Shown here in pieces: positions 1-64,000 of a stretch of DNA of 64,000 nt; the stretch's first letter is position 1, and every line of letters begins with the position of its first letter. The stretch is from the NCBI RefSeq assembly GCF_900114605.1, contig NZ_FOTP01000006.1:248001-312000 (forward strand). Direction: 5' to 3'. Below the pieces are notes generated by a model. That model had not been told where the DNA came from and made no database searches. It saw only the letters and a list, made by a program, of their open reading frames with translations. The DNA comes from Bradyrhizobium sp. NFR13 (GTDB lineage: Bacteria; Pseudomonadota; Alphaproteobacteria; Rhizobiales; Xanthobacteraceae). A program made the position numbers and the translations under genes.

Positions 1-876
1 GAGTACCGGATTGCCATCACCTGGAACGAGCGAACCCTTCATAGCCATATCTATAATGGCGGCGCGAAGCCGTTTGAGGGAGTCGGCATCATCGAACCAC
101 ATTTCGAAGTGATCCGTCAGATGTGCCCAGGCGCGCTCAACCTCGTCAGCGCCATCGGCTGCTACAAGTGAAGCGATTGCAGCTTCCACCGCACTTTTCT
201 GTGCCTGCCGTTCACGCAGATGGCAGTTTTCGACATCTGCCAGCTTCTGCTCCAGTATTTCAAATGCTTCGATAGTGGTTAGCTGATCCTCGAGCGCAGG
301 AACCGGGATCAATATTTCCCTAAATTTCTTCAGGGACACACCACCGATAATACCGGACATATAACTTTGGAACTGCGCATAAAATGCCCGGCTTTTTACT
401 ACGTAGCTAAGGTACACCGGCGACAGAGTCGGACCAGGAACGATTGCGTAGAGTTTGTTGCCAAAACATACGGGCCGATCGGTCAGTCCGACCTTTTTTC
501 CCGCGCTTCCGCCTTCTGCACAAACTAGTATCGATCCCGACGGCGCTACCTTGAATCCTGGCTCGCCGACGGGGATGCGAACCCCGTTGTCATAGTCGAT
601 GACGCCCGTATTGAGCGCGACATCCTTCGTTGCGATATAGGGCAGCCCTTCGCTCAAGCCCGCGTAACGAAGCTCCTTCTCAGCCGCATTTACGCTCGTG
701 CCTGTCAGAATCTCGACCGCATCATCCAGTCGGACTGTGCTCTCATCGCCATTCGAAGGCCGATTGGGAATGAAGGCACCGCCGACCGCAAGCTCCAGAG
801 CAAGCCGGCGCAGGTAGAGACCAGCACCTGGAAGAGCGCTTAAACCGCCCAGGCGTTCGAAGAGACCATCCATCAT
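1..876 (-). CDS. hsdS: Type I restriction-modification specificity subunit HsdS (3' end cut by window edge)
   Basis: This is the DNA-recognition subunit of a type I restriction-modification enzyme; it selects the target sequence for HsdM and HsdR. About 292 codons are visible and the frame stays open to base 1. The first target-recognition domain ends in typical HsdS features: a GNKLYAI segment near residue 140, then ILIPVPALEDQ, the equivalent of the family's IPLPPLxEQ motif that starts the first conserved helical spacer, followed by a coiled-coil-like helix. The start ATG (876, or 873 as a second Met) overlaps the hsdM stop as ATGA, so translation is probably coupled. The second recognition domain must lie beyond the left edge. 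The sequence specificity cannot be read from the protein. Confidence 0.9.
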   Translation of the reverse strand, partial: MMDGLFERLGGLSALPGAGLYLRRLALELAVGGAFIPNRPSNGDESTVRLDDAVEILTGTSVNAAEKELRYAGLSEGLPYIATKDVALNTGVIDYDNGVRIPVGEPGFKVAPSGSILVCAEGGSAGKKVGLTDRPVCFGNKLYAIVPGPTLSPVYLSYVVKSRAFYAQFQSYMSGIIGGVSLKKFREILIPVPALEDQLTTIEAFEILEQKLADVENCHLRERQAQKSAVEAAIASLVAADGADEVERAWAHLTDHFEMWFDDADSLKRLRAAIIDMAMKGSLVPGDGNPVL

Positions 877-2351
877 CGCCTAGCCTGCCCAACTTCGCCC
901 AACGCTGACTGGAGCGCCGAGAGGAGAGCGGCGTTGGCATCCATCAACTGCCGCCGGCTGTGATCGTAAGCACGGGTCAGTTCATCCAGGCTGCGTTCAT
1001 CGACGTCCGGCTTGAACGGATTTGGGATGTCCAAATTGTACCCGCGGGCCTTGATCTCCTCGATACCCACCTTCCAACTGCACGGAGTCTGCTTCCTCCC
1101 GCGCCGCGCCGCATCTCCCCACCACGCCTTTTCCGCGTCAAACTCTTCAAGCCGGATCGGGCGAGATTTCGAGTAATTCTTATAGCCGTCGGGATAGGGG
1201 TGTTCGTAAAACCAGACTTGCTTGGTCGGTCCGGTCTTCTCGAAAAACAGAAGGTTAGTCTTGATGCCTGTATATGGATTGAACACGCCATTCGGAAGGC
1301 GAACGATCGTATGCAGGTTGCATTCCGTTAAAAGCTTTTCCTTTATTCGGGTCTTTGTGCCCTCGCCAAAAAGCGTTCCATCGGGGAGCACGACGGCAGC
1401 GCGCCCACCATCCTTGAGAAGCTCGATGATTAAAACAAGGAACAGATCAGCGGTTTCGCGGGTCTGGAAGAGTTGCGGTACGTTACGCTCGATTCCATCT
1501 TCCTCGATCCCGCCAAACGGCGGATTGGTCAGAATGACATCCACCTTCCTGCGAAGAGGATGATCCTTGATCGGCTTGCTAAGCGTGTTGCCTCTAACGA
1601 TATTGGTCGGGCTTTCAATCCCATGCAGCATCATATTGGTGGTGCAAAGTAGATGCGGGAGAGCTTTCTTCTCTACACCCCTGATTGACGACTGAAGAAT
1701 CTCGTAGTCGTTCTCACCACTTACGTATAAGTCGGTCTTGTGATCCACAGCGCAGGCTAGAAATCCGCCAGTGCCGCAAGCAGGATCGAACACGATGTCC
1801 GCCAGTTTTGGATCAAGCATTTCAACCATGAACTGAGTCAAGGCACGAGGGGTGTAGAATTCCCCGGCATTACCGGCGCTCTGAAGATCACGGAGGATCT
1901 GCTCGTATAAGTCGCCAAAGGTATGCTTGTCGCCCAGATTATTGAAATCGATCCCGTTTATCTTGTTAATAATCTGGCGAAGCAGTGTTCCCGACTTCAT
2001 GTAGTTGATTGCGTCCTGAAAGACACCGTGGACCACAAGGGCGCGGGCGCGCTCCGGCACATCAAGGCTGATGTTTTTGAGACTCGGGAAAAGCTTGTCA
2101 TTTACGAACGACAGCAACTCGTCGCCCGTTATGCCCTCAGGGTTAGCAGCCCACGCCGACCAACGGAGATCTGGCGGCATCGGCGAACTGTACTGATCGT
2201 CAAGAAGGGCAAGCTCCTCCTCCCGGTCGTCGAAGATCTTGAGGAAGAACATCCACACGAGTTGCCCAATACGCTGTGCGTCTCCGTCTACGCCGGCATC
2301 TTTGCGCATCGTGTCTTGGATAGCCTTAAGGGCGCTCGATACATCCGCCAT
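873..2351 (-). CDS. hsdM: Type I restriction-modification methyltransferase subunit HsdM
   Basis: N6-adenine DNA methyltransferase of the type I complex; with HsdS it methylates the host's own sites. The 492-aa length is normal for the family. An N-terminal HsdM_N helical domain (residues 1-150) is followed by the SAM-binding motif FDPACGTGGFL (about 188-198) and the catalytic NPPF motif in TNPPFGG (276-279), the signature of the gamma-class N6-adenine enzymes. The start ATG lies two bases after the hsdR stop and the end overlaps hsdS, so hsdR-hsdM-hsdS is one tightly packed operon. No key residue is missing and the enzyme looks functional. Confidence 0.96.
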   Translation of the reverse strand: MADVSSALKAIQDTMRKDAGVDGDAQRIGQLVWMFFLKIFDDREEELALLDDQYSSPMPPDLRWSAWAANPEGITGDELLSFVNDKLFPSLKNISLDVPERARALVVHGVFQDAINYMKSGTLLRQIINKINGIDFNNLGDKHTFGDLYEQILRDLQSAGNAGEFYTPRALTQFMVEMLDPKLADIVFDPACGTGGFLACAVDHKTDLYVSGENDYEILQSSIRGVEKKALPHLLCTTNMMLHGIESPTNIVRGNTLSKPIKDHPLRRKVDVILTNPPFGGIEEDGIERNVPQLFQTRETADLFLVLIIELLKDGGRAAVVLPDGTLFGEGTKTRIKEKLLTECNLHTIVRLPNGVFNPYTGIKTNLLFFEKTGPTKQVWFYEHPYPDGYKNYSKSRPIRLEEFDAEKAWWGDAARRGRKQTPCSWKVGIEEIKARGYNLDIPNPFKPDVDERSLDELTRAYDHSRRQLMDANAALLSALQSALGEVGQARR

Positions 2352-2353
2352 AA

Positions 2354-4684
2354 TCAGGCCTCCGCGTAAATTTGAGACTCAAGCTCGCGGACCGCGGCCT
2401 GATATTGATCCTTGCCCCCGAAGACACGTCGAATGATCTCGACCGGGGTGCCAATTTGGTCAAACGGTTTCAGGTGTAGAATCTTGCCGCTTTCCAACGC
2501 GACGCCGTCATCGTCGGCGTATTTGTCAAGAAGCGCGTAAAGGACCGCGCGGGCGCTTTCACCATATGCGGCAAAGGGGCTGCGATCTCGCACACGAGCC
2601 GCCCTCTCCTTCCGCGTCAGGAGTGGCCGATCAAACGCAATGTGGCAGACTAAATCGAACGCGTCGTATCGAGCACCGTCCGGCGCCTCCTCGCGGAGTG
2701 CCTCTAGCGGAATACCAAGTTCCTCCACCTCATTCAGGACAGCCTGTTTACGATCGGCCTCTGACCATCGAGCGAGAAAACTTCCCAAAGTAAGATACTT
2801 GTCCTGGAGCTTTCGCTTTACGTAGGCGCTCAGTGCCTCCGTAATCAGCTTACCTTCTGCGTCCAGATACTGGACACGGCGCGCCAGAACCTCAACTTCA
2901 ACTCCGTCGATGTAATATTTGCGTGGCTGGAGAGAGCTGCCCAATTGCTCGACTGCGTCCCCTGCCGGATCACCGCCATCGAATTCAGCCTCGAGCTCCG
3001 CGAGATCGCTTTCGATCTCAGGTTCGAAGATCTGCACGGGGTCACCATCAAAGGCAGGATCCGCGAACAGCTCCGTAGCGCGCTTGAAGTCCATGATCGT
3101 GAAGAAACGCTTCCCGTGTGCTTCATCAATTCGCGTTCCGCGACCAATGATTTGCTTAAACTCAGTCATAGACTGAATGCGCTGGTCAAGCACGATCAGC
3201 TTACACGTCTTGACGTCAACGCCAGTGGTCAAAAGCTTCGATGTCGTGGCGATCACGGGATAGGTGGAATAGGGATCAATAAAGTTATCGAGTTCGGCCG
3301 TCCCGGAAGAGTCGTCTCCTGTCATTCTAACTACGTAGCGGTGATTGTCCGCGACAAGATCCAGATTCGCATTGGCGAGTTCCTTTCGCATGCGATCCGC
3401 ATGCTCCGTGTCTTCGCAAAATACAATGGTTTTCCCAAAACGGTCGTTGCCCTTTAGAAATTCTGTGATCTTTTCCGCAACCAACCTCGTGCGCGGATCA
3501 AATACAATCTTAGTATCGACATCACTCTGGCCGTAGATACGGTCTTCTACCTCGTGCCCGAACCGATCGATCGTTCCGGCCTGCGGACGGTAGCCGGTAA
3601 GATCCAGATCCAGGTCGTAGCGAATGACCTTGTACGGTGCCAAAAAGCCGTCTTCGATGCCCTGGCGCAGCGAGTACGTATAGATCGGCTCTCCAAAGTA
3701 ATCTGTATTGGAAACGTCGGCGGTCTCCTTAGGTGTCGCCGTCATTCCGATCTGTGTTGCGCTGCTGTAGTAGGTGAGAATTTCCCGCCACCCCGAGTCC
3801 TCCGCCGCGCTTCCCCGATGGCATTCATCGACGATGATAAGGTCGAAGAAATCGGGAGAGAATTGCTTGTAGATATTCTGTTCGTCGGTAGTTCCCGAGA
3901 CAGCCTGGTAAAGAGCAAGGTAAATTTCATATGACTTATCGACTTGCCGGTTTGCTACCTTCGTCATCGCACCCCCGAACGGGGTGAAGTCGTTGCCTTT
4001 GGTCTGATCCACTAGAATATTTCTGTCGGCCAGGAACAGGATTCGTTTCTTGGCTCGGGCCTTCCAAAGCCGCCATATGATCTGAAAAGCCGTATAGGTT
4101 TTTCCGGTGCCGGTTGCCATAACAAGCAAGATGCGATTTTGGCCATTTGCCACGGCCGTAACTGCGCGATTAACGGCCGTCGCTTGATAATAGCGTGGAG
4201 AGCGGCCGTCGGCAGCTGCATGGTAATTCTGTTCGACAAGCCGCGAGGCTTCGGAGTCGAGGCCCTTCCATGTTTGATATTTTGCCCAGAGCACCGCTGG
4301 GCTCGGGAAGGCGTCCATCTCAATTTCACGTTCAAGCTGCCCGGTCGTCGCGGTCTTGTCATGAAAAACGAAGCGCACACCGTTTGATGAAAAAACGAAT
4401 GGCACGTCCAGCATCTCGGCGTAGCTCAAGGCCTGTTGGATGCCTGCTGCAGCGCTATGCGTGGCATCTTTGGCTTCAATTACCGCTAATGGGACATTCG
4501 CACGGTGATACAGAACATAATCGGCTCGGAGTTGTCGTCCTCGTGTGGACAGCTTTCCACGCACGATGACGCGTCCATCCGTCAACGTGACCTCTTCTCG
4601 AAGCTGCGTGTTTAGATCCCAGCCAGCCGCGATCACCGCGGGGGTGATGAGCTTTGTGCAGATATCTCGCTCGCTAAGACTCAA
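2354..4684 (-). CDS. hsdR: Type I restriction endonuclease subunit HsdR
   Basis: Motor and nuclease subunit of the type I enzyme; it translocates DNA using ATP and cuts away from the recognition site. The 776-aa protein has an N-terminal PD-(D/E)xK nuclease domain (D55, then E70 and K72 in VIEAKD), a Walker A motif ATGTGKT (about 190-196), a DECH box (286-289), the SAT-equivalent TATPKE motif, and a second RecA-like domain with QIIGRGTR. The C-terminal part resembles the EcoEI-type HsdR C-terminal domain. It is shorter than EcoKI HsdR but within the range for EcoEI-like subunits. It lies 42 bp downstream of the serine recombinase gene and may share its transcript. Confidence 0.95.
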   Translation of the reverse strand: MSLSERDICTKLITPAVIAAGWDLNTQLREEVTLTDGRVIVRGKLSTRGRQLRADYVLYHRANVPLAVIEAKDATHSAAAGIQQALSYAEMLDVPFVFSSNGVRFVFHDKTATTGQLEREIEMDAFPSPAVLWAKYQTWKGLDSEASRLVEQNYHAAADGRSPRYYQATAVNRAVTAVANGQNRILLVMATGTGKTYTAFQIIWRLWKARAKKRILFLADRNILVDQTKGNDFTPFGGAMTKVANRQVDKSYEIYLALYQAVSGTTDEQNIYKQFSPDFFDLIIVDECHRGSAAEDSGWREILTYYSSATQIGMTATPKETADVSNTDYFGEPIYTYSLRQGIEDGFLAPYKVIRYDLDLDLTGYRPQAGTIDRFGHEVEDRIYGQSDVDTKIVFDPRTRLVAEKITEFLKGNDRFGKTIVFCEDTEHADRMRKELANANLDLVADNHRYVVRMTGDDSSGTAELDNFIDPYSTYPVIATTSKLLTTGVDVKTCKLIVLDQRIQSMTEFKQIIGRGTRIDEAHGKRFFTIMDFKRATELFADPAFDGDPVQIFEPEIESDLAELEAEFDGGDPAGDAVEQLGSSLQPRKYYIDGVEVEVLARRVQYLDAEGKLITEALSAYVKRKLQDKYLTLGSFLARWSEADRKQAVLNEVEELGIPLEALREEAPDGARYDAFDLVCHIAFDRPLLTRKERAARVRDRSPFAAYGESARAVLYALLDKYADDDGVALESGKILHLKPFDQIGTPVEIIRRVFGGKDQYQAAVRELESQIYAEA

Positions 4685-4726
4685 CGACCCGCGCCCCCGT
4701 CTTTACCACAATTCATAGAACGCCCC

Positions 4727-5311
4727 TCAGCCATCAGTGATTTGGCCAAGCGAACTGCGACCACCAGGAATGTGACGGTACAGGGTCGAGGGTTGCACGC
4801 CTATCTGCCGGGCGACTTCCTCCACCGTAACGCTCGAATCCATCAGCATTGCTTTGGCGCGCTTGATTTCTGAAGGACCCATGGCTGGTTTTCGGCCACC
4901 ACGGCGACCGAGGGCCTTGGCCACGGCTAGTCCCGCACACGATCGCTCTAGAGTGAGCTCCCGTTCAAACTCAGCTACTGTCTCGAATACACGAAAGATG
5001 AGTTCCCCATCCGCTGCGTCCGTGTCGAGCTGCTGGGTTAGAACCTTCAAGCCCACATGACGCCGCCGGAGATCGGCCAACGTCTCAACCAGCTGGCGAA
5101 CGGAACGCGCCAATCGATCAAGCTTCCATACGACCAACGTGTCTCCGCTTTGGATCGTTTGGAGTGCAGCCTTCAATTCGGGCCTGTCTCTTTGGACGCC
5201 CGATGCCTTCTCGACAAAGACCGCTGCACAACCAGCCGCTCTCAAAGCATTGAGCTGGACACCTGGCGATTGATCGCGGGTTGAAGCGCGCGCATAGCCG
5301 ACGAACACCAA
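4727..5311 (-). CDS. Serine recombinase (resolvase/invertase family)
   Basis: Site-specific recombinase of the resolvase/DNA-invertase family, 194 aa, the usual size for TnpR and Pin/Hin proteins. The catalytic serine is S10 in GYARASTRDQ; the conserved LDRLARS arginine patch (about residues 64-70) and an EFERELTLERS helix with further active-site arginine follow. The C-terminal 45 residues form an HTH_7 DNA-binding domain (VEEVARQIGVQPSTLYRHI). No transposase gene accompanies it, so it is not part of an intact Tn3 element. Immediately upstream of hsdRMS it could be a remnant of the element that carried the locus, or an invertase acting on nearby DNA. Which reaction it catalyses cannot be told from the sequence. 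Confidence 0.93.
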   Translation of the reverse strand: MVFVGYARASTRDQSPGVQLNALRAAGCAAVFVEKASGVQRDRPELKAALQTIQSGDTLVVWKLDRLARSVRQLVETLADLRRRHVGLKVLTQQLDTDAADGELIFRVFETVAEFERELTLERSCAGLAVAKALGRRGGRKPAMGPSEIKRAKAMLMDSSVTVEEVARQIGVQPSTLYRHIPGGRSSLGQITDG

Positions 5312-5622
5312 ACGTACTCCGAGAACTCATCTAACGATGAACCGATTCGGAGACTGAAACAAGAGACAGTATTAGGAGGGTGCCCGCGCTAGTCCGCCAA
5401 TCCTTAACCAAGGATTTTCGTTGGCATGGGTGGACCGCCGTGGTGTCATAGTTTCCGTTGCCCGCCCATACCGGCAGCCGGCAGCTCGCGCCCTCAGCGA
5501 ATTGCCATGAGATGTAGATCCACGCCCGTCGGAGACCGCCCCGAGCGGGTTGTCACGATCATGGTCCCCAGCAAATTCAGGAGGGCGCGTTGACGCTAGG
5601 CCACACATCTCCTCAAGCCCAG
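5312..5622. other. Non-coding stretch upstream of the serine recombinase
   Basis: No convincing gene is present. The stretch lies between the recombinase start and the end of the XRE gene. A 78-codon minus-strand open frame at 5372-5608 has arginine-rich, out-of-frame-looking composition and no family resemblance. For a resolvase, the res recombination site usually sits directly upstream of the gene, so this is where a res or inversion site should be sought; no clear set of paired 12-bp half sites could be recognised by eye. Confidence 0.4.
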
Positions 5623-5847
5623 CTAGCGTCTAGTCCGCGCGGGCGGCTGCAGCAAATCCAGGTGGTTGACCCCGAGAGCCTTTGCCAACTCGTAGAGCGT
5701 GACGACCGTAGGGTTACGGCGACCAGTCTCAAGGCCGCTTAGATACTGTTGGCTAAATCCCGAGATTTCACTGAACTGCTCTTGCGTCAGGCCCCTTTCA
5801 AGCCGGATTCGCTTGACGTTTTGAGCGACCAATCTGCGCATGTCCAT
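5623..5847 (-). CDS. XRE-family helix-turn-helix regulator
   Basis: Small (74 aa) Cro/CI-type DNA-binding protein consisting essentially of one HTH_XRE domain: NVKRIRLERGLTQEQFSEISGFSQQYLSGLETGRRNPTV carries the standard helix 2-turn-helix 3 pattern, with LYELAKALGV as the fourth and fifth helices. A TTG start at 5886 would add a hydrophobic stretch not expected in this family, so the ATG at 5847 (MDMRR) is preferred, though no clear Shine-Dalgarno is visible. It is divergent from the gene at 5920; the perfect 8-bp palindrome ACTATAGT at 5886-5893 lies between them and is a possible autoregulatory operator. The base composition is noticeably more AT-rich than the core regions of the window. 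Confidence 0.85.
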   Translation of the reverse strand: MDMRRLVAQNVKRIRLERGLTQEQFSEISGFSQQYLSGLETGRRNPTVVTLYELAKALGVNHLDLLQPPARTRR

Positions 5848-5919
5848 GCGCAGAAGAAAAAGGATTACATATTCTAAGTTTACCAACTATAGTATGTACA
5901 TCGGAGACATGTTGTTGAG

Positions 5920-6315
5920 TTGACGGTAATGGGATTCAAGCCCGACTATGGCTTACGCCTCGTTGCGGAGGGAATACTCTCCACGGATGAGCTTTATTTC
6001 AAAAGTTTCCACGCATTCAGCGTAACTATCCTGGGCGACGCTTCTTATACCACCGTAGTGGACGCAACATACGAGGGCGCGCTGCATGCCCTCTCCCTTG
6101 ATTTCAACCGGCATCAACTGGATCAAATTTTGGCCAAAGCGGGTCTGTGGGTCACCGCACCATTTTGGGCAGACTTCCATCGGGATCCAGTGTCCGCGCG
6201 ATCAATCGACCTAAAGCAAGGTGTCGTCTTTGGCGTTCGAGCGCGATTGGGACAGTTGCAGAAAGCCGAGAAAGAAGCGTTCGTGCCTTTGATAGCGCAT
6301 GAGATTTTTCAATAA
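5920..6315 (+). CDS. Hypothetical protein divergent from the XRE regulator
   Basis: A 131-aa protein of no recognised family, read from TTG at 5920 or ATG at 5929 (127-128 aa). The composition is balanced, with alternating hydrophobic stretches (AFSVTILGDASYTTVV; LWVTAPFWADF) that suggest a folded alpha/beta domain and no membrane segment. Codon use is consistent with a real gene though poorer in G/C than the surrounding chromosome. It is divergently arranged with a small XRE repressor, a layout seen in regulator-target and toxin-antitoxin pairs, but nothing in the protein identifies a toxin. The function is unknown. Confidence 0.6.
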   Translation: MTVMGFKPDYGLRLVAEGILSTDELYFKSFHAFSVTILGDASYTTVVDATYEGALHALSLDFNRHQLDQILAKAGLWVTAPFWADFHRDPVSARSIDLKQGVVFGVRARLGQLQKAEKEAFVPLIAHEIFQ

Positions 6316-6386
6316 TGCGCATGCCGATGAAGCTGTGAAGACAACCATTGAGAGCTGTTGAGTGAGTCCGGCTCGAAGCCCAAGGC

Positions 6387-6539
6387 TTAGTCTCTTGCGA
6401 CTTCGGCAATGAGCCGCTGGATGGCTTCAATGGTAATCGTGCCAAGCACCAACTCGATTTCTTGCCGGTAATAGTAAGCGTCGAGCGGCAGCGGGGTGCG
6501 AGGTGCTGGTTTAAGATTTGCGGCATTCGGCGATCGCAA
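6387..6539 (-). pseudogene. Short 50-codon frame, probably a gene remnant
   Basis: A minus-strand frame bounded by TAG upstream and TAA at 6387-6389. From TTG at 6539 it would give about 50 aa. The residues PLPLDAYYYRQEIELV followed by a TITIEAIQRLIAEVARD helix look strongly protein-like (amphipathic helix, good codon use), in contrast with the overlapping 140-codon frame. There is no ATG or Shine-Dalgarno, and the upstream side is abruptly closed, so this reads as the C-terminal remnant of a longer gene rather than an intact small gene. The family is not recognised. Confidence 0.4.
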
Positions 6540-6615
6540 TGTCTAAGGCATTGCTCAAAGCATACTAGTGGCATTGGCGGATAGTAAATGACTGTGTCAC
6601 GCGCGCGCGCCTACA

Positions 6616-6634
6616 TTTTGCTGTGACAGCAAAA
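6616..6634. repeat. 19-bp perfect palindrome in a decayed intergenic stretch (6540-6850)
   Basis: Between the remnant at 6387 and mcrC is about 310 bp without a credible gene. It contains TTTTGCTGT-G-ACAGCAAAA (6616-6634), a perfect 9-bp inverted repeat around one base. Two direct copies of TGTGCCAGCC lie nearby (ends at 6672 and 6693, 21 bp apart), and TGGACGCT occurs twice around 6716-6733. Multiple short repeats of this kind resemble the ends of IS21-like elements, or an operator region upstream of lost genes. No transposase frame is left. Confidence 0.55.
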
Positions 6635-6850
6635 CATGGCCTTGGCCAGCTAAATTAGCCCTTGTGCCAGCCGGCTGGACTTCTGTGCCAGCCCAGAGAA
6701 CTAAGTGGACGCTCCATTGGACGCTATAATCCCGGGGAATTCTGTTAAGTTGGATCACTGACATCGGGCCGGTAAGCAAACCGACTATGCCGAACTTGCT
6801 GGATTTCGCTGCCTCGGGAGCCAATCTCGTCAAGCCAGGTTCTGACCCCC

Positions 6851-7942
6851 TCAGTCTCCATCCTGAGCGATGGAGTGGAGCCGGTCTAAGATCTCGGAAG
6901 GTTTAAGAGCCAAATCGACAGTGACGAACCGGATATCATGGCCCTGGATGGTGAATGTCTCATCCACGTCATGGTCTAGCGCCGGATAGAGCAGCACGCC
7001 TTCTGCCCTGTCGCACAGGTGTCCGCGGCCCCGCTGGGAGTGGAGATAAGCGTATATCTGATAGATGTTGGCGCTTTTGAACCTGTCCTTGTCGGCAATG
7101 CCTTTCGCGAGGATGCTAGTGAACTTGGTATCAATGACGATTCTGCGGTCCTGCTTTCTGTCCAGGATTATGTCAGGCTTCATTCCCGGCAACAGGGCCA
7201 CATCGCCAGATCGGCCCGGCTCCAGCTGCCAGCTCTGATAATTCTGCTCACGCACGGACCAGCCATCGGCGGCTCGCAAATGATGCCGATAGAACCCCGT
7301 GACCGCCTTCTCGAAGATCTTCCGCAGGGTGATCTCGTCCCGCTTGAGCCGCGACAGTTTCATGTCAGCAGCTGTTTCGTTCGGCAGCAGCGTTTCAAAC
7401 ACGAGCCTGGCCGCGCTGATCATGAGACGGTCTTCGGATTGATGGCTTCCGATCGTGTCTGCGGACATCTCCTGCTGGGTCGGCCGTGACGCTGCAATGC
7501 CCAGCCGCCCGAGATCGTCACTGAGCCGGCGACAATCGGCGGCGACGGCACGATTCCTTATCCGGCCGGCGATTGCAATGAGCGCGCAGCGCACCAGCCG
7601 GTTTCGCGGCGTGTCGAAGGACAGTTCCTCGAACCGGCATGAAAGGCGGCCGCGCTGCAGATGCAGGCGCGATAGCGTCTGAAGCCAGTCCACACGTCCC
7701 CTGACCCGTGGAATGACGGCTTCCCTGCGCTGAAAGCCGCGTGACAAATTGGTCTTCAGTCGCCGCTTGACCAACTTAACGAGCAGGCGGCCGAGAATAT
7801 CGGCCAGCTCGATGTCATCATCCGTCCCGGCGCCGCACTGGCTCTCGAACTCGGCGAGACCGGATGCATAGACGAACAACAGCCAGAGATTCCGGATCGG
7901 GATGCCTGCTTGGCTCCGCCAGACCTGATCGGACATCTGCAT
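6851..7942 (-). CDS. mcrC: McrC-type nuclease subunit of a McrBC restriction system
   Basis: Endonuclease partner of McrB in modification-dependent restriction; McrBC systems cut DNA carrying modified cytosines. The 363-aa length fits McrC. The N-terminal half carries the McrB-binding region; the PD-(D/E)xK nuclease core is visible as MKPDIIL (D257) followed by VIDTKF (D271, K273), where the family's usual E/D-x-K is D-x-K. It starts six bases after the mcrB stop, so the two are co-translated. The catalytic residues appear intact. The modified base recognised cannot be inferred from McrC. Confidence 0.92.
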   Translation of the reverse strand: MQMSDQVWRSQAGIPIRNLWLLFVYASGLAEFESQCGAGTDDDIELADILGRLLVKLVKRRLKTNLSRGFQRREAVIPRVRGRVDWLQTLSRLHLQRGRLSCRFEELSFDTPRNRLVRCALIAIAGRIRNRAVAADCRRLSDDLGRLGIAASRPTQQEMSADTIGSHQSEDRLMISAARLVFETLLPNETAADMKLSRLKRDEITLRKIFEKAVTGFYRHHLRAADGWSVREQNYQSWQLEPGRSGDVALLPGMKPDIILDRKQDRRIVIDTKFTSILAKGIADKDRFKSANIYQIYAYLHSQRGRGHLCDRAEGVLLYPALDHDVDETFTIQGHDIRFVTVDLALKPSEILDRLHSIAQDGD

Positions 7943-7948
7943 CCGTCC

Positions 7949-10153
7949 CTAAAGGCTGGCCTGCAGAGTTTTGACATGATCCTCCGCCTTCTGCTTGGCG
8001 TCGTACCAATATTCCATCAGCAGCGGTTTGATCTCGGTCAGGATCACATTGCCGAGCCACGTTTTCCAACGCGCGGCATCCATCTCAGCCGCTGGCGTGA
8101 GAAAGCTGTGACCGACCTTAAATTGAGGACCGAGCGACTGGTCCGACGCAATGGTCTCGTTCAGCACAACTATGGCCTGCCTTATTGCCCGCAGCAGATC
8201 ATCCGGAGCGCCTCGCGCCTTGCAATAGTTTTGCCAGGCAGCTCCAAAATTCGGATCGAGATTCACAAACGCGAAACGGCGCCGCAGCGCGAGGTCGACC
8301 AGCGCCAGCGAGCGGTCGGCGAGATTCATCGTCCCGATGACATAAAGATTTGGCGGTACATGCACCCGCTCAGTCTGCGACGTCGGATATGCCAGCCGGA
8401 GCGCTTCGCTCTCGCAGCGCTTGTCCGCTTCCAGGAGAGTGAGCAATTCGCCGAAGATCTGTGCCGGGTTTCCCCGGTTGATCTCCTCGATCACGAGCAC
8501 ATATGGCCGTCCCGGTACCGCCCTCGCCGCCGCAACGGCTTCCAGGAAGGCGCCATCGACTAGCTGCAAGCCGGTGATGCCGTTGGGGCGGTAGCCGCGG
8601 ACGAAATCCTCGTAGGACAGCGAGGGCTGAAACTGTACAGCCATCAGCCGAGATGCATCCTTCTCCCCCATCAGCGCGTATCCCAGGCGTTTCGCGAGCC
8701 AGGTCTTGCCCGTTCCTGGAGGGCCCTGCAGAACCAAATTCTTCTTCGTCTTCAGCAGGTCGATCGCCTGTTCGAGCGTTGCGCGCTCCAGGAAGCAGCC
8801 TTCGTCAACAATGGCTTCAATCGTATAGGAAGTGCCGGAGCCGGTCTCTTCCACGATGATTTCGGGAGCCCCCTCATCCAGTTCCTCAGCCGAAGCATTG
8901 ATCCTCCAGCGCTCCTCAAAATCCCGCGGAAGGGCGGACACATATTCCTCACCGTCATCTGTCAAATAGAGGCGGTTAACGCCCTGGACAATTTCGGCTC
9001 TCACAAGACCGGTGACCCTAGCCCACGCGATGATGTGGGACCCCGGCATGGTCGTGGTCCAAGTCGGCACCAGCGATTGTAGCCATTTGGCCGCGTCGGT
9101 CGTCCCCATCCCCTCGGAGCGCCGTGACAGCTGAAGCAGCAGATGCCCCATGCCGAAGACACGACCGACTAGAGGCCCGCGCAGCACTTCTGCCGGTTCG
9201 TTCGCGGACAGCAGTTCCAGGCCGCGTTGCGTCGGCCGGTACGCCCCGTCGACGAGATGGATGAGTCCCAGTCCGCCTGTGGCCTGTGAGATCACATTGG
9301 CCGCGCTGTTTGTATTCAACTGCGGGGCTTCCGACAGGATGACGCTGGCGAGGTCGTCCCGTGCAATCCCATTCTCCGCTTCTCGGACGACGGCCACGAA
9401 CACGCCGACGGCCCCCTTCATGCAGGCCAGGCTTCGCCGTTGCGCGGTTACGGGCAACAGCGATAAGGGCGGTATGTCGCTTGCCTCGGGTTGTGGCGCC
9501 TCGACCGTGACCGCTCCTTCGTCGGGGCGATTCAAATACCTATTCCAGAGAAACCATGCGAATATCGATTGGTCGACCTCACCGGCGATGTCAGGAGCAT
9601 TCCCGACCGCATCGCGAATCCGCTGGCGGAGCGCCGGGTGTTGGGCGATGAAGTCACCAATCAGTCGCGGCGCAGCGATCAGACGCTGGGTTGCCCATAC
9701 CCTGTTGGCATCCATCAGACAGGTCATGTCGCGTGGAAACATCGCGGCCATCAACCGAACCAAGCGCGCTTTCGGCCTGCGCTTCGCGTGAGCCGGATAG
9801 ACCCTAGCCAGAACATGATCAAACATGTCCTGGAGCTTTTTTCCGCGCTCAGCGACATCGCTGCCGATGGGGGTGTCCCTGAGCTGAAGAAGCTCACGCG
9901 AGATCGCGACGTCGGAATACGCCCCTTCCACTGTGACCGAAGTCCCCGGCCCAATGTTGGAGATTGGATTCTCGTCCCAGAGCCTACGCTGAAATGCTGG
10001 ATGGAGCCACTGTGCCTCGTCTACACTCTTCACCAGTTCGACATGGGCGGCGTATTTGTGCCGCCACTCCACCGCCCACGGCTCCTCTCGGTAGGTGCGA
10101 AACGGCCCGTTGAACGCTTCGATCAATGCCTTGTCGTCGAATGAATCAATCAT
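7949..10153 (-). CDS. mcrB: McrB-type AAA+ GTPase of a McrBC restriction system
   Basis: AAA+ motor that recognises modified DNA and drives cleavage by McrC. The 734-aa protein has a long N-terminal region (1-430) without the DUF3578 domain of E. coli McrB; it includes a stretch near 235-410 that looks like two winged-helix segments related to Mrr_N-type domains. The AAA+ module follows: Walker A GPPGTGKT (477-484), Walker B VIEEINRG (554-561), the McrB hallmark TMNLADRS (608-615) and an LRRRF arginine cluster. The different N-terminal region implies a different DNA or signal specificity from the classical enzyme. The start ATG overlaps the stop of the upstream frame (ATGA). Confidence 0.93.
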   Translation of the reverse strand: MIDSFDDKALIEAFNGPFRTYREEPWAVEWRHKYAAHVELVKSVDEAQWLHPAFQRRLWDENPISNIGPGTSVTVEGAYSDVAISRELLQLRDTPIGSDVAERGKKLQDMFDHVLARVYPAHAKRRPKARLVRLMAAMFPRDMTCLMDANRVWATQRLIAAPRLIGDFIAQHPALRQRIRDAVGNAPDIAGEVDQSIFAWFLWNRYLNRPDEGAVTVEAPQPEASDIPPLSLLPVTAQRRSLACMKGAVGVFVAVVREAENGIARDDLASVILSEAPQLNTNSAANVISQATGGLGLIHLVDGAYRPTQRGLELLSANEPAEVLRGPLVGRVFGMGHLLLQLSRRSEGMGTTDAAKWLQSLVPTWTTTMPGSHIIAWARVTGLVRAEIVQGVNRLYLTDDGEEYVSALPRDFEERWRINASAEELDEGAPEIIVEETGSGTSYTIEAIVDEGCFLERATLEQAIDLLKTKKNLVLQGPPGTGKTWLAKRLGYALMGEKDASRLMAVQFQPSLSYEDFVRGYRPNGITGLQLVDGAFLEAVAAARAVPGRPYVLVIEEINRGNPAQIFGELLTLLEADKRCESEALRLAYPTSQTERVHVPPNLYVIGTMNLADRSLALVDLALRRRFAFVNLDPNFGAAWQNYCKARGAPDDLLRAIRQAIVVLNETIASDQSLGPQFKVGHSFLTPAAEMDAARWKTWLGNVILTEIKPLLMEYWYDAKQKAEDHVKTLQASL

Positions 10154-10623
10154 CTCGTTAGCCTAGGTAGGTTGCTAGTACAGTGGCCCGTTTCTAACGT
10201 TACATTCCGCGCCATGGACTGCAGATGCAGCACTATTGTTTTCCGCGTCTGTGCTCCGAAGCCTGTGGCGAGCCTTTGCACGTTTGGCGCGGCGGCGTTG
10301 AGCGCTTCCTTGGGTGGTGGTGTGTGCTTCAGCTCCTGCAATCGCGCCCAGTCTCTCTCGCGTTCGCACGGGACTGCAGCTCCGACGACGCCACCTTCTA
10401 TCGCTTTTTTAGACGCGCGAGCCTTGATGAGAAGGTTACGTTCTTCGTGATTGATCTCGTTCACGGTGGCCCCCTTGGTCCTGTCTAGCACCAACGTCGC
10501 TGTTTTGGGATCATACAGATAACAATGATCGTTCCGTCCCTGATCCGGTTCACCGCTTCGTTGATGACGAACAGAGGGACAAGAAACCATTCGCGCGGGA
10601 TAACCTCCGCCAAACCCGCTCAT
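10150..10623 (-). pseudogene. Probably frameshifted gene upstream of mcrB; possible GIY-YIG-type nuclease remnant
   Basis: The open frame encodes 157 aa from an ATG at 10623 with a good Shine-Dalgarno (GGGAG, 5 bp upstream) and ends in ATGA overlap with mcrB. Its first 45 residues look out-of-frame (ARMVSCPSVRHQRS...). In the neighbouring frame the same DNA (10613 to about 10525) reads LAEVIPREWFLVPLFVINEA and then VNRIRDGTI, which is far more protein-like. It joins the main frame at YLYDPKTATLVLD (from about 10521). A single indel between 10521 and 10530 would explain this. The REWFxVP pattern and following region recall the C-terminal part of T5orf172-type GIY-YIG proteins, but no GIY-YIG core is present upstream. 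Sequencing error is an alternative. Confidence 0.5.
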
Positions 10624-10663
10624 TCATTCTCCCCTGCCCAAATTGCAATCAGTAGTATATACG

Positions 10664-10867
10664 ATGGACGGAGGGGCGGATGACAACGAGAATATGGGGC
10701 GCGCTGGGCTACTACCTGCCTTGATTGGTCTCACCGGTTGGTGCACCTATAAGTGGCCGGTCCTCGCGGGAAAGGGCATCATGCTCAACGCCGGCACAAT
10801 CGTCGCCGTCTTCGGCCTCTACCTGCATTACGCCGGCCTCATCAACCCCTCGCGGGAGCCGCTGTGA
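10664..10867 (+). CDS. Small membrane protein preceding the CarD-domain gene
   Basis: A 67-aa protein (ATG 10664; a TTG at 10643 would add seven residues; a further ATG lies at 10694). Two hydrophobic segments are visible, LLPALIGLTGW (about 15-26) and IMLNAGTIVAVFGLYLHYAGLI (39-60), so it is probably an inner-membrane protein with two short passes. The family is not recognised. Its stop codon overlaps the next gene's ATG by one base (TGATG), so the two genes are translationally coupled. It is divergent from the frame at 10150-10623 with about 40 bp between, which must hold both promoters. Confidence 0.6.
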   Translation: MDGGADDNENMGRAGLLPALIGLTGWCTYKWPVLAGKGIMLNAGTIVAVFGLYLHYAGLINPSREPL

Positions 10868-11811
10868 TGGGCATCCGCGACTGGCTGGGCGGCAACCGCG
10901 GTGGCCTCAGCCGCGACATCCAGGAACTGATGAATCCGCTATTGGCTTGGCGGCCGGTTCACTTCGTGGCGTTCCCCCGAAACGAGGACGGCTACGTGAG
11001 GCACTACTTCCTTTACCTCGACAAGGAAGGCGTCCGAAACGAGTTCGTCGTCTTCCACCATGAGACCGCCGGCGGCCTCGAGCAGCAGCACACGGCGTAC
11101 CGCAAGGCTCCGGGAGAGGCCTATGTCCTGTTGAGCCAGCGTGGCCCCTGGTCGATGGCTATTGGTCACTTGACGGATCTCGGCCGGACGAACCCGAGGA
11201 ACACGCAGTCCGCTGAGGGCCATCACGTCCTCGGAGTGTCGGTTGGAAGCCGCCGACGAGAAGCGGCGCCAACGCCGCCACCAGAGCCGGAGCCAAAATC
11301 GCGACACGAATGGCAGCGAACGCCACCGCCGGATCAAGAGCCTGAGCAGCCCGACGAGCCTGACGAAACCGCTGAGTTAAACCTCGAAGGCTTCGAGGTC
11401 GGTCAGGGGATTCACTTCAGGCCGTTTGGGCTGAGGGCGACGATCGTCGATATCGAGAAGTTCGATAGCGAGTACGGCGACACACACCGCTTCGTCATTG
11501 AGTTCGACGATTGGGAGACCGATATGCGAGTACCGGTCTCGCGCTTGCAGGATCTGATCGCTCTGGCTGGTGTCGATGAGAAAGAGGAGGATGAGGAGCC
11601 AGTGCTCGAACGGAACGGCTTCCGAGTCGACGAGCATGTGGTCTACCCCGAGCACGGCGTCGGCAAGATCCTCGCCATCGAACAGCAAGACATCGCCGGT
11701 GCGAAGCTCGAGGTTTTCGTCATCCATTTCAAATCTGCAAACATGACACTGCGGGTGCCCACGGCGAAGGTCGGCGATATCGGGATGCGGCGGCTGGAAG
11801 ACGAGCTTTAG
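10867..11811 (+). CDS. Unknown protein with C-terminal CarD/RID RNA-polymerase-binding domain
   Basis: A 314-aa protein; the ATG at 10867 overlapping the upstream stop is preferred over an in-frame upstream codon at 10753, whose extra 38 residues lie inside the small membrane gene. Residues 1-125 form a domain of unknown family; 133-168 is a proline- and glutamate-rich linker. Residues 174-230 (FEVGQGIHFRPFG ... MRVPVSRL) look like a divergent RID fold. Residues 251-310 are a canonical CarD-N/RID domain: VVYPEHGVGKILAIE, then DIAGAKLEVFVI and MTLRVPTAKVGDIGMRRL, nearly matching housekeeping alphaproteobacterial CarD. The protein ends there, so CarD's C-terminal DNA-binding domain is absent. 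The RID domain of CarD binds the RNA polymerase beta subunit; a transcription-directed role is inferred. Confidence 0.85.
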   Translation: MGIRDWLGGNRGGLSRDIQELMNPLLAWRPVHFVAFPRNEDGYVRHYFLYLDKEGVRNEFVVFHHETAGGLEQQHTAYRKAPGEAYVLLSQRGPWSMAIGHLTDLGRTNPRNTQSAEGHHVLGVSVGSRRREAAPTPPPEPEPKSRHEWQRTPPPDQEPEQPDEPDETAELNLEGFEVGQGIHFRPFGLRATIVDIEKFDSEYGDTHRFVIEFDDWETDMRVPVSRLQDLIALAGVDEKEEDEEPVLERNGFRVDEHVVYPEHGVGKILAIEQQDIAGAKLEVFVIHFKSANMTLRVPTAKVGDIGMRRLEDEL

Positions 11812-11890
11812 TGTTCTGGGCTGTGCAGCAGGGGCACGGAATGCGCGGCACGCGAGATCGATGAAACAAAAACAGAGCTGTGATCTGTCG

Positions 11891-12169
11891 TTATAAAACC
11901 CGTTTCGACAAATCGCGGACCAGGCGAGTCGCCTCACGCACCCAACTACGGATCGCCGCGACTTCTTTGGTGTAACGTCCATGCCGATAATTGCCGTTGC
12001 GGCTACCGGTGGGTGCCCCACTGCCATCCGCGCCACCGTGCATTCGGCACCTCCGCCGGCCGGTCACCGGCGCCGACTTGCACGGGGCGCCTGACCTAGT
12101 GCGAGCCCCGCACTGTTGGCTTTTTGACACAGATCCTGTCTCAGTTAGACGCATGGGGTTGTCCGTCAA
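11891..12169 (-). CDS. HGG-motif small basic protein (HGGxSTG-like family)
   Basis: A 92-aa basic protein with CGARTRSGAPCKSAP near residues 20-34 and CRMHGGADGSGAPTGSRNGN near 41-60, followed by YRHGRYTKE. The spaced Cys, Cys, Cys and His residues suggest a small metal-binding knuckle, and the HGG...GAP...NGN...HG order matches the family annotated as HGGxSTG-domain proteins, frequent in rhizobial mobile elements and prophage-like regions. Its ATG overlaps the stop of the 241-aa gene upstream (12166-12169), so the two are translationally coupled. The molecular function of the family is not established. Confidence 0.82.
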   Translation of the reverse strand: MTDNPMRLTETGSVSKSQQCGARTRSGAPCKSAPVTGRRRCRMHGGADGSGAPTGSRNGNYRHGRYTKEVAAIRSWVREATRLVRDLSKRVL

Positions 12170-12891
12170 TTTTCGTCTCCTCCCCGTTGTCCGCCTTTTT
12201 CCTGGTTTACAATTCCGACCACCCCCTGTGCACCGGGATGGATGTGGACGTGCTTAACCACGATGGACTGGCTGTTTCCGCGCCGGTGCCGGTTGAGGGT
12301 TTGGAGCACGTCGCTCTGGAGTCTGAGCAGCCGGTTGGCGTAACCGCCGTAGACCGCGATATTGACCTCGCCAAGATGCCGCTGGCTGAGTTCCAACATG
12401 CGCAGGGCCGAGAAGCCGGCGACCACGGCTTGTACGGCCATAAGGGCCTCGATTTCTGACGCCGGCTTCAACGAAGCGACAGTGGCAAGTGCGGCATTCA
12501 GGGTTGCCTCGGCAAGAATGTCGTGGGCATTCGGGCGGAGACCGGAGATAATTTTACCCATCATGGTGTCGGCGAACTCTTCGGAAAGCGTACCGAACGT
12601 GGCACGCAACCTAGCACGGTGATATTCGAGATCGGCCGTAGGCGAGTGAATAAGGTCGTGAGACGCAGACGGCTTTCGAACCCTTGGCGGCTTTTTACGC
12701 TCATCGTCGTCAAGCGAGGGTTGAACTGGTCCCGGCAGGTCGGTCGCTTGCAGGGAAACTGGAAGCCGCTCCGTTGTTGCGACAGCGGCCCATGCGGCAT
12801 CGCCGCCCCTTATCCTCGATTTCATAGTGGTCTTTCTCGGTTTGCCTTCGGATTCTCGGCGCACGGCGGCCTTCCGCCCGCTGCCGATCAA
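12166..12891 (-). CDS. Conserved mobile-element protein of unknown function
   Basis: A 241-aa protein read from 12891; a second Met at residue 23 (12825) is an alternative start. The first 80 residues are basic and probably disordered; residues 85-200 are strongly helical (ATFGTLSEEFADTMMGKI; ALMAVQAVVAGFSALRMLEL), ending with LLRLQSDVLQTLNRHR and a VVKHVHIHPGAQ segment. The helical core and its strict pairing with an HGG-motif protein resemble gene pairs repeatedly found in alphaproteobacterial integrated elements. A terminase-small-subunit-like or packaging-accessory role is conceivable but not supported by a motif. It lies 46 bp downstream of the replication-like gene and is probably in the same operon. 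Confidence 0.72.
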   Translation of the reverse strand: MIGSGRKAAVRRESEGKPRKTTMKSRIRGGDAAWAAVATTERLPVSLQATDLPGPVQPSLDDDERKKPPRVRKPSASHDLIHSPTADLEYHRARLRATFGTLSEEFADTMMGKIISGLRPNAHDILAEATLNAALATVASLKPASEIEALMAVQAVVAGFSALRMLELSQRHLGEVNIAVYGGYANRLLRLQSDVLQTLNRHRRGNSQSIVVKHVHIHPGAQGVVGIVNQEKGGQRGGDEN

Positions 12892-12937
12892 TAGTCAGCG
12901 GTATGCAGTCGCGCATGACGGCGCGACGCTGATCTCA

Positions 12938-13771
12938 TCATGCTGCAGCTCCGTTCATTGCTTTAAGGAACTTGAGACGCATCTCTGCGAGTCCGGCATC
13001 GTTCAACTGGCCCCGCTGCTCTAGCTCCAGGAAATCGTTGAGTGAGCCATCGTCGTCTAGGCTTTGAAGGATCTGCCATCCGTCGCGGCCAAGGCGCTGT
13101 GCGACGGCGGCCTGCAGGAGGGCGAGGTGATCGTTGCCCGCCGCCCCGCTCGCTTCGGCGCCCCCTGACGGGCGCGCTTCGCGGGGCGTCTGCTTGGCAG
13201 TATCGATCCGAGATATAGAGGTAGTGATGGTTTTTGCCACATTTGTAGTGATGGTTTCCATCACTGGCAAAACAGGCTTTCGGTGCCGGTTTTCGTCACT
13301 GGCAGACGGCATTTTCCGCCATCGGCTTTGTGTTTTTTTAGTCGCCTTTTCCTTCCTCGCGTCAGCAGCGATCTGCTCCGCCTCCTCGACCGTCGCTATC
13401 CGCCGCCATTCGTGAGTCCCATCGCCAGGCAGTCCGTCTGCATCCCGATACGTCAGACGGAATAGGTTCGCTGCGCGGTGCTCGGCATTCCCCGCACGCC
13501 CCTTTACCGTCACCACAAGCAAGCCCAGGGCTACAGCCTCGCGGATGCCTGGCGCGATGGAGTGTCGATGAATGCCGTACTCGTGGAACTGATTGAATGT
13601 GACCGGCAGCCTGCCATTGTCGTTACCGCCGTGGTGCGCATGCTCGATCTCAATGCGGTCAAGCACGCGACGGCAAGACAAGCTCGCTACCATCCAGGCC
13701 GGAGATTCGATCATCTCCACCAGATGCGCAGAGAATTGACCGCTTATTTTGTTGCGGCGCCGCTTCCTCAT
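12938..13771 (-). CDS. Replication-like or winged-helix protein of an integrated element
   Basis: A 277-aa protein starting at ATG 13771, which overlaps the stop of the preceding 82-aa gene (ATGA); a TTG at 13867 would add 32 arginine-rich residues and is less likely. Residues 1-120 (KISGQFSAHLVEMIESPAW, CRRVLDRIEIEHAHHGG, GIREAVALGLLVVTVKGRAG) have the pattern of phage and plasmid replication-initiation winged-helix domains that ask about gene content at chromosome-like copy number. The middle is charged and linker-like, and the last 60 residues form a second helical domain. It may act in replication or regulation of the element; this is inferred from fold pattern and context only. Confidence 0.65.
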   Translation of the reverse strand: MRKRRRNKISGQFSAHLVEMIESPAWMVASLSCRRVLDRIEIEHAHHGGNDNGRLPVTFNQFHEYGIHRHSIAPGIREAVALGLLVVTVKGRAGNAEHRAANLFRLTYRDADGLPGDGTHEWRRIATVEEAEQIAADARKEKATKKTQSRWRKMPSASDENRHRKPVLPVMETITTNVAKTITTSISRIDTAKQTPREARPSGGAEASGAAGNDHLALLQAAVAQRLGRDGWQILQSLDDDGSLNDFLELEQRGQLNDAGLAEMRLKFLKAMNGAAA

Positions 13772-14016
13772 GCGTGCTCGCTCGGCGCGGTCATGACTGT
13801 ATGCCACGGGGCGGGACGGATGACCTCGCAGTTTCCAGAGGCGCCGGGCTCGTTCGCGTGGTGCCAAGAGAGGTTGTCGGCGTCGTCGCCGCTGCCAAGG
13901 AGCTGGCTCGCACCCGACACCGGAAATCGTTTGGCATGAACGCTTGACTTGCGATGCCTATCTACGACCTCGCGCTCGATGCGGTCGCCTTTTGGGCAAT
14001 ATCCATGCCCGCACAT
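13768..14016 (-). CDS. Small Cys-containing protein coupled to alpA
   Basis: An 82-aa protein whose ATG (14016) follows the alpA stop by one base and whose stop overlaps the next ATG by four bases. The coupling on both sides and the G/C-rich third codon positions support a real gene. The N-terminus MCGHGYCPKGD has two Cys and a His that could form part of a small metal site; the rest is polar with no membrane segment. The family is not recognised. It would be missed if the start inside alpA (14058) were used. Confidence 0.5.
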   Translation of the reverse strand: MCGHGYCPKGDRIEREVVDRHRKSSVHAKRFPVSGASQLLGSGDDADNLSWHHANEPGASGNCEVIRPAPWHTVMTAPSEHA

Positions 14017-14017
14017 A

Positions 14018-14230
14018 CTAGGCCCCACCTGTATCGATGAGTTTGCGGATGTCTTCAACGCGCCACGCGGTGATGCGCGGCCCCAGTTTGACAGGCTTAG
14101 GAAACGTCCCCGCCTTGACCTTGCGCCAGAGCGTCGCTGACGAGAATGGGAAGATCGCCGGGATCAATTGAGATTGGCGCATGTAGCCGGTGACCGGCAT
14201 CGCGCCGTAAGTTTCGGGGTTTGTTGCCAT
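14018..14230 (-). CDS. alpA: AlpA-family regulator / excisionase-like protein
   Basis: A 70-aa MerR-like winged-helix protein of the AlpA family: an LIPAIFPFSSATLWRKVKAGTFPKPVKLGPRITAWRVEDI core is the standard AlpA pattern (recognition helix ATLWRKVK, wing with PKPVKLG, then AWR). AlpA proteins act as transcriptional activators or excisionase-like factors of integrated elements. The start is well supported by AGGAGG about 9 bp upstream of the ATG at 14230. As the first gene of the coupled series 14230 to 11891 it probably controls expression or excision of the element. The recombinase it would assist is not in the window. Confidence 0.9.
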   Translation of the reverse strand: MATNPETYGAMPVTGYMRQSQLIPAIFPFSSATLWRKVKAGTFPKPVKLGPRITAWRVEDIRKLIDTGGA

Positions 14231-14332
14231 GTCGCGTGACCTCCTGAGCTAGGTTGCTGCGACATGGACAAAACAACGACTCGCCGGCCGGATGGCGCAA
14301 TTGCGGAACCGAAATGCGCAATTGCGCAGCTG

Positions 14333-15169
14333 CTACTTATTACGCCGATCTAAGGCGTCGGGAATTAGCTTCAAATGGTTCTGGATAGTTCGAGAAGAGA
14401 CTTCGGCGCCCATAAGAGCGGCCTGATTTTCAATGGCCGTACCGGCCTTGGCTGGCTTTGTCACGTCGATCTTGGCCAACCGAGCCAGAGCAGCGATGAT
14501 AATAAGCAAGGTGTTGCGCTCGCGGCGTTCGAGCGGCTTTTCAACTCTCGCGTCGGGCTCGGACAATTGCGATTCAAGCTCTTGCAGCGCGGAGGTTCGG
14601 ACAACAAGAACGCTATCAGCAGGAAGGCCACCGGCCGGATAGTAATTGTCCCGATGGTTCCTCGGCGTTTCCAAGCTTCCTGGGTCCATGAATTCGTTAT
14701 TTGAAAAGTGCGATTGTAGTTGGCAGTGCGTTCCGTCTTCGCGAGACACGATGGGCCCATCTAATAAAATGAGCTCGACGGGCGGACCGCCAGTCAAAAG
14801 TTGATATTGATGCTCAACGTCAAGACGCTCGGCACCGCACATCGTCAGATCCCAGACGCCAACGATAGCTACGACTTCCTGATCGCGCTCAAATACTTGA
14901 TCTTCACCGATCCTGACCCCTTCGAGCGCGCTTACAGATCCGCCGCCATCAAGCAATGGGATCGAAGTACGCCTCGCGTCCCCGAAGGAAACCACACGCC
15001 CGCAGCGGCCTCTTGTGTGATTTATGAAGTTGACCGACAGGGTCAGGTGTCCGTCCAACGCGAGCCGTAACACGTCAGCTTCGGCAACATTTTCCCCAAA
15101 CAGGATACTCAGGTGGCGAGCGGCGTCTGCGACGGTCAGCCATTCCTTTAAATTGAACAGCTTTTTCAC
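14333..15169 (-). CDS. Hypothetical protein at the tRNA-proximal end of the island
   Basis: About 278 aa from GTG at 15169; the longer frame from 15229 adds a Cys-rich segment that looks non-coding. The N-terminus KLFNLKEWLTVADAARHLSILFGENVAEADVLRLALDGHL reads as a degenerate helix-turn-helix followed by a beta-rich middle. The C-terminal region (RNTLLIIIAALARLAKID, then a SRTIQNHLKLIPDAL helix) resembles the short helical domain often seen in proteins that adjoin integrases in proteobacterial islands. The function is unknown. It is the last island gene before the tRNA, in the position normally held by an integrase, but lacks any tyrosine-recombinase motif. Confidence 0.75.
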   Translation of the reverse strand: MKKLFNLKEWLTVADAARHLSILFGENVAEADVLRLALDGHLTLSVNFINHTRGRCGRVVSFGDARRTSIPLLDGGGSVSALEGVRIGEDQVFERDQEVVAIVGVWDLTMCGAERLDVEHQYQLLTGGPPVELILLDGPIVSREDGTHCQLQSHFSNNEFMDPGSLETPRNHRDNYYPAGGLPADSVLVVRTSALQELESQLSEPDARVEKPLERRERNTLLIIIAALARLAKIDVTKPAKAGTAIENQAALMGAEVSSRTIQNHLKLIPDALDRRNK

Positions 15170-15254
15170 TTTGCAGAACCATCCGGCCGTTGATGGGTTG
15201 CACGATGGGTGTGACCCACAAAAATACAATTACTTAAACGATTTCAATGGTCTA

Positions 15255-15275
15255 TGGCGGAGAGAGTGGGATTCG
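15255..15275. other. Putative attachment-site core at the tRNA-Ser 3' end
   Basis: The T-arm/acceptor 3' portion of the tRNA is the expected crossover segment for the element occupying bases 1-15254. The assignment is by context: foreign-looking genes begin within 90 bp of the CCA end and housekeeping genes begin on the other side. The matching direct repeat that would mark the other end is outside the window, so the boundary is not proven. Confidence 0.5.
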
Positions 15276-15344
15276 AACCCACGGTACGGTTTCCCGCACA
15301 CACGCTTTCCAAGCGTGCGCCTTAAGCCACTCGGCCATCTCTCC
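15255..15344 (-). tRNA. tRNA-Ser (anticodon GGA)
   Basis: A 90-nt tRNA read on the minus strand from GGAGAGA at 15344, with a 7-bp acceptor stem closed by TCTCTCC, discriminator G and an encoded CCA at 15255-15257. The D arm GGCCGAGTGGCTTAAGGC, the anticodon stem ACGCT/AGCGT with GGA at 15308-15310, a long serine-type variable arm and the T arm GTGGGTTCGAATCCCAC are all present. Its 3' end points into the island, the usual orientation for insertion of integrative elements, which regenerate the tRNA. Confidence 0.98.
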
Positions 15345-15386
15345 GGCGCGCCTTCTCATGACGGGCCGGAGCGAGATTTGCAAGGG

Positions 15387-15412
15387 ACCGCCGGCCCGGC
15401 CCGGCGGTTTTT
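15387..15412 (+). terminator. Hairpin followed by T-tract, plus-strand orientation
   Basis: ACCGCCGG (15387-15394) and CCGGCGGT (15401-15408) form a perfect 8-bp G/C stem with a 6-nt loop, followed by TTTTT on the plus strand. This is a textbook intrinsic terminator, but no plus-strand gene precedes it here; the flanking tRNA and otsA are both on the minus strand. It may insulate otsA from antisense transcription out of the island. Confidence 0.55.
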
Positions 15413-15567
15413 CTCAAATTATTGAAGGATATAGGGAATTCCGGGGATCTTGGCGCCACCTGCCCGCCCTGGCGAGCAGCGAATCGGCTTGCGACGCGTC
15501 GGCACGGCAATCCCCGCGCTGGCCCACCGCGGGGGGCCTCCGCATTTCACCTGGCTGGCGCTGCGGC

Positions 15568-17040
15568 TCAGTGGAACCGGCTACCGATCCCAGCGCCCAG
15601 CGATTGGACCGGCCAGAGTACGGCCGGCTCAACCGGCAGCGTTTCCACCGGCGTCTTATCATTGGCGACATGGGCCTGCTGAAGCGCCTCGACGAAATCG
15701 GCGAACCAGTCCTGGATGGTGCCGGCGCGCAGCTTCGCCATCATGGCTTCCCAGCGCATCCGGCGCTCCAGCAACGGCATCGAAAATGCGGTCGCGATGG
15801 TGCGCGCCATGCCGTCCACATCATGCGGATTGACCAGCAGGGCCGTATCGAGCTCGTTGGCGGCACCGGCATATTTCGACAGCACCAGCACACCGGGATC
15901 AACCGGGTTCTGCGCAGCGACATATTCCTTGGCGACCAGATTCATGCCGTCATGCAGCGGCGTCACCAGGCCGACCTGCGCGGTGCGATAGAGGCCAGCG
16001 AGCACGGTCTGGCTGAAGCCCTTGTTGAGATAGCGGATCGGCGTCCAGTCAACTTCGCCGTGACGCCCGTTAATATCGCTCACCAGCTTCGCAAGCTGGT
16101 TCTGCAGATCACCATAGGCCTCGATCGTGCCGCGCGACAGCGTCGCGATCTGCAACAGCGAGACCGAGCGCTTGAGCTGCGGCTGCCGCGTCAGCATGCG
16201 ATCGAATGCATCGAGACGATTGACGAGACCTTTGGAGTAATCGACGCGATCGACGCCGATGGCGAGTTTCTCGCCGTTCAGGCTGCGGCGCAGCCGCGAC
16301 ACATCTGGATGCGACGCCGCCTTGGCGGCATGCGCAGCAAACTTCGCGGGATCGATGCCGATCGGAAATACCGCACAACGCGACACGCCGTAACGCGACA
16401 TCACCACACCACCCGTCGTATCCAGGCCGAGATCGCCATCCACATAAGACAGGAAGTTGTCGCGATCACCTTCGGTCTGGAAGCCGATCAGATCGTAAGC
16501 GAGCATTGCCTCGACCAGTTCGCGATGATGCGGCACGCCGCCAAAAATATCGCGTGCCGGCCACGGCGTATGCAGGAAAAAGCCGAGCGGATGCGTCACG
16601 CCAAGTGCGCGCAATTCTGCGCCGAGCGCAAGGAAATGGTAATCCTGAATCCAGAACGCGGTATCGGGCTTGCGGAACCGCAGCAGCGCGCGCGCGAAGA
16701 ACGAATTCACTTCGCGATACGACTGATAATCATCGTGCGACGTGCAGATCAGGTCGGTACGGGAGTGCAGCGCAGGCCAAAGCGCCGAATTGGCAAAGCC
16801 TTCGTAATAGCCACCGTAATGCGCGGCAGGCAGATCGAGCATTGCCAGCGCACCGGCGCCAAGCGCCTCGATTTCGGCAAACGGTTCCTTTTGCGCGCCG
16901 TCGCGCACGCGGCCGCTGGAACCCACCCAAATCGCGCCAGATTTCTCCACCACGGGCAGCAAGGCTGCTGCCAGACCGCCGGTCATCGGCTCATTCGCCG
17001 AAGCGCGCGATACTCGGTTTGAGACTACGACGAGATTCAC
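15568..17040 (-). CDS. otsA: Trehalose-6-phosphate synthase
   Basis: GT20 glycosyltransferase making trehalose 6-phosphate from UDP-glucose and glucose 6-phosphate, for osmotic and desiccation tolerance. About 490 aa from GTG at 17040, chosen because AGGAGGGG lies at the right distance upstream; a Met codon seven residues earlier sits inside that Shine-Dalgarno. Family landmarks are the N-terminal VVVSNRV, the WIQDYHFLALG segment (the usual V/IQDYHL), GFFLHTPWP, the GVDRVDYSKGL loop and the C-terminal LVNPHDVDGMA. The product is dephosphorylated by OtsB encoded just upstream. An EcfG-type promoter precedes the gene (17064-17095), implying general-stress control apart from the transporter-otsB unit. 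Confidence 0.96.
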   Translation of the reverse strand: MNLVVVSNRVSRASANEPMTGGLAAALLPVVEKSGAIWVGSSGRVRDGAQKEPFAEIEALGAGALAMLDLPAAHYGGYYEGFANSALWPALHSRTDLICTSHDDYQSYREVNSFFARALLRFRKPDTAFWIQDYHFLALGAELRALGVTHPLGFFLHTPWPARDIFGGVPHHRELVEAMLAYDLIGFQTEGDRDNFLSYVDGDLGLDTTGGVVMSRYGVSRCAVFPIGIDPAKFAAHAAKAASHPDVSRLRRSLNGEKLAIGVDRVDYSKGLVNRLDAFDRMLTRQPQLKRSVSLLQIATLSRGTIEAYGDLQNQLAKLVSDINGRHGEVDWTPIRYLNKGFSQTVLAGLYRTAQVGLVTPLHDGMNLVAKEYVAAQNPVDPGVLVLSKYAGAANELDTALLVNPHDVDGMARTIATAFSMPLLERRMRWEAMMAKLRAGTIQDWFADFVEALQQAHVANDKTPVETLPVEPAVLWPVQSLGAGIGSRFH

Positions 17041-17063
17041 AGGGTCCCCTCCTGATTGCACAC

Positions 17064-17095
17064 ATTGATAAACGTCCGTTCATCAATATGGTTCC
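17064..17095 (-). promoter_or_regulatory. EcfG-type promoter of otsA overlapped by an inverted repeat
   Basis: Read on the minus strand, GGAAC (17095-17091) and CGTT (17074-17071) are separated by exactly 16 bp, matching the consensus of the alphaproteobacterial general-stress sigma factor EcfG. Transcription would start about 25 bp before the GTG. An inverted repeat, ATTGATAAACG (17064-17074) and CGTTCATCAAT (17077-17087), with one mismatch, overlaps the -10 region and may be an operator. Confidence 0.7.
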
Positions 17096-17139
17096 TCGTC
17101 ACCATTCGACCCAATTGAAACCAAATTCGGGCATGCGAC

Positions 17140-17169
17140 GATGGAACTCACCTTTCAGTGAGTTCCATC
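17140..17169. repeat. Perfect 12-bp hairpin between otsB and otsA
   Basis: GATGGAACTCAC (17140-17151) and GTGAGTTCCATC (17158-17169) are exact reverse complements with a 6-nt loop. There is no T-tract on the minus strand, so it is not a standard intrinsic terminator. It could stop or slow transcription from otsB into otsA, or protect the otsB message 3' end. Confidence 0.6.
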
Positions 17170-17196
17170 TGCATCGGTATCAAGACATGAGATGAA

Positions 17197-18018
17197 TCAC
17201 TTCGATTTCGCTGCATCGTCGATCAGCAAGCGCGCGAGCCATGCGCGCACATCGCGCGGCTCGTCGAAGTGACCCGACACACCTTGCGCACGGCGACCGA
17301 CGGAGAATGCGAGACCATTCATGCCGGGCATGATCGCAAATACAGATTCGTCGGTGACATCATCGCCGATGAAGATCGGACGGCGCCCGCTGAACGGCTC
17401 ATGCGTCATCAATTCGATCACGCCCGTCGCCTTGGTCACACCAGCCGGCTTGATCTCGCAGACAGCCTTGCCGGGCAGCACTTCGATCGGCGCATTCGGC
17501 AGATCGGCGCGGATCGCGGAAACCGCATCATAGATCGCCTTCTCCGCATGCGGCGCGAGACGGTAATGCAGCGCGAGCGCATAGCCCTTGTCCTCGAGCA
17601 AGATACCCGGACTGAGCTTCGCAATGGCAGCAAGGCGACGCTTCAATTCCTTGTCCATCGGCGGCGCACCTGCCGCAACCGACTCATTCTCTGCCGACAA
17701 TCGCATTTCGGCGCCGTGACCGCCGACTGCCGGGAATTGCATCGGCGCGAAAATCAGATCGATATCGTTGATCGAGCGACCTGAGACCAGCGCCATGGCG
17801 CCATTCGTGCGCTGCAGCAGCTTGCCCATGGACGTCGCCAGATCCGGCGGCACCCAAACCTCACGCGGCGTCGGCGCCAGGTCGAGCAGCGTACCGTCGA
17901 TATCGAGCAGCAGCGCGCATTCGCTAAGCCGCGGCAATTCCGCACCCGGATACAGCACCTCTTCGGAATGCGGCGCGTCGTCGACGGGGATTTCGATAAT
18001 TTTCTGAGGCATGTTCAT
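17197..18018 (-). CDS. otsB: Trehalose-6-phosphate phosphatase
   Basis: HAD-superfamily phosphatase that converts trehalose 6-phosphate to trehalose. 273 aa from ATG 18018, supported by GGAG seven bases upstream; the longer frame to 18087 would run into the preceding transporter gene. Motif I is LLDIDGTLLDLAP (catalytic Asp pair DID), motif II is MALVSGRSIND, and motif IV is FIGDDVTDE, all intact, with the small OtsB cap domain between. It begins four bases after the MFS transporter stop, so transporter and otsB are co-translated, and otsA follows after 156 bp with its own promoter and a hairpin between. Confidence 0.95.
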   Translation of the reverse strand: MNMPQKIIEIPVDDAPHSEEVLYPGAELPRLSECALLLDIDGTLLDLAPTPREVWVPPDLATSMGKLLQRTNGAMALVSGRSINDIDLIFAPMQFPAVGGHGAEMRLSAENESVAAGAPPMDKELKRRLAAIAKLSPGILLEDKGYALALHYRLAPHAEKAIYDAVSAIRADLPNAPIEVLPGKAVCEIKPAGVTKATGVIELMTHEPFSGRRPIFIGDDVTDESVFAIMPGMNGLAFSVGRRAQGVSGHFDEPRDVRAWLARLLIDDAAKSK

Positions 18019-18022
18019 AGGA

Positions 18023-19516
18023 TTACTCCACGACGGCCAGCGGCCGTGCAACTGATTCAAGCGGCTGGCGTTCCGCCGCGATGGCATAGCGCCAGCCGAC
18101 GATCGCAGCCGCGACCATCAGTACGGCGCCAAACAGGTAGCCGGCAAACACGCTGTTGCGCGACCCGGTATCGATCAGCACACCAAACAAAGCCGGTCCG
18201 GCAACGCCGCCGATCCCGGTACCGATCGCGTAGAAGACAGCGATCGCCAATGCGCGAACCTCGATCGGGAACGTCTCACTGACGGTGAGATAGGCCGCAC
18301 TCGCCGCCGGCGACGCAAAGAAGAAGATGATCATCCAGGCGACGGTCTGGGTCTGCGCACTCAATACGTCGATCGAGAACAGATAGCCGGAGATCGCAAG
18401 CAATATGCCCGACATGCCATAGGTGACCGCAATCATCACGCGGCGCCCGAGCGTATCGAACAGCCGGCCGAGCAACAGCGGCCCAAGAAAATTGCCAGCG
18501 GCAAACGGCAGGATATACCAGCCGACATGGCTGGAGGGGATGCCGAAGAAATCCGTCAGTATCAGTGCATAGGTGAAGAAGATCGCGTTGTAGAAAAACG
18601 CCTGCGACGCCATCAGCATGAGACCAACCAGCGACCGCTGGCGGTACAGCACGAACAGCGTCTGCGCGACTTCCTTCAGCGGCGTGTGATCGCGCATGGT
18701 CAGTCTGATCTTCGGCAGTGATCTCAAAGTCGACGGATTGGCTTTCTGCTGCACTGAAGTTTCGATATCGGCCACGATCGCTTCCGCGCGCTGCGGCTGA
18801 CCGTGGATCATCAGCCAGCGCGGACTTTCCGGAATCCACATCCGCATGAACAGCACGATGAGACCCAGAATGGCGCCGGTGAAATATGCGAGCCGCCAGC
18901 CATAGGATTGAGAAATGACAGCAGGATCGAGCAGAACGATGGCGCAGACCGCGCCCATCGCCGCACCGAGCCAGAAACTGCCGTTGATCACCAGATCGGT
19001 CCAGCCACGATAGCGTGCCGGCACCAACTCCTGGATCGTCGAATTGATCGCGGTATATTCCCCGCCAATGCCTGCGCCCGTCAGGAAGCGAAACAAGGCA
19101 TAGCTGGCAAGATTCCAGGACATCGCCGTCGCGGCAGTCGCCATGAGATAAAGCGCAAGCGTAATGAAGAACAGCTTCTTCCGCCCGATGCGATCCGTCA
19201 GCCAGCCGAAGCCCAGCGCGCCAATCACGGCGCCTGCAAGATAGGCGCTGTTGGCAAAGCCGACATCGAGGTTCGAGAACCGCAGCACCGGATCTTCCTT
19301 GAGTGCGCCGGACAGCGCGCCCGCCAGGGTCACCTCAAGACCATCGAGAATCCATGTAATTCCGAGCGCCACGACAACCCGCGTGTGGAAACCGCTCCAG
19401 CGCAGCGCATCCAGGCGTGCGGGAATGTCGGTTTCAATCGTACGATCCGAGCCAGAAGCTGGCGTCCGGCGGGGCACCGGCGAGGCCTCTATCTCCGTGC
19501 TGCTCAGATAAGCCAT
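18023..19516 (-). CDS. MFS transporter linked to trehalose genes
   Basis: Twelve-helix major facilitator protein, 497 aa from ATG 19516 (AGGAG about 9 bp upstream; residues before it in the longer frame look untranslated). The loop 2-3 motif GWLTDRIGRKKLF and the RFLTGAGIGGEYTAINSTIQELVPARYRG region, with PESPRWLM after helix 6, place it in the sugar or metabolite:proton symporter group. The substrate is unknown. Being in the same message as otsB suggests a link to trehalose metabolism or osmoprotection, for example uptake of a compatible solute or carbon source, but transporters of this group also carry aromatic acids and other organic acids. Confidence 0.85.
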   Translation of the reverse strand: MAYLSSTEIEASPVPRRTPASGSDRTIETDIPARLDALRWSGFHTRVVVALGITWILDGLEVTLAGALSGALKEDPVLRFSNLDVGFANSAYLAGAVIGALGFGWLTDRIGRKKLFFITLALYLMATAATAMSWNLASYALFRFLTGAGIGGEYTAINSTIQELVPARYRGWTDLVINGSFWLGAAMGAVCAIVLLDPAVISQSYGWRLAYFTGAILGLIVLFMRMWIPESPRWLMIHGQPQRAEAIVADIETSVQQKANPSTLRSLPKIRLTMRDHTPLKEVAQTLFVLYRQRSLVGLMLMASQAFFYNAIFFTYALILTDFFGIPSSHVGWYILPFAAGNFLGPLLLGRLFDTLGRRVMIAVTYGMSGILLAISGYLFSIDVLSAQTQTVAWMIIFFFASPAASAAYLTVSETFPIEVRALAIAVFYAIGTGIGGVAGPALFGVLIDTGSRNSVFAGYLFGAVLMVAAAIVGWRYAIAAERQPLESVARPLAVVE

Positions 19517-19642
19517 GCCGCCTTGCTCCTGAGCATTTGCTCGCACCCCCACGGACAAGCGGAAATCGATATCAACGCAAAACGCCCGGAACCTTGCGGT
19601 GACGGGTGATTCAGCGCCAAAGGGTTACGTTCTCCGTGAAGC

Positions 19643-19667
19643 AACCCACGAAGAACGCGTTGGTTCC
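19643..19667 (-). promoter_or_regulatory. Near-consensus EcfG-type promoter of the MFS-otsB unit
   Basis: On the minus strand GGAAC (19667-19663) and GGTT (19646-19643) are separated by 16 bp, one mismatch from GGAAC-N16-CGTT. It would give an untranslated leader of roughly 115 nt before the transporter. The perfect match upstream of otsA makes co-regulation plausible. Confidence 0.45.
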
Positions 19668-19690
19668 CATTTTATGCGGGGAATTGGGAC

Positions 19691-20431
19691 CTAGAGCGAA
19701 ACGGCGTAATGCTCGTATTCGCCGCGCACCAGCTCAATATGGGCGCGCATGGCCGCCGCGGCGCCATTGCGATCGCCGCGCATGATGGCGACGACGACGC
19801 GGTCGTGCTCGGCCTGTGACTTGGCGAGACGGCCGAGATTGCGGAACTGGGCGCGCCGGAACGGTTGTACACGGACCCGGGTCGCGAGCGTGATCTCCGC
19901 GATATATTCGTTCTGGGAGCCCGTATAGATCGCGTTGTGAAAACGCTCGTTCACCTCGTGGAAGCGATCCGGATTGCCGTCATAGCTCAGCACCCGCAGC
20001 TCTTCGTGAATGGCCTCTAACCCGTGACGTTGCACGGCCGGCATGCGTTCGGCCGCGAGGCCTGCACACAGCGCTTCGAGCTCCGCCATAGCCTCGAACA
20101 TCCCGGTGAGACGATCGACCGATGGCTGCGCCACGACGGCACCGCGATGCGCGCGCGAGTCGACGAGCCCACTCGCCGTGAGCTGACGCAGTGCTTCACG
20201 AACGGGCGTACGCGAGACATTGAAACGTTGTGCCAGATCGGTTTCGTCAAGCGGGGTGCCGGGTGCCAGTACACCACGCACGATCTCGTCGGCCAGCTGC
20301 AGTCGGAGTTCTTCGGCGCGCGTCAGCTTGCCGGTGGTCGTCCCAGCGCGGTCAACCCGGCTGACCGGCCCGGTGATGCCCGCCTTGCGGCGCGGCTTCC
20401 CCGGCTGGACCAGCATGTCGTCGAAACTCAT
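19691..20431 (-). CDS. GntR/FadR-family transcriptional regulator
   Basis: A 246-aa regulator. The N-terminal winged helix (LQLADEIVRGVLAPGTPLDETDLAQRFNVSRTPVREALRQL) is the classic GntR pattern, followed by a GLV...GAVVAQPS wing; the C-terminal helical FCD ligand-binding domain carries the expected metal-site histidines (FHEVNERFHNAIY; AEHDRVVVAIMRGD). The start ATG 20431 overlaps the stop of the AtzH-like gene by four bases, so it is the last gene of the ABC-transporter/AtzGEH operon and most likely regulates it in response to the imported amide or a breakdown product. The longer frame to 20509 is not used. Confidence 0.92.
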   Translation of the reverse strand: MSFDDMLVQPGKPRRKAGITGPVSRVDRAGTTTGKLTRAEELRLQLADEIVRGVLAPGTPLDETDLAQRFNVSRTPVREALRQLTASGLVDSRAHRGAVVAQPSVDRLTGMFEAMAELEALCAGLAAERMPAVQRHGLEAIHEELRVLSYDGNPDRFHEVNERFHNAIYTGSQNEYIAEITLATRVRVQPFRRAQFRNLGRLAKSQAEHDRVVVAIMRGDRNGAAAAMRAHIELVRGEYEHYAVSL

Positions 20432-20826
20432 CCCTTGGCGCCCTGCGGTTCGTCGATCAGGCTGACAGACGCCGCCACGATTCGCCAGCCTTCCGGAAAG
20501 CGGATCCACGTCTGCATCTGCCGACCGACCTTACCCGGAGCCGTGTCGCGATAAAATAGCGTCGAGGCGACCGCAGTGTCGCGGCCATAGGAGGAGATCA
20601 CCGTGCGTGCGGTGCGGCGCATCAGACCGACCGGCGAGCGTGCACCGCGAAAGGCCTGGATCTCGTCATAGCCGTAGAGGTTTTCACCCATCCCGTAACG
20701 GATCGTCCGCGGATCGTTGCGAAACAGCTCACCGAGCACCGCCGTGTCATTGGTCGTCAGCGCTTTTTCATAACGTGCGAAAGCTGCGCCCACTTCGGCG
20801 ATGACGTCCGGCAGATCAATTTCCAT
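20428..20826 (-). CDS. atzH: AtzH/HpxZ-like protein (DUF3225)
   Basis: A 132-aa SnoaL-like cone-fold protein: RYEKALTTNDTAVLGELF, the YGYDEIQAFRG segment, ISSYGRDTAVASTLF and a QMQTWIRFPEGWRIVAASVSL end are the standard DUF3225 blocks. Family members accompany AtzE-type amidases in cyanurate/biuret degradation (AtzH) or oxalurate catabolism (HpxZ). The start ATG 20826 is one base after the amidase stop; the longer frame to 20970 would run inside the amidase gene. It is translationally coupled to atzE before it and the GntR gene after it. The reaction assigned here depends on the substrate of the pathway, which is not known. Confidence 0.9.
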   Translation of the reverse strand: MEIDLPDVIAEVGAAFARYEKALTTNDTAVLGELFRNDPRTIRYGMGENLYGYDEIQAFRGARSPVGLMRRTARTVISSYGRDTAVASTLFYRDTAPGKVGRQMQTWIRFPEGWRIVAASVSLIDEPQGAKG

Positions 20827-20827
20827 A

Positions 20828-22243
20828 TCAGAACCCTTTTGCGCGCGGCGCGGCAACGGTGCCGGCCCGCTCCAAAGCATAGGCGACGCGCAGCGCGATG
20901 TCTTCCCGCCACGGCGCTGCGATGATCTGCACACCGATCGGCATCGGATCGAGCGGCACCGGGACGGCAACCACGGGCAGGCCGATGAAGGAGATTGGCT
21001 GGGTGTGGATGCCGATATTGGCGCGGACCGGCAGTTCGACGCCGTCGAGCACGAACGTCGCCTGCCCCAGTTTCGGCGCGATGCACGGCGTCGCCGGCGC
21101 GATGATCACGTCGACATCCCCAAACAATTCGAGCACCTTAGCGCGATACCAGCGACGGAATTTCTGCGCACGGTCGACCAGCGGTGCCGGCACCATGGCG
21201 CCGGCCAACAACCGGTCACGCACCGCCGGATCGAAATCATTGGGACGCGTGCGCAAGCGATCCAGATGCAGTGACGCACCTTCGACGGTCGAGATGACGT
21301 AGGCGGCCGAGCGGGCGCGGGCGACTTCGGGCAGCTCGATGTCGCGTGTGACGCCGAGCGCCTTCGTGACACGCGCGACTGCCTCCTGGGCCTCCGGAAA
21401 CAGGTTCTTGCGGAAGTATCCGCCGGCAGCGGCGATACGGAGACCGCCAATATCCTGTCCAATCAGCGCCGTCACCGGCTCGACGGCGCGCGTCGAACAT
21501 GCAGCGTCCTCGGCATCGGGCCCCTGCATGGCGTCATAGGACAGCGCGAGATCCTCCACCGACCGTGCGAAGGGGCCAAGGTGATCGAAGCTCGCGACAA
21601 AGGGAAACGAGCGCGCCCGCGACAGCCGGCCATAGGTCGGTTTCAGGCCGAAGATGCCGCAGAATGACGACGGCACGCGGATCGAGCCATTGGTGTCCGA
21701 ACCCAGGGCAATCGGCACGAGACTGCCGCCGACTGCGCCGCCGGAACCGCCCGATGAGCCGCCGGTCATCCGGGTCGTGTCATGCGGATTCCGCGACGGC
21801 CCGTCGTGAATGTTCTCGCCCGTAAAATCATAGGCGTATTCGCCCATGTTGAGCGCACCGACCAAGACGGCGCCGGCCGCCTCCATGCGTTCGACCAGCG
21901 TCGCATCGCGGGTCGAAGCCGGGCGATCGCGATTGATCTTCGATCCGGCGCGGGTCGGCAGGCCGGTGACATCGAACAGGTTCTTTACGGCGAACGGCAC
22001 ACCGGCGAGCGGGCCAACACTTTGACCGGCGGCAATCGCGGCATCCAGCGCCTTCGCCGTGGCCCGGGCGCGATCGGCGGTGACGTCGGTGAAAGCGTTC
22101 AGCACCGGATTGTGCTGTGCGATGCGCGCCAGCGCTGCTTCAGTGACGGCGAGAGCCGAGATTTTCTTCGTGGCAACCGCCTGCGCGATTTCGGAGGCCG
22201 GGCGCCAATCGCCTTCGGGGGTGATAACGGGATCAAGCTGCAT
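20828..22243 (-). CDS. atzE: AtzE-like amidase (amidase signature family)
   Basis: Amidase-signature hydrolase, 471 aa, most like AtzE, the 1-carboxybiuret hydrolase subunit. The Ser-cisSer-Lys triad is visible: K87 in VPFAVKNLFD, S163 in TGGSSGGSGG and S187 in GSDTNGSIRVP (the DTNGS variant is typical of AtzE-like enzymes). The start ATG 22243 lies inside the end of the preceding small gene (11-bp overlap), where the GatC/AtzG-type partner is encoded. Together with the AtzG and AtzH-like proteins it should hydrolyse a small amide or ureide supplied by the adjacent ABC importer. Allantoin or oxalurate-type substrates are also possible. Confidence 0.92.
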   Translation of the reverse strand: MQLDPVITPEGDWRPASEIAQAVATKKISALAVTEAALARIAQHNPVLNAFTDVTADRARATAKALDAAIAAGQSVGPLAGVPFAVKNLFDVTGLPTRAGSKINRDRPASTRDATLVERMEAAGAVLVGALNMGEYAYDFTGENIHDGPSRNPHDTTRMTGGSSGGSGGAVGGSLVPIALGSDTNGSIRVPSSFCGIFGLKPTYGRLSRARSFPFVASFDHLGPFARSVEDLALSYDAMQGPDAEDAACSTRAVEPVTALIGQDIGGLRIAAAGGYFRKNLFPEAQEAVARVTKALGVTRDIELPEVARARSAAYVISTVEGASLHLDRLRTRPNDFDPAVRDRLLAGAMVPAPLVDRAQKFRRWYRAKVLELFGDVDVIIAPATPCIAPKLGQATFVLDGVELPVRANIGIHTQPISFIGLPVVAVPVPLDPMPIGVQIIAAPWREDIALRVAYALERAGTVAAPRAKGF

Positions 22244-22412
22244 AGATGCTCGCCGGTTCGATTTCATCGGGCAGCGAAAATTCGTCGACCATTTTAGCCA
22301 TCTTCAGCGTCACCGCGAGATTGGCACGGACGGACGGCTTCCACGCATCTTCGATCGGCAGTCCCAACGCCCCGGCGACGGCGTCGATATAGTCATCAAG
22401 CGGTTCGGCCAC
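22233..22412 (-). CDS. atzG: AtzG-like small amidase subunit (DUF4089)
   Basis: A 59-aa protein too short for standard ORF cut-offs: GTG at 22412 (AGAGAGGGACC immediately upstream) to TGA 22233-22235. The sequence runs EPLDDYIDAVAGALGLPIED, then WKPSVRANLAVTLKMAKMVD and EFSLPDEIEPASIY, which is the DUF4089/AtzG pattern, a GatC-like wrap-around peptide that stabilises AtzE. It ends with an 11-bp overlap into the amidase gene and begins 23 bp after the ABC ATPase stop, so the whole cluster is a single unit. Confidence 0.88.
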   Translation of the reverse strand: MAEPLDDYIDAVAGALGLPIEDAWKPSVRANLAVTLKMAKMVDEFSLPDEIEPASIYAA

Positions 22413-22435
22413 GGTCCCTCTCTTACTCGTCCGTA

Positions 22436-24154
22436 TCAGTGAACCGGCAGCGGCGGATGCGGGATCGCCGACAGCAGTTCCTTCGTATAGCTATCCTGCG
22501 GCGCATCCAGCACAGTCTCTGTCAGGCCCTGCTCGACGATCCGCCCCGTGCGCATCACGATGACACGATCGCACAGCAAACGCACCACATTCAAATCATG
22601 CGACACGAACAAATAGCTCATCCCCATCGACTGTTTCAGGTCCTGCAACAGGTTCAGCACCACCGCCTGTACTGACACGTCGAGCGCCGCGGTCGGCTCA
22701 TCTAGGATGATCAGTTTCGGCTGCAGCGCGATGGCCCGCGCAATGCCGACGCGCGCCTTCTGGCCGCCGGACATCTGGTGCGGAAAACGATCGAGCAATT
22801 CGAGCGGCAAGCCAACCTGCCGCGCGAGGTCCTCGCATTTTGCACGCAGTGCATCGCTGCCCTTGATATCGCCAAGCTGCATGATCGGATCGGCAATGGC
22901 CCGTGCGGCCGTGAAGCGGGGGTTGAGGCTGTCGGTGGGATCCTGGAACACCATCTGGATACTTTTGCGCAGCGGCAACCGCGCAAAGGAGTTCGGCGCA
23001 ATCTCGCCGATCTCGTCGCCATCGAACGAGATACGGCCCGACGTCTTGTCGATCAGCCGCATCACCATCATCGACGTCGTGGACTTGCCGCAGCCGGATT
23101 CGCCGACAAGGCCGACGCTTTCGCCATGACCGACCGTGAAACTGATGCCGTCGACTGCGCGGAATTTATCGGGCTCGGTCGGCGGCTTGCGCGAGAACAG
23201 TTTTGCGAGTGAGGCCGTCGCGCCCTGGCGGGCATATTCCTTGACGAGATTCTCCACCACCAGCAGCGGCTTTGCGGCCACGTCAGTACTGACGCTATCT
23301 GCGACCGGCTGCACCGGCATCGCCGCGCGTTCCTCGGCCGGCAGCAGATCGCGCAGCGAGACGCCGAGCCGCGGCGTGGCCTGCATCAGTTTCTTGGTAT
23401 AGGCGTGTTTCGGATTAGCGAAGATATCGGCCGACAGTGCCGTCTCCACCACCCTGCCCTTTTCCATCACTACCACGCGGTCGCAATAGGCAGCGGCGAG
23501 GCCAAGATCATGGGTGATCAGGATCGTCGACATGCCGCGGCTCCTGGTGAGCTCGACGACGAGATCCATCACGGCCTTCTGCGTCGTGACGTCGAGCCCT
23601 GTGGTCGGCTCATCGGCGATCAGGAGCTGCGGATTGCAGGCCAGCGCCAGTGCGATCACCACACGCTGGCACATGCCGCCGGACAGTTCGAACGGATAGG
23701 CGTGATAGCGCTCGCGCGGGCGCGCGATCTTGACCTGCTCCAGCGCCTCGATGGCTTTTTCAGCGCGATCGGCGCTGCCGGCCTGCGCATGCTGGCGCAA
23801 CACATCCTCGATCTGGTCGCCGACCTTGCGGATCGGATTCAGCGCCGCCCGCGGGTTCTGGAAGATCATCGAGATCTCGCGGCCGCGCAGGTCGCGCATC
23901 TGGTTCTCGGTCGCCGCCTTCACATCGACGCCGGAGAACATCACCGAGCCTTCGGCGATCTTGCCGGCGCGGTCGAGAATGCGCATCACCGCATAGGACG
24001 TGACCGACTTGCCCGAGCCGGACTCGCCGACGATGCCCAGAGTTTCGCCCTTGGCGACGGAGATATTGACGTGCTGCACCGCCTTGACGATGCCACGTCG
24101 TGTGGCGAATTCGACGGTGAGATCGCTGACGTCGAGAAGCGGTTGAGCGGTCAT
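22436..24154 (-). CDS. Dipeptide/oligopeptide-type ABC transporter, fused double ATPase
   Basis: About 572 aa carrying two complete ABC ATPase domains, equivalent to DppD and DppF fused (the GsiA/YejF arrangement). Domain 1: Walker A GESGSGKS, signature LSGGMCQR, Walker B LLIADEPTTGLD. Domain 2: GESGCGKS, MSGGQKAR, LIILDEPTAALD. The first domain ends with the Opp/Dpp-type tail (YTKKLMQATPRLG). ATG 24154 is chosen: it lies 10 bp after the dppC-like stop with GAGGG in front, whereas the longer frame overlaps that gene. It powers import of the ligand bound by the SBP at 26116-27735. Confidence 0.95.
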   Translation of the reverse strand: MTAQPLLDVSDLTVEFATRRGIVKAVQHVNISVAKGETLGIVGESGSGKSVTSYAVMRILDRAGKIAEGSVMFSGVDVKAATENQMRDLRGREISMIFQNPRAALNPIRKVGDQIEDVLRQHAQAGSADRAEKAIEALEQVKIARPRERYHAYPFELSGGMCQRVVIALALACNPQLLIADEPTTGLDVTTQKAVMDLVVELTRSRGMSTILITHDLGLAAAYCDRVVVMEKGRVVETALSADIFANPKHAYTKKLMQATPRLGVSLRDLLPAEERAAMPVQPVADSVSTDVAAKPLLVVENLVKEYARQGATASLAKLFSRKPPTEPDKFRAVDGISFTVGHGESVGLVGESGCGKSTTSMMVMRLIDKTSGRISFDGDEIGEIAPNSFARLPLRKSIQMVFQDPTDSLNPRFTAARAIADPIMQLGDIKGSDALRAKCEDLARQVGLPLELLDRFPHQMSGGQKARVGIARAIALQPKLIILDEPTAALDVSVQAVVLNLLQDLKQSMGMSYLFVSHDLNVVRLLCDRVIVMRTGRIVEQGLTETVLDAPQDSYTKELLSAIPHPPLPVH

Positions 24155-24164
24155 GCTTGGGCCC

Positions 24165-25085
24165 TCACGTGCGTCGCTGCGGATCGACGATGTCACGCAG
24201 ACCGTCGCCGAGCAGGTTGAAGCAGAACACTGCGATCATCAGCGCGAGGCCGGGAAACAATGCGATCCACCACTCGCCTGACACCATGAAGGACGCGCCT
24301 TCGGCGACCATGATGCCCCATTCCGCGGTCGGCGGCCGGACGCCGAGACCGATAAAGGACAGGCCCGCCGCATTGAGGATCGCGTAGCCCATAGTCAGCG
24401 ACATCTGCACGATCATGATCGGCATGATGTTCGGCAGAATATGCACCAGCAGGATGCGCATCTCGCTATTGCCGGACAGCCGCGCCGCCTGCACGAAACC
24501 GGCGTCGCGACGCACATTGGCTTCGGCGCGCGCAACGCGCGCATAGAGCGGGAAGTTCACGATCGCGGTCGCGATGATGATGTTCTGCACGGTGTTGCCG
24601 AGCGCTGCCACGATGCCCATGGCCAGCACGAACAGTGGAAATGCCATGATCGTATCGGCGATGCGACCGACGATGCGGTCGGTCCAGCCGCCGAAATAGC
24701 CCGACGCGATGCCGGCGAGGCCGCCCATGGCGAACACCAGGATGACCGAGGCAATCGCAATGAAAAAATCGAGCCGTGTCGCGACAATGACGCGGCTGAA
24801 AATGTCGCGCCCGAGCTGGTCGGTGCCGAACCAGTGCGCCGCGGACGGCGCCTTCAGCGCCTGCGCGGTGTCGCTGGCGAGCGGATCGTAAGGCACGATA
24901 TAGGGACCGAACAGCGCTGCGAACACGATCAGGACCAGCAGGCCGAAGGCAAAACCCGTGACGCGGTTTTCGCCGAGGATGTAGCGGGTGTGCTGCAGCG
25001 TTGCAGCAAAGCCGGAGGTGCGTTTTGCCGGCGCAGGCTGCGGCGCGGGAACGGCTTCGGAATCGACAGGCGTGACAGCGTTCAT
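24165..25085 (-). CDS. Dipeptide/oligopeptide-type ABC transporter permease (DppC-like)
   Basis: A 306-aa inner-membrane permease with the OppC N-terminal segment, an LGTDQLGRDIFSRVI-like motif (FGTDQLGRDIFSRV) and the EAA loop ARAEANVRRDAGFVQAARLSGNSEMRILLVHILPN that contacts the ATPase. About six membrane helices are apparent. It pairs with the DppB-like protein 10 bp upstream and is followed 10 bp later by the double ATPase. Confidence 0.95.
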   Translation of the reverse strand: MNAVTPVDSEAVPAPQPAPAKRTSGFAATLQHTRYILGENRVTGFAFGLLVLIVFAALFGPYIVPYDPLASDTAQALKAPSAAHWFGTDQLGRDIFSRVIVATRLDFFIAIASVILVFAMGGLAGIASGYFGGWTDRIVGRIADTIMAFPLFVLAMGIVAALGNTVQNIIIATAIVNFPLYARVARAEANVRRDAGFVQAARLSGNSEMRILLVHILPNIMPIMIVQMSLTMGYAILNAAGLSFIGLGVRPPTAEWGIMVAEGASFMVSGEWWIALFPGLALMIAVFCFNLLGDGLRDIVDPQRRT

Positions 25086-25095
25086 GGCTTACACC

Positions 25096-26109
25096 TCACC
25101 CTTCCAGCCGCACGCGTGGATCGATCACGCCGTAGAGAATGTCGATGATCAGATTGATCAGCACATACATGACGGCCATCGTCAGCACGAAACCCTGCAC
25201 CGGCGCGAAATCGGAGGAGATCAGCGCTTCGACCGCGTAGGAGCCGATGCCCGGCCAGGCAAAGACTTTCTCGACCAGCACGTTGGCACCAAGCAGAAAC
25301 GAGAACGTCATCGACAGCGTGGTGATGACCGGCAGCATGGCGTTACGAAAGGCATAAGTGACGATCACGGCGCGTGGCGACAGTCCGCTGGCGCGGGCAG
25401 TGCGCACAAAGTCTGACGACAGGATCGCCAGCATCGAGGCGCGGGTCATGCGTGCGATCGGTGCCAGCGAGAAGATCGCCAGCGTCGCCGTCGGCAGAAT
25501 CAACTGATTAAGCGCGGACCTGAAGGCTTCCCAGTCACGCGCGATGAGACTATCGATCAGATAGAAGCCGGTCACATTAGGCGGCGTCGATGCGAACACG
25601 TCCAGTCGCCCGAGCGGCGCCGGCGACCAACCGAGCCTGAAATAGAAGACATAGACCAGCACCAACCCGGTGAAGAACACCGGCAGTGATACACCGGCCG
25701 TCGTCGTTACCCGGCATAGATGATCGATCCACGAGCCAGGCCGCGTGGCCGCGAGAATGCCGAGCGGAATGGCGATCATGATCGAGACCAGCAGACCAAG
25801 TAGCGTCAGTTCGGCCGATGCCGGCAGGCGATTGCGAATTTCAGTCGCCACTGGTTGGCCGGTGGTCAGCGAGTTGCCGAAATCGCCTTTGGCCAGATCA
25901 GCGGTGTAGCGGAAAAACTGCTCGATCAGCGGCTTGTCGAGACCGAGCTTCTTGCGGATTTCCTCAATGGCCTGCTTGTCCGCTGACGGTCCTGCGAAAT
26001 AGGCCGCGGGATCGCCAGGCAAAGCGCGCGTCAGCAGGAATGTGACGATGACGACCCCAATCAAGCTCGGGATCGCGAACATCAATCGTTTGCCGATCAG
26101 GCTGAGCAT
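25096..26109 (-). CDS. Dipeptide/oligopeptide-type ABC transporter permease (DppB-like)
   Basis: A 337-aa permease of the OppB/DppB type. It opens with the membrane-embedded TM1 (FAIPSLIGVVIVTFLLTRALPGDPAA) and the periplasmic helical insert typical of DppB, and contains the EAA loop (FVRTARASGLSPRAVIVTYAFRNAMLP) and the ending DILYGVIDPRVRL. It forms the channel together with the DppC-like protein, and lies six bases downstream of the binding-protein gene. Confidence 0.95.
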   Translation of the reverse strand: MLSLIGKRLMFAIPSLIGVVIVTFLLTRALPGDPAAYFAGPSADKQAIEEIRKKLGLDKPLIEQFFRYTADLAKGDFGNSLTTGQPVATEIRNRLPASAELTLLGLLVSIMIAIPLGILAATRPGSWIDHLCRVTTTAGVSLPVFFTGLVLVYVFYFRLGWSPAPLGRLDVFASTPPNVTGFYLIDSLIARDWEAFRSALNQLILPTATLAIFSLAPIARMTRASMLAILSSDFVRTARASGLSPRAVIVTYAFRNAMLPVITTLSMTFSFLLGANVLVEKVFAWPGIGSYAVEALISSDFAPVQGFVLTMAVMYVLINLIIDILYGVIDPRVRLEG

Positions 26110-26115
26110 GACACA

Positions 26116-27735
26116 TCACGCCTTCACGAGCGCGCGATAGTCGAGTCGACGGTGGAACCAGTACTGGTAGCCGGAGATGTTCTTCTGCATCGCCACGTTG
26201 ACATAGGGCTGATACAGCGGGATCCGTGGCACATCATTGAAAGCGAGATCGACGAAGCCTTTCACGTCCGCATCATAGGCTGCCTTGTCGCCGGTTGCGG
26301 CGGCGGTGCGCGCACCGTTGATGAGCTTGTCCATCTCGGGCGACTTGTAGCTCATGGTGTTAAACACCGAATTGTCCCCGTGATAGCACCAATAGAAGAA
26401 GTATTCGGGGTAATCGAGCCAGCCGGAGAACACGTTGGTGTAGAGCGGCATCTCCTTCTTGTTCAGCTCGGTGCGCCAATTGGCGCCGGGGATCTTGTTG
26501 ATGGTCGTCTTGATGCCGATCTGGCCGAGGCTTTCCTGCACCAGCACACAAAGTGGCTCATTGACGACAGCGAAGCCGAGATCGAATGAGATCGTGGTCT
26601 CGAAGCCATTGGGATAGCCGGCCTCTGCGAGCAGTGCCTTCGCCTTGGCCATGTCGGTATTGTATTTATGGGGCTGCGGCCACGCGACTTCGGTCGGCTT
26701 GTCGGCTGATGCGCCGTACATCGGATTGGCGAGACCGAACAACACGGCATCGACGATCTTCTGATAGGGCAGCGCATAGGCGACGGCCTGGCGCACCTTC
26801 GGATTGTCGAAGGGCGGCTTGGTGACATTCATGCCGATATACTGGATGCCGTTGCTGAACGGCAGCGACACCACGTCGAGCTTGCCGTTGGCCTTGATCT
26901 CCTGGAAATCCTTGTAGGGCAGTTCATAGGACATATCGGCATCGCCGCGCTCGAGCAGCGCGCGCCGGTTGCCGGCCTGCGGCACCATGCGCCAGATCAC
27001 GCGCTTGATCTTCGGCATCGGACCGGAGACCCAGTCGTCATTGCGCTCGAGGATGACTTCGGTGCCGGCGGTCCACTTGGTCACCTTGTAGGCGCCGCCG
27101 CCGGCGGTCTGCATCTTGGTGTATTCGAGACCCCACGGATCCTTCTCGGTGGCGTTCTTCTTCACCAGTTCGGAATTGATCACGCAGGGGACGATAACCG
27201 CGAGATCCGGAATCGTCAGGCGATCCTTGGTGGCGAAATCGACGCGCACAGTGTGATCATCAACGATCACGAACTGCTCGGGCTTCTTCAGCGATCCGGC
27301 GCTCATCTGGAAGGTCGGAAAACCGCCGACGCTCACCGAGCGATCCAGTGACCACTTGACGTCCTTCGCCGTCACCGGCGTGCCATCGTGAAACTTCGCG
27401 TTCTTGCGCAGCTTGAAGGTCGCCGACATGTCGCTGATGGTCATGTCCTCGGCGAGTTCGGGCTTGAACTTGTCGCGGTCGTAATAGGGCACGCCGCCGG
27501 GGCCGGCCTTCATCTCGTGACCGATCAGGCGGTCGTAGCAATTCCAGGACACTTCATAGCCGGGCACATTGGTGCCGACGCCATGGATATCGAGGTTGTT
27601 GGGGCCGCTTTCGGAGACGATCAGCAGGGTTTCGGATCGGGCATCCGCCTTGGCGGACGAGAAGATCGCCGGACCGGAGACCATCGCGCCGGCGGCGGCG
27701 CCTGTGGCGGTTTTCAGAAAATCACGACGCTTCAT
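26116..27735 (-). CDS. Family 5 extracellular solute-binding protein (Tat-exported)
   Basis: A 539-aa periplasmic binding protein of the peptide/nickel/opine class. ATG 27735 gives MKRRDFLKTATGAAAGAMVS, a twin-arginine signal (RRDFLK) followed by a hydrophobic core and a cleavage region near AKA; a GGGGAG sits upstream. The mature part has the family's lobes: LAEDMTISDMSATFKLRKNAKFHDGTPVTAKDV and the VRQAVAYALPYQKIVD and LLAEAGYPNG blocks. The ligand is not readable from the sequence; linkage to the AtzGEH genes suggests an amide or ureide compound. It is first in the eight-gene minus-strand cluster. Confidence 0.94.
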   Translation of the reverse strand: MKRRDFLKTATGAAAGAMVSGPAIFSSAKADARSETLLIVSESGPNNLDIHGVGTNVPGYEVSWNCYDRLIGHEMKAGPGGVPYYDRDKFKPELAEDMTISDMSATFKLRKNAKFHDGTPVTAKDVKWSLDRSVSVGGFPTFQMSAGSLKKPEQFVIVDDHTVRVDFATKDRLTIPDLAVIVPCVINSELVKKNATEKDPWGLEYTKMQTAGGGAYKVTKWTAGTEVILERNDDWVSGPMPKIKRVIWRMVPQAGNRRALLERGDADMSYELPYKDFQEIKANGKLDVVSLPFSNGIQYIGMNVTKPPFDNPKVRQAVAYALPYQKIVDAVLFGLANPMYGASADKPTEVAWPQPHKYNTDMAKAKALLAEAGYPNGFETTISFDLGFAVVNEPLCVLVQESLGQIGIKTTINKIPGANWRTELNKKEMPLYTNVFSGWLDYPEYFFYWCYHGDNSVFNTMSYKSPEMDKLINGARTAAATGDKAAYDADVKGFVDLAFNDVPRIPLYQPYVNVAMQKNISGYQYWFHRRLDYRALVKA

Positions 27736-28002
27736 TCTTGCTCTCCCCAAGGGCGCGAGTGGATCGGCTTGGGAACAGACATCGCAAACTTCGTGCCAGA
27801 GCTTAACGAACGCCTAATGCGCGCCTATGCACCTGATAATACTTGCATTTCCACAACGTTTCCGATGGTCAGCATCGCCAGAGACCCGCTCACATTGCAT
27901 ACAAAGATATTGATGTGCACAAGATTTAGACTGTTGTGCGGATCTGCCCGGTCGTTGGTCGTCTGTTTCCGGCTTGACATACACCGGCTCTCGCTTCCTT
28001 AT

Positions 28003-28017
28003 TGCGAATAGTTCGCA
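28003..28017. promoter_or_regulatory. Fur-family operator upstream of the TonB receptor (in the 27736-28055 gap)
   Basis: TGCGAA-TAG-TTCGCA is a perfect 6-3-6 palindrome followed by a further half-like GCATTAGCAT. It matches the style of Fur/Mur/Zur boxes seen in front of metal-uptake receptors in proteobacteria. It lies 39-53 bp before the GTG start at 28056. The 27736-28055 gap otherwise holds the two divergent promoters and no gene. Which Fur-family protein binds is not decided by the sequence. Confidence 0.6.
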
Positions 28018-28055
28018 TTAGCATTTGCATCAGATCAAGAACCTTGGGGAATGGC

Positions 28056-30125
28056 GTGAGTTTGAGGTTGTGGGCGTCGATCACGGGAGCAGCATGCCTC
28101 TCATCAATCTGGATTGGAGAGGCGACGGCCCAGGAGGGACAGACGCTCTCGGAAATCGTGGTCAGTGCCGAGCGGCAGAAGGAAGCGGACGGCTTCCAGT
28201 CCACCACACTGCTGACCGGTGACGCCCTCCAACGCACCACCTCGGCCTCCATCGCCGACTTGCTAGCTACCCAGCCGGGCGTTGCCGCGTCGACCTTTGC
28301 GCCGGGCGCGAGCAGGCCGAATATCCGGGGCCTCGACGACTATCGTGTTCGAATTCAGGAGAACGGCATCGGCAGCCAGGACGCATCGGATTTCAGTCAG
28401 GACCATCAGGTCCCGGTTGATCCTCTCTCCGCCGATAAGATCGAGGTGATCCGCGGTCCCGCAACGCTGCGCTATGGCAATCAGGCCATCGGCGGCGTCG
28501 TCAATGCCAGCAACAACCGCATTCCGGAAAATCTCGTCCCGGACAATTTCAGCGCACGCATCAAGGGCGGCGGCTCCTCGGTGGATAGCAGCATCGACGG
28601 CGCGGCCAGTATCGATGCCAGTGGCAACAATGTCGCCATTCACGTCGATGCCTTCGGCCGCAGCGCCGGCGATTACAGAATTCCCGGCGGCAGCGTGCAG
28701 GCCAATACGAGACTGCGCTCGGAGGGCCAGTCGGTCGGCGGCTCCTACATCTTCGACGGCGGCTATATCGGCACCGCGATCCAGCACATCACCAGCCTGT
28801 ATCATATCCCCGGCATCGCCGAATCCGCGTCGCGGACTCGCATCGATCTCGAGCAGACCAAGATCACCAGCAAAGGCGAATGGCGCGCGCCAACCGACGG
28901 CATCGCCGCGATCCGCTATACATTCGGCGTCAGCGACTACAAGCACGGCGAGCTCGGCATTGGCAGCAATGGCGTCGATGGCCTGCAGAACACCATCACC
29001 AACAAGGAAATCGAAGGCCGCTTCGAACTGGACCACGCCTCGGTCGCAACACCGCTCGGCGCATTGACTGGAAGCTGGGGCGCGCAGGCCAGCAATCGCA
29101 AGCTGGGCACCGCAGGCCTGCTCGGCGGTTTGCTCGCACCAACCAACACGGACACGGTCGCAGGCTTCGTGTTCGAGCAATTGCAGCTCTCGGACACACT
29201 CAAATTCCAGGCCGCAGGCCGTATCGAGAGCCTGTCAGTATCCGGCATGGCGCCGATCTTCCCCAGCAATTTCCTGCCACCGCCCGACACATTCTCCGAG
29301 ACCGCGGCGACACGCGATTTCACCCCGAAGAGCTTCAGCTTCGGACTCCTGAAATCACTGCCCTGGGACATGGTTGCCAATCTGAGCGTACAGCGTGCGC
29401 AGCGCGCGCCTGCCGCGCCCGAACTTTATTCGCGCGGCTCTGATGGCGCATCGGGCACCTTCGTCATCGGCAATCCAGATCTGAAAATCGAAACCGCCGA
29501 GTCGATCGAAGTCGGCCTGAAACGCAGCAGCGGCCAGCTTCGCTTCGAGGCCAGCCTCTACTACACGCGCTACCTCGATTTCATCTTCAAGCAGGTGACC
29601 GGCAACTTCTGCACCGACACTTTCGCAAGCTGTGGCGCAACCGGCCCGCTTCTGCAGGTCGCCTATGGCCAACGCGACGCGAATTTCCGCGGCGCCGAGC
29701 TGATGGCACAACTCGACGTCACACCGCTCAGCGACGGCATGCTCGGCATCGACACGCAGTTCGACGTGGTTCGCGCAACCTTTGCCGATGGCAGCAATGT
29801 TCCGCGCATTGCACCGATGCGCGTGGGCGGCGGCGTCTGGTGGCGCAGCGCCGAATGGTATGCCCGTCTGGGTGTCCTGCATGCATTCACGCAGAATGAC
29901 ATTGCGCTCAATGAAACTTCGACTGCCGGCTACAACTTGCTGAAGGCCGAGGTGAGCTATACCCACACATTCCCGAAGGTCGACGGCGGCCTGCGCGACA
30001 TCACCTTCGGCGTCACCGGAGACAATCTGCTCGACGAACAGGTCCGCAACCACATCTCCTTCAAGAAGGCGGAAGTGCTGCAGCCCGGACGCGGCGTGCG
30101 GCTCTTCACGAGTATGAGATTTTGA
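28056..30125 (+). CDS. TonB-dependent receptor, ZnuD-like
   Basis: Outer-membrane gated receptor of about 689 aa. GTG 28056 is chosen (GGGGA five bases upstream), giving a signal peptide SLRLWASITGAACLSSIW ending AQ; the earlier TTG at 28002 would place the start on the operator palindrome. A TonB box-like segment (LSEIVVSA) and plug domain (LATQPGVAASTFAPGASRPNIRGL; DKIEVIRGPATLRYGNQAIGGVVN) precede a 22-strand barrel ending in Phe. The plug segment SQDHQVPVDPLSADKIEVIRG resembles the ZnuD zinc/heme receptors. It is followed by exbB, exbD and tonB, so the complete energising system is encoded alongside. Confidence 0.92.
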   Translation: MSLRLWASITGAACLSSIWIGEATAQEGQTLSEIVVSAERQKEADGFQSTTLLTGDALQRTTSASIADLLATQPGVAASTFAPGASRPNIRGLDDYRVRIQENGIGSQDASDFSQDHQVPVDPLSADKIEVIRGPATLRYGNQAIGGVVNASNNRIPENLVPDNFSARIKGGGSSVDSSIDGAASIDASGNNVAIHVDAFGRSAGDYRIPGGSVQANTRLRSEGQSVGGSYIFDGGYIGTAIQHITSLYHIPGIAESASRTRIDLEQTKITSKGEWRAPTDGIAAIRYTFGVSDYKHGELGIGSNGVDGLQNTITNKEIEGRFELDHASVATPLGALTGSWGAQASNRKLGTAGLLGGLLAPTNTDTVAGFVFEQLQLSDTLKFQAAGRIESLSVSGMAPIFPSNFLPPPDTFSETAATRDFTPKSFSFGLLKSLPWDMVANLSVQRAQRAPAAPELYSRGSDGASGTFVIGNPDLKIETAESIEVGLKRSSGQLRFEASLYYTRYLDFIFKQVTGNFCTDTFASCGATGPLLQVAYGQRDANFRGAELMAQLDVTPLSDGMLGIDTQFDVVRATFADGSNVPRIAPMRVGGGVWWRSAEWYARLGVLHAFTQNDIALNETSTAGYNLLKAEVSYTHTFPKVDGGLRDITFGVTGDNLLDEQVRNHISFKKAEVLQPGRGVRLFTSMRF

Positions 30126-30256
30126 GTGCCGAGACCTTGGAATCGCTCCAGTTTGGGCCTCAACTCGGCCTCCAGAGGGCGACATCGTTCACATGCGAAG
30201 CTATTCTTTCGCCATCATCTCACATTGCAAACTTCGACCGACGGAATGCAGCCCCT

Positions 30257-31042
30257 ATGACAAGATCCTGGTCTCCCATCACAACTGTATTGGTGGCGGT
30301 TAGCGGAACTGCGGCGGTTCCACAGTTTGCTGTAGCGGCAACCACGGAAGCGTTACTGCCGCATAACCTGTCCCCATGGGGCATGTTCATGAACGCCGAC
30401 ATCGTGGTGAAGGCCGTGATGATCGGTCTTGCCATCGCCTCGCTGGTAACCTGGACAGTCTGGCTCGCCAAGACCATCGAACTCAACCGCGAAACACGGT
30501 CCGCCAAACGGCGGCTCGATATACTGGAAAGCGACACGACGCTGGCCCAGGTCGAGCGCGACAGCGCCGATGCCCGCGATCCCGTGGCCCAGCTCATTCA
30601 TTCGGCAGTGCGCGAGACTGCGCTCTCCCATGGACTGTTCGATGACGGCTTCAAGGAGCGCATTGCGCTCCGGCTTGAGCGCGTCGAACAGGCAATGTCG
30701 CGCCGGATCTCTCGCGGCATCGGCGTCGTCGCAACGATTGGTGCGACTGCGCCCTTCGTCGGCCTGTTCGGAACCGTCTGGGGCATCATGAACGCCTTCA
30801 TCGGCATTTCGGAAACTAAGACGACCAACCTCGCTGTCGTCGCACCGGGCATCGCAGAAGCATTGCTCGCGACAGCACTTGGTCTTGTCGCGGCCATCCC
30901 TGCGGTGGTGATCTATAATCAGCTTGTTCGCAATATCACGACCTACCGTGCGTTGCTTGGCGATGCCTCCGCACAGGTCATGCTGCTGATGAGCCGCGAT
31001 CACGGCCGTCGCGGCATGCCGATCTCGCGGGCGGCGGAATAG
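30257..31042 (+). CDS. exbB: Biopolymer transport protein ExbB
   Basis: Proton-channel subunit of the TonB energising complex, 261 aa from ATG 30257; the longer frame from 30122 overlaps the receptor stop. An N-terminal signal-like stretch (SPITTVLVAVSGTAAVPQFAVAA) is followed by a long periplasmic segment and three membrane helices: VVKAVMIGLAIASLVTWTVW, then GVVATIGATAPFVGLFGTVWGIM with the FVGLFGTVWGIM hallmark, and GIAEALLATALGLVAAIPAVV. It works with ExbD and TonB encoded next. Confidence 0.94.
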   Translation: MTRSWSPITTVLVAVSGTAAVPQFAVAATTEALLPHNLSPWGMFMNADIVVKAVMIGLAIASLVTWTVWLAKTIELNRETRSAKRRLDILESDTTLAQVERDSADARDPVAQLIHSAVRETALSHGLFDDGFKERIALRLERVEQAMSRRISRGIGVVATIGATAPFVGLFGTVWGIMNAFIGISETKTTNLAVVAPGIAEALLATALGLVAAIPAVVIYNQLVRNITTYRALLGDASAQVMLLMSRDHGRRGMPISRAAE

Positions 31043-31045
31043 ATC

Positions 31046-31483
31046 ATGGCTGCAAGATTAGGTGGGCGCTCAGGCGGCGGTGACGACCTCGAAGTCAATC
31101 ACGAAATCAATGTGACGCCTTTCATCGACGTGATGCTGGTTCTGCTGATCATCTTCATGGTGGCAGCGCCGCTGGCGACGGTCGATCTCGGTGTCGATCT
31201 GCCGGCAAGCGCCGTCGAGCCGCAGCTGCGTCCCGACAAACCGGTCTTCGTCACCGTCAAGCCTGACCTGACAATCGCTGTCGGCGAAGACATCATCCCG
31301 CGCGATACACTGAGCGGCACGCTGGATGCTGCGACCAAGAACAACAAGGACGAGCGCATCTTCCTGCGCGCGGACAAGGTCGTGAGCTATGGCGATCTGA
31401 TGGAAGTGATGAACCTGCTGCGCAATGCAGGCTATCTCAAAGTCGCACTGGTCGGCCTCGACGGACGAACCTCCGCGCCATGA
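31046..31483 (+). CDS. exbD: Biopolymer transport protein ExbD
   Basis: A 145-aa ExbD: an N-terminal membrane helix with the essential Asp in VTPFIDVMLVLLIIFMVAAPL, then the periplasmic domain ending LMEVMNLLRNAGYLKVALVGL. It starts three bases after exbB and its stop overlaps the tonB ATG. Together with ExbB it converts proton flow into TonB movement for the receptor at 28056-30125. Confidence 0.96.
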   Translation: MAARLGGRSGGGDDLEVNHEINVTPFIDVMLVLLIIFMVAAPLATVDLGVDLPASAVEPQLRPDKPVFVTVKPDLTIAVGEDIIPRDTLSGTLDAATKNNKDERIFLRADKVVSYGDLMEVMNLLRNAGYLKVALVGLDGRTSAP

Positions 31484-32331
31484 ATGTCTTTGCGCTACAT
31501 GCGCCGACCGACAGCGTCGGTCTTCGCTGGACAGGATCGGCGATCGCCATCGTCGCGATTCATGCCGGCCTGATCGCCGCCGGCATCTGGTGGTACCATC
31601 AACCAAGCCCTCCTGGCGTTGCGATCCCGACCATCATGATCGACATGGCGCCGGCCACTGCTGCGCCCGAAACGCAGCCGCTGGATATTGCGCCCGGCCC
31701 CGAGATGCAGCAAGCGGAAGCGCCGTCCGAGCCGCCGCCGGAGCCTGTTCAGCAGAAGCAGGTGGAAGAACAGATTCCGCCGACGCCCCTGATGGAGAAG
31801 CCGGTCGTCGAAGCGCCGCCCGAGCAGAAAATCGAGCCGACGCCTCCGCCGCCCGAACCAGCCAAGATCATTCCCGATCCACCAAAGCCGGTGCCGGAAA
31901 AACCCAAGCCGAAGCCGATACGCGCCGAGGTCAAGAAGAAGCCGAACGATACGCCTGCAGCGCCGCAGACCACTGCGGCACCGCGCGCAGAACGCGTTGC
32001 GCCTGCAGCGTCAGCAGCGGCCGCCGGTGCATCGAGGGCAGCGTCAGCATCTTACAATCAGCTCGTCCAATCACACTTGCAGCGTTTCAAGCAATTTCCC
32101 CAGAGTGCCCGCACTGGTCAGTCAGGCACGGCAGTCGTCAGGATCGCCTTTACGCTGGATCGCAGCGGTCGCGTGCTGTCGTCCCGCCTCCTGGGATCGT
32201 CGGGAAATTCGGCGCTCGATGCCGAAACGCTCGCCATGATCCGCCGCGCGCAACCATTTCCAGCATTTCCGCCGGAGAAGACCGGCGGTACGGAAGCGTT
32301 CAACGTTCCGCTGCGATACGATCTTCGTTAG
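31480..32331 (+). CDS. tonB: Energy transducer TonB
   Basis: A 283-aa TonB: an N-terminal membrane anchor (SAIAIVAIHAGLIAAGIWWY), a long proline- and glutamate/lysine-rich rod (about 55-150, with repeated EPP and KPKP units) that spans the periplasm, and a C-terminal TonB_C domain (VQSHLQRFKQFPQSAR; GTAVVRIAFTLDRSGRVLSS; ALDAETLAMIRRAQPFPAFP). Its ATG overlaps the exbD stop. The set receptor-exbB-exbD-tonB is a self-contained uptake operon, presumably metal-regulated from the 28003 operator. Confidence 0.95.
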   Translation: MNVFALHAPTDSVGLRWTGSAIAIVAIHAGLIAAGIWWYHQPSPPGVAIPTIMIDMAPATAAPETQPLDIAPGPEMQQAEAPSEPPPEPVQQKQVEEQIPPTPLMEKPVVEAPPEQKIEPTPPPPEPAKIIPDPPKPVPEKPKPKPIRAEVKKKPNDTPAAPQTTAAPRAERVAPAASAAAAGASRAASASYNQLVQSHLQRFKQFPQSARTGQSGTAVVRIAFTLDRSGRVLSSRLLGSSGNSALDAETLAMIRRAQPFPAFPPEKTGGTEAFNVPLRYDLR

Positions 32332-32371
32332 CGACTAACGAAGATCATGATGCGCCGCGACCGGTCAGATA

Positions 32372-33694
32372 TCACTGCACGGGATTGGCGCGTTCAAACT
32401 GGCGCAGCAATTTATTGCCGCGCTCTGCCGCAGCGTCGAGGGCCTCCTGCGCAGGCTTCTTGCCGCTGAAGGCCTGTTCCAGCTCATCCTCGATGGCGTC
32501 ACGGATCAGTGTGAACGACCCGAGGCGCAATCCCTTCGAATTTTCCGTCGGCGCCTTGAGCGTGATCTGCTCGATGGATTTCACCGTGCCGGGATTGCGG
32601 TCGTAGAAGCCCTGCTGGCGCGTGAGTTCATAAGCGGCGCGCGTGATCGGCAGGTAACCCGTCTTCTGGTGCCACGCCGCCTGCACTTCGGGCTGCGAGA
32701 GAAACGCAAAGAATTTCGCGACGCCCTTATATTCTTCGCGCGGGCGATCCCGCAGCACCCAGAGCGTGGCGCCGCCGATGATCGAGTTCTGCGGCGCTGC
32801 CGTGACATCCGGCCAGTAGGGCATCAGGCCGTAACCGACTTCGAATTTCGCATTGGCGAGAATGTCGGCGCGGGTGCCCGACGAGCCCAGAAAAATCCCG
32901 CATTCGCTCTTCTGAAAGCGTGGTTCAGCCGCTGTCGCCCGGCCGCTATAGTCGAAGACCTTGGTCTTCTGCCATTCGGCGAGTTGTGCGATATGGCGCG
33001 CCATCAACGGATTGTTGAAAGTCAGAACCGCGTCCAGCCCGCCAAGGCCATTGGACTTGGTCGCCACCGGAATGTTGTGAAATGCCGAGAAGTTCTCGAC
33101 ATTGATCCATGACGGCCAGGCCGTAGTGAAACCGCAAACCGCGCCCGCCGTCCGCAGCCGCTTGGCAGCGGCGCCGAGTTCCGGCCAGGTCCGCGGCGGC
33201 TCATCCGGATTGAGCCCGGCGGCACGGAACAGATCCTTGTTGTAATAAAGGATCGGCGTCGACGCATTGAACGGGAACGAGAGCATATTGCCAGCCATGT
33301 CGGTGTAGTAGCCCGTAACGGCCGGCAGATAGGCAGATGGATTGAACGCTTCCGCCTGATCGCGCATCAACTCATAGACCGGATAGGTTGCGCCTTTCGC
33401 CGCCATCATGGTGGCCGTCGCAATTTCATTGACCTGGACGATGGCCGGCTGGCTCCGGGACCGGAAAGCGAAAATCGCCGAGGTCACCGTCTCGGTGTAG
33501 TTGCCCTTGTAGACCGGAACGATGCGATAGCCCGTCTGCGTGGCGTTGAAATCCGCGGCCAGCTTCTCGACATGCCGACCGAGTTCTCCGGACATCGCGT
33601 GCCACCACTGAATGTCGGTGGCGCGTGCGGGCGTCGCCATCTGGCTGACTGTCACCACAAGCGCGAGATATCCGAGCGCCGCCTTCAACTTCAT
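32372..33694 (-). CDS. Family 1 extracellular solute-binding protein, UgpB-like
   Basis: A 440-aa periplasmic binding protein with a Sec signal peptide (LGYLALVVTVSQMATPARA) and UgpB-type blocks: IQWWHAMSGELGRHVEKLAADFN, YNKDLFRAAGLNPDEPPRTW, an FTTAWPSWINVENFSAFH segment and SQPEVQAAWHQKTGYLPIT. UgpB binds sn-glycerol-3-phosphate or its diesters. No permease or ATPase genes lie beside it, so it must feed a transporter encoded elsewhere, or be a relic or sensor-linked binding protein. It is convergent with tonB, 40 bp away. Confidence 0.9.
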   Translation of the reverse strand: MKLKAALGYLALVVTVSQMATPARATDIQWWHAMSGELGRHVEKLAADFNATQTGYRIVPVYKGNYTETVTSAIFAFRSRSQPAIVQVNEIATATMMAAKGATYPVYELMRDQAEAFNPSAYLPAVTGYYTDMAGNMLSFPFNASTPILYYNKDLFRAAGLNPDEPPRTWPELGAAAKRLRTAGAVCGFTTAWPSWINVENFSAFHNIPVATKSNGLGGLDAVLTFNNPLMARHIAQLAEWQKTKVFDYSGRATAAEPRFQKSECGIFLGSSGTRADILANAKFEVGYGLMPYWPDVTAAPQNSIIGGATLWVLRDRPREEYKGVAKFFAFLSQPEVQAAWHQKTGYLPITRAAYELTRQQGFYDRNPGTVKSIEQITLKAPTENSKGLRLGSFTLIRDAIEDELEQAFSGKKPAQEALDAAAERGNKLLRQFERANPVQ

Positions 33695-34063
33695 TTCATC
33701 CTGCCCTTACAACGCCGTCGGCTGCCGGCCTGCTGTGCTATCATTCTTGTTGGGGGCCAAAGCGTCCGCCCAATAAAATAATGATTCCGTTATAGTTTTG
33801 ATCGAAATTGCCCCGCACGGTGGCGTTCACCGGACACGATCTGCCGCAGCACTCTGTTGAGACCAAGCGTCATTCGGTTCAATCGGACCGGTCGCAATTC
33901 AACCAGCTGTTGCAGACCAATAGCCAGCAACACCTCTATTTGCTAGATTGAACTGTCTCGCAACCTCAACGAAACTCTTTCAGACTATAAAGATCGAGTT
34001 GCCGGGTTGTGACGCACGGCTGTCTCACCGATTGAACCTTTCGCAAGGCCGAATGACAGACCT
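33695..34063. other. Divergent intergenic region, no gene
   Basis: 369 bp between the UgpB-like gene (minus) and the sensor kinase (plus). The part at 33760-33815 is AT-rich and likely holds the binding-protein promoter. No RNA gene, repeat or consensus EcfG promoter could be recognised. Confidence 0.5.
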
Positions 34064-36136
34064 GTGGTGACGAGCCCGCACAACGGAGTTTCCGACGGAC
34101 AGGACGAGCTGGCGGCGCGAGGCCGGACCGGCATCGTTGCGGCTGTCCGTGCGATTCCGATCCGCTGGCGCATTCTGTCCATCGCAGCCCTGAACTCGGC
34201 CGTCGTTCTTGTCCTAGCGGGCTTGATCTGGAGCGGCTCGCGGGTGCTGTCCTCCGCCTGGGACGACGTGCGCCAGGTCCGGCAATCCGATCAGGTTCTG
34301 GCCCTGCTCGAGAGCGAGACCGGCCGGCTGCAGAACCTGATCCATCGCTACATCAATCAGCCCAGCCCCGAACTGTTCGCCGAAATCCTACTGCTCCGTG
34401 AGGCTGTGCTGGGGACATTGAACACCCGTGCCTCGACCGATCCCATGCTGTCAGGCTCGGTTGCCGAGCTGGAACGTGTCACCGAGCGGTTTCTCAGCGG
34501 TTTCGGTGAATTGCGGACGCTTCAGACCACCATCGCCAAGACCTATGAGGAACAGGTGCTTGGGCCTGCCAAGGACATGGCGGGGCTGTATTCCATCATC
34601 GAAGGCGCCACCGGCCAGCGCGATGCGCTGATCTGGCCCGCACTCGGCAAGTCGCGTGAGGCATTCACCGCGATGCTGGTCGCGGCCAACGCCTATTATC
34701 TGTCGCTGGCATCCGCCGCGGCCGAGGAGGCGCGGCGCAACACAGAGACGATCGAGCGGACCATCCCGGTCATGACCGACCTTGCCGACAATGATCTGCA
34801 GCGCATTGCGCTGCAGCGACTCAAGGGACGCTCAGTTGCACTCCGCCAAGGGCTCGCAAAACTGTCCGAACAACTCTCCAGCCGCACGGACCTGCTGCGC
34901 AATTCGATCGATGCCAGCCAGGCCGACACGATTGCTGCGATCGATGGCCTGTCCGTCAAGATGCGCCAGCGCGAGCAGTCCGCGCAGGCCACTTTCGACC
35001 GCACGCTGACGGCGATCTCCCGCAATGTCATGGTCATCGCCGCGGCATTCCTTGGGCTGATCATCACCGCAGGCATTATCATCGCGCTGAGCATCCGCCT
35101 GCCGCTGCAGCAGATCATGACGTCGATGCGCGCAATCACCTCCGGCGACTATGATCGCAAGGTTCAGGGCACCGCCGCGACCGACGAAGTCGGCGCCATG
35201 GCCCGCGCGGTCGAAGTGTTCCGTGAGAACGCCGTCGCCAAACGCGAAGCCGAGAACGAACTGCGTGCCTCGAAAGAGAAGGCCGAAAGCGCCTTGCTCG
35301 AACTAAATGCCGCACAGCAGAATTTGATCGACGCCGAACGGCTGGCCGCACTCGGCGGTCTGGTTGCCGGCGTGGCCCACGAGGTCAATAACCCGATCGG
35401 CATCAGCCTCACGGTGGCATCGAGCTTCGCGCGGCGCTCGGAGATGTTCGAGGCCGAGCTGCGCTCCAATGCCCCGCTGCGGCGCTCGCAGCTTGAGGAA
35501 TTCGTCAAGACGTCACGCGATGCGGCGCAGCAACTGGTCGCCAATCTACATCGCGCCGGCGAGCTTATTCAGTCCTTCAAACAGGTCGCCGTCGATCGTT
35601 CCCACGCTGAACGGCGGCAGTTCAGCCTCTCCGAGGCCACCGATCAGATCATCGCCAGCCTGCGACCCGTCCTGAAGAAGGCCCCGATCACGCTGACGGT
35701 GGATGTGCCGGACGGGCTCATGATCGACGGCTATCCTGGCTCCTACGGCCAGATCCTGACCAACCTGTTCCTGAATGCAGCCAATCACGCATTCCCGGAC
35801 GGCAAGCCCGGCGCCATTGCCATCACCGCGAAGCCGCGCGGTACCGACGATATCGAGATCAGCTTCTCCGACAACGGCGCGGGCATGAGCCCGGACGTCC
35901 AGCGGCAGGCGTTCGACCCATTTTTCACCACGCGCCGCAACGAAGGCGGCACCGGCCTTGGCCTCCACATCGTGTACAATCTGGTGACCCAGCAGTTGGG
36001 TGGCCGGATGATGCTGGAGTCAAGACTGGGACAAGGCACGACATTTCGCATTATCATGCCGCGGGCCGCCACTGGCGCCGCTGGATCATTTGACGGGACT
36101 ACGCAATGGCCGACCAGGACGATGTCCTCTACCTGA
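34064..36136 (+). CDS. Membrane sensor histidine kinase with HAMP domain
   Basis: A 690-aa transmembrane kinase (GTG start at 34064; a second GTG follows directly). A first membrane helix at about 37-55, a long helical periplasmic sensor (70-320), a second membrane helix (322-345), HAMP (346-400), a coiled coil, then HisKA with H439 in LGGLVAGVAHEVNNPIG and HATPase_c with N (LTNLFLNAANHAF), G1 (DNGAGM), F (FDPFFTT) and G2 (GGTGLGLHIV) boxes. The layout is of the TorS/NtrB-like type acting on an unknown envelope signal. Its last 31 bases overlap the next kinase gene in another frame, so the two are co-expressed. Confidence 0.94.
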   Translation: MVTSPHNGVSDGQDELAARGRTGIVAAVRAIPIRWRILSIAALNSAVVLVLAGLIWSGSRVLSSAWDDVRQVRQSDQVLALLESETGRLQNLIHRYINQPSPELFAEILLLREAVLGTLNTRASTDPMLSGSVAELERVTERFLSGFGELRTLQTTIAKTYEEQVLGPAKDMAGLYSIIEGATGQRDALIWPALGKSREAFTAMLVAANAYYLSLASAAAEEARRNTETIERTIPVMTDLADNDLQRIALQRLKGRSVALRQGLAKLSEQLSSRTDLLRNSIDASQADTIAAIDGLSVKMRQREQSAQATFDRTLTAISRNVMVIAAAFLGLIITAGIIIALSIRLPLQQIMTSMRAITSGDYDRKVQGTAATDEVGAMARAVEVFRENAVAKREAENELRASKEKAESALLELNAAQQNLIDAERLAALGGLVAGVAHEVNNPIGISLTVASSFARRSEMFEAELRSNAPLRRSQLEEFVKTSRDAAQQLVANLHRAGELIQSFKQVAVDRSHAERRQFSLSEATDQIIASLRPVLKKAPITLTVDVPDGLMIDGYPGSYGQILTNLFLNAANHAFPDGKPGAIAITAKPRGTDDIEISFSDNGAGMSPDVQRQAFDPFFTTRRNEGGTGLGLHIVYNLVTQQLGGRMMLESRLGQGTTFRIIMPRAATGAAGSFDGTTQWPTRTMSST

Positions 36137-37860
36137 TTGAAGATGCCGGGGACGCCCCGGAAGAATCCAATAATCGAAAATGGAAGATCGCGGTCATTGA
36201 CGATGACCAGGCCGTGCATGAGGGCACGCGCTTTGCGCTGAGCGACTACACGCTGAACGGCCAGTCGCTGGAAATCCTGTCGGCCTATTCCGCCGCCGAA
36301 GGCCAGGTCCTGATGCGCGAACATCCGGATATCGCGGCCGTACTGCTCGACGTCATCATGGAGACGGATGCAGCGGGCCTCGAACTGGTCGAGTTCATCC
36401 GCAACGAATTGCACAACGAAACCGTTCGCATCATCCTGCGCACCGGCCAGCCCGGTCAGGCGCCGGAGCGCCGCGTCATCGTCGACTACGACATCAACGA
36501 CTACAAAGCGAAGACCGAACTGACCGCCGACAAGCTGTTCACCTCGCTGACGGCGGCACTGCGCAGCTATCAGCAGCTCGAACGCATGGTGCAGACGCGA
36601 CGCGGCCTTGAAATCATCATCGACGCGGCCTCGACGCTCTACGATTTCAAATCGATGCAGCGACTCGCCGAAGGCGTGCTGACCCAGATCGCCTCGCTGC
36701 TGAATGTGGATTGCGCCGGCATTCTGGTGTTGCGCGATGGCGGCGTTGTCGGCGACGACTATGCCGTCCTCGCCGGATCAGGCTGCTACAGCCGCTTCAT
36801 GGGTACCGCGACCTCGCAGTCGCTCGACCCGGACCTGCGCCAGATGGTCGAAGAGGCCTTCAAGCGCCGCAAGCATGACTTCGCCGACCATCGGACGGCG
36901 CTCTATATCCGCACCGGCAGCGGCCGCGAGGTTGTCGTGTTGCTGCAGGCAGAGCGGCAATTGTCGGAGACCGATCGTTCGCTGGTGGAGATCTTCGGCA
37001 GCCGGTTGTCGATCGCCTTCGACAACGTGATCCTCTATCAGCAACTGCACGAGGCCAATACGCAGTTGGAAGACCGCGTGGCACAGCGTACCCGCGCATT
37101 GATGCAGGCCAATCGCCGGCTTTCCGCGCAGTGGCTGCGGCTGCAGCGCGCCAACGGCTTCAAGAACGAGATTCTGGGCACCGTCGCCCATGACCTGAAG
37201 AATCCGCTCGGTGTGATCCTCGGGCGCACCGAGATGCTGACCGAATTGATATCGGCGGGATCACCGAAGGAGAACGTCTCCGCGCAGATCGATCACATCC
37301 GTGACGCCACCAAGCGACTGACCTCGATGGTCGATCACCTGATCTCCGATGCCATGGCGGACGCGTTCGATATCACCATCCGCCGTGAGCCGGTCGATCT
37401 GGCGACGCTGGTCCGGGACGTTGCGGAAGCGAACCGACCGTCTGCCGTGAACAAGCAGCAGGATCTCTCCGTCTCGGCGCCGGATCACCACGATCTCACC
37501 ATGTGCGATGCCGACCGGATCCGCGAAGCCATCGACAATCTCGTCAGCAACGCCATCAAATACAGCCCGATCGGCGGCAAGATCGCGCTGCTCATCACGG
37601 GCGACGCCGATTATGTCCGCATCAGCATCAGCGACGAAGGCCCCGGCCTGTCGCCGGAAGATCTCGACCGCCTGTTTGGCCGTTTCCAGCGGCTTTCAGC
37701 CAAGCCAACCGGCGGCGAAAGCTCGACAGGCCTCGGCCTGTCGATCGTCAAGCGCATCATCGACATGCATGGCGGCGAGGTCAATGCAGACAGTCCAGGT
37801 CCCGGCCGGGGCGCCATCTTCACCATCCTGCTGCCAGCCACCACCGAGGGCCTGTCATGA
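36106..37860 (+). CDS. Hybrid protein: receiver, DUF3369 and histidine kinase
   Basis: A 584-aa soluble kinase. An N-terminal receiver domain carries the acceptor D82 (AVLLDVIME) and a conserved TGxP-like region, followed by DUF3369 (about 165-320, a GAF-like domain found in such receiver-led kinases), a coiled coil, HisKA with H362 in GTVAHDLKNPLGV and HATPase_c (DNLVSNAIKYSP; DEGPGLS; GLGLSIVKRIIDMHGG). It probably receives phosphate from the membrane kinase encoded immediately upstream and passes it to the response regulator immediately downstream, whose ATG overlaps its stop. No membrane segment is present. Confidence 0.93.
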   Translation: MADQDDVLYLIEDAGDAPEESNNRKWKIAVIDDDQAVHEGTRFALSDYTLNGQSLEILSAYSAAEGQVLMREHPDIAAVLLDVIMETDAAGLELVEFIRNELHNETVRIILRTGQPGQAPERRVIVDYDINDYKAKTELTADKLFTSLTAALRSYQQLERMVQTRRGLEIIIDAASTLYDFKSMQRLAEGVLTQIASLLNVDCAGILVLRDGGVVGDDYAVLAGSGCYSRFMGTATSQSLDPDLRQMVEEAFKRRKHDFADHRTALYIRTGSGREVVVLLQAERQLSETDRSLVEIFGSRLSIAFDNVILYQQLHEANTQLEDRVAQRTRALMQANRRLSAQWLRLQRANGFKNEILGTVAHDLKNPLGVILGRTEMLTELISAGSPKENVSAQIDHIRDATKRLTSMVDHLISDAMADAFDITIRREPVDLATLVRDVAEANRPSAVNKQQDLSVSAPDHHDLTMCDADRIREAIDNLVSNAIKYSPIGGKIALLITGDADYVRISISDEGPGLSPEDLDRLFGRFQRLSAKPTGGESSTGLGLSIVKRIIDMHGGEVNADSPGPGRGAIFTILLPATTEGLS

Positions 37861-38594
37861 GCCAGAGCCCCCATATCGTCATCGTCGACGACGAAGCACC
37901 CGCCCGCGAGATGGTGGGCGACTATCTCAAGATGCACGGCTTTGCCGTGACCCTGTGCGACGGCGGCAAGAGCCTGCGCAGCGAGATCGAGACCAAGGTG
38001 CCGGATCTCGTGGTGCTCGACCTCAATATGCCCGAGGAAGACGGGCTCTCGATCATCCGTGACCTCAAGAGCCGCATCAATGTGCCGGTGATCATGCTCA
38101 CCGCCACCGCAAGCCCGATCGACCGGGTCGTCGGCCTCGAACTCGGTGCCGATGATTACATCGCCAAGCCCTGCGAACTCCGCGAATTGATGGCGCGCAT
38201 CCGCTCGGTCTTGCGCCGAAGCACGCCGGTGAAAGGCGCAGCAGCAGATGCAGCGCCTGCCAAGGAGAGCAAGGATCATCTCGTACGTTTCGGCACGAAA
38301 TGGCTCGATCTGGAAGCGCAGGCCTTGCGTGACGACGAAGGCAACGAACATCCGCTGACAGCTTCCGAATTTGGCCTGCTCAAGGTATTTGCCGCAAATC
38401 CGAAGCGCGTGCTCTCACGCGAGCGGTTGCTCGAACTGGCCAATGCCAGGGATGCCGAGGCTTTCGACCGGGCGGTCGACCTGCGGATCATGCGAATCCG
38501 CCGCAAGATCGAGCCCGATCCGACGAAGCCCGCCGTGATCCGTACAATTCGCGGCGGCGGCTATTTGTTCTCCCCATCGGGTGAGAAGGCCTGA
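37857..38594 (+). CDS. OmpR/PhoB-family response regulator
   Basis: A 245-aa regulator from ATG 37857, which overlaps the preceding TGA (ATGA). The receiver has the acidic pair D11/D12, acceptor D55 (LVVLDLNMPEEDG), T of MLTAT and K of IAKPC. A Trans_reg_C winged helix follows (about 150-240), with LTASEFGLLKVFAANPKRVLSRERLLELA and a C-terminal IRTIRGGGYLFSP. It is the DNA-binding output of the three-gene module. The target genes are not identifiable here. Confidence 0.95.
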   Translation: MSQSPHIVIVDDEAPAREMVGDYLKMHGFAVTLCDGGKSLRSEIETKVPDLVVLDLNMPEEDGLSIIRDLKSRINVPVIMLTATASPIDRVVGLELGADDYIAKPCELRELMARIRSVLRRSTPVKGAAADAAPAKESKDHLVRFGTKWLDLEAQALRDDEGNEHPLTASEFGLLKVFAANPKRVLSRERLLELANARDAEAFDRAVDLRIMRIRRKIEPDPTKPAVIRTIRGGGYLFSPSGEKA

Positions 38595-38788
38595 GCACCC
38601 CTTTTTGAATCTATCTCATTCAATTTGCACGCATTTCACCTCTGAATGTTTCGTCGCCAACCCTGCGACGAAACAATTCTCCGGTTCCATGAAACCATTT
38701 TCCGCTTTTGGAGCCAACGTCCTGAAACCGGGGCTCCTTAACAATCCTCCCAACGAAGCCGCCACGCGGTCTCTTACGGGAGTTAGTC

Positions 38789-39400
38789 ATGCAGAACGTC
38801 ATCGCCCTCAATGCCGCCGGTCAGCAGGGTATCATTACGGCCCGCGCCACCTCGGACGAGATGCTGCTGGAGAATATCGCGGGCGGTGACCGCACGGCGA
38901 TGCACACGCTTTATGCCCGGCACAATGTGCGGGTCTATCGCTTCGTTCTCCGCATGCTGCGTGACGCATCTGCGGCGGAAGATCTGGTCAGCCAGGTTTT
39001 CCTCGATGTGTGGCGGACCGCCAGCCAGTTCGAGGGCCGCTCGCAGGTCTCCACATGGCTGTTGTCGATCGCACGCTTCAAGGCGCTGACCGCGCTGCGC
39101 CAGCGTAAATATGAAGACATCGACCAGGACGATGTCATGGAAATCGCTGACGAGGCCGATACACCTGAGGCATCGCTCGATCGCAGCCGCACCAGCGCTA
39201 TTCTCCGGGCCTGTGTCGCCAAGCTGTCGCCGGCGCATCGCGAGATCGTCAACCTCGTCTACTATCATGAGAAGTCTGTGGAAGAGGTCGCCGGCCTGAT
39301 CGGCATCCCCGCATCGACGGTGAAGACCCGTATGTTCTACGCCCGCAAGCAGCTCGCCGATCTCCTGAAGACCGCGGGCATCGACAGTATCGCTGCGTAA
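38789..39400 (+). CDS. ECF-type RNA polymerase sigma factor
   Basis: A 203-aa sigma factor with region 2 (MHTLYARHNVRVYRFVLRMLRDASAAEDLVSQVFLDVWRTA; then STWLLSIARFKALTALRQRK) and region 4 (LRACVAKLSPAHREIVNLVYYHEKSVEEVAGLIGIPASTVKTRMFYARKQL). The start is supported by GGGAG before the ATG. No anti-sigma factor gene or zinc-binding partner adjoins it, which is unusual for ECF factors of the RpoE type, and the following genes are a CcdA-like protein and a thioredoxin. Confidence 0.94.
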   Translation: MQNVIALNAAGQQGIITARATSDEMLLENIAGGDRTAMHTLYARHNVRVYRFVLRMLRDASAAEDLVSQVFLDVWRTASQFEGRSQVSTWLLSIARFKALTALRQRKYEDIDQDDVMEIADEADTPEASLDRSRTSAILRACVAKLSPAHREIVNLVYYHEKSVEEVAGLIGIPASTVKTRMFYARKQLADLLKTAGIDSIAA

Positions 39401-39622
39401 TCCGTATTCGTTCCGCGTTTCCTCCCCCGCGTTCGCGTTAAGCCTCCAGCCTCCAGCGACCCGGACGGGATGCCCCCTTCCGGGTCGTATTTTGTTGGCC
39501 ATCCGGACGAGAACACAAATACGTGACGCCCAGGGCGTAACATCAGCACCGTATCAGCCGAAGACCATCAAGCGCGCATCAAGCCAACGGGCCTGACCGC
39601 CAACGCTGAATGGATCAGGCCG

Positions 39623-40312
39623 ATGCTCAATCTTCCGCTCGCTGTGCTTGCCGGTGTCGTAACGATCGCGACACCTTGCACGCTACCGGTATTACCGATC
39701 CTGCTCGGGTCCTCCGTGGGCCAGACCAGCCGCATTCGCCCGGCGCTGATTGCCTTTGGCTTCGTGGTGTCGTTCTCGGCCGTTGCGTTGCTGCTCGGCG
39801 GCCTCACACAGATCTTCGACTTCGATCCGAACATCCTGCGCACCGTCGCCGCAGTGCTTCTGCTCGGTTTCGGGCTGTTGATGATCTTTCCGACGCCGTT
39901 CGAATGGCTGACGGCCCGGATCGGCGGGCTCGCCAGACAGTCCACTACCACAGATCTCAGCAATCTTGGTGGCTTCGTGCTTGGCACCACGCTGGGCCTC
40001 GTCTGGACGCCCTGCGCCGGCCCTGTCCTCGGCTCGATCCTCACCATCATCGCAACGTCCAAGGATGTCGCCTGGGCCAGCGTTCTGCTCATTGCCTACA
40101 CCATCGGTGCAGCTATCCCGATGCTCATCATCGCCTATGGCGGACAGGCCATCACGACGCGCGTGCGCAGCCTCGCTCGCATCACGCCTCGGCTGCAGCA
40201 AGCATTCGGCGTCATCGTGATCGGCTTCGCGATCGTTTCCTATTTCCAATACGACACGTTGATCGTCGCGTGGCTCACTGGATTTTACCCAAGCGGCCAG
40301 ATCGGCCTTTGA
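39623..40312 (+). CDS. CcdA/DsbD-type membrane thiol transporter
   Basis: A 229-aa integral membrane protein with six helices. TPCTLPVLPILLGSSVG near residue 17 and VWTPCAGPVLGSILTI near 129 are the two paired Cys motifs that carry reducing equivalents across the membrane in the CcdA/DsbD core. It lies 24 bp before a secreted thioredoxin, the likely recipient of its electrons. The pair probably keeps an envelope thiol target reduced, for example in cytochrome maturation or oxidant repair. Confidence 0.88.
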   Translation: MLNLPLAVLAGVVTIATPCTLPVLPILLGSSVGQTSRIRPALIAFGFVVSFSAVALLLGGLTQIFDFDPNILRTVAAVLLLGFGLLMIFPTPFEWLTARIGGLARQSTTTDLSNLGGFVLGTTLGLVWTPCAGPVLGSILTIIATSKDVAWASVLLIAYTIGAAIPMLIIAYGGQAITTRVRSLARITPRLQQAFGVIVIGFAIVSYFQYDTLIVAWLTGFYPSGQIGL

Positions 40313-40336
40313 CACTTTGAGACAACGGAGTTTGCC

Positions 40337-40888
40337 ATGACCATACGATCGCTCGCGACATCGGCCTCACTGATCGCGCTGTACCTGTTTGGCGCGACAG
40401 CGCCGGGATTTAGTGCTGAGACTACGCCGGTGCAGATAGCTGCCGTGCAAGGCATCGCACCGAATTTCATCGGCATCAGCAATTGGTTCAATTCCCCTCC
40501 ACTCGACATCAAGAGCCTGCGCGGCAAGGTCGTACTGGTGGACTTCTGGACCTATGGCTGCATCAACTGCGTCAACACGCTGCCGCATGTCACGGCGCTG
40601 CACTCCAAGTACAAGGATCGCGGTCTCGCCATTGTTGGCGTTCACACGCCGGAATTCCCGTTCGAGAAATCTGCCAGCAATGTACAGAACGCATTGAAGC
40701 GCCACGGCATCACATATCCCGTGGCACAGGACAATGAGTCCAAGACCTGGAACGCCTACAGCAACCGCTATTGGCCCGCGCAGTATATCGTCGACCAGAG
40801 TGGACAAATTGTCTACCAGCACGACGGGGAAGGCCAATACGAGCAGATGGATAGTATTATCAAGAAGTTGCTGAGCGCGAACAGCTAA
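40337..40888 (+). CDS. Secreted thioredoxin-like protein (TlpA/DipZ type)
   Basis: A 183-aa periplasmic redoxin with a signal peptide (ATSASLIALYLFGATAPGFSA) and an active site FWTYGCINCVN (C75 and C78). The CINC motif with TYGC resembles the thioredoxin domain fused to CcdA in DipZ-like proteins. The SYNRYWPAQYIVD-like segment here (YSNRYWPAQYIVDQ) provides the cis-Pro loop. The Trp-rich N-terminal region and the paired CcdA-like gene indicate a reducing role rather than an oxidising one. Confidence 0.9.
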   Translation: MTIRSLATSASLIALYLFGATAPGFSAETTPVQIAAVQGIAPNFIGISNWFNSPPLDIKSLRGKVVLVDFWTYGCINCVNTLPHVTALHSKYKDRGLAIVGVHTPEFPFEKSASNVQNALKRHGITYPVAQDNESKTWNAYSNRYWPAQYIVDQSGQIVYQHDGEGQYEQMDSIIKKLLSANS

Positions 40889-40933
40889 ACCTCGAAACCT
40901 GCGTATAGTAGGCTTAGCCGCAACACCATGATA

Positions 40934-40966
40934 GCATCCGTCCGGTAACTAAAATTGGACGGATGC
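40934..40966 (+). promoter_or_regulatory. Perfect inverted repeat covering the cioA ribosome-binding region and start
   Basis: GCATCCGTCC (40934-40943) and GGACGGATGC (40957-40966) are exact reverse complements with a 13-nt AT-rich loop. In the mRNA the right arm contains the Shine-Dalgarno-like GGACGG and the ATG at 40963, so folding would hide them. It may be a translational control hairpin or a DNA operator. The second in-frame ATG at 40969 lies just outside the stem. Confidence 0.6.
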
Positions 40967-42378
40967 AGATGTTCGAAGGCTTTGACCCTGTCATATTAGC
41001 CCGAGCGCAATTTGCGTTCACGATGTCATTTCACATCATCTTTCCCGCGTTCTCGATCGGGCTCGCGAGCTATCTCGCCGTGCTCGAAGCACTCTGGCTG
41101 TGGACCGGGCGCGACGTCTTTCTCAACCTGTTCAATTACTGGCTCAAGATCTTCGCTGTGGCCTTTGGCATGGGTGTGGTCTCGGGTATCGTGATGTCCT
41201 ACCAGTTCGGTACCAACTGGTCGGCCTTCTCCGACAAGGCAGGACCGATCATCGGCCCGCTGATGGCCTATGAAGTCCTCACCGCCTTCTTCCTTGAGGC
41301 TGGCTTTCTCGGCGTCATGCTGTTCGGGCTTCAACGCGTCGGACCAAGGCTGCATTTCTTCGCCACGCTGATGGTCGCGATTGGCACGCTGTTTTCGGCC
41401 TTCTGGATTCTCTCCGCGAATTCCTGGATGCAGACGCCGGCCGGCTACAGCATCAATGCTGCCGGCCAGTTCGTTGCCGCCGACTGGTGGAAGGTGATCT
41501 TCAATCCGTCCTTCCCGTATCGTCTCGTGCACATGGTGCTGGCGGCCTATCTCACAACGGCTTTCGTGGTCGGCGCGGTTGGCGCCTGGCATCTGCTCAA
41601 GGATACGCGCCTGCCCGGCCCGCGCGTGATGTTCTCCATGGCGATGTGGATGGCGACACTGGTCGCCCCGCTGCAGATTCTTGCCGGCGATCAGCACGGC
41701 CTCAACACGCTTGAGCACCAGCCAACCAAGATCATGGCCATGGAAGGCCATTTCGAGAGCCATCCCCATGGCGCGCCGCTGATCCTGTTCGGTCTCCCGA
41801 GCCAGGCCGAAGGCAAAGTGAACTACGCCATCGAGATACCCAAGCTCGGATCGCTGATCCTGAAGCACGACCTGAATGCGCCGATGGCCGGGCTCGATAC
41901 TGTTCCGCGCGAGAACTGGCCGCCGGTGCCGGTGACGTTCTGGTCGTTCCGCATCATGGTCGGCATCGGCTTTCTGATGCTGGGGCTGGGACTGCTGAGC
42001 CTCTTCATGCGCTTCCGCGGCAAGTTCTATGAGTCGCGCTTGCTTCACAGCTTTGCGCTCGCGATGGGCCCGGCCGGCTTCATCGCCGTGCTAGCCGGCT
42101 GGGTGACAACCGAAACGGGGCGGCAACCGTTCACGGTGTTCGGCCTGCTGCGGACAAGTGATTCGGTTTCACCGCTGGCGGCGCCAGCCGTTGCGTCGTC
42201 GCTGATCGCCTTCGCCATCGTCTATTTCCTGGTCTTCGCCGCCGGCACGATTTATCTGCTCCGGCTCATGGCCGCGCCGCCGCATCATGATGAGCAAGGC
42301 CCGGCCGGCAACGTCCCGAGTCGCGCGGCGGGCATTACCCCGGCTGTGGGTGCAACCGCATCGGGGCGCGCATCATGA
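40963..42378 (+). CDS. cioA: Cytochrome bd-type (cyanide-insensitive) quinol oxidase subunit I
   Basis: A 471-aa subunit carrying the quinol site and the hemes b558, b595 and d. The conserved start region FDPVILARAQFAFTMSFHIIFPAFSIGL contains the b595-ligand His (about H24); WMQTPAGYSI and LAGDQHG with the short Q-loop of the CIO group follow. The usual GRQPW motif is GRQPF here. The 471-aa length and short Q-loop place it with CioA rather than E. coli CydA. The subunit runs into cioB with an ATGA overlap. The start may be ATG 40963 or 40969, both near an RBS enclosed in an inverted repeat. Confidence 0.94.
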   Translation: MQMFEGFDPVILARAQFAFTMSFHIIFPAFSIGLASYLAVLEALWLWTGRDVFLNLFNYWLKIFAVAFGMGVVSGIVMSYQFGTNWSAFSDKAGPIIGPLMAYEVLTAFFLEAGFLGVMLFGLQRVGPRLHFFATLMVAIGTLFSAFWILSANSWMQTPAGYSINAAGQFVAADWWKVIFNPSFPYRLVHMVLAAYLTTAFVVGAVGAWHLLKDTRLPGPRVMFSMAMWMATLVAPLQILAGDQHGLNTLEHQPTKIMAMEGHFESHPHGAPLILFGLPSQAEGKVNYAIEIPKLGSLILKHDLNAPMAGLDTVPRENWPPVPVTFWSFRIMVGIGFLMLGLGLLSLFMRFRGKFYESRLLHSFALAMGPAGFIAVLAGWVTTETGRQPFTVFGLLRTSDSVSPLAAPAVASSLIAFAIVYFLVFAAGTIYLLRLMAAPPHHDEQGPAGNVPSRAAGITPAVGATASGRAS

Positions 42379-43376
42379 TCGATATCGCGGTCGTCTGGGC
42401 CTTCATCATCGCCTTTGCCGTCTTCGTCTATGTCGTGATGGACGGCTTCGATCTCGGCCTCGGCATGCTGTTCCCACTCTTCCCGAAGAAGGAAGACCGT
42501 GACGTCATGATGAACTCGGTCGCCCCGGTCTGGGACGGCAACGAGACCTGGCTGGTGCTCGGCGGCGGAGGGCTGATGGCGGCGTTTCCGCTGGCCTATG
42601 CGGTGCTGATGCCGGCGCTCTATACGCCGATGATTGTGATGCTGCTCGGCCTCGTGTTTCGCGGCGTCGCTTTCGAATTCCGCTGGCGCACCACGCGCGA
42701 GCGAAATCTGTGGGACATCGCTTTCGCCGGCGGATCGCTGATGGCCACACTGGCGCAGGGCGTGGCGCTCGGCGCGATCCTGCAAGGCATCGTCGTCAAT
42801 GGTCGCCACTATGGCGGCGGCTGGTGGGACTGGCTGACACCGTTCAGCGTCCTGACCGGCCTCGCACTGATGGCCGGCTACGGCCTGCTCGGTGCCACCT
42901 GGCTGGTGTTGAAGACCGAAGGCGCGTTGCGCGATCAGGCCTATCGGCTGAGCTGGTGGCTGCTATTCGCCATGCTCGCCGCCATCGGTCTCGTCAGCAT
43001 CGCGACGCCATTTCTGGATGCCGAATATGCGCGGCGCTGGTTCGCCTGGCCCAACATCATCCTGACGGCGCCGGTGCCGATTGCGGTTGCTGCCATCACG
43101 GCGCTCTTGATGCGAAGCCTCGCGGCCAAACAGGATTACCGGCCGTTCTTCCTGTCGCTGGCGCTGTTCGCATTGTCCTATGCCGGATTGGGCATCAGCA
43201 TGTGGCCCTATATCGTACCGCGCAGCATCACCATCTGGCAGGCCGCGTCCCCCGACAACAGCCTGCATTTCATGAGCTATGGCGTCGCCGTGCTGGTTCC
43301 CATCATCCTCGGCTACACCGCCTGGGCCTATTACGTGTTTCGTGGCAAGGTTCGCGCCGGCGCGGGCTATCACTGA
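42375..43376 (+). CDS. cioB: Cytochrome bd-type quinol oxidase subunit II
   Basis: A 333-aa CydB/CioB. The family pattern is complete: VVMDGFDLGLGMLFPL, then MMNSVAPVWDGNETWLVLGGGGLMAAFPLAYA, FRGVAFEFRWR and GVALGAILQGI. Eight to nine membrane helices are apparent. It forms the oxidase with cioA, whose stop overlaps its ATG. It is followed with a one-base overlap by the small DUF2474 gene. Confidence 0.96.
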   Translation: MIDIAVVWAFIIAFAVFVYVVMDGFDLGLGMLFPLFPKKEDRDVMMNSVAPVWDGNETWLVLGGGGLMAAFPLAYAVLMPALYTPMIVMLLGLVFRGVAFEFRWRTTRERNLWDIAFAGGSLMATLAQGVALGAILQGIVVNGRHYGGGWWDWLTPFSVLTGLALMAGYGLLGATWLVLKTEGALRDQAYRLSWWLLFAMLAAIGLVSIATPFLDAEYARRWFAWPNIILTAPVPIAVAAITALLMRSLAAKQDYRPFFLSLALFALSYAGLGISMWPYIVPRSITIWQAASPDNSLHFMSYGVAVLVPIILGYTAWAYYVFRGKVRAGAGYH

Positions 43377-43525
43377 TGACACCTGCATCGCAGCAAAAGC
43401 CCGGCTCTTTGGGCAAGCGCCCGCTGATGCAGCGCCTATTGTGGTTTGTTGCGCTGTGGCTGGGCGGCGTCGCCAGTGTGACCCTCGTCAGCTACGTGCT
43501 GCGACTGTGGATCGCACCGAAATAG
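43376..43525 (+). CDS. DUF2474 small subunit of the bd oxidase
   Basis: A 49-aa protein, too short for normal ORF cut-offs, starting at ATG 43376 (its A is the last base of the cioB TGA) and ending with TAG at 43523-43525. A positively charged start (KRPLMQR) precedes a single membrane helix (LLWFVALWLGGVASVTLVSYVL). The sequence and position match DUF2474 proteins that accompany cioAB operons, comparable in role to the CydX subunit of E. coli. Confidence 0.88.
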   Translation: MTPASQQKPGSLGKRPLMQRLLWFVALWLGGVASVTLVSYVLRLWIAPK

Positions 43526-43675
43526 ACGCGGTGACCTTTAATCAAATCGTCACCCGCGGACGGCAAATATGCCGGCGACTCACGACGTCCGCGCGCGGAC
43601 GTCGCTATGCCAGCTGATTTCATGGTTCCCGTGATTTGGCTGGGATGATACAGAATATCGGACGCGAAACCGGAG

Positions 43676-44287
43676 ATGCCTGCGATGATCAACATACGCC
43701 GCCTGCTTGGCTTTCAGCTCGTCGCCGCAGCCAGCTTGATGTTGTCGATCACGCAAGGCCTCGCTCAGCAGCCGCGTCCGGATGTTGGCGACGAGCCCGG
43801 GCTGATTGCCGACGACTCCGTTCAGCTTGAACCGGAATTCCAGAAGCAGATGGTGCTGTACCGCACCACCGAGGCGCCGGGCACCATCATCATCGCGACA
43901 TCCGAACGCCATCTCTACGTGGTGCAAGGCAATGGTCGCGCATTGCGTTACGGCATCGGCGTCGGCCGCGACGGCTTCCAGTGGCAGGGTCTGCTAAAAA
44001 TCTCGCGCAAGGCGGAATGGCCGGACTGGACGCCGCCGCCGGAAATGATCGCGCGCCAACCCTATCTGCCGCGCTTCATGGCTGGCGGCCCCGGCAATCC
44101 GCTCGGTGCCCGCGCGCTCTATCTCGGCGCCACCGTCTATCGCATCCACGGCACCAACCGGCCCGACACCATCGGCACCGCCGTGTCGTCCGGATGCTTC
44201 CGTCTGGTCAATGCCGATGTCGCCGACCTCTATGACCGGATCCCGGTGGGCACCAAGGTCATCGTGCGGCAAAAGCCTGAAATCTGA
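43676..44287 (+). CDS. L,D-transpeptidase (YkuD/ErfK family)
   Basis: A 203-aa secreted enzyme (signal peptide RRLLGFQLVAAASLMLSITQGLA) that cross-links peptidoglycan or anchors proteins. The YkuD domain spans about 68-200, with H158 in YRIHGTNRPDTIG and the catalytic C174 in SSGCFRLVNADVADLY. The alternative ATG three codons downstream is also possible. It stands alone between the oxidase operon and an amino-acid binding protein. Confidence 0.93.
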   Translation: MPAMINIRRLLGFQLVAAASLMLSITQGLAQQPRPDVGDEPGLIADDSVQLEPEFQKQMVLYRTTEAPGTIIIATSERHLYVVQGNGRALRYGIGVGRDGFQWQGLLKISRKAEWPDWTPPPEMIARQPYLPRFMAGGPGNPLGARALYLGATVYRIHGTNRPDTIGTAVSSGCFRLVNADVADLYDRIPVGTKVIVRQKPEI

Positions 44288-44365
44288 TCCTGCGCGCGAT
44301 CGCGCAGCTCTTCGATCCAGCTTTTCTCTGACACACCTAATCACGGACAATGGGGCGGACTTCGC

Positions 44366-45412
44366 ATGGGGATGAAGCGGAACTTCACGACCGGGCTGGC
44401 CATCGGCCTGGCGGTTGCCACTGCAGTGGCTGCGGCTGCGATCACCTATGAGCGCTACGACACCAAGACGCTGAAGCGCACGGTCAAGCGCGATGCCGTG
44501 TTGTGCGGCGTCAATACCGGCCTGCCCGGCTTCTCGTCGCCGGATGCGCAGGGCACCTGGAGCGGCTTCGATGTCGACTTCTGCCGGGCCGTCGCCGCTG
44601 CGATCTTCAACGATCCGAAGAAGGTAACTTTCGTCCCGCTCGACGCCTCCGACCGCTTCAAGGAGCTGCAGAGCCGGAAGGTCGATATCCTGTCGCGCAA
44701 CTCCACCTGGAGCATGTCGCGCGAAACCAATTACGACCTCTACTTCCCCGCCGTGTCCTATTATGACGGCCAGGGCTTCATGGTGCCGAAGTCCCGCAAG
44801 ATCGATTCCGCGCTGGAGCTCGATGGCAGCAAGGTCTGCGTCCAGGACGGCACCACGACGGTGCTGAACCTTGCCGACTACTTCCGCAGCAACAACATCA
44901 AATACACCGAAATGAAGTTCCCGAAGCTGGACGATGTGCTCAAGGCCTATAATTCCGGCCAGTGCGACACTTTCACGGCAGATGCGTCGCAGCTCTATGC
45001 GCTGCGCCTGACCATGAGCAAGCCCGACGACCACCTGATCCTGCCAGATGTCATCTCCAAGGAGCCGCTGGCCCCCGTGGTGCGCCAGCGTGACGACGAC
45101 TGGATGATGATCGTGAAGTGGACGCTCTACGCCATGATCAATGCCGAAGAGCTCGGCATCACCTCGAAGAACATCGACGAAGCGCTGAAGTCCAAGAAGC
45201 CCGACGTGATGCGTCTGGTCGGCACCGAAGGCGCTTACGGCGAAGACCTCAGCCTTCCGAAAGACTGGGCCGCCCGCATCATCCGCCATGTCGGCAATTA
45301 CGGCGAAGTCTACGACCGCAATATCGGCGAAGGCTCGAAGCTGAAAATCCCGCGTGGGCTCAACCAGATCTGGAGCGCCGGTGGCATTCAATACGCGCCG
45401 CCGATCAGATGA
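44366..45412 (+). CDS. Amino-acid ABC transporter binding protein, AapJ-like
   Basis: A 348-aa SBP_bac_3 periplasmic protein with a signal peptide (FTTGLAIGLAVATAVAAAA) and general L-amino-acid (AapJ) features: VLCGVNTGLPGFSSPDAQGTWSGFDVDFCRAVAAAIF, an LQSRKVDILSRNSTWSMSRE block and an FTADASQLYALR segment. Permease and ATPase genes (aapQMP) are not adjacent, so it is an orphan binding protein here. A large REP-like repeat lies in the gap to the convergent gene. Confidence 0.93.
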   Translation: MGMKRNFTTGLAIGLAVATAVAAAAITYERYDTKTLKRTVKRDAVLCGVNTGLPGFSSPDAQGTWSGFDVDFCRAVAAAIFNDPKKVTFVPLDASDRFKELQSRKVDILSRNSTWSMSRETNYDLYFPAVSYYDGQGFMVPKSRKIDSALELDGSKVCVQDGTTTVLNLADYFRSNNIKYTEMKFPKLDDVLKAYNSGQCDTFTADASQLYALRLTMSKPDDHLILPDVISKEPLAPVVRQRDDDWMMIVKWTLYAMINAEELGITSKNIDEALKSKKPDVMRLVGTEGAYGEDLSLPKDWAARIIRHVGNYGEVYDRNIGEGSKLKIPRGLNQIWSAGGIQYAPPIR

Positions 45413-45431
45413 ACAATTATTCTCAACTGTC

Positions 45432-45525
45432 GTCGCCCGGCTTGCCCGGGCGACCCAGTACACACCGTCTCCTCAACGAGAACCGCAACACCTGCGTTTA
45501 CTGGATCACCCGCTTTCGCGGGTGA
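45432..45525. repeat. Two-hairpin REP-like intergenic repeat between convergent genes
   Basis: Hairpin 1: GTCGCCCGG (45432-45440)/CCGGGCGAC (45446-45454); hairpin 2: TCACCCGC (45506-45513)/GCGGGTGA (45518-45525), joined by a 51-nt spacer. This is the double stem-loop layout of bacterial REP/BIME repeats and resembles intergenic repeats common in Bradyrhizobium-group genomes. Located between the 3' ends of convergent genes it may act as a bidirectional terminator. Confidence 0.7.
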
Positions 45526-45548
45526 TGACAGACTGAGGTGGTTAGGCC

Positions 45549-46685
45549 TCAATAATTCTTCAGCCGCGCCAGCTGATCGGCGTGGTAATTACTGTCCCCC
45601 AGCAATTCCTGACACACCCGCGCCCGCTTCATGAAGAAGCCGATGTCGAACTGGTCGGTCATGCCCATGCCGCCATGCATCTGCACGCCCTCCTGCACGG
45701 CGAGCGTCGCCGTGGTGCCGGCCTTGGCCTTGGCGACGGCAATCGCCGCCGGCGCCGTCGGCGCGCCGTCGTCGATGAGCTGCAGCGCCTTCAGCACCGC
45801 CGCGCGGGTCACTTCGATCTCGGTATAGAGATGCGCGGCGCGGTGCTGCAGCGCCTGGAATTCACCGATCAGTTTGCCGAATTGCTTGCGCTCCTTGAGA
45901 TAGGACACGGTGCGGCCGAATACTTCGTCTGACAGGCCGACCATTTCGGCGGCGACGGCGCCGCGGCCGATATTCAGCACGCTGTCCAGCAATGCGCCGC
46001 CCTGATCGACATCGCCGAGCACACTGTCGGCGGTGACCTCCACATCGTCGAACGTGATCCGCGCTGCATTGTGCGAATCCACCATCGCGGTGCGCTCAAC
46101 GGAGATGCCCTTGGCCTTCGGATCGACAAGAAACAGCGTGAGCCCATCGCGCTCACCCGGCGCGCCTGCGCTACGCCCCGCGACGATCAGGAGGTCGGCG
46201 GTGTGGCCATCGACGACGAAGGCCTTCGCGCCGTTCAGCTTAAAACCGTTGCCAGAGCGCGCGGCCTTCATCGCCGTCTGCAGCGGACGATGCTTCGCAC
46301 CTTCATCGATCGCGAGCGCGGTCAACAGCGCACCATCGGCAATCTTCGGCAGATAGTCCGCCTTCTGCGCATCGCTGCCGTGCTTCAAAGCGGACACACC
46401 GAGCACAGCCGTGGACAGGAACGGCGACGGCATCAGCGTGTGGCCGATTTCCTCCATCACCACGCCGGCCTCGACTGCGCCGAGCCCACTGCCACCGAAT
46501 GCCTCCGGAACCAGCAGTCCGGCAAACCCCATCTCGGAAAACGTGCGCCAGTAGTCGCGCGAAAACCCGGTCGCATCCTTGGCGTCCCGCAATTGCCGGA
46601 AGTGACTGACCGGCGCCTTGTCGCCGATAAAGCCACGGGCGCTGTCGCGCAGCATAGTCTGTTCTTCGTTGAGGAGGAGAGGCAT
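45549..46685 (-). CDS. Acyl-CoA dehydrogenase family protein
   Basis: A 378-aa FAD enzyme for alpha-beta oxidation of an acyl-CoA. ATG 46685 is chosen (PLLLNEEQTMLRDSARGF is the family N-terminus); the longer frame to 46772 crosses a repeat element. The middle domain has an AITFDDVEV-like stretch and the C-terminal helical domain ends in AVQEGVQMHGGMGMTDQFDIGFFMKRARV. It lies downstream of another acyl-CoA dehydrogenase on the same strand, with only a repeat between, so the two probably act together. The substrate is unknown. Confidence 0.93.
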   Translation of the reverse strand: MPLLLNEEQTMLRDSARGFIGDKAPVSHFRQLRDAKDATGFSRDYWRTFSEMGFAGLLVPEAFGGSGLGAVEAGVVMEEIGHTLMPSPFLSTAVLGVSALKHGSDAQKADYLPKIADGALLTALAIDEGAKHRPLQTAMKAARSGNGFKLNGAKAFVVDGHTADLLIVAGRSAGAPGERDGLTLFLVDPKAKGISVERTAMVDSHNAARITFDDVEVTADSVLGDVDQGGALLDSVLNIGRGAVAAEMVGLSDEVFGRTVSYLKERKQFGKLIGEFQALQHRAAHLYTEIEVTRAAVLKALQLIDDGAPTAPAAIAVAKAKAGTTATLAVQEGVQMHGGMGMTDQFDIGFFMKRARVCQELLGDSNYHADQLARLKNY

Positions 46686-46738
46686 GGGTGCGATCCGATA
46701 ATGAAGGTCTTTCGACCGAATTGATCCGAAACTCAGTC

Positions 46739-46834
46739 CCTCATGGAGGCGCAAGGCGCCGTCTCGAACCATGAGATGTTCATGTCCGCCGCCATCCTTC
46801 GAGACGCGCGCGTTGCGCGCTCCTCAGAATGAGG
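46739..46834. repeat. Inverted pair of REP-like elements between two acyl-CoA dehydrogenase genes
   Basis: Copy 1 (46739-46775) and copy 2 (46792-46834) are inverted, imperfect versions of one sequence: TCATGGAGGCGCAAGG...GTCTCGAACCATGAG versus CATCCTTCGAGACGCGCG...CTCCTCAGAATGAGG. They share the palindromic core GCGC-rich stem, about 16 bp apart. This type of repeat is scattered through Bradyrhizobiaceae genomes. Confidence 0.65.
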
Positions 46835-46846
46835 GTGGCGTGAGGC

Positions 46847-48031
46847 CTAAGCCCCCGGCAAATCCAGAATGCGTTTGGCGACAATCCCCAGCATCACCTC
46901 GCTGGTGCCGCCTTCGATCGAATTTGCCTTGGTGCGCAGCCACGCACGCGGACGCGCGCCTTCATGGGATCGCTGGCTTTCCCATTCCAGCGCATCGATG
47001 CCGCCTGATGACATCAGGATCTCATGGCGCCTTTTGTTAAGTTCGGTACCGTAGTATTTCATCGCCGACGAAAACGCCGGATGCGCCTGCCCGGCTTTCG
47101 CCAGATCGACCGCACGCTCGGCCGCGCAGGCCAATGCCGCCTCATCGACTTCGAAGCTTGCGATCTGCCCGCGCAACATCGCATCATCGAGACGGCCCTG
47201 CGCATCGGCGCCGATGGAGTCGACCGCGATCTGGCCGAGCGGCCGGCCAGCGCCGCGCTCACCCATGCCGGAGATCATCGCGCGTTCATGCTGCAGCAGA
47301 TATTTCGCGACATCCCAGCCGCGATTGACGGTGCCGAGCACATGCGACTTCGGCACGCGCACATTGTCGAAGAAGGTTTCGCAGAACGGCGACTTGCCGG
47401 AGATCAGCAGGATCGGCTTGGTCGAGACACCCTTCGACGTCATGTCGAACAGGATGAAGCTGATGCCATCATGTTTTTTGCCGGACGCGTCGGTACGCAC
47501 CAGACAGAAGATCCAGTCGGCATAATTCGCATAGGACGTCCAGATCTTCTGGCCCGTGATGAGATAGTCGTCGCCGTCGCTCTCGGCGCGGGTCTGGAGC
47601 GAGGCGAGATCGGATCCGGCATTGGGTTCGGAATAGCCCTGGCACCAGCGGATCAGACCTGCAGCGATCTTCGGCAGATGCTCCTGCTTCTGGGCGTCGG
47701 TGCCATATTTCAGCAATGCGGGCCCGAGCATGGAAATTCCGAACGACACCAAAGGCAGACGGGCCGAGATCGCTGCCATTTCCTGGCGCAGGATCTTCGT
47801 CTGTTCTCCGTCGAGTCCGCCGCCGCCATATTCCTTTGGCCAATGCGGCACGGTCCAGCCCTTGTCGCGCATCCGTTCGAACCAGAGACGCTGCGGCTCG
47901 GATGAATATTTGGCATTACGTCCGCCCCAGAACGTATCTTCGTCCGAACTCATCGGCTTGCGCATCTCCGGCGGGCAATTGGCCTCGAGCCAGGCGCGCG
48001 TCTCGCTGCGAAATTGATCGAGATCCGACAT
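46847..48031 (-). CDS. Acyl-CoA dehydrogenase family protein
   Basis: A 394-aa acyl-CoA dehydrogenase from ATG 48031 (ATG 48043 is an alternative). Recognisable blocks are RDKGWTVPHWPKEYGGGG, then IRWCQGYSEPNAGSDLASLQTRAE, DDYLITGQKIWTSYANYADWIFCLVRTD and a C-terminal RHEILMSSGGIDALEWESQ followed by SIEGGTSEVMLGIVAKRIL. It is long enough to be a complete subunit. It precedes the second acyl-CoA dehydrogenase with 161 bp and a repeat between, and is divergent from the carboxymuconolactone-decarboxylase-like gene. Confidence 0.94.
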   Translation of the reverse strand: MSDLDQFRSETRAWLEANCPPEMRKPMSSDEDTFWGGRNAKYSSEPQRLWFERMRDKGWTVPHWPKEYGGGGLDGEQTKILRQEMAAISARLPLVSFGISMLGPALLKYGTDAQKQEHLPKIAAGLIRWCQGYSEPNAGSDLASLQTRAESDGDDYLITGQKIWTSYANYADWIFCLVRTDASGKKHDGISFILFDMTSKGVSTKPILLISGKSPFCETFFDNVRVPKSHVLGTVNRGWDVAKYLLQHERAMISGMGERGAGRPLGQIAVDSIGADAQGRLDDAMLRGQIASFEVDEAALACAAERAVDLAKAGQAHPAFSSAMKYYGTELNKRRHEILMSSGGIDALEWESQRSHEGARPRAWLRTKANSIEGGTSEVMLGIVAKRILDLPGA

Positions 48032-48203
48032 CAGCGTTTCCATCCGTTTTGTGCGCGGGATGCCGAGCATCCGCAATGTTGTTGAGCGAAGCTTACTCGC
48101 CACTTCGTGGAATTCAATGGCTTGCTGCAAAGCGGAAGTAGTCAGGCTCGCCATTCCGGTGTATCGCCAGAGGACAGCGAGCAAAAACACACGAGGAAAC
48201 AAC

Positions 48204-48749
48204 ATGCGTCTCAAGTGGCTTTCGCCTGGCGAAATGTCTGCCGACCAGAAGTCCATCTATGACGAGTCGATCGCCAGCAAGCGCGGACGGCCGCCGGAGC
48301 CGATGATGGCCTGGCTCGCGAGCCCCACCATGGCCCGCCACGCGACACGCCTCGGCGCGTTTCTGCGCTACGACACGTCGCTGACACCGGCTCATGCGGA
48401 ACTGGCGATCCTCGTCACCGCGCGGCACTGGACCGCACATTTCGAATGGTATGCGCACAAGAAGATGGCGCTGGATGGTGGTCTCGATCCCGCCATCATC
48501 GAAGACATCAAGAACCGCCGCACGCCGACCTTCGGCGAAAAGAAAGCACGGGTGATCTATGATGTCGCCAGGTCGCTGCACGAGGCGCAGGGTTTGTCCA
48601 AGCCGCTCTATGACGAGGCCACTGAGACGCTGGGCGCGCAGGGCCTCGTCGAGATCATCGGCCTGTGCGGCTACTACACGATGGTGTCGATGACGCTGAA
48701 CACCTACGAATTCGGCCTGCCGGATGGGCTGGTCTCGGAGCTTGCGTAA
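48204..48749 (+). CDS. Carboxymuconolactone decarboxylase-family protein
   Basis: A 181-aa all-helical protein of the CMD/AhpD superfamily from ATG 48204 (GAGGAAA upstream; the longer frame to 48051 runs through the divergent promoter region). The helix pair LTPAHAELAILVTARHWTAHFEWYAHKKMALDGGL is the family signature; the CxxC redox motif of AhpD-type members is absent, so it is a non-redox member of the kind often linked to aromatic or acyl-CoA catabolism. It is divergent from an acyl-CoA dehydrogenase gene and 54 bp before a VOC protein. Confidence 0.88.
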   Translation: MRLKWLSPGEMSADQKSIYDESIASKRGRPPEPMMAWLASPTMARHATRLGAFLRYDTSLTPAHAELAILVTARHWTAHFEWYAHKKMALDGGLDPAIIEDIKNRRTPTFGEKKARVIYDVARSLHEAQGLSKPLYDEATETLGAQGLVEIIGLCGYYTMVSMTLNTYEFGLPDGLVSELA

Positions 48750-48803
48750 GTTCCGATCGTGACTAGATCGCCCTGACGCATCCCGGTCCTCAGGAGCTCC
48801 CAC

Positions 48804-49301
48804 ATGCCCGACCCAACCCCGCCGATCCCCGCAGGCACACGGATCGGGCATGTCCATCTGAAGGTTGCCGATCTCGAGCGCGCGCTCGGCTTTTACCGCG
48901 ACGTGCTCGGCTTTCAGGTCAAGCAGCGCTATGGCGATCAGGCCGTCTTCATCGCCGCTGGCGATTACCATCACCATATCGGCCTCAATACCTGGGAAAG
49001 CAAAGGCGGCCAGCCGCCGGCGCCCGGCACGACGGGTCTTTTCCATACCGCTATCCTGTATCCGACCCGCGCGGCATTGGCTGAGGCCCTGCACCGCGTG
49101 CTCGAAGCCGGCATTCAGCTCGACGGTGCCAGCGACCACGGCGTCAGTGAGGCGCTGTATCTACGCGACCCCGACCAGAATGGCGTCGAACTGTATTGGG
49201 ATCGACCGGAGGCGGATTGGCCACGCGATGCAAATGGCGGGATTGCAATGTTCACAAAGCGGCTGGATGTTGAGGGTCTGCTGAAGCAGCGGCTGGGCTG
49301 A
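48804..49301 (+). CDS. VOC-family protein (glyoxalase/extradiol dioxygenase fold, CatE-like)
   Basis: A 165-aa vicinal-oxygen-chelate protein: TRIGHVHLKVADLERALGFYRDVLGF (first metal ligand His in HVHLKV), YHHHIGLNTWES, LFHTAILYPTR and LRDPDQNGVELYWDRP with the C-terminal Glu ligand. The blocks match CatE-like catechol 2,3-dioxygenase-fold proteins, but a dioxygenase substrate is not certain. It probably cooperates with the preceding carboxymuconolactone-decarboxylase-like protein in breaking down an aromatic or acyl compound. Confidence 0.88.
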   Translation: MPDPTPPIPAGTRIGHVHLKVADLERALGFYRDVLGFQVKQRYGDQAVFIAAGDYHHHIGLNTWESKGGQPPAPGTTGLFHTAILYPTRAALAEALHRVLEAGIQLDGASDHGVSEALYLRDPDQNGVELYWDRPEADWPRDANGGIAMFTKRLDVEGLLKQRLG

Positions 49302-49318
49302 ACGCTGGACTTTTACAG

Positions 49319-49382
49319 GGCAGACTAGCGAAGCGTAATCCGTCCACAATTGGCGGTGGGTTACGGACTCGCCTGACCCACG
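49319..49382. repeat. Possible REP-like remnant between convergent genes
   Basis: The stretch GGCAGACTAGCGAAGCGTAATCC followed by TGGCGGTGGGTTACG and GCCTGACCCACGCTACG resembles the intergenic GCGAAGCGTAATCCG-type repeats frequent in this bacterial family. It fills the gap between the convergent VOC and MFS genes. The repeat status is judged from resemblance only. Confidence 0.35.
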
Positions 49383-50639
49383 CTACGATATGGCGCTCTT
49401 CCGTCCCCGCACCATGATCAACACGGCCGCGGCCGCCTGCAGCGCCATGCAGGCATAAAACGGCACGGCATAGCTTCCCGACAGATCGCGCAGCCAGCCG
49501 ACGATACCCGGACCGAAAGCGTAGGTGACCTGCGTCACTGCTGTGATCAGGCTGACCAGCACCCCGAACGACCGCGCATCGAATTCACGCTGCACAATCA
49601 GCGCCGGCAGCGTGATCAGATTTCCAACCGAAAAGCCGAACAACGCACAGGCGAAGAACACCAGCGCGTCGTTGCGCGAATTGATGATGATCGCAAGCGC
49701 CGTCGCCTGGCTGAGAAACGATAGCGCCGATGCCAGTCGCTGATTGAGCCTATCGATCACCGTCGAGAACAAGACGCGGCCAACCACCGCCATGAGCGTC
49801 AGCAGCGATACCGCGGCCGCCGCGCGCTCCCGGCCGATAACCGGATCGAGAAACGAGATCAGGTGGACGATGAAGCCGACCTGCGCAAACAATCCGAATG
49901 CAAAGGCAATGGTAAGCGTCAGGAACGCCACGTCGCGCATCGCCTCCGCGCGAATGCGTGTCGACGACGGTACATTTGTCGTAGCGGCAATACCGCCCGA
50001 TGCAGCGGACACTGCACGATGCGGCGGGTGACCGACAAAGATGATGATCACCGGGACAAGCAGTACAAGCATCGCAACCGCTGCTGCGATAGTCGCGCCG
50101 CCAAAGCCGAATGCGCTACTCGCCGTCACCATCAGAGGCACGCCGACGATGCCGCCGAAGCTCGCGCCGTTCAGCGCGAGACTGATGGCCATGCCGCGCT
50201 TCTTGTCGAACCACAGACCGAGTGTGTTGGTGATAGCGCCCAGGCTGGTGCCGGCCCACCCGAACGCGAGCAGCACATTCACCGCGTAGAGCTGCCAGGG
50301 CGAGGTGATCTGTCCGAGCAGGATGGTGGCGAAGGCCATCACGCCGACACCGGCCAGCAGGCAGTTGCGCGGCCCGAGCGCACGCATCGCTTCGCTCACG
50401 AATGCGACGAGAAATGCGCCAACGAGATAGAAGAAGGTCGTAGCCGTTGCGATGGTCGAGGCCGGCCAGCCATGCACCCGCTGAAGTTCCGCAAGATAGA
50501 CGCTCTGGCCATAGAAGCCGAGCGCCCAGCCGAATGTTGCGAGCAGGAAGCAGACACCTACAATACGCCAGCCGTCGTAACGAGCCGACGTTTCCTCATT
50601 TACCTCGGGCTTCTTCGGCCCAGTTGGCGTCGCGTCCAT
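49383..50639 (-). CDS. MFS transporter (OFA-like, oxalate/formate antiporter group)
   Basis: A 418-aa twelve-helix transporter: GWALGFYGQSVYLAELQRVHGWPASTIATATTFFYLVGAF, the loop 2-3 region, the HAEGHPPHRA-like centre and WLRDLSGSYAVPFYACMALQ near the end. It resembles OFA and related monocarboxylate-type MFS proteins, including ones in Bradyrhizobium. The substrate is unassigned. The region upstream to regR is 215 bp and divergent. Confidence 0.88.
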   Translation of the reverse strand: MDATPTGPKKPEVNEETSARYDGWRIVGVCFLLATFGWALGFYGQSVYLAELQRVHGWPASTIATATTFFYLVGAFLVAFVSEAMRALGPRNCLLAGVGVMAFATILLGQITSPWQLYAVNVLLAFGWAGTSLGAITNTLGLWFDKKRGMAISLALNGASFGGIVGVPLMVTASSAFGFGGATIAAAVAMLVLLVPVIIIFVGHPPHRAVSAASGGIAATTNVPSSTRIRAEAMRDVAFLTLTIAFAFGLFAQVGFIVHLISFLDPVIGRERAAAAVSLLTLMAVVGRVLFSTVIDRLNQRLASALSFLSQATALAIIINSRNDALVFFACALFGFSVGNLITLPALIVQREFDARSFGVLVSLITAVTQVTYAFGPGIVGWLRDLSGSYAVPFYACMALQAAAAVLIMVRGRKSAIS

Positions 50640-50854
50640 TCCGGATCTACTTTCATTACGTTTCGTCCATCATGCTGCTCTGCGACAACACGCCGCGCTG
50701 ATGTACCATCGTGATTAGAATTAACCACCCGTTTTACGGACCAAAACGCATCTAGATTAACTTCACAATCAAGCCATTCAAAGCCTCGCACCCTTGGCAG
50801 CTGCAATTCGCGCAGCCATATGTTACGGTATTGGATATGGAGGATTTTTGAACC

Positions 50855-51409
50855 GTGAGTGCACTCGCCGAAGTGACCGAACAGACCGACCGCTCGCTCC
50901 TGATCGTGGAGGACGACAAGCCGTTTCTGGAGCGTCTTTCGCGCGCGATGGAAACACGCGGCTTCACGGTCACGTCCTGCGACTCCGTTTCCGACGGTCT
51001 CGCGCAGATCGGCAAGTCGGCGCCCGCCTTTGCCGTGGTCGATCTTCGCCTCGGTGACGGCAACGGCCTCGATGTCGTATCCGCACTGAAACAGCAGCGT
51101 CCCGATGCGCGCGCCATCGTGCTCACCGGTTATGGCAACATCGCCACTGCCGTGACGGCGGTGAAGATGGGTGCCGTCGACTATCTGTCGAAGCCGGCCG
51201 ATGCCGACGACGTCGTTGCGGCGCTGCTTGCGATCGACAATGACAAGTCCGAATTGCCGAACAACCCGATGTCAGCCGACCGCGTGCGCTGGGAACATAT
51301 CCAGCGCATCTATGAAATGTGCAATCGCAACGTTTCGGAGACTGCACGTCGTCTGAACATGCATCGCCGTACGCTGCAGCGCATTCTCGCCAAGCGCGCG
51401 CCGCGCTAA
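50855..51409 (+). CDS. regR: RegR/ActR/PrrA-type response regulator
   Basis: A 184-aa redox-responsive global regulator from GTG 50855. The receiver carries D20/D21 and the acceptor D63 in AVVDLRLGDGNGL; D63 is the acceptor known in Bradyrhizobium RegR. The C-terminal HTH RNVSETARRLNMHRRTLQRILAKRAPR is the near-invariant FIS-like helix-turn-helix of this family. RegR controls genes for nitrogen fixation, photosynthesis, carbon fixation and respiratory oxidases. Its cognate sensor RegS is usually next to it but is not in the flanking DNA here. Confidence 0.93.
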   Translation: MSALAEVTEQTDRSLLIVEDDKPFLERLSRAMETRGFTVTSCDSVSDGLAQIGKSAPAFAVVDLRLGDGNGLDVVSALKQQRPDARAIVLTGYGNIATAVTAVKMGAVDYLSKPADADDVVAALLAIDNDKSELPNNPMSADRVRWEHIQRIYEMCNRNVSETARRLNMHRRTLQRILAKRAPR

Positions 51410-51423
51410 GCCTTCTTTCAAAG

Positions 51424-51954
51424 CTAGATTTCGTTCGGCCACGCTGCATGACCTTGAGGGTCATGCAGCCTGTTCAGTCTGTGCGCCGCGGTCATCGCGA
51501 AGCGCAGCATCATGCTTTTGCGCGTCGCCGCCGGCAGGCGATGTTCCGGCGCATCGCAATGGATATGCGCGCCATAGGCATCCGCCACGATCAGGCCTGT
51601 CTCACCGGGAAAAATCTCGCAGGGCAGATCCTGCGTGAAGGCGAAGAACAGCCGGTCGCAATGGGCGCGGTAGTCCGGCCATTTCTGATCGGCCCGCAAA
51701 TCCTCGATCGATGACTTGATCTCGACGATCCAGACATCCCCACGCTCGTTCAGCGCGACCATGTCCGCACGCCGCCCGGACGGCAACGGCAGCTCGCTGA
51801 CGCATGAAAATCCGAGCGACCGCAACAGCCGGGTGGTTCCGCGCGCAATCGCCAGCGCCGTCTCCGACTGGCGACCATCGAAAATCAGCGTGGGCGTGTG
51901 AACGGCATTCGATTCCATGGCGACAAACTTAGCCGATTTCGGCGGGGCCGCCAT
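51424..51954 (-). CDS. mmcB: MmcB-family DNA repair protein
   Basis: A 176-aa member of the MmcB family (PD-(D/E)xK-like): the core LPSGRRADMVALNERGDVWIVEIKSSIEDLRADQKWPDYRAHCDRLFFAF contains D, E and K of a nuclease-like site. In Caulobacter MmcB is SOS-induced and counters mitomycin C damage. ATG 51954 is chosen (GGAG upstream; a GTG immediately before is also possible). It is convergent with regR; an 11-bp hairpin lies inside the gene's 3' end. Confidence 0.92.
   Translation of the reverse strand: MAAPPKSAKFVAMESNAVHTPTLIFDGRQSETALAIARGTTRLLRSLGFSCVSELPLPSGRRADMVALNERGDVWIVEIKSSIEDLRADQKWPDYRAHCDRLFFAFTQDLPCEIFPGETGLIVADAYGAHIHCDAPEHRLPAATRKSMMLRFAMTAAHRLNRLHDPQGHAAWPNEI
51443..51469. repeat. 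11-bp perfect hairpin inside the 3' end of mmcB
   Basis: GCTGCATGACC (51443-51453) and GGTCATGCAGC (51459-51469) are exact reverse complements with a 5-nt loop, encoding LHDPQGHAA of MmcB. Its place between two convergent genes suggests a transcription-termination role for regR or mmcB, though no T-tract is adjacent. Confidence 0.45.
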
Positions 51955-52065
51955 CACGTCTCCCGCCGGTCTGCCGCACGAATGTCGCCAGCCGGACGCA
52001 AGTGTTCCGCAAGCGGCAGCGGGCGTGTCCTTTCGTCGTAGCAGCCCGGATTACGGAGACATCCC

Positions 52066-53190
52066 ATGAGCTTAGCCCATCTCAGTCGCGTCATCCTGAT
52101 CGCGGCTGCCGCAACTTTGCCGCACGCGATTTTCGCCGGTTCCGCACAGGCCAAGCCGACCGTCGAAGTCGCCTTCGTGCTCGATACCACCGGTTCCATG
52201 AGCGGGCTGATCGAGGGCGCCAAGCGCAAGATCTGGTCGATCGCAACCACGATCCTCGACAGCAATCCCGATGCAGACATCCGCATGGGCCTCGTCGCCT
52301 ATCGCGACATCGGCGACGACTACGTCACCAAGACCTTTGACCTCACCACCGACATCCAGGATCTCTATGGCAACCTGCTGCAGGTCCGGGCGCAGGGTGG
52401 CGGCGATTGGCCGGAAAGCGTCAACGAAGCACTCGATGTCGCCGTCAACAAGCTGCAATGGACCAAGGGCAACGATGTCAGGCGTATCGCCTTCCTGGTC
52501 GGCGACGCACCGCCTCATATGGATTATCAGCAAGACACGAAATACATGACCACGCTCGAAGTCGCGAAGCAGAAGGACATCATCGTCAATGCTGTTCTGG
52601 CCGGTGCGGCGCGCGACACCGAACGGGCGTGGCGCGATATCGCCCAGCGCGGCGACGGCCGTTTCATTGCGATCCCCCAAGATGGCGGACAGGTCGTCAT
52701 CATCCAGACGCCCTATGACGAAGAGATCATCATCCTGCAGAATGACATCAACAAGACGGTGATCCCCTACGGGCCCCCTCCACTGCAGAAGCATACCGAG
52801 AACAAGACCCGACAGCTCTCGGAAGTCGCTGCGGCGGCGCCAGCATCGGCGACTGATATGGCGAGCTACATCAACAAGCGCGCGAAAGTGTCGTCGGAAG
52901 CTGTCACCGGCGGCGGTGATCTCGTCAGCGACGTGTCCGCCGGCAAGCAGAAGCTCGACAGCGTGAAAGAGGATGAATTGCCTGAGGCCATGCGCAAACT
53001 GTCGCCGCAGCAGCGCGCCGATGAACTCGGCAAGCAGATGAAAGATCGCAAGGCGCTGAACGACAAGCTGACCGCACTGGTGGCCAAGCGCGATGCATAC
53101 CTCATGACCCAGCGCGACAAGGCGCCGGCCAAGACGTCGTCCTTCGACCGCGAGGTGGAGGCGACGTTGAAGGTACAATTGAAGAAGTGA
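52066..53190 (+). CDS. Secreted von Willebrand factor A domain protein
   Basis: A 374-aa periplasmic or surface protein with a signal peptide (LIAAAATLPHAIFAGSAQA) and a vWA domain from about 33 to 215. The MIDAS motif DTTGSMSG (D40, S44, S46) and the later T and D (GLVAYRDIGDDYVT; GGDWPE...) are intact, so a metal ion and a protein ligand can be bound. The C-terminal half is charged and helical. The function and partner are unknown; the gene stands alone. Confidence 0.9.
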   Translation: MSLAHLSRVILIAAAATLPHAIFAGSAQAKPTVEVAFVLDTTGSMSGLIEGAKRKIWSIATTILDSNPDADIRMGLVAYRDIGDDYVTKTFDLTTDIQDLYGNLLQVRAQGGGDWPESVNEALDVAVNKLQWTKGNDVRRIAFLVGDAPPHMDYQQDTKYMTTLEVAKQKDIIVNAVLAGAARDTERAWRDIAQRGDGRFIAIPQDGGQVVIIQTPYDEEIIILQNDINKTVIPYGPPPLQKHTENKTRQLSEVAAAAPASATDMASYINKRAKVSSEAVTGGGDLVSDVSAGKQKLDSVKEDELPEAMRKLSPQQRADELGKQMKDRKALNDKLTALVAKRDAYLMTQRDKAPAKTSSFDREVEATLKVQLKK

Positions 53191-53195
53191 TCTTT

Positions 53196-53245
53196 TTCCC
53201 CTCTCCCCCGGGCGCGGCGCAGCCGCGTCTGGCGGGCGAGGGGAA
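53196..53245. repeat. Hairpin-forming repeat after the vWA gene
   Basis: TTCCCCTC (53196-53203) and GAGGGGAA (53238-53245) form an 8-bp stem enclosing a GC-rich imperfect hairpin (CCCCCGGGCG...GGCGGGCG). It resembles the GC-rich intergenic repeats of this bacterial group and could end transcription of the vWA gene. Confidence 0.5.
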
Positions 53246-53302
53246 GAAAGAAAGCGCCCAGATTCCCCTTTTCTCGCCCGCAAAAATCAGCATTGTGGCG
53301 CG

Positions 53303-53971
53303 ATGACAAACGAAACCGAACATAAAGCCCAGGCCGGCGGCACCATCATTCCGGTGACCCTGTTTCAGCAGAACTGCATGTTGCTGTGGGATGAGGCCAC
53401 ACGGCAGGCTGTGGTGATCGATCCCGGCGGCGACGTGCCGCTGATCCTGGACGCCATTGCCAAAGCCGATGTGAAGGTCAAGCAGATCTGGCTGACCCAC
53501 GGCCATATCGACCATGTCGGCGGCGCCGACGAGCTGCGCGAGACGCTGAAGGTCGAGATCATCGGCCCGCATGTCGCCGATACGTTCCTGCTCGAACATG
53601 TCGAGGACAGCGGCGCAAAATACGGCATGACGGGCACCCGTAACTTCATGCCTGACCGCTGGCTCAATGAAGGCGACACCGTCAGCGTCGGCGGTCTGAC
53701 ATTCGACGTATTGCACTGCCCCGGCCATTCGCCCGGCAGCGTCGTGTATTACAGCAAGGCGATGAAGTTCGCCCATGTGGGCGACGTGCTGTTCGCAGGC
53801 TCCATCGGGCGGACCGACTTCCCCGGCGGTAGCCATGAAACGTTGATCAGTTCGATCATGACCAAGCTGATCCCGCTCGGCGATGATGTTGGGTTCATCT
53901 GCGGCCACGGACCAGGCTCCAGCATCGGCCAGGAGCGGATGACCAACCCGTTCCTAACCGGCGAAGCGTAG
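53303..53971 (+). CDS. MBL-fold metallohydrolase (glyoxalase II-like)
   Basis: A 222-aa metallo-beta-lactamase-fold hydrolase. The metal site THGHIDHVGG supplies H66, H68, D70 and H71; further ligands are in CPGHSPGSVVYY, FAGSIGRTDFPGGSH and the C-terminal ICGHGPGSSIGQERMTNPFL. These blocks match small glyoxalase II-like hydrolases (the YcbL type). Substrates of such proteins are thioesters or related compounds; the exact one is not known. Confidence 0.93.
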   Translation: MTNETEHKAQAGGTIIPVTLFQQNCMLLWDEATRQAVVIDPGGDVPLILDAIAKADVKVKQIWLTHGHIDHVGGADELRETLKVEIIGPHVADTFLLEHVEDSGAKYGMTGTRNFMPDRWLNEGDTVSVGGLTFDVLHCPGHSPGSVVYYSKAMKFAHVGDVLFAGSIGRTDFPGGSHETLISSIMTKLIPLGDDVGFICGHGPGSSIGQERMTNPFLTGEA

Positions 53972-54016
53972 CGTCATAGGCGACGTATGAAGTGATCTGA
54001 GCGCCCCGCAGCGCCT

Positions 54017-54256
54017 TCAGAGATTGGTCCAGTCCTCGATCTGCGATGCCGCAATGGTTCGCTTGGGCTGATATGGATTCAGGGTACCGGCCGTCGCGGT
54101 CCAGCCCTTGGCCAGGATTTCCCGGGCGAACAGTTTTGCATCGATTTCGGATTTGAAGGTCCTGGTCGTACGCACGCCATTTGTCACGCGGGTGTCGGAC
54201 TTCACTGATTTGTCGGGGCCAAACGCCACGTACCAGATATCGGACTTCGTCATCAT
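54017..54256 (-). CDS. Hypothetical protein next to the desaturase
   Basis: A 79-aa protein from ATG 54256 (a second Met follows); the longer frame to 54418 would overlap the desaturase gene. SDIWYVAFGPDKSVKSDTRVTNGVRTTRTFKSEIDAKLFAREILAKGWTATAGTLNPYQPKRTIAASQIEDW has a small alpha/beta pattern and no membrane segment. It follows the desaturase by 65 bp on the same strand. The family is not recognised. Confidence 0.65.
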   Translation of the reverse strand: MMTKSDIWYVAFGPDKSVKSDTRVTNGVRTTRTFKSEIDAKLFAREILAKGWTATAGTLNPYQPKRTIAASQIEDWTNL

Positions 54257-54321
54257 GGTGTAGTAACGCGAATTGTGACGAAAAGTTGCATCTCGTGTGG
54301 CACGCTCAGGCTCGGCAGGCC

Positions 54322-55293
54322 TTACCTCTTGGTTGTATGCCGCGGCTCGACAACATCCGATACCAGGCCGAGCTTCTCCAGCAGGCGGATCGTCAGATAG
54401 GTGGTATCGAACTCCCACCAGCGATGGCCATGGCGCGCGGAGCGCTGATCGGCGTGGTGATTGTTGTGCCAGCCCTCACCATGGGCGAGGTAGCCTATGA
54501 ACAGATTGTTGCGGCTGTCCTCGTCGGTCGCGTAGTTGCGATAGCCCCAGATGTGGGTGACCGAATTGACCGCCCAGGTCTGATGCCAGACGAAGACGGT
54601 TCGCACGAAGACCGCCCAGACGACGATGCTGAGAGCGAACTGCACGGCCTCGGCCCATGAGCCGCCCCACAGCAGTTTGCCGGCGAGGCCCGCAAAGAAG
54701 AAGACGTTGATCTGGATGAGCAGGATCTTCAGCTGCCAGAGATTACGCTCCAGCGCGACATAGAACGGATCACGCAGGACGTCCTTGGCATATCGTTCAT
54801 AGATGCCGAGGCGAGACAGGTCTGGGTTCTTCACCAGCAACCAGCCTATATGGCCCCAGAAGAAGCTGGCAAGCGGGCTGTGTGGGTCCGGCTGCTCGTC
54901 GGACTTCTCGTGATGACGGCGATGGATGGCAACCCAGCGCGCCGGCGTATCCTCGGCACAGCAGATCGCTACGACAACGAAAGCGTACTCCAGCCATTTC
55001 GGGCACTTGAAACCGCGATGCGTCAGCAACCGGTGATAACCGATATTGATGCCGATGAGGCCGAACAACCGCGCTGCGATGACCGCCACGATCACCGCGG
55101 TCCAGTTGAAGAACACCGGCATCAGAGCGAGCAATGCGAGTGCGTGAAAAGTGCCGATGGTGAGCGTGTTGAGCCAGTCGATCCGGTAAGGCTGCACGCC
55201 CTCCGGCAAAGAGAGACCTGTTTCAGCGCGATCAGCAAGCGGAACATCGAGTGCGATAGCAGGGGCGATCTGGTCGCGATTGCTGACGGCCAT
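54322..55293 (-). CDS. Acyl-CoA/acyl-lipid fatty acid desaturase
   Basis: A 323-aa membrane di-iron desaturase of the stearoyl type, introducing a cis double bond into a fatty acyl chain. The three histidine boxes are HRLLTH, HRRHH and HNNHH, with the extra WHQTWAVNSVTHIWG region typical of Delta9 enzymes. Four membrane helices in two pairs are apparent. It probably adjusts membrane fluidity. The downstream small gene may be in the same message. Confidence 0.94.
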   Translation of the reverse strand: MAVSNRDQIAPAIALDVPLADRAETGLSLPEGVQPYRIDWLNTLTIGTFHALALLALMPVFFNWTAVIVAVIAARLFGLIGINIGYHRLLTHRGFKCPKWLEYAFVVVAICCAEDTPARWVAIHRRHHEKSDEQPDPHSPLASFFWGHIGWLLVKNPDLSRLGIYERYAKDVLRDPFYVALERNLWQLKILLIQINVFFFAGLAGKLLWGGSWAEAVQFALSIVVWAVFVRTVFVWHQTWAVNSVTHIWGYRNYATDEDSRNNLFIGYLAHGEGWHNNHHADQRSARHGHRWWEFDTTYLTIRLLEKLGLVSDVVEPRHTTKR

Positions 55294-55411
55294 TTAACTC
55301 CGCATCCGGGCGATGGATCGCCGCGTGGTGCTCGCGTGTTTCCCCTGCACTTCTCTACGCGAGAAGATCGGCGCTGACTACGGATACGCTGCAGGCCATA
55401 GACGGAACAAA

Positions 55412-55435
55412 ACAGGCTGCCCGAAGGCAGCCTGT
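55412..55435 (-). terminator. Intrinsic terminator downstream of the DUF1236 gene
   Basis: ACAGGCTGCC (55412-55421) and GGCAGCCTGT (55426-55435) form a perfect 10-bp stem with a 4-nt loop. On the minus strand it is followed by TTTTGTT. It lies 25 bp after the stop of the gene at 55460-55879. Confidence 0.88.
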
Positions 55436-55459
55436 TCCATAAGTTACTTCGCGATCGGC

Positions 55460-55879
55460 TTAATCGATCACTTCCACGATGCGATGGGTGCGCGGCTCGA
55501 CGAGAACCGTGCGACCATTGACCACGGTGTAGCGGTATTCACGAGCGGAATTGTATTCCGCCGGAACTTCGTAATAGGTCACGCCGCTCTCGGGCAGCAC
55601 GGCACCGACACGAACCTCGTTGCTATAGGTGTAGGATGGGCGACGCTGTTCCACGACGTAGTTACGGAACCGCGGACGATCGTCGACGCCGAGCACACCG
55701 GCTACACCGCCGACGACACCACCAATGGTGCCACCAACGATAGCGCCGACAGGGCCCGCAGCGCGCTCGCCATCGCGCGCACCACGCTCAATGCCTCCAG
55801 GGACACCCTGGGCCTGAGCAACGACGGGAAGAGCCATCACGGCGACGATGGCAGCGGTTCCAAGAAGACGGCGGATCAT
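55460..55879 (-). CDS. DUF1236-domain secreted protein
   Basis: A 139-aa secreted protein from ATG 55879 (GGAGATC upstream; the longer frame to 55921 is rejected). The signal peptide is RRLLGTAAIVAVMALPVVAQAQ; a glycine-rich segment (GAIVGGTIGGVVGGVAGVLG) resembles a membrane-inserting glycine zipper; the C-terminal VTYYEVPAEYNSAREYRYTVVNGRTVLVEPRTHRIVEVI is the DUF1236 domain, widespread in Bradyrhizobium-group bacteria. It has its own terminator. The function is not known. Confidence 0.92.
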   Translation of the reverse strand: MIRRLLGTAAIVAVMALPVVAQAQGVPGGIERGARDGERAAGPVGAIVGGTIGGVVGGVAGVLGVDDRPRFRNYVVEQRRPSYTYSNEVRVGAVLPESGVTYYEVPAEYNSAREYRYTVVNGRTVLVEPRTHRIVEVID

Positions 55880-56073
55880 GATGATCTCCAGTTCTGATTG
55901 ATCCATATTGCGCCGATACAAGTTCGCGACCGCACGATGGTTCCGGAGATTGAACTGTTAGAGCCTGCGCAGAGACGCTCAAATATCTGGAGAGATATGG
56001 AACCGGACGATCAGAGTCTTTATTTTGACGCGTTTTCTTGACGCGAACCAGTACCCACTTCGCTTGAAACGCT

Positions 56074-58563
56074 TTAATTCGTGACCATCGCGCGGATGCG
56101 TCGCAAGAAATGATCGAGGTCGAATGGCTTGGTGATCATCTCCATCCCAGGCTGCAGAAAGCCCTTCGCCATAACGACGCTTTCGGAATAGCCGGTGATG
56201 AACAGGATTTTCAACTCCGGCCGCGCCTCGCGCGCTTGATCGGCAAGCTGAAGGCCGCTCATGCCGGGCAGCCCGATATCGGTGACCAGCAGATCGATCT
56301 GCGGCGTCTCGCGCAGGACCCGCAAGCCCGACGAGCCATCACCAGCCTCGAGCACGCGATAGCCTTCATCCTGCAACATATCGACGATGACGGAGCGCAC
56401 CACCGGCTCATCCTCGACGACCAGCAAGGTTTCGCCCGCGGCCACGTGCTGATCGCCCTTCAGCGGATCGGCATCCTGTGCGGCAGCGTCTCCCTCGTGA
56501 CGCGGCAGATACAATTTCACGACCGTCCCGATACCGACCCCGCTATCGATGCTGACATGTCCATTGGACTGACGCGCGAAGCCGTAGATCATCGACAGGC
56601 CGAGGCCCGTGCCTTGCCCGATCGGCTTTGTCGTGAAGAACGGATCGAAGGCGCGCGCCACGACCTCCGGACTCATGCCGGTTCCGCTGTCGCTGACGCT
56701 GATACAAATGTAGTTGCCAGGCGTCAAAGCCGGCCCATTAGCATTGATGGCATCGACGCGCACATTCTGTGTCGCGATCTTCAGGTGCCCACCATCAGGC
56801 ATCGCGTCGCGCGCATTGATCGCCAGATTGAGCAACGCGCTCTCCAACTGGTTCGGATCGCACAGCGTGCACCACAGATCAGGCGCCGCCGCGATATCGA
56901 GATTCAGCGTCTCACCAATGGTCCGGCGCAACAGATCTTCAAGCGAGACGATCAGTGCATTCACATCGACGCTTTTCGGAATCAACGGCTGCCGTCGTGC
57001 GAAGGCCAGCAACCGGTGCGTCAGCGCCGCCGCACGATTGGCCGAGGTCATCGCAGCATCGATATAGCGCGCGATGTTGTCGGTGCGGCCCTGACCGAGC
57101 CGTGTCTGCATCAGGTCGAGCGAGCCGACGATGCCGGTGAGCAGGTTGTTGAAGTCATGCGCTATGCCGCCGGTGAGCTGACCGACAGCCTCCATTTTCT
57201 GCGACTGTCGCAGCGCCTCTTCCGTGTTTTTAAGGCGCTCGGCGGCAACCTTCTCGGCAGTGATATCGCGCGCCACACAATAGATCTGGTTCTGATCCGG
57301 CACCGCCGTCCAGGACAGCCAGCGATAGGAGCCATCCTTGTGGCGAATGCGATTCTCGAAACGGATCGTCGGTTCGCCATCAGCAAGTTTTCCGAGCTCG
57401 GCCATCGTCCTGGCCTGGTCGTCGGGATGTTCGAGCCAGCGCGAGGTCCTGTTCAGAAGCTCGGCCTCGCTCCAGCCGAGCATGCGCGTCCAGGCCGGAT
57501 TGACGGTGCGCCAGACGCCGTCATAGTCGGAGACCATCAGGAGATCCTGCGACACGCTCCAGATCCGGTCGCGCTCGCGCGTCTTGTCGCGCACGCGCTG
57601 TTCCAGCGTCTCATTGAGGTCCGCGAATTTTGCCGCGAGCTGGCGCGCCTCTTCCTCACTCTTGCGCAGCGCCTGCTCGACCAGCACCTGATCGGTCACG
57701 TCGGTATGCGCGCCGACCAGCCGCAACGGCTTTCCCGCCTCGTCACGCTCGATATAGGACCGCACTGAAATCCAGCGGGTCTGGCCATCGCTCGGGCGAA
57801 TGATGCGATATTGCGCCGTGTAATCGCGCACGTCGCTTTCCACCGCGTCCCGAAACTTCTGCTCGACCGCCTCGCGATCCTCGGGATGAATACGGCGGAC
57901 CCAATCCTCGTGCGACTCGTTGGCTGCCTCCGGCGGCAGGCCGTGAACAATCAGATATTCGGGCGAACGGCGATTGTGAAAACCGGTGCGGAGATCTACT
58001 TCGAGGCCACCGATCTGGCCAATCTTCTGCACGCGCGCGAGTTCCGTTTCGCGCTCACGCAAGGCGACCGTCGCTTCATGATCCCGGGTGACATCGCGAA
58101 AAATCACCAGCACACCGCCGACACCGTCATCGAGATCAAGCGGGCTGTAGCTGTAGGTCCAGTAACCGTGTTCGAGCTTGCCGTCACGCGTGATGGGGAT
58201 CAACTGGTTCTCGTGCCAGGTGGCACCGCCACCACTCATCACCTGCGCGATCTGCGGGCCGATGATGTGCCAGAGCTCATGCCAGAATTCACGACCGCGC
58301 GCGCCCAGCGCCGCGGGATGCTGTCGCGCATCGAGTGTCCGGGCGCAGGCGTCGTTGTAGAACTGGAAGAGTTCCGGTCCCCACCAGATGAACATCGGGT
58401 GGTTGGTATTCAGAACGATCCGGATCGCGGTACGCAGACTCTGCGGCCAAGTGTCCGGTGCGCCGATTGGATGCGATGCCCAATCGTAAGCGCGCATCAA
58501 CGCCCCCATCTCGCCTCCACCGGCGAGAAAATCGGGCCAATTCGGTCGATGAGCATCCAACAT
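56074..58563 (-). CDS. PAS-domain hybrid histidine kinase with receiver
   Basis: An 829-aa soluble hybrid kinase: an N-terminal PAS_4-like domain (about 25-165), a PAS_3 domain (190-295), a third PAS (335-440), then HisKA with H469 in MEAVGQLTGGIAHDFNNLLTGI, HATPase_c (NLAINARDAMPDGG; DSGTGMS; FDPFFTTKPIGQGTGLGLSMI) and a C-terminal receiver with acceptor Asp in LLVTDIGLPGMSG near 760. The three PAS domains point to cytoplasmic, perhaps redox, light or ligand, sensing. No response regulator gene adjoins it. Confidence 0.95.
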   Translation of the reverse strand: MLDAHRPNWPDFLAGGGEMGALMRAYDWASHPIGAPDTWPQSLRTAIRIVLNTNHPMFIWWGPELFQFYNDACARTLDARQHPAALGARGREFWHELWHIIGPQIAQVMSGGGATWHENQLIPITRDGKLEHGYWTYSYSPLDLDDGVGGVLVIFRDVTRDHEATVALRERETELARVQKIGQIGGLEVDLRTGFHNRRSPEYLIVHGLPPEAANESHEDWVRRIHPEDREAVEQKFRDAVESDVRDYTAQYRIIRPSDGQTRWISVRSYIERDEAGKPLRLVGAHTDVTDQVLVEQALRKSEEEARQLAAKFADLNETLEQRVRDKTRERDRIWSVSQDLLMVSDYDGVWRTVNPAWTRMLGWSEAELLNRTSRWLEHPDDQARTMAELGKLADGEPTIRFENRIRHKDGSYRWLSWTAVPDQNQIYCVARDITAEKVAAERLKNTEEALRQSQKMEAVGQLTGGIAHDFNNLLTGIVGSLDLMQTRLGQGRTDNIARYIDAAMTSANRAAALTHRLLAFARRQPLIPKSVDVNALIVSLEDLLRRTIGETLNLDIAAAPDLWCTLCDPNQLESALLNLAINARDAMPDGGHLKIATQNVRVDAINANGPALTPGNYICISVSDSGTGMSPEVVARAFDPFFTTKPIGQGTGLGLSMIYGFARQSNGHVSIDSGVGIGTVVKLYLPRHEGDAAAQDADPLKGDQHVAAGETLLVVEDEPVVRSVIVDMLQDEGYRVLEAGDGSSGLRVLRETPQIDLLVTDIGLPGMSGLQLADQAREARPELKILFITGYSESVVMAKGFLQPGMEMITKPFDLDHFLRRIRAMVTN

Positions 58564-58667
58564 GCGCGGGCAACCGGTACGCAGGACCAGGCTGACGGAT
58601 TTCGAGAACTTAGCGCCCTGTCAGACCTGGCGCAAATCGGCGCCAATCACGCCCTGTTACTTACTTG

Positions 58668-59855
58668 TCAGGGTGACTTGATGAGACCGGCGGCCGTGAG
58701 GGCCCGGGTAATCACGCCATTGATATCGATGGACCGCCGCCCTGCCGGATCGCGGCGCGCGGCGCGTCGGTCGCCTGAGGTGCGCTTCTTTTGCATCGCC
58801 GACGAGACAATGGCATCCGTCGGAGCCGCTGGTTCTAAGGCTGCAGTTCCGACATTGCGCGGTGCGACCTGCCGGGTAAGGCCGAAGAACTGCGCGATAT
58901 GATAGGAGGATGAAATGCCGGCTTCGAGCAGGAAGGCACCGGCGGCACCATAGGGCTCGTCCTGTCCGGCAATCGCCAACGGTGCGCCATGCGCCATATC
59001 GGTGATCGTGTAGGATTCAACGACGGTTTCACCGTCCTTGTTCCACCACACCTCGCGCGGATAGCCGTCGACATCCACCGCCGACATCGGCGCTGGCGGC
59101 AGGCCTTGAAGGTCGAGCCACTGCTTGACGATCTCGCCGGCATTGGCCGGATTGACGGTGCGATCGGCACTGCCGTGCCAGACGGATACTTTTGGCCACG
59201 GCCCCGTGTAAGGCGATGCCTTGCGTACGAGGTTGCCGAGGTCGTTCGCGGGACGCGATGCCGCGCGATACATGCCGCTCAGCGCCTCCTGCATGGTGGT
59301 GGCGATACCATAGGGTAAACCCGCAATGATGGCGCCGGCCGCAAACACATCAGGATAAGTCGCAAGCATGACAGAGGTCATCGCGCCGCCGGCCGACAGA
59401 CCCGTAACGAAGATGCGCTTGCGATCCACGTCGTGGTCCACGGCCATCTGCTCGATCATCTCGCGGATCGAGAGCGCTTCGCCGCTATCGCGCGCGATAT
59501 CATCGGCATTGAACCAGTTGAAACAGGTGTTGCCGTTATTGGATGACTTCTGCTCGGGCATCAGCAGCGCAAAACCATAGCGCTCAGCAAGAGCAGACCA
59601 GCCGGTGCCATTATCATAGCCCGCAGCGTTCTGGGTGCATCCGTGCAGCACGACGACTAGTGCCGGCTTCGCTGCCAGCGTGGCGGGCACGTAACTGAAC
59701 ATGCGGAGGTCGCCGGGATTGCTGCCGAAACCCGTTGATTCGCTGATCGGGCTCAAACCTGCCGACGCGCGGCCGCGCACCAACCCTTCCAACGTATTGA
59801 TTCCGGGCGGTTTCGGGAGATTGCGGAGGAAATCGATATTATCGGCGAGAGACAC
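58668..59855 (-). CDS. PHB-depolymerase-type esterase
   Basis: A 395-aa alpha/beta hydrolase of the Esterase_phb family from GTG 59855 (AGGAGC upstream). The oxyanion region VVVLHGCTQNAAGYDNGTGWSALAERYGFALLMPEQ and lipase box TGLSAGGAMT (nucleophile S154) are followed by KVSVWHGSADRTVNPANA (Asp) and a late DMAHGAP (His). The family includes extracellular PHB and feruloyl-type esterases; no clear signal peptide is present, so it may be intracellular. A PhaR-like motif lies upstream (59906-59921). Confidence 0.9.
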   Translation of the reverse strand: MSLADNIDFLRNLPKPPGINTLEGLVRGRASAGLSPISESTGFGSNPGDLRMFSYVPATLAAKPALVVVLHGCTQNAAGYDNGTGWSALAERYGFALLMPEQKSSNNGNTCFNWFNADDIARDSGEALSIREMIEQMAVDHDVDRKRIFVTGLSAGGAMTSVMLATYPDVFAAGAIIAGLPYGIATTMQEALSGMYRAASRPANDLGNLVRKASPYTGPWPKVSVWHGSADRTVNPANAGEIVKQWLDLQGLPPAPMSAVDVDGYPREVWWNKDGETVVESYTITDMAHGAPLAIAGQDEPYGAAGAFLLEAGISSSYHIAQFFGLTRQVAPRNVGTAALEPAAPTDAIVSSAMQKKRTSGDRRAARRDPAGRRSIDINGVITRALTAAGLIKSP

Positions 59856-59905
59856 GGCAGCTCCTAGGGTCGTCAGGCTTATACAACAGTACCCACGACA
59901 TATGG

Positions 59906-59921
59906 TTGCTGCACTGCAAAA
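59906..59921. promoter_or_regulatory. Possible PhaR/AniA-type operator upstream of the PHB esterase
   Basis: TTGCTGCACTGCAAAA contains the TGC...GCA arrangement seen at operators of the PHB regulator PhaR/AniA in several proteobacteria, in an AT-rich promoter region 51-66 bp upstream of the GTG. The rest of the 59856-60006 stretch shows no gene. Confidence 0.35.
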
Positions 59922-60006
59922 TAAAACAAATACGGTTTCAATATACCTATCAACGAATTGAGAGGCGGGTCAGAACGCTTCGAATATTACCTATTTGGCA
60001 AAGAAA

Positions 60007-60032
60007 GCCCCGCATGGCCAAGCCTGCGGGGC
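60007..60032 (-). terminator. Intrinsic terminator of the MXKDX gene
   Basis: GCCCCGCA (60007-60014) and TGCGGGGC (60025-60032) form an 8-bp stem with a 10-nt loop, followed on the minus strand by TTTCTTT. It lies 36 bp after the MXKDX stop codon. Confidence 0.8.
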
Positions 60033-60067
60033 AGTCGGGGAGAAGAAGGTGAGAAGAAGATGACGCG

Positions 60068-60310
60068 TTATTTCTTCATCTCGTCCTTCATCATGTGATC
60101 TTTCTTCATGCCGTTCTTATGCATGGCGTCCTTCTTCGTGCTGTCCTTCGACATACCCTGGGTACCCGTGGCCTTGGATTCGCCTTCCTTCGCCATGGTG
60201 CCTGTCTTGGTCGAATCCTGACCGGACGGGCCGGTCGCCTGGGCGAAGGCCGCGAACGGGGTGGCACCGATGGCCGTGACACAGATCGCGGCAAGAATGG
60301 TTTTCCGCAT
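60068..60310 (-). CDS. MXKDX-repeat secreted protein
   Basis: An 80-aa protein from ATG 60310 with AGGAG five bases upstream (the longer frame to 60343 overlaps the promoter elements). The signal peptide RKTILAAICVTAIGATPFAAFAQ is followed by a charged region ending in imperfect M-x-K-D-x repeats (MSKDSTKKD, MHKNGMKKD, MMKDEMKK), the pentapeptide MXKDX family. Its Met/Lys/Asp-rich tail may bind metal. The promoter signals place it in the EcfG general-stress regulon. Confidence 0.9.
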   Translation of the reverse strand: MRKTILAAICVTAIGATPFAAFAQATGPSGQDSTKTGTMAKEGESKATGTQGMSKDSTKKDAMHKNGMKKDHMMKDEMKK

Positions 60311-60341
60311 AGTCAACTCCTGTTGAGTGAACGTGGCCTTC

Positions 60342-60372
60342 AACGCAACGCCTTTCGAAACGTTCCTGTTCC
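60342..60372 (-). promoter_or_regulatory. Two overlapping EcfG-type promoters of the MXKDX gene
   Basis: On the minus strand, GGAAC 60366-60362 with CGTT 60345-60342 (spacer 16) and GGAAC 60372-60368 with CGTT 60350-60347 (spacer 17) both match the general-stress sigma consensus exactly. Transcription would start roughly 20-30 bp before the ATG. Confidence 0.75.
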
Positions 60373-60413
60373 GTCGGCCGTCAAATACCGGTTCCGCACA
60401 CCGTTTCGCGAGG

Positions 60414-61808
60414 TCATACTAGGCCGGCTATGTGCAAAAGCACGCCCGCGCCTGCACAAGCCAACAGTATCTGCAGCAGACCCATCCTCAGATAGAAGAC
60501 CCCGAGCAGAGCCACGACCGACAGTGCAACGGCCCATCCATTGACGCTGTGCAGAACCGGCATGTCGAAGCTCAGTCCGAGTGTCCGAACAGGTTTCACC
60601 TCACGAAACATCGTGTGGATGGCGAACCATATCGCCAGGTTGAGGATGACGCCGACCACTGCGGCGGTAATCGCCGCCAGCGCGGCGCTCAGCGCGCGAT
60701 TGCCACGAAGGGTCTCGACGAACGGCGCCCCGAGGAAAATCCAGAGAAAGCACGGCGCAAAGGTCACCCAGGTCGCAAGCAATCCACCAAGCGTGCCCGC
60801 CAGCAGCGGCGGCAACATCCCTGGTGCGCGGAAGGCAGCCATGAAGCCCACGAATTGCAGCACCATGATCAACGGACCAGGCGTTGTTTCGGCCATGCCA
60901 AGGCCATCGAGCATCTCGCCCGGCTTCAGCCATGCATAGTGATCGACGGCCTGCTGCGCGACATAGGCAAGAACAGCATAGGCGCCGCCAAAGGTGACCA
61001 TCGCCATCTTGGAGAAGAAAACAGCAATCTGGCTGAACACGTCGTTGCTGCCGAACGCCACGAGCAGCACGGCGACAGGCGTAAGCCACAGCACCAGCCA
61101 GACGGCCGCAACGATGAGGGACTGCCGTACGCTCGGCCGGGCATGAAGAGGAAGCTGATCTCCGAGCAAACTATCAGCGTCGCCGCCTGATGACCCGTGG
61201 CCCGCAACCACCGTGAAGGCCGACAGACCGGCCCGCCCCCCGAGAAAGCCAATTGCTGCCGCACCGAAAACGATCACCGGGAACGGCACGTCGAGAAAGA
61301 AGATCGCGAGGAAGGCGATGGCTGCCAGCGCACGCATCACGTCGTTCTTCAGTGCGCGGCTACCGACCCGCACCACCGCCTGCAGCACGATCGCGAGCAC
61401 CGCGGCCTTCAAGCCGAAGAACAGCGCCGCGACGATGCCGACATTGCCAAATGCGGCGTAAATCCAGCTCAGCACCATGATGCAGATCGCACCGGGAAGG
61501 ATGAAGAGCCCGCCGGCCATCAGCCCGCCTTTGGTCCGGTGCATCAGCCAGCCGATATAGGTGGCGAGCTGCTGCGCCTCCGGGCCCGGCAGCAGCATGC
61601 AGTAGTTCAGCGCATGCAGAAACCGGCTCTCCGAGACCCAGCGCTTCTCGTCGACGAGGATGCGGTGCATCACCGCGATCTGCCCGGCCGGACCGCCGAA
61701 GGAAAGCAACGAGATCCGCAGCCACACCGAAAACGCCTCCGAAAAGGAAACGCCGTGAGTCTGCGGCTCGGGAATGGCCGGTGGCGTGACCGAAGTTGCT
61801 TCCGTCAT
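60414..61808 (-). CDS. chrA: Chromate transporter ChrA
   Basis: A 464-aa CHR-family membrane protein that exports chromate. It is the long, two-domain form: the N-terminal half has FGGPAGQIAVMHRILVDEKRWVSESRFLHALNYCMLLPGPEAQQLATYIGWLMH, and the second half repeats the pattern with TFGGAYAVLAYVAQQAVDHYAWL and GLGMAETTPGPLIMVLQFVGFMAA. ATG 61808 follows the chrB stop by one base; the longer frame to 61883 lies inside chrB. The pair chrB-chrA is a chromate-resistance operon. Confidence 0.95.
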   Translation of the reverse strand: MTEATSVTPPAIPEPQTHGVSFSEAFSVWLRISLLSFGGPAGQIAVMHRILVDEKRWVSESRFLHALNYCMLLPGPEAQQLATYIGWLMHRTKGGLMAGGLFILPGAICIMVLSWIYAAFGNVGIVAALFFGLKAAVLAIVLQAVVRVGSRALKNDVMRALAAIAFLAIFFLDVPFPVIVFGAAAIGFLGGRAGLSAFTVVAGHGSSGGDADSLLGDQLPLHARPSVRQSLIVAAVWLVLWLTPVAVLLVAFGSNDVFSQIAVFFSKMAMVTFGGAYAVLAYVAQQAVDHYAWLKPGEMLDGLGMAETTPGPLIMVLQFVGFMAAFRAPGMLPPLLAGTLGGLLATWVTFAPCFLWIFLGAPFVETLRGNRALSAALAAITAAVVGVILNLAIWFAIHTMFREVKPVRTLGLSFDMPVLHSVNGWAVALSVVALLGVFYLRMGLLQILLACAGAGVLLHIAGLV

Positions 61809-61809
61809 C

Positions 61810-62628
61810 TCAAGCTTTCGTCTTTGCTGTCGGCCAGTTGTGGGTTTCGGTGCTGGCATCTCGGCACCAGCGATAGAACGCATCGTACAGATTCAGTCCA
61901 GCCTCAAGCTGCTCGAGATCGTCGGCATACATTCGCGACAGGCCGAGTGACGCCGCCAGCAGGCCCGGCGCTTCCGGGGCGAGATCGAGCCGCGCTGTAT
62001 CCGCCGCGCGGACAATGGTAGCCAGCCGCAGCAACGGCGGCGTGGCGAGGCCGAATTCCTCGATCATCACATCGAAGGTACAGAGCTCGCCGCGATGGCT
62101 CCAGAACACGCCTTCGATATCGAAGGGCGCAGCATCAAATTTCTCGCCGACGGCCGACACTTCCGACGGCGCAACGAACATGAATAGCGCCGCCGGATCG
62201 ATGAAACGCCGGATCAGCCAGGGACAGGCAATGCGGTCGATCTTTGGGCGTTCGCGCGTCACCCACAGGGTGCGGCCCTGCGTGTTTTGCGGCGGCAACT
62301 TACCGGCAGGAACGCGCGGCAGGCCTGCGCTCTCCCATGCGAGATACCCACCTTCCAGATCCTCGGCCGGGATACCGGCATCGCGCAGCAGCGCGGCAAC
62401 GCCGTGACTGAGCTTGAGACCTTTCTGGCAGATTACGATGGCGGACCGACCGCGCAGCGCTGCGGCCCAACCATTCACGTCGCCGAACGGCCGCCGGACC
62501 GACCCTGGCAGGAGAAACGGCGACCGGGCGAAATCCTCGTCGGTGCGGACATCGACGAGCGCGGGACATTTCGGCGTCCCGATCAGGCGAACGAGTTTTT
62601 CAACGGAAATGCTGTTAATCGATGACAT
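61810..62628 (-). CDS. chrB: Rhodanese domain fused to a ChrB-like chromate-resistance protein
   Basis: A 272-aa protein from ATG 62628 (AGGA upstream). The N-terminal 105 residues are a rhodanese domain: ALVDVRTDEDFARSPFLLPGSVRRPFGDVNGW and the active-site loop VICQKGLKLSHGVA with Cys67. Residues 115-265 are the ChrB C-terminal domain: RPKIDRIACPWLIRRFIDPAALFMFV, the FDIEGVFWSHRGELCTFDVMIEEFGL block and AADTARLDLAPEAPGL. ChrB normally senses chromate and regulates chrA; here the usual N-terminal part is replaced by rhodanese. It is translationally coupled to chrA. Confidence 0.92.
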   Translation of the reverse strand: MSSINSISVEKLVRLIGTPKCPALVDVRTDEDFARSPFLLPGSVRRPFGDVNGWAAALRGRSAIVICQKGLKLSHGVAALLRDAGIPAEDLEGGYLAWESAGLPRVPAGKLPPQNTQGRTLWVTRERPKIDRIACPWLIRRFIDPAALFMFVAPSEVSAVGEKFDAAPFDIEGVFWSHRGELCTFDVMIEEFGLATPPLLRLATIVRAADTARLDLAPEAPGLLAASLGLSRMYADDLEQLEAGLNLYDAFYRWCRDASTETHNWPTAKTKA

Positions 62629-62775
62629 GTGGCGCGTCCTTGCAGGAGTGCGGGACGCGATACTTGGGCATGTCGCCTCGTGGGGAGATCGCTTTGTCCC
62701 CATGCCCTTAATATCAAGCCATCGCGATTGACCTGTCAAGGCGCGTGCTGGGCGGTCAAACGCCGTGCTGGAATT

Positions 62776-64000
62776 CTATGCGTTACCCGCGCGGCGCATC
62801 CACAGCAAAAAGCCCGCGCAGGCGGCGACCGACAGCACGCACAATGCGAAGCTTGCGAGCAGCGCGATGACGGCCGATGCCGCGGATTGCACCGCGAAAT
62901 AGACCGCGCCGATCGCAGCAACGCCGGCTGCGTTGGCGATTTGCGTCGTGGTGCCGTACATGCCCGAGCCGGCTCCCGCGCTCGACGTCTGCACGGTCGA
63001 TAGTACGGCACTGGACAGTGGCGCCATGACCAGACCCTGGCCGTAACCGAACACGGCAAGCGGTACCGCCAGCAGCGATGCAGATGACGGCTTCACGGCC
63101 AGCACCATTGCAGCCAGCGCGGCAAGACCGATGACCTGCACCACGCAGCCCTCGATCAGCACCAGGCTTCCACGATGGCGCGCCCACATACCGCTGTGAC
63201 GCGATGCGACGATGAAGGCCAGCGCCAGCGGTATGAAAATGAGACCGGCCCGCAGCGGCGGCGTGTGCAGCGTGTTCTGCATGAACAATGTCATCACGAG
63301 GTAAAATGACAAATTCGCGAAGAAGAAAAAGAACACCGCGCACAGCCCGCGCATGAAAGCAGCATCCGCGAGCAACGCCAGATCGATCAGCGGCATGCCA
63401 CCGCGCAGTGCGACGCGGCGCTCGAGCCTGACGAAACCTACGATCACTGCCGCTCCCACAGCCATCGCCAGCCACACAGACGGCACCCAGTGCAGTTCGT
63501 GCCCGAACAGCAGCGGCCCGATCAGACCTAGCAGTCCGACGAACAGCACCAGCGCGCCGGGTATATCCAGCCGCGTGCCTCGACGGCGGGGAATGGATGG
63601 CATCAGCCGCCACGCAGCCGTGATGATGACAAGCCCCACCGGTACATTGACGAAGAACACCGCACGCCAGCCGAGGCCTGCGAGGTCCATCGTCACCAGA
63701 AGGCCACCGAGCAGAAAGCCCGCAGCGCCGGCAAGGCCGAGCACGATGCCATAGACGGCGAAGGCCCGGGCGCGGCTATCTCCATCCACAAACAGCACAT
63801 GGATGGTGGCCAGCACCTGCGGCACCATCAGCGCCGCAGTGGCACCCTGTGCCAGCCGCGCCAGAATCAGCTCCGGTCCGGATTGCGCGAGCCCGCACCA
63901 CAGCGACGTCAGGGTGAAGCCGAGCACACCGGCGAGAAAGGTGTTCCTGATGCCATAGATGTCACCGAGCCGCCCGCCGGTGATCACCAGCGTCGCATAT
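62776..64000 (-). CDS. DHA2-type MFS drug transporter (5' end cut by window edge)
   Basis: At least 408 codons of a 14-helix EmrB/QacA-like transporter; the frame is open to the right edge, where YATLVITGGRLGDIYG continues the conserved loop 2-3 motif. The motif C region (GAAGFLLGGLLV) and WRAVFFVNVPVGL are present, as is a long C-terminal helical part ending FLLWMRRAGNA. An internal start at 63987 is not the true one: it falls inside the conserved motif. It lies divergent-or-tandem to chrB by 147 bp and its substrate is unknown. Confidence 0.92.
   Translation of the reverse strand, partial: YATLVITGGRLGDIYGIRNTFLAGVLGFTLTSLWCGLAQSGPELILARLAQGATAALMVPQVLATIHVLFVDGDSRARAFAVYGIVLGLAGAAGFLLGGLLVTMDLAGLGWRAVFFVNVPVGLVIITAAWRLMPSIPRRRGTRLDIPGALVLFVGLLGLIGPLLFGHELHWVPSVWLAMAVGAAVIVGFVRLERRVALRGGMPLIDLALLADAAFMRGLCAVFFFFFANLSFYLVMTLFMQNTLHTPPLRAGLIFIPLALAFIVASRHSGMWARHRGSLVLIEGCVVQVIGLAALAAMVLAVKPSSASLLAVPLAVFGYGQGLVMAPLSSAVLSTVQTSSAGAGSGMYGTTTQIANAAGVAAIGAVYFAVQSAASAVIALLASFALCVLSVAACAGFLLWMRRAGNA

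What the first reader, a model, noticed from the sequence alone, without database searches (positions are those of the whole stretch)
10867..11811. CarD RNA-polymerase-binding domain appended to an unknown protein in a defence island
Residues 251-310 are an almost canonical CarD-N/RID domain, and 174-230 look like a second, divergent copy, while the CarD DNA-binding C-terminus is missing and the first 125 residues are of unknown family. A RID domain without the usual DNA-binding half, carried by a mobile element and coupled to a small membrane protein, could tether element-encoded activity to host RNA polymerase (transcription modulation, or sensing of phage takeover).
Basis: partly seen in the sequence, partly recalled or inferred. 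Interest (0 to 1): 0.78.

Follow-up and report, generated by a model that had tools for sequence, protein, structure and literature searches.

The report
Mobile-island protein with polymerase-docking tail
A mobile defence island carries a protein of unknown family whose tail closely resembles the part of the common bacterial factor CdnL that grips RNA polymerase, without that factor's own second half, so the island could park a new activity on its host's transcription machine; this has not been tested in the laboratory.

Summary
The 314-aa protein (10867-11811, +) has a strong CarD/TRCF RID at 252-309 (E 9.4e-16), 58% identical to the host's own CdnL. The positions tested as RNA-polymerase contacts in CdnL are V283, R296, P298 here. 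No CarD C-terminal domain was found. Residues 174-230 are a divergent RID copy, clear in the Afipia relative, weak in the window protein alone. The N-terminal domain matched no library family; I found relatives only in the same bacterial family: two intact RID-tailed, two with another tail, one truncated, one decayed. All three intact RID-tailed genes have a tyrosine integrase within 20 kb and defence genes near. The window's element is 19.4 kb in tRNA-Ser, with the empty site in 3 of 5 loci examined. N, middle and RID parts show signs of purifying selection. Best reading: an island-borne adaptor that docks on the RNA polymerase beta lobe in place of CdnL or Mfd and places the N domain there. 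Docking is inferred from sequence; what it achieves is open. New variant of a known kind.

The parts
10867..11811 (+). Whole gene: N domain - Pro/acidic linker - divergent RID copy - acidic linker - RID (314 aa, with stop)
   Evidence: ORF and translation; relatives that end alike just after the RID; pN below pS in N, middle and RID parts
10867..11226 (+). N domain, residues 1-120, unknown family, predicted alpha-beta4/5-alpha; may begin with an amphipathic stretch (by eye)
   Evidence: No library family; relatives L022, L023, L024, L041, L042; AF2 on residues 1-119 with 4 rows, mean pLDDT 77.6, pTM 0.68
11386..11562 (+). Divergent RID copy, residues 174-232
   Evidence: Profile scores against shuffles; strand order in a low-confidence model; 41% identical to the Afipia middle segment
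11611..11802 (+). RID, residues 249-312, like that of alphaproteobacterial CdnL
11713..11760 (+). Codons of V283, R296, P298, at the positions tested as RNAP contacts in CdnL
   Evidence: Residues printed; aligned to M. xanthus CdnL and M. tuberculosis CarD; contact positions from passages of PMC4182748 and PMC5324124
10643..10867 (+). Small hydrophobic ORF (74 aa from TTG 10643; ATG at 10664 or 10694 also possible), overlapping the next start as TGATG
   Evidence: ORF; relatives in a decayed copy L068 and an intact 62-aa protein in L074; 5' end doubtful
6851..10153 (-). McrC (6851-7942) and McrB (7949-10153), type IV restriction
   Evidence: McrC above the NCBIfam cut-off (390.8 against 338) and PF10117; McrB by its place beside McrC, AAA_5 and a match below the NCBIfam cut-off (238.8 against 637)
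873..4684 (-). Type I restriction-modification HsdM (873-2351) and HsdR (2354-4684); HsdS lies left, across the window edge
   Evidence: HsdR above the NCBIfam cut-off (1132.5 against 550); HsdM by PADLOC MTase_I, 714 bits; HsdS Methylase_S
4727..5311 (-). Serine resolvase
   Evidence: PF00239 E 1.1e-37
14018..14230 (-). AlpA-type excisionase/regulator
   Evidence: PF05930 E 8.1e-7; relative beside the Bradyrhizobium copy
15255..15268 (.). Right end of the element: 14-bp direct repeat at the 3' end of tRNA-Ser(GGA) (15255-15344, -); the other copy is at contig C14:243830, left of the window
   Evidence: Repeat; tRNA; empty site in L045, L046, L047

Best explanation
The gene makes a modular adaptor carried by defence islands. 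Its C-terminal RID, probably derived from an alphaproteobacterial CdnL, docks on the beta-1 lobe of the host RNA polymerase, the site used by CdnL and Mfd. Lacking the CdnL C-terminal domain, it should not stabilise open complexes as CdnL does; instead it holds the N-terminal domain, and a second divergent RID-like module for another partner, at the polymerase. The likely use is to couple an element-encoded activity (an accessory of defence, or control of host or element transcription) to transcription complexes. Shown by computation: the domain, its resemblance to CdnL, its contact residues, the lack of the CdnL C-terminal half, signs of selection, mobility and company. Inferred: actual docking. 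Guessed: what the N domain does there.
Against: No binding was tested, and the Caulobacter sequence itself was not aligned here. The sister proteins vary at the contact positions: Afipia has T and M at two of three, Bradyrhizobium M at one. R52A kept binding in Caulobacter, so that position says little. CdnL-RNAP pairing can be species-specific (PMC4182748), and CarD mutants that lose RNAP-beta binding stayed active (PMC4374960). The N domain has no known family, so the mechanism beyond docking is open. The family is tiny, and the defence neighbourhood was not set against a base rate. Two N-domain relatives have no RID, so docking is not essential to the N domain. Tree support is modest: no starred branch, and a warning that the long rows L022 and L068 meet. 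pS is saturated or nearly so.
Confidence: 0.5

Rival explanations
1. Competitor of CdnL and Mfd: when made, the RID occupies the beta lobe and displaces CdnL and Mfd, slowing rRNA transcription and growth, for example as an abortive-infection effector or to favour element promoters.
For: RID present, CdnL C-terminal domain not found; CdnL loss slows growth in Caulobacter (PMC5324124 abstract and passages); CarDNt binds RNAP but cannot replace CdnL in M. xanthus, nor can CdnL with a swapped C-terminal domain (PMC4182748 passage).
Against: Would not need the N domain, which shows constraint, nor explain N-domain proteins with other tails. CdnL is not essential in Caulobacter, so mere competition might be mild.
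Confidence: 0.2
2. Regulator of the element itself: it brings RNA polymerase to the island's own promoters, with the N domain or a partner binding island DNA.
For: Sits between the restriction genes and the AlpA end of the element, on the strand opposite to the McrB and AlpA genes on either side.
Against: No DNA-binding family found in the N domain; relatives occur with unlike cargo, and the two islands with a tRNA beside the integrase or at the end (window, Afipia) differ in it.
Confidence: 0.15
3. Part of a defence system whose N domain is the sensor or effector; the RID or the alternative tail is only a localisation tag, and the small hydrophobic protein is the killing part.
For: Defence neighbours of all three intact RID-tailed genes; overlapping small hydrophobic gene with a relative beside an Mrr gene.
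Against: Small gene not seen before the Afipia or Bradyrhizobium copies; no PADLOC match for the protein.
Confidence: 0.25
4. A passenger in decay with no present function.
For: A sister species has a broken copy; the small gene of the window may have a disturbed 5' end.
Against: Intact ORF, contact residues kept, pN far below pS in all three parts.
Confidence: 0.1

Closest known systems
CdnL/CarD of alphaproteobacteria (CarD_CdnL_TRCF family, PF02559)
   Same: RID 58% identical to the host's CdnL; V, R and P at the contact positions, the residues named for Caulobacter CdnL
   Different: RID is C-terminal instead of N-terminal; no C-terminal helical domain; extra N domain and a second RID-like copy; carried by a mobile element
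Mfd/TRCF RID
   Different: No helicase model matches here
RapA and BREX/BR helicases with Tudor domains
   Same: Tudor domains in an RNAP-associated protein (RapA) and in defence helicases such as BrxHII (PMC12839542 passages)
   Different: No Swi2/Snf2 helicase here; the RID belongs to the CarD sequence family
PcrA/UvrD C-terminal Tudor domain
   Different: No helicase; here the domain is recognised by the CarD/TRCF profile

Membership tests
CarD/TRCF RID domain (PF02559) | Profile match above the curated cut-off | tested here: met
   58.1 bits against 23, E 9.4e-16, residues 252-309
CarD/TRCF RID domain (PF02559) | Tudor-like beta fold | tested here: met
CarD/TRCF RID domain (PF02559) | Residues at the RNAP-beta contact positions | tested here: met
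   V283, R296, P298, aligned with M. xanthus and M. tuberculosis; positions
CarD/TRCF RID domain (PF02559) | Binding to RNAP-beta | not testable with these tools
   Needs two-hybrid, pull-down or a complex prediction
CdnL/CarD regulator proper | C-terminal helical domain after an N-terminal RID | tested here: not met
   Protein ends just after the RID; no tblastn match to the host C-terminal domain in window 1-15268 at E<=1
Mfd/TRCF | SF2 helicase with RID | tested here: not met
   No helicase model at E<=1
RID in residues 174-230 | Similarity to RID beyond shuffled sequence | tested here: inconclusive
   Met for the Afipia segment (17.7 against a shuffle maximum of 6.4); for the window's segment only with profiles that include the fused RIDs
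Known anti-phage system component | Match to a PADLOC model | tested here: not met
   None at E<=0.01 for this protein or four relatives

The most novel reading that the evidence does not exclude
A first RNA-polymerase-docking module of bacterial immunity: defence islands have captured the host's CdnL docking domain to station a new sensor or effector domain, with swappable tails, on the transcription machine, where it could notice or respond when a phage takes the polymerase over.
Probability: 0.22. Interest if true: 0.85.

Novelty: new variant of a known kind. Interest (0 to 1): 0.6.

Why it matters
The docking of CdnL, CarD and Mfd on the polymerase is well mapped. A capture of that docking part by mobile defence islands, joined to an unknown domain and with signs of selection, would show that islands can plug into host transcription. 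It also gives an easily tested target, since the contact residues are known and two-hybrid assays exist.

Full report
WHAT IS THERE. The open frame at window 10867-11811 (+) codes for 314 aa. Pfam finds one confident domain, CarD_TRCF_RID at 252-309 (E 9.4e-16). The other match in the own genome is the housekeeping CdnL/CarD, 58% identical over 234-312 (66% over the RID alone), with its C-terminal domain, elsewhere on the contig. In all, 94 of 101 genomes match the protein; apart from the gene itself every listed match lies within residues 220-313. The window protein ends just after the RID; the host C-terminal domain finds nothing in window 1-15268.

SECOND COPY. Cut out and scored against a profile of 20 CdnL RIDs, the middle segment of the Afipia relative gets 17.7 bits, above all 2000 shuffles (best 6.4). 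The window's own segment gets 6.0, below its best shuffle (6.7); with profiles that include or consist of the three fused RIDs it gets 8.8 and 10.0, above 6.2 and 5.7. Inside the whole proteins the figures are 13.1 to 14.1 and 2.0 to 5.2. The two segments are 41% identical. The low-confidence model gives both parts a like order of strands. In both middle copies an Arg stands where the RID has its first contact residue, while the RVP motif is kept, so this copy may bind something else (inference).

THE N DOMAIN AND ITS RELATIVES. No library tried names residues 1-126. Searches of whole genomes found relatives in 4 of 391 of the family (own included, two doubtful rows of six dropped), 3 of 265 of the genus of G371, 1 of 29 of the genus of G244, and only the own genome in 397 of the order and 398 of the phylum. 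The genome-contig scan gave three loci, which name three hosts: Bradyrhizobium sp. STM 3809, a Xanthobacteraceae MAG, Afipia clevelandensis. Architectures: N + RID-like copy + RID (window; Afipia L022); N + RID (STM 3809, L023); N + another tail (MAG L024; G1213 L041; a tail segment 61% identical over 72 aa); N truncated (G1232, L042); and a decayed copy with the start of N and the RID in a same-genus genome (L068). The two proteins with the other tail lie by relatives of one further gene, 42% identical over 200 aa. Alone, the N domain is modelled as alpha-beta4/5-alpha with mean pLDDT 77.6.

SELECTION AND ORIGIN. pN against pS: N domain 0.37/0.85 (window and L023; 0.45/0.92 and 0.42/0.81 with L022 and L024), middle 0.36/0.75 (window and L022), RID 0.20/0.71 (window and L023; 0.22/0.91 with L022). 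pS is saturated or nearly so, so these are signs of constraint, not exact ratios. The four fused RIDs fall on one side of a branch in a tree of 27 rows, support 76/89, with no starred branch and a long-branch warning; with the shared end just after the RID this fits one fusion, unproved.

THE ELEMENT. A tyrosine integrase stands at contig C14:243992-245230. A 14-bp repeat of the tRNA-Ser(GGA) 3' end lies at 243830 and 263255. Of five same-genus loci examined, three (L045, L046, L047) show the left flank running straight into the tRNA, the empty site; the other two (L048, L049) did not match the left flank. The element is 19.4 kb, GC 0.57 against 0.60 and 0.61 in the flanks. Cargo: SIR2-like protein, HsdS, HsdM, HsdR, resolvase, McrC, McrB, this gene pair, AlpA. 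The Afipia copy lies about 19 kb from an integrase beside tRNA-Leu(CAA), with a helicase and a DUF2290 gene within 4 kb; the ends of that island were not mapped. The STM 3809 copy, on a 9.8-kb contig, lies by an integrase, an AlpA relative and HmaA and HmaB. So the gene travels in unlike islands, at two or more sites. Of the others, L041 lies by a serine recombinase and a MobA/MobL relaxase; on the MAG contig I saw a tRNA-Met before the gene and did not scan the rest for recombinases.

THE SMALL GENE. The ORF at 10643-10867 overlaps the main start as TGATG. A relative lies in the decayed copy (tblastn E 0.008), and an intact 62-aa protein, hydrophobic along most of its length, lies by an Mrr gene in G112; the search found the small protein in 2 of 149 genomes, own included. 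The window copy reaches a mean hydropathy of only 1.56 in its best 19 residues, and another frame at 10680 resembles the start of the decayed relative, so its 5' end may be disturbed.

MECHANISM. Shown: domain, contact residues, missing CdnL half, signs of constraint, mobility. Inferred: docking on the beta lobe, probably instead of CdnL or Mfd. Open: what the N domain does there. I commit to an adaptor that places an element function on RNA polymerase (0.5), with competitor, island regulator, defence component and decay as rivals.

KNOWN AND NEW. It carries a true RID but is neither a CdnL/CarD regulator nor Mfd. It may work most like the C-terminal Tudor tether of PcrA/UvrD (PMC5397179, passages). 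Tudor domains are described in BREX-type defence helicases (PMC12839542, passages); the search in that paper's text for CarD found none. The searches showed me no report of a CdnL-type RID in a defence island, within a partial library.

Noticed in passing
L029:2789-3397 and L064:8248-8859: A gene of about 200 aa, without a Pfam match, lies beside both N-domain proteins with the non-RID tail (42% identical to each other over 200 aa): a possible two-gene unit.
   Followed up: partly
L074:1435-1623: An intact 62-aa hydrophobic relative of the small ORF stands beside an Mrr restriction gene in another genome of the family.
   Followed up: partly
L068:2085-2650: Decayed copy of the gene pair in a same-genus genome: pieces of the small gene, the start of the N domain and the RID.
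   Followed up: partly
L065:6411-8765 and L042:2562-3176: The truncated N-domain gene of G1232 lies between a patatin-like gene and a CAP12-type TIR gene.
   Followed up: no
window 11891-12169: 92-aa protein with an HGG motif and weak PHROG matches to unknown and terminase-small families; no Pfam match.
   Followed up: no
contig C14:245582-246691, left of the window (L039:15582-16691): SIR2-like protein (PF13289) with modest PADLOC scores to ThsA and LmuA (48 and 44 bits).
   Followed up: no
window 10680: An alternative frame, 14 codons then stop, resembles the start of the small gene's decayed relative, so the small gene's 5' end may be disturbed.
   Followed up: partly
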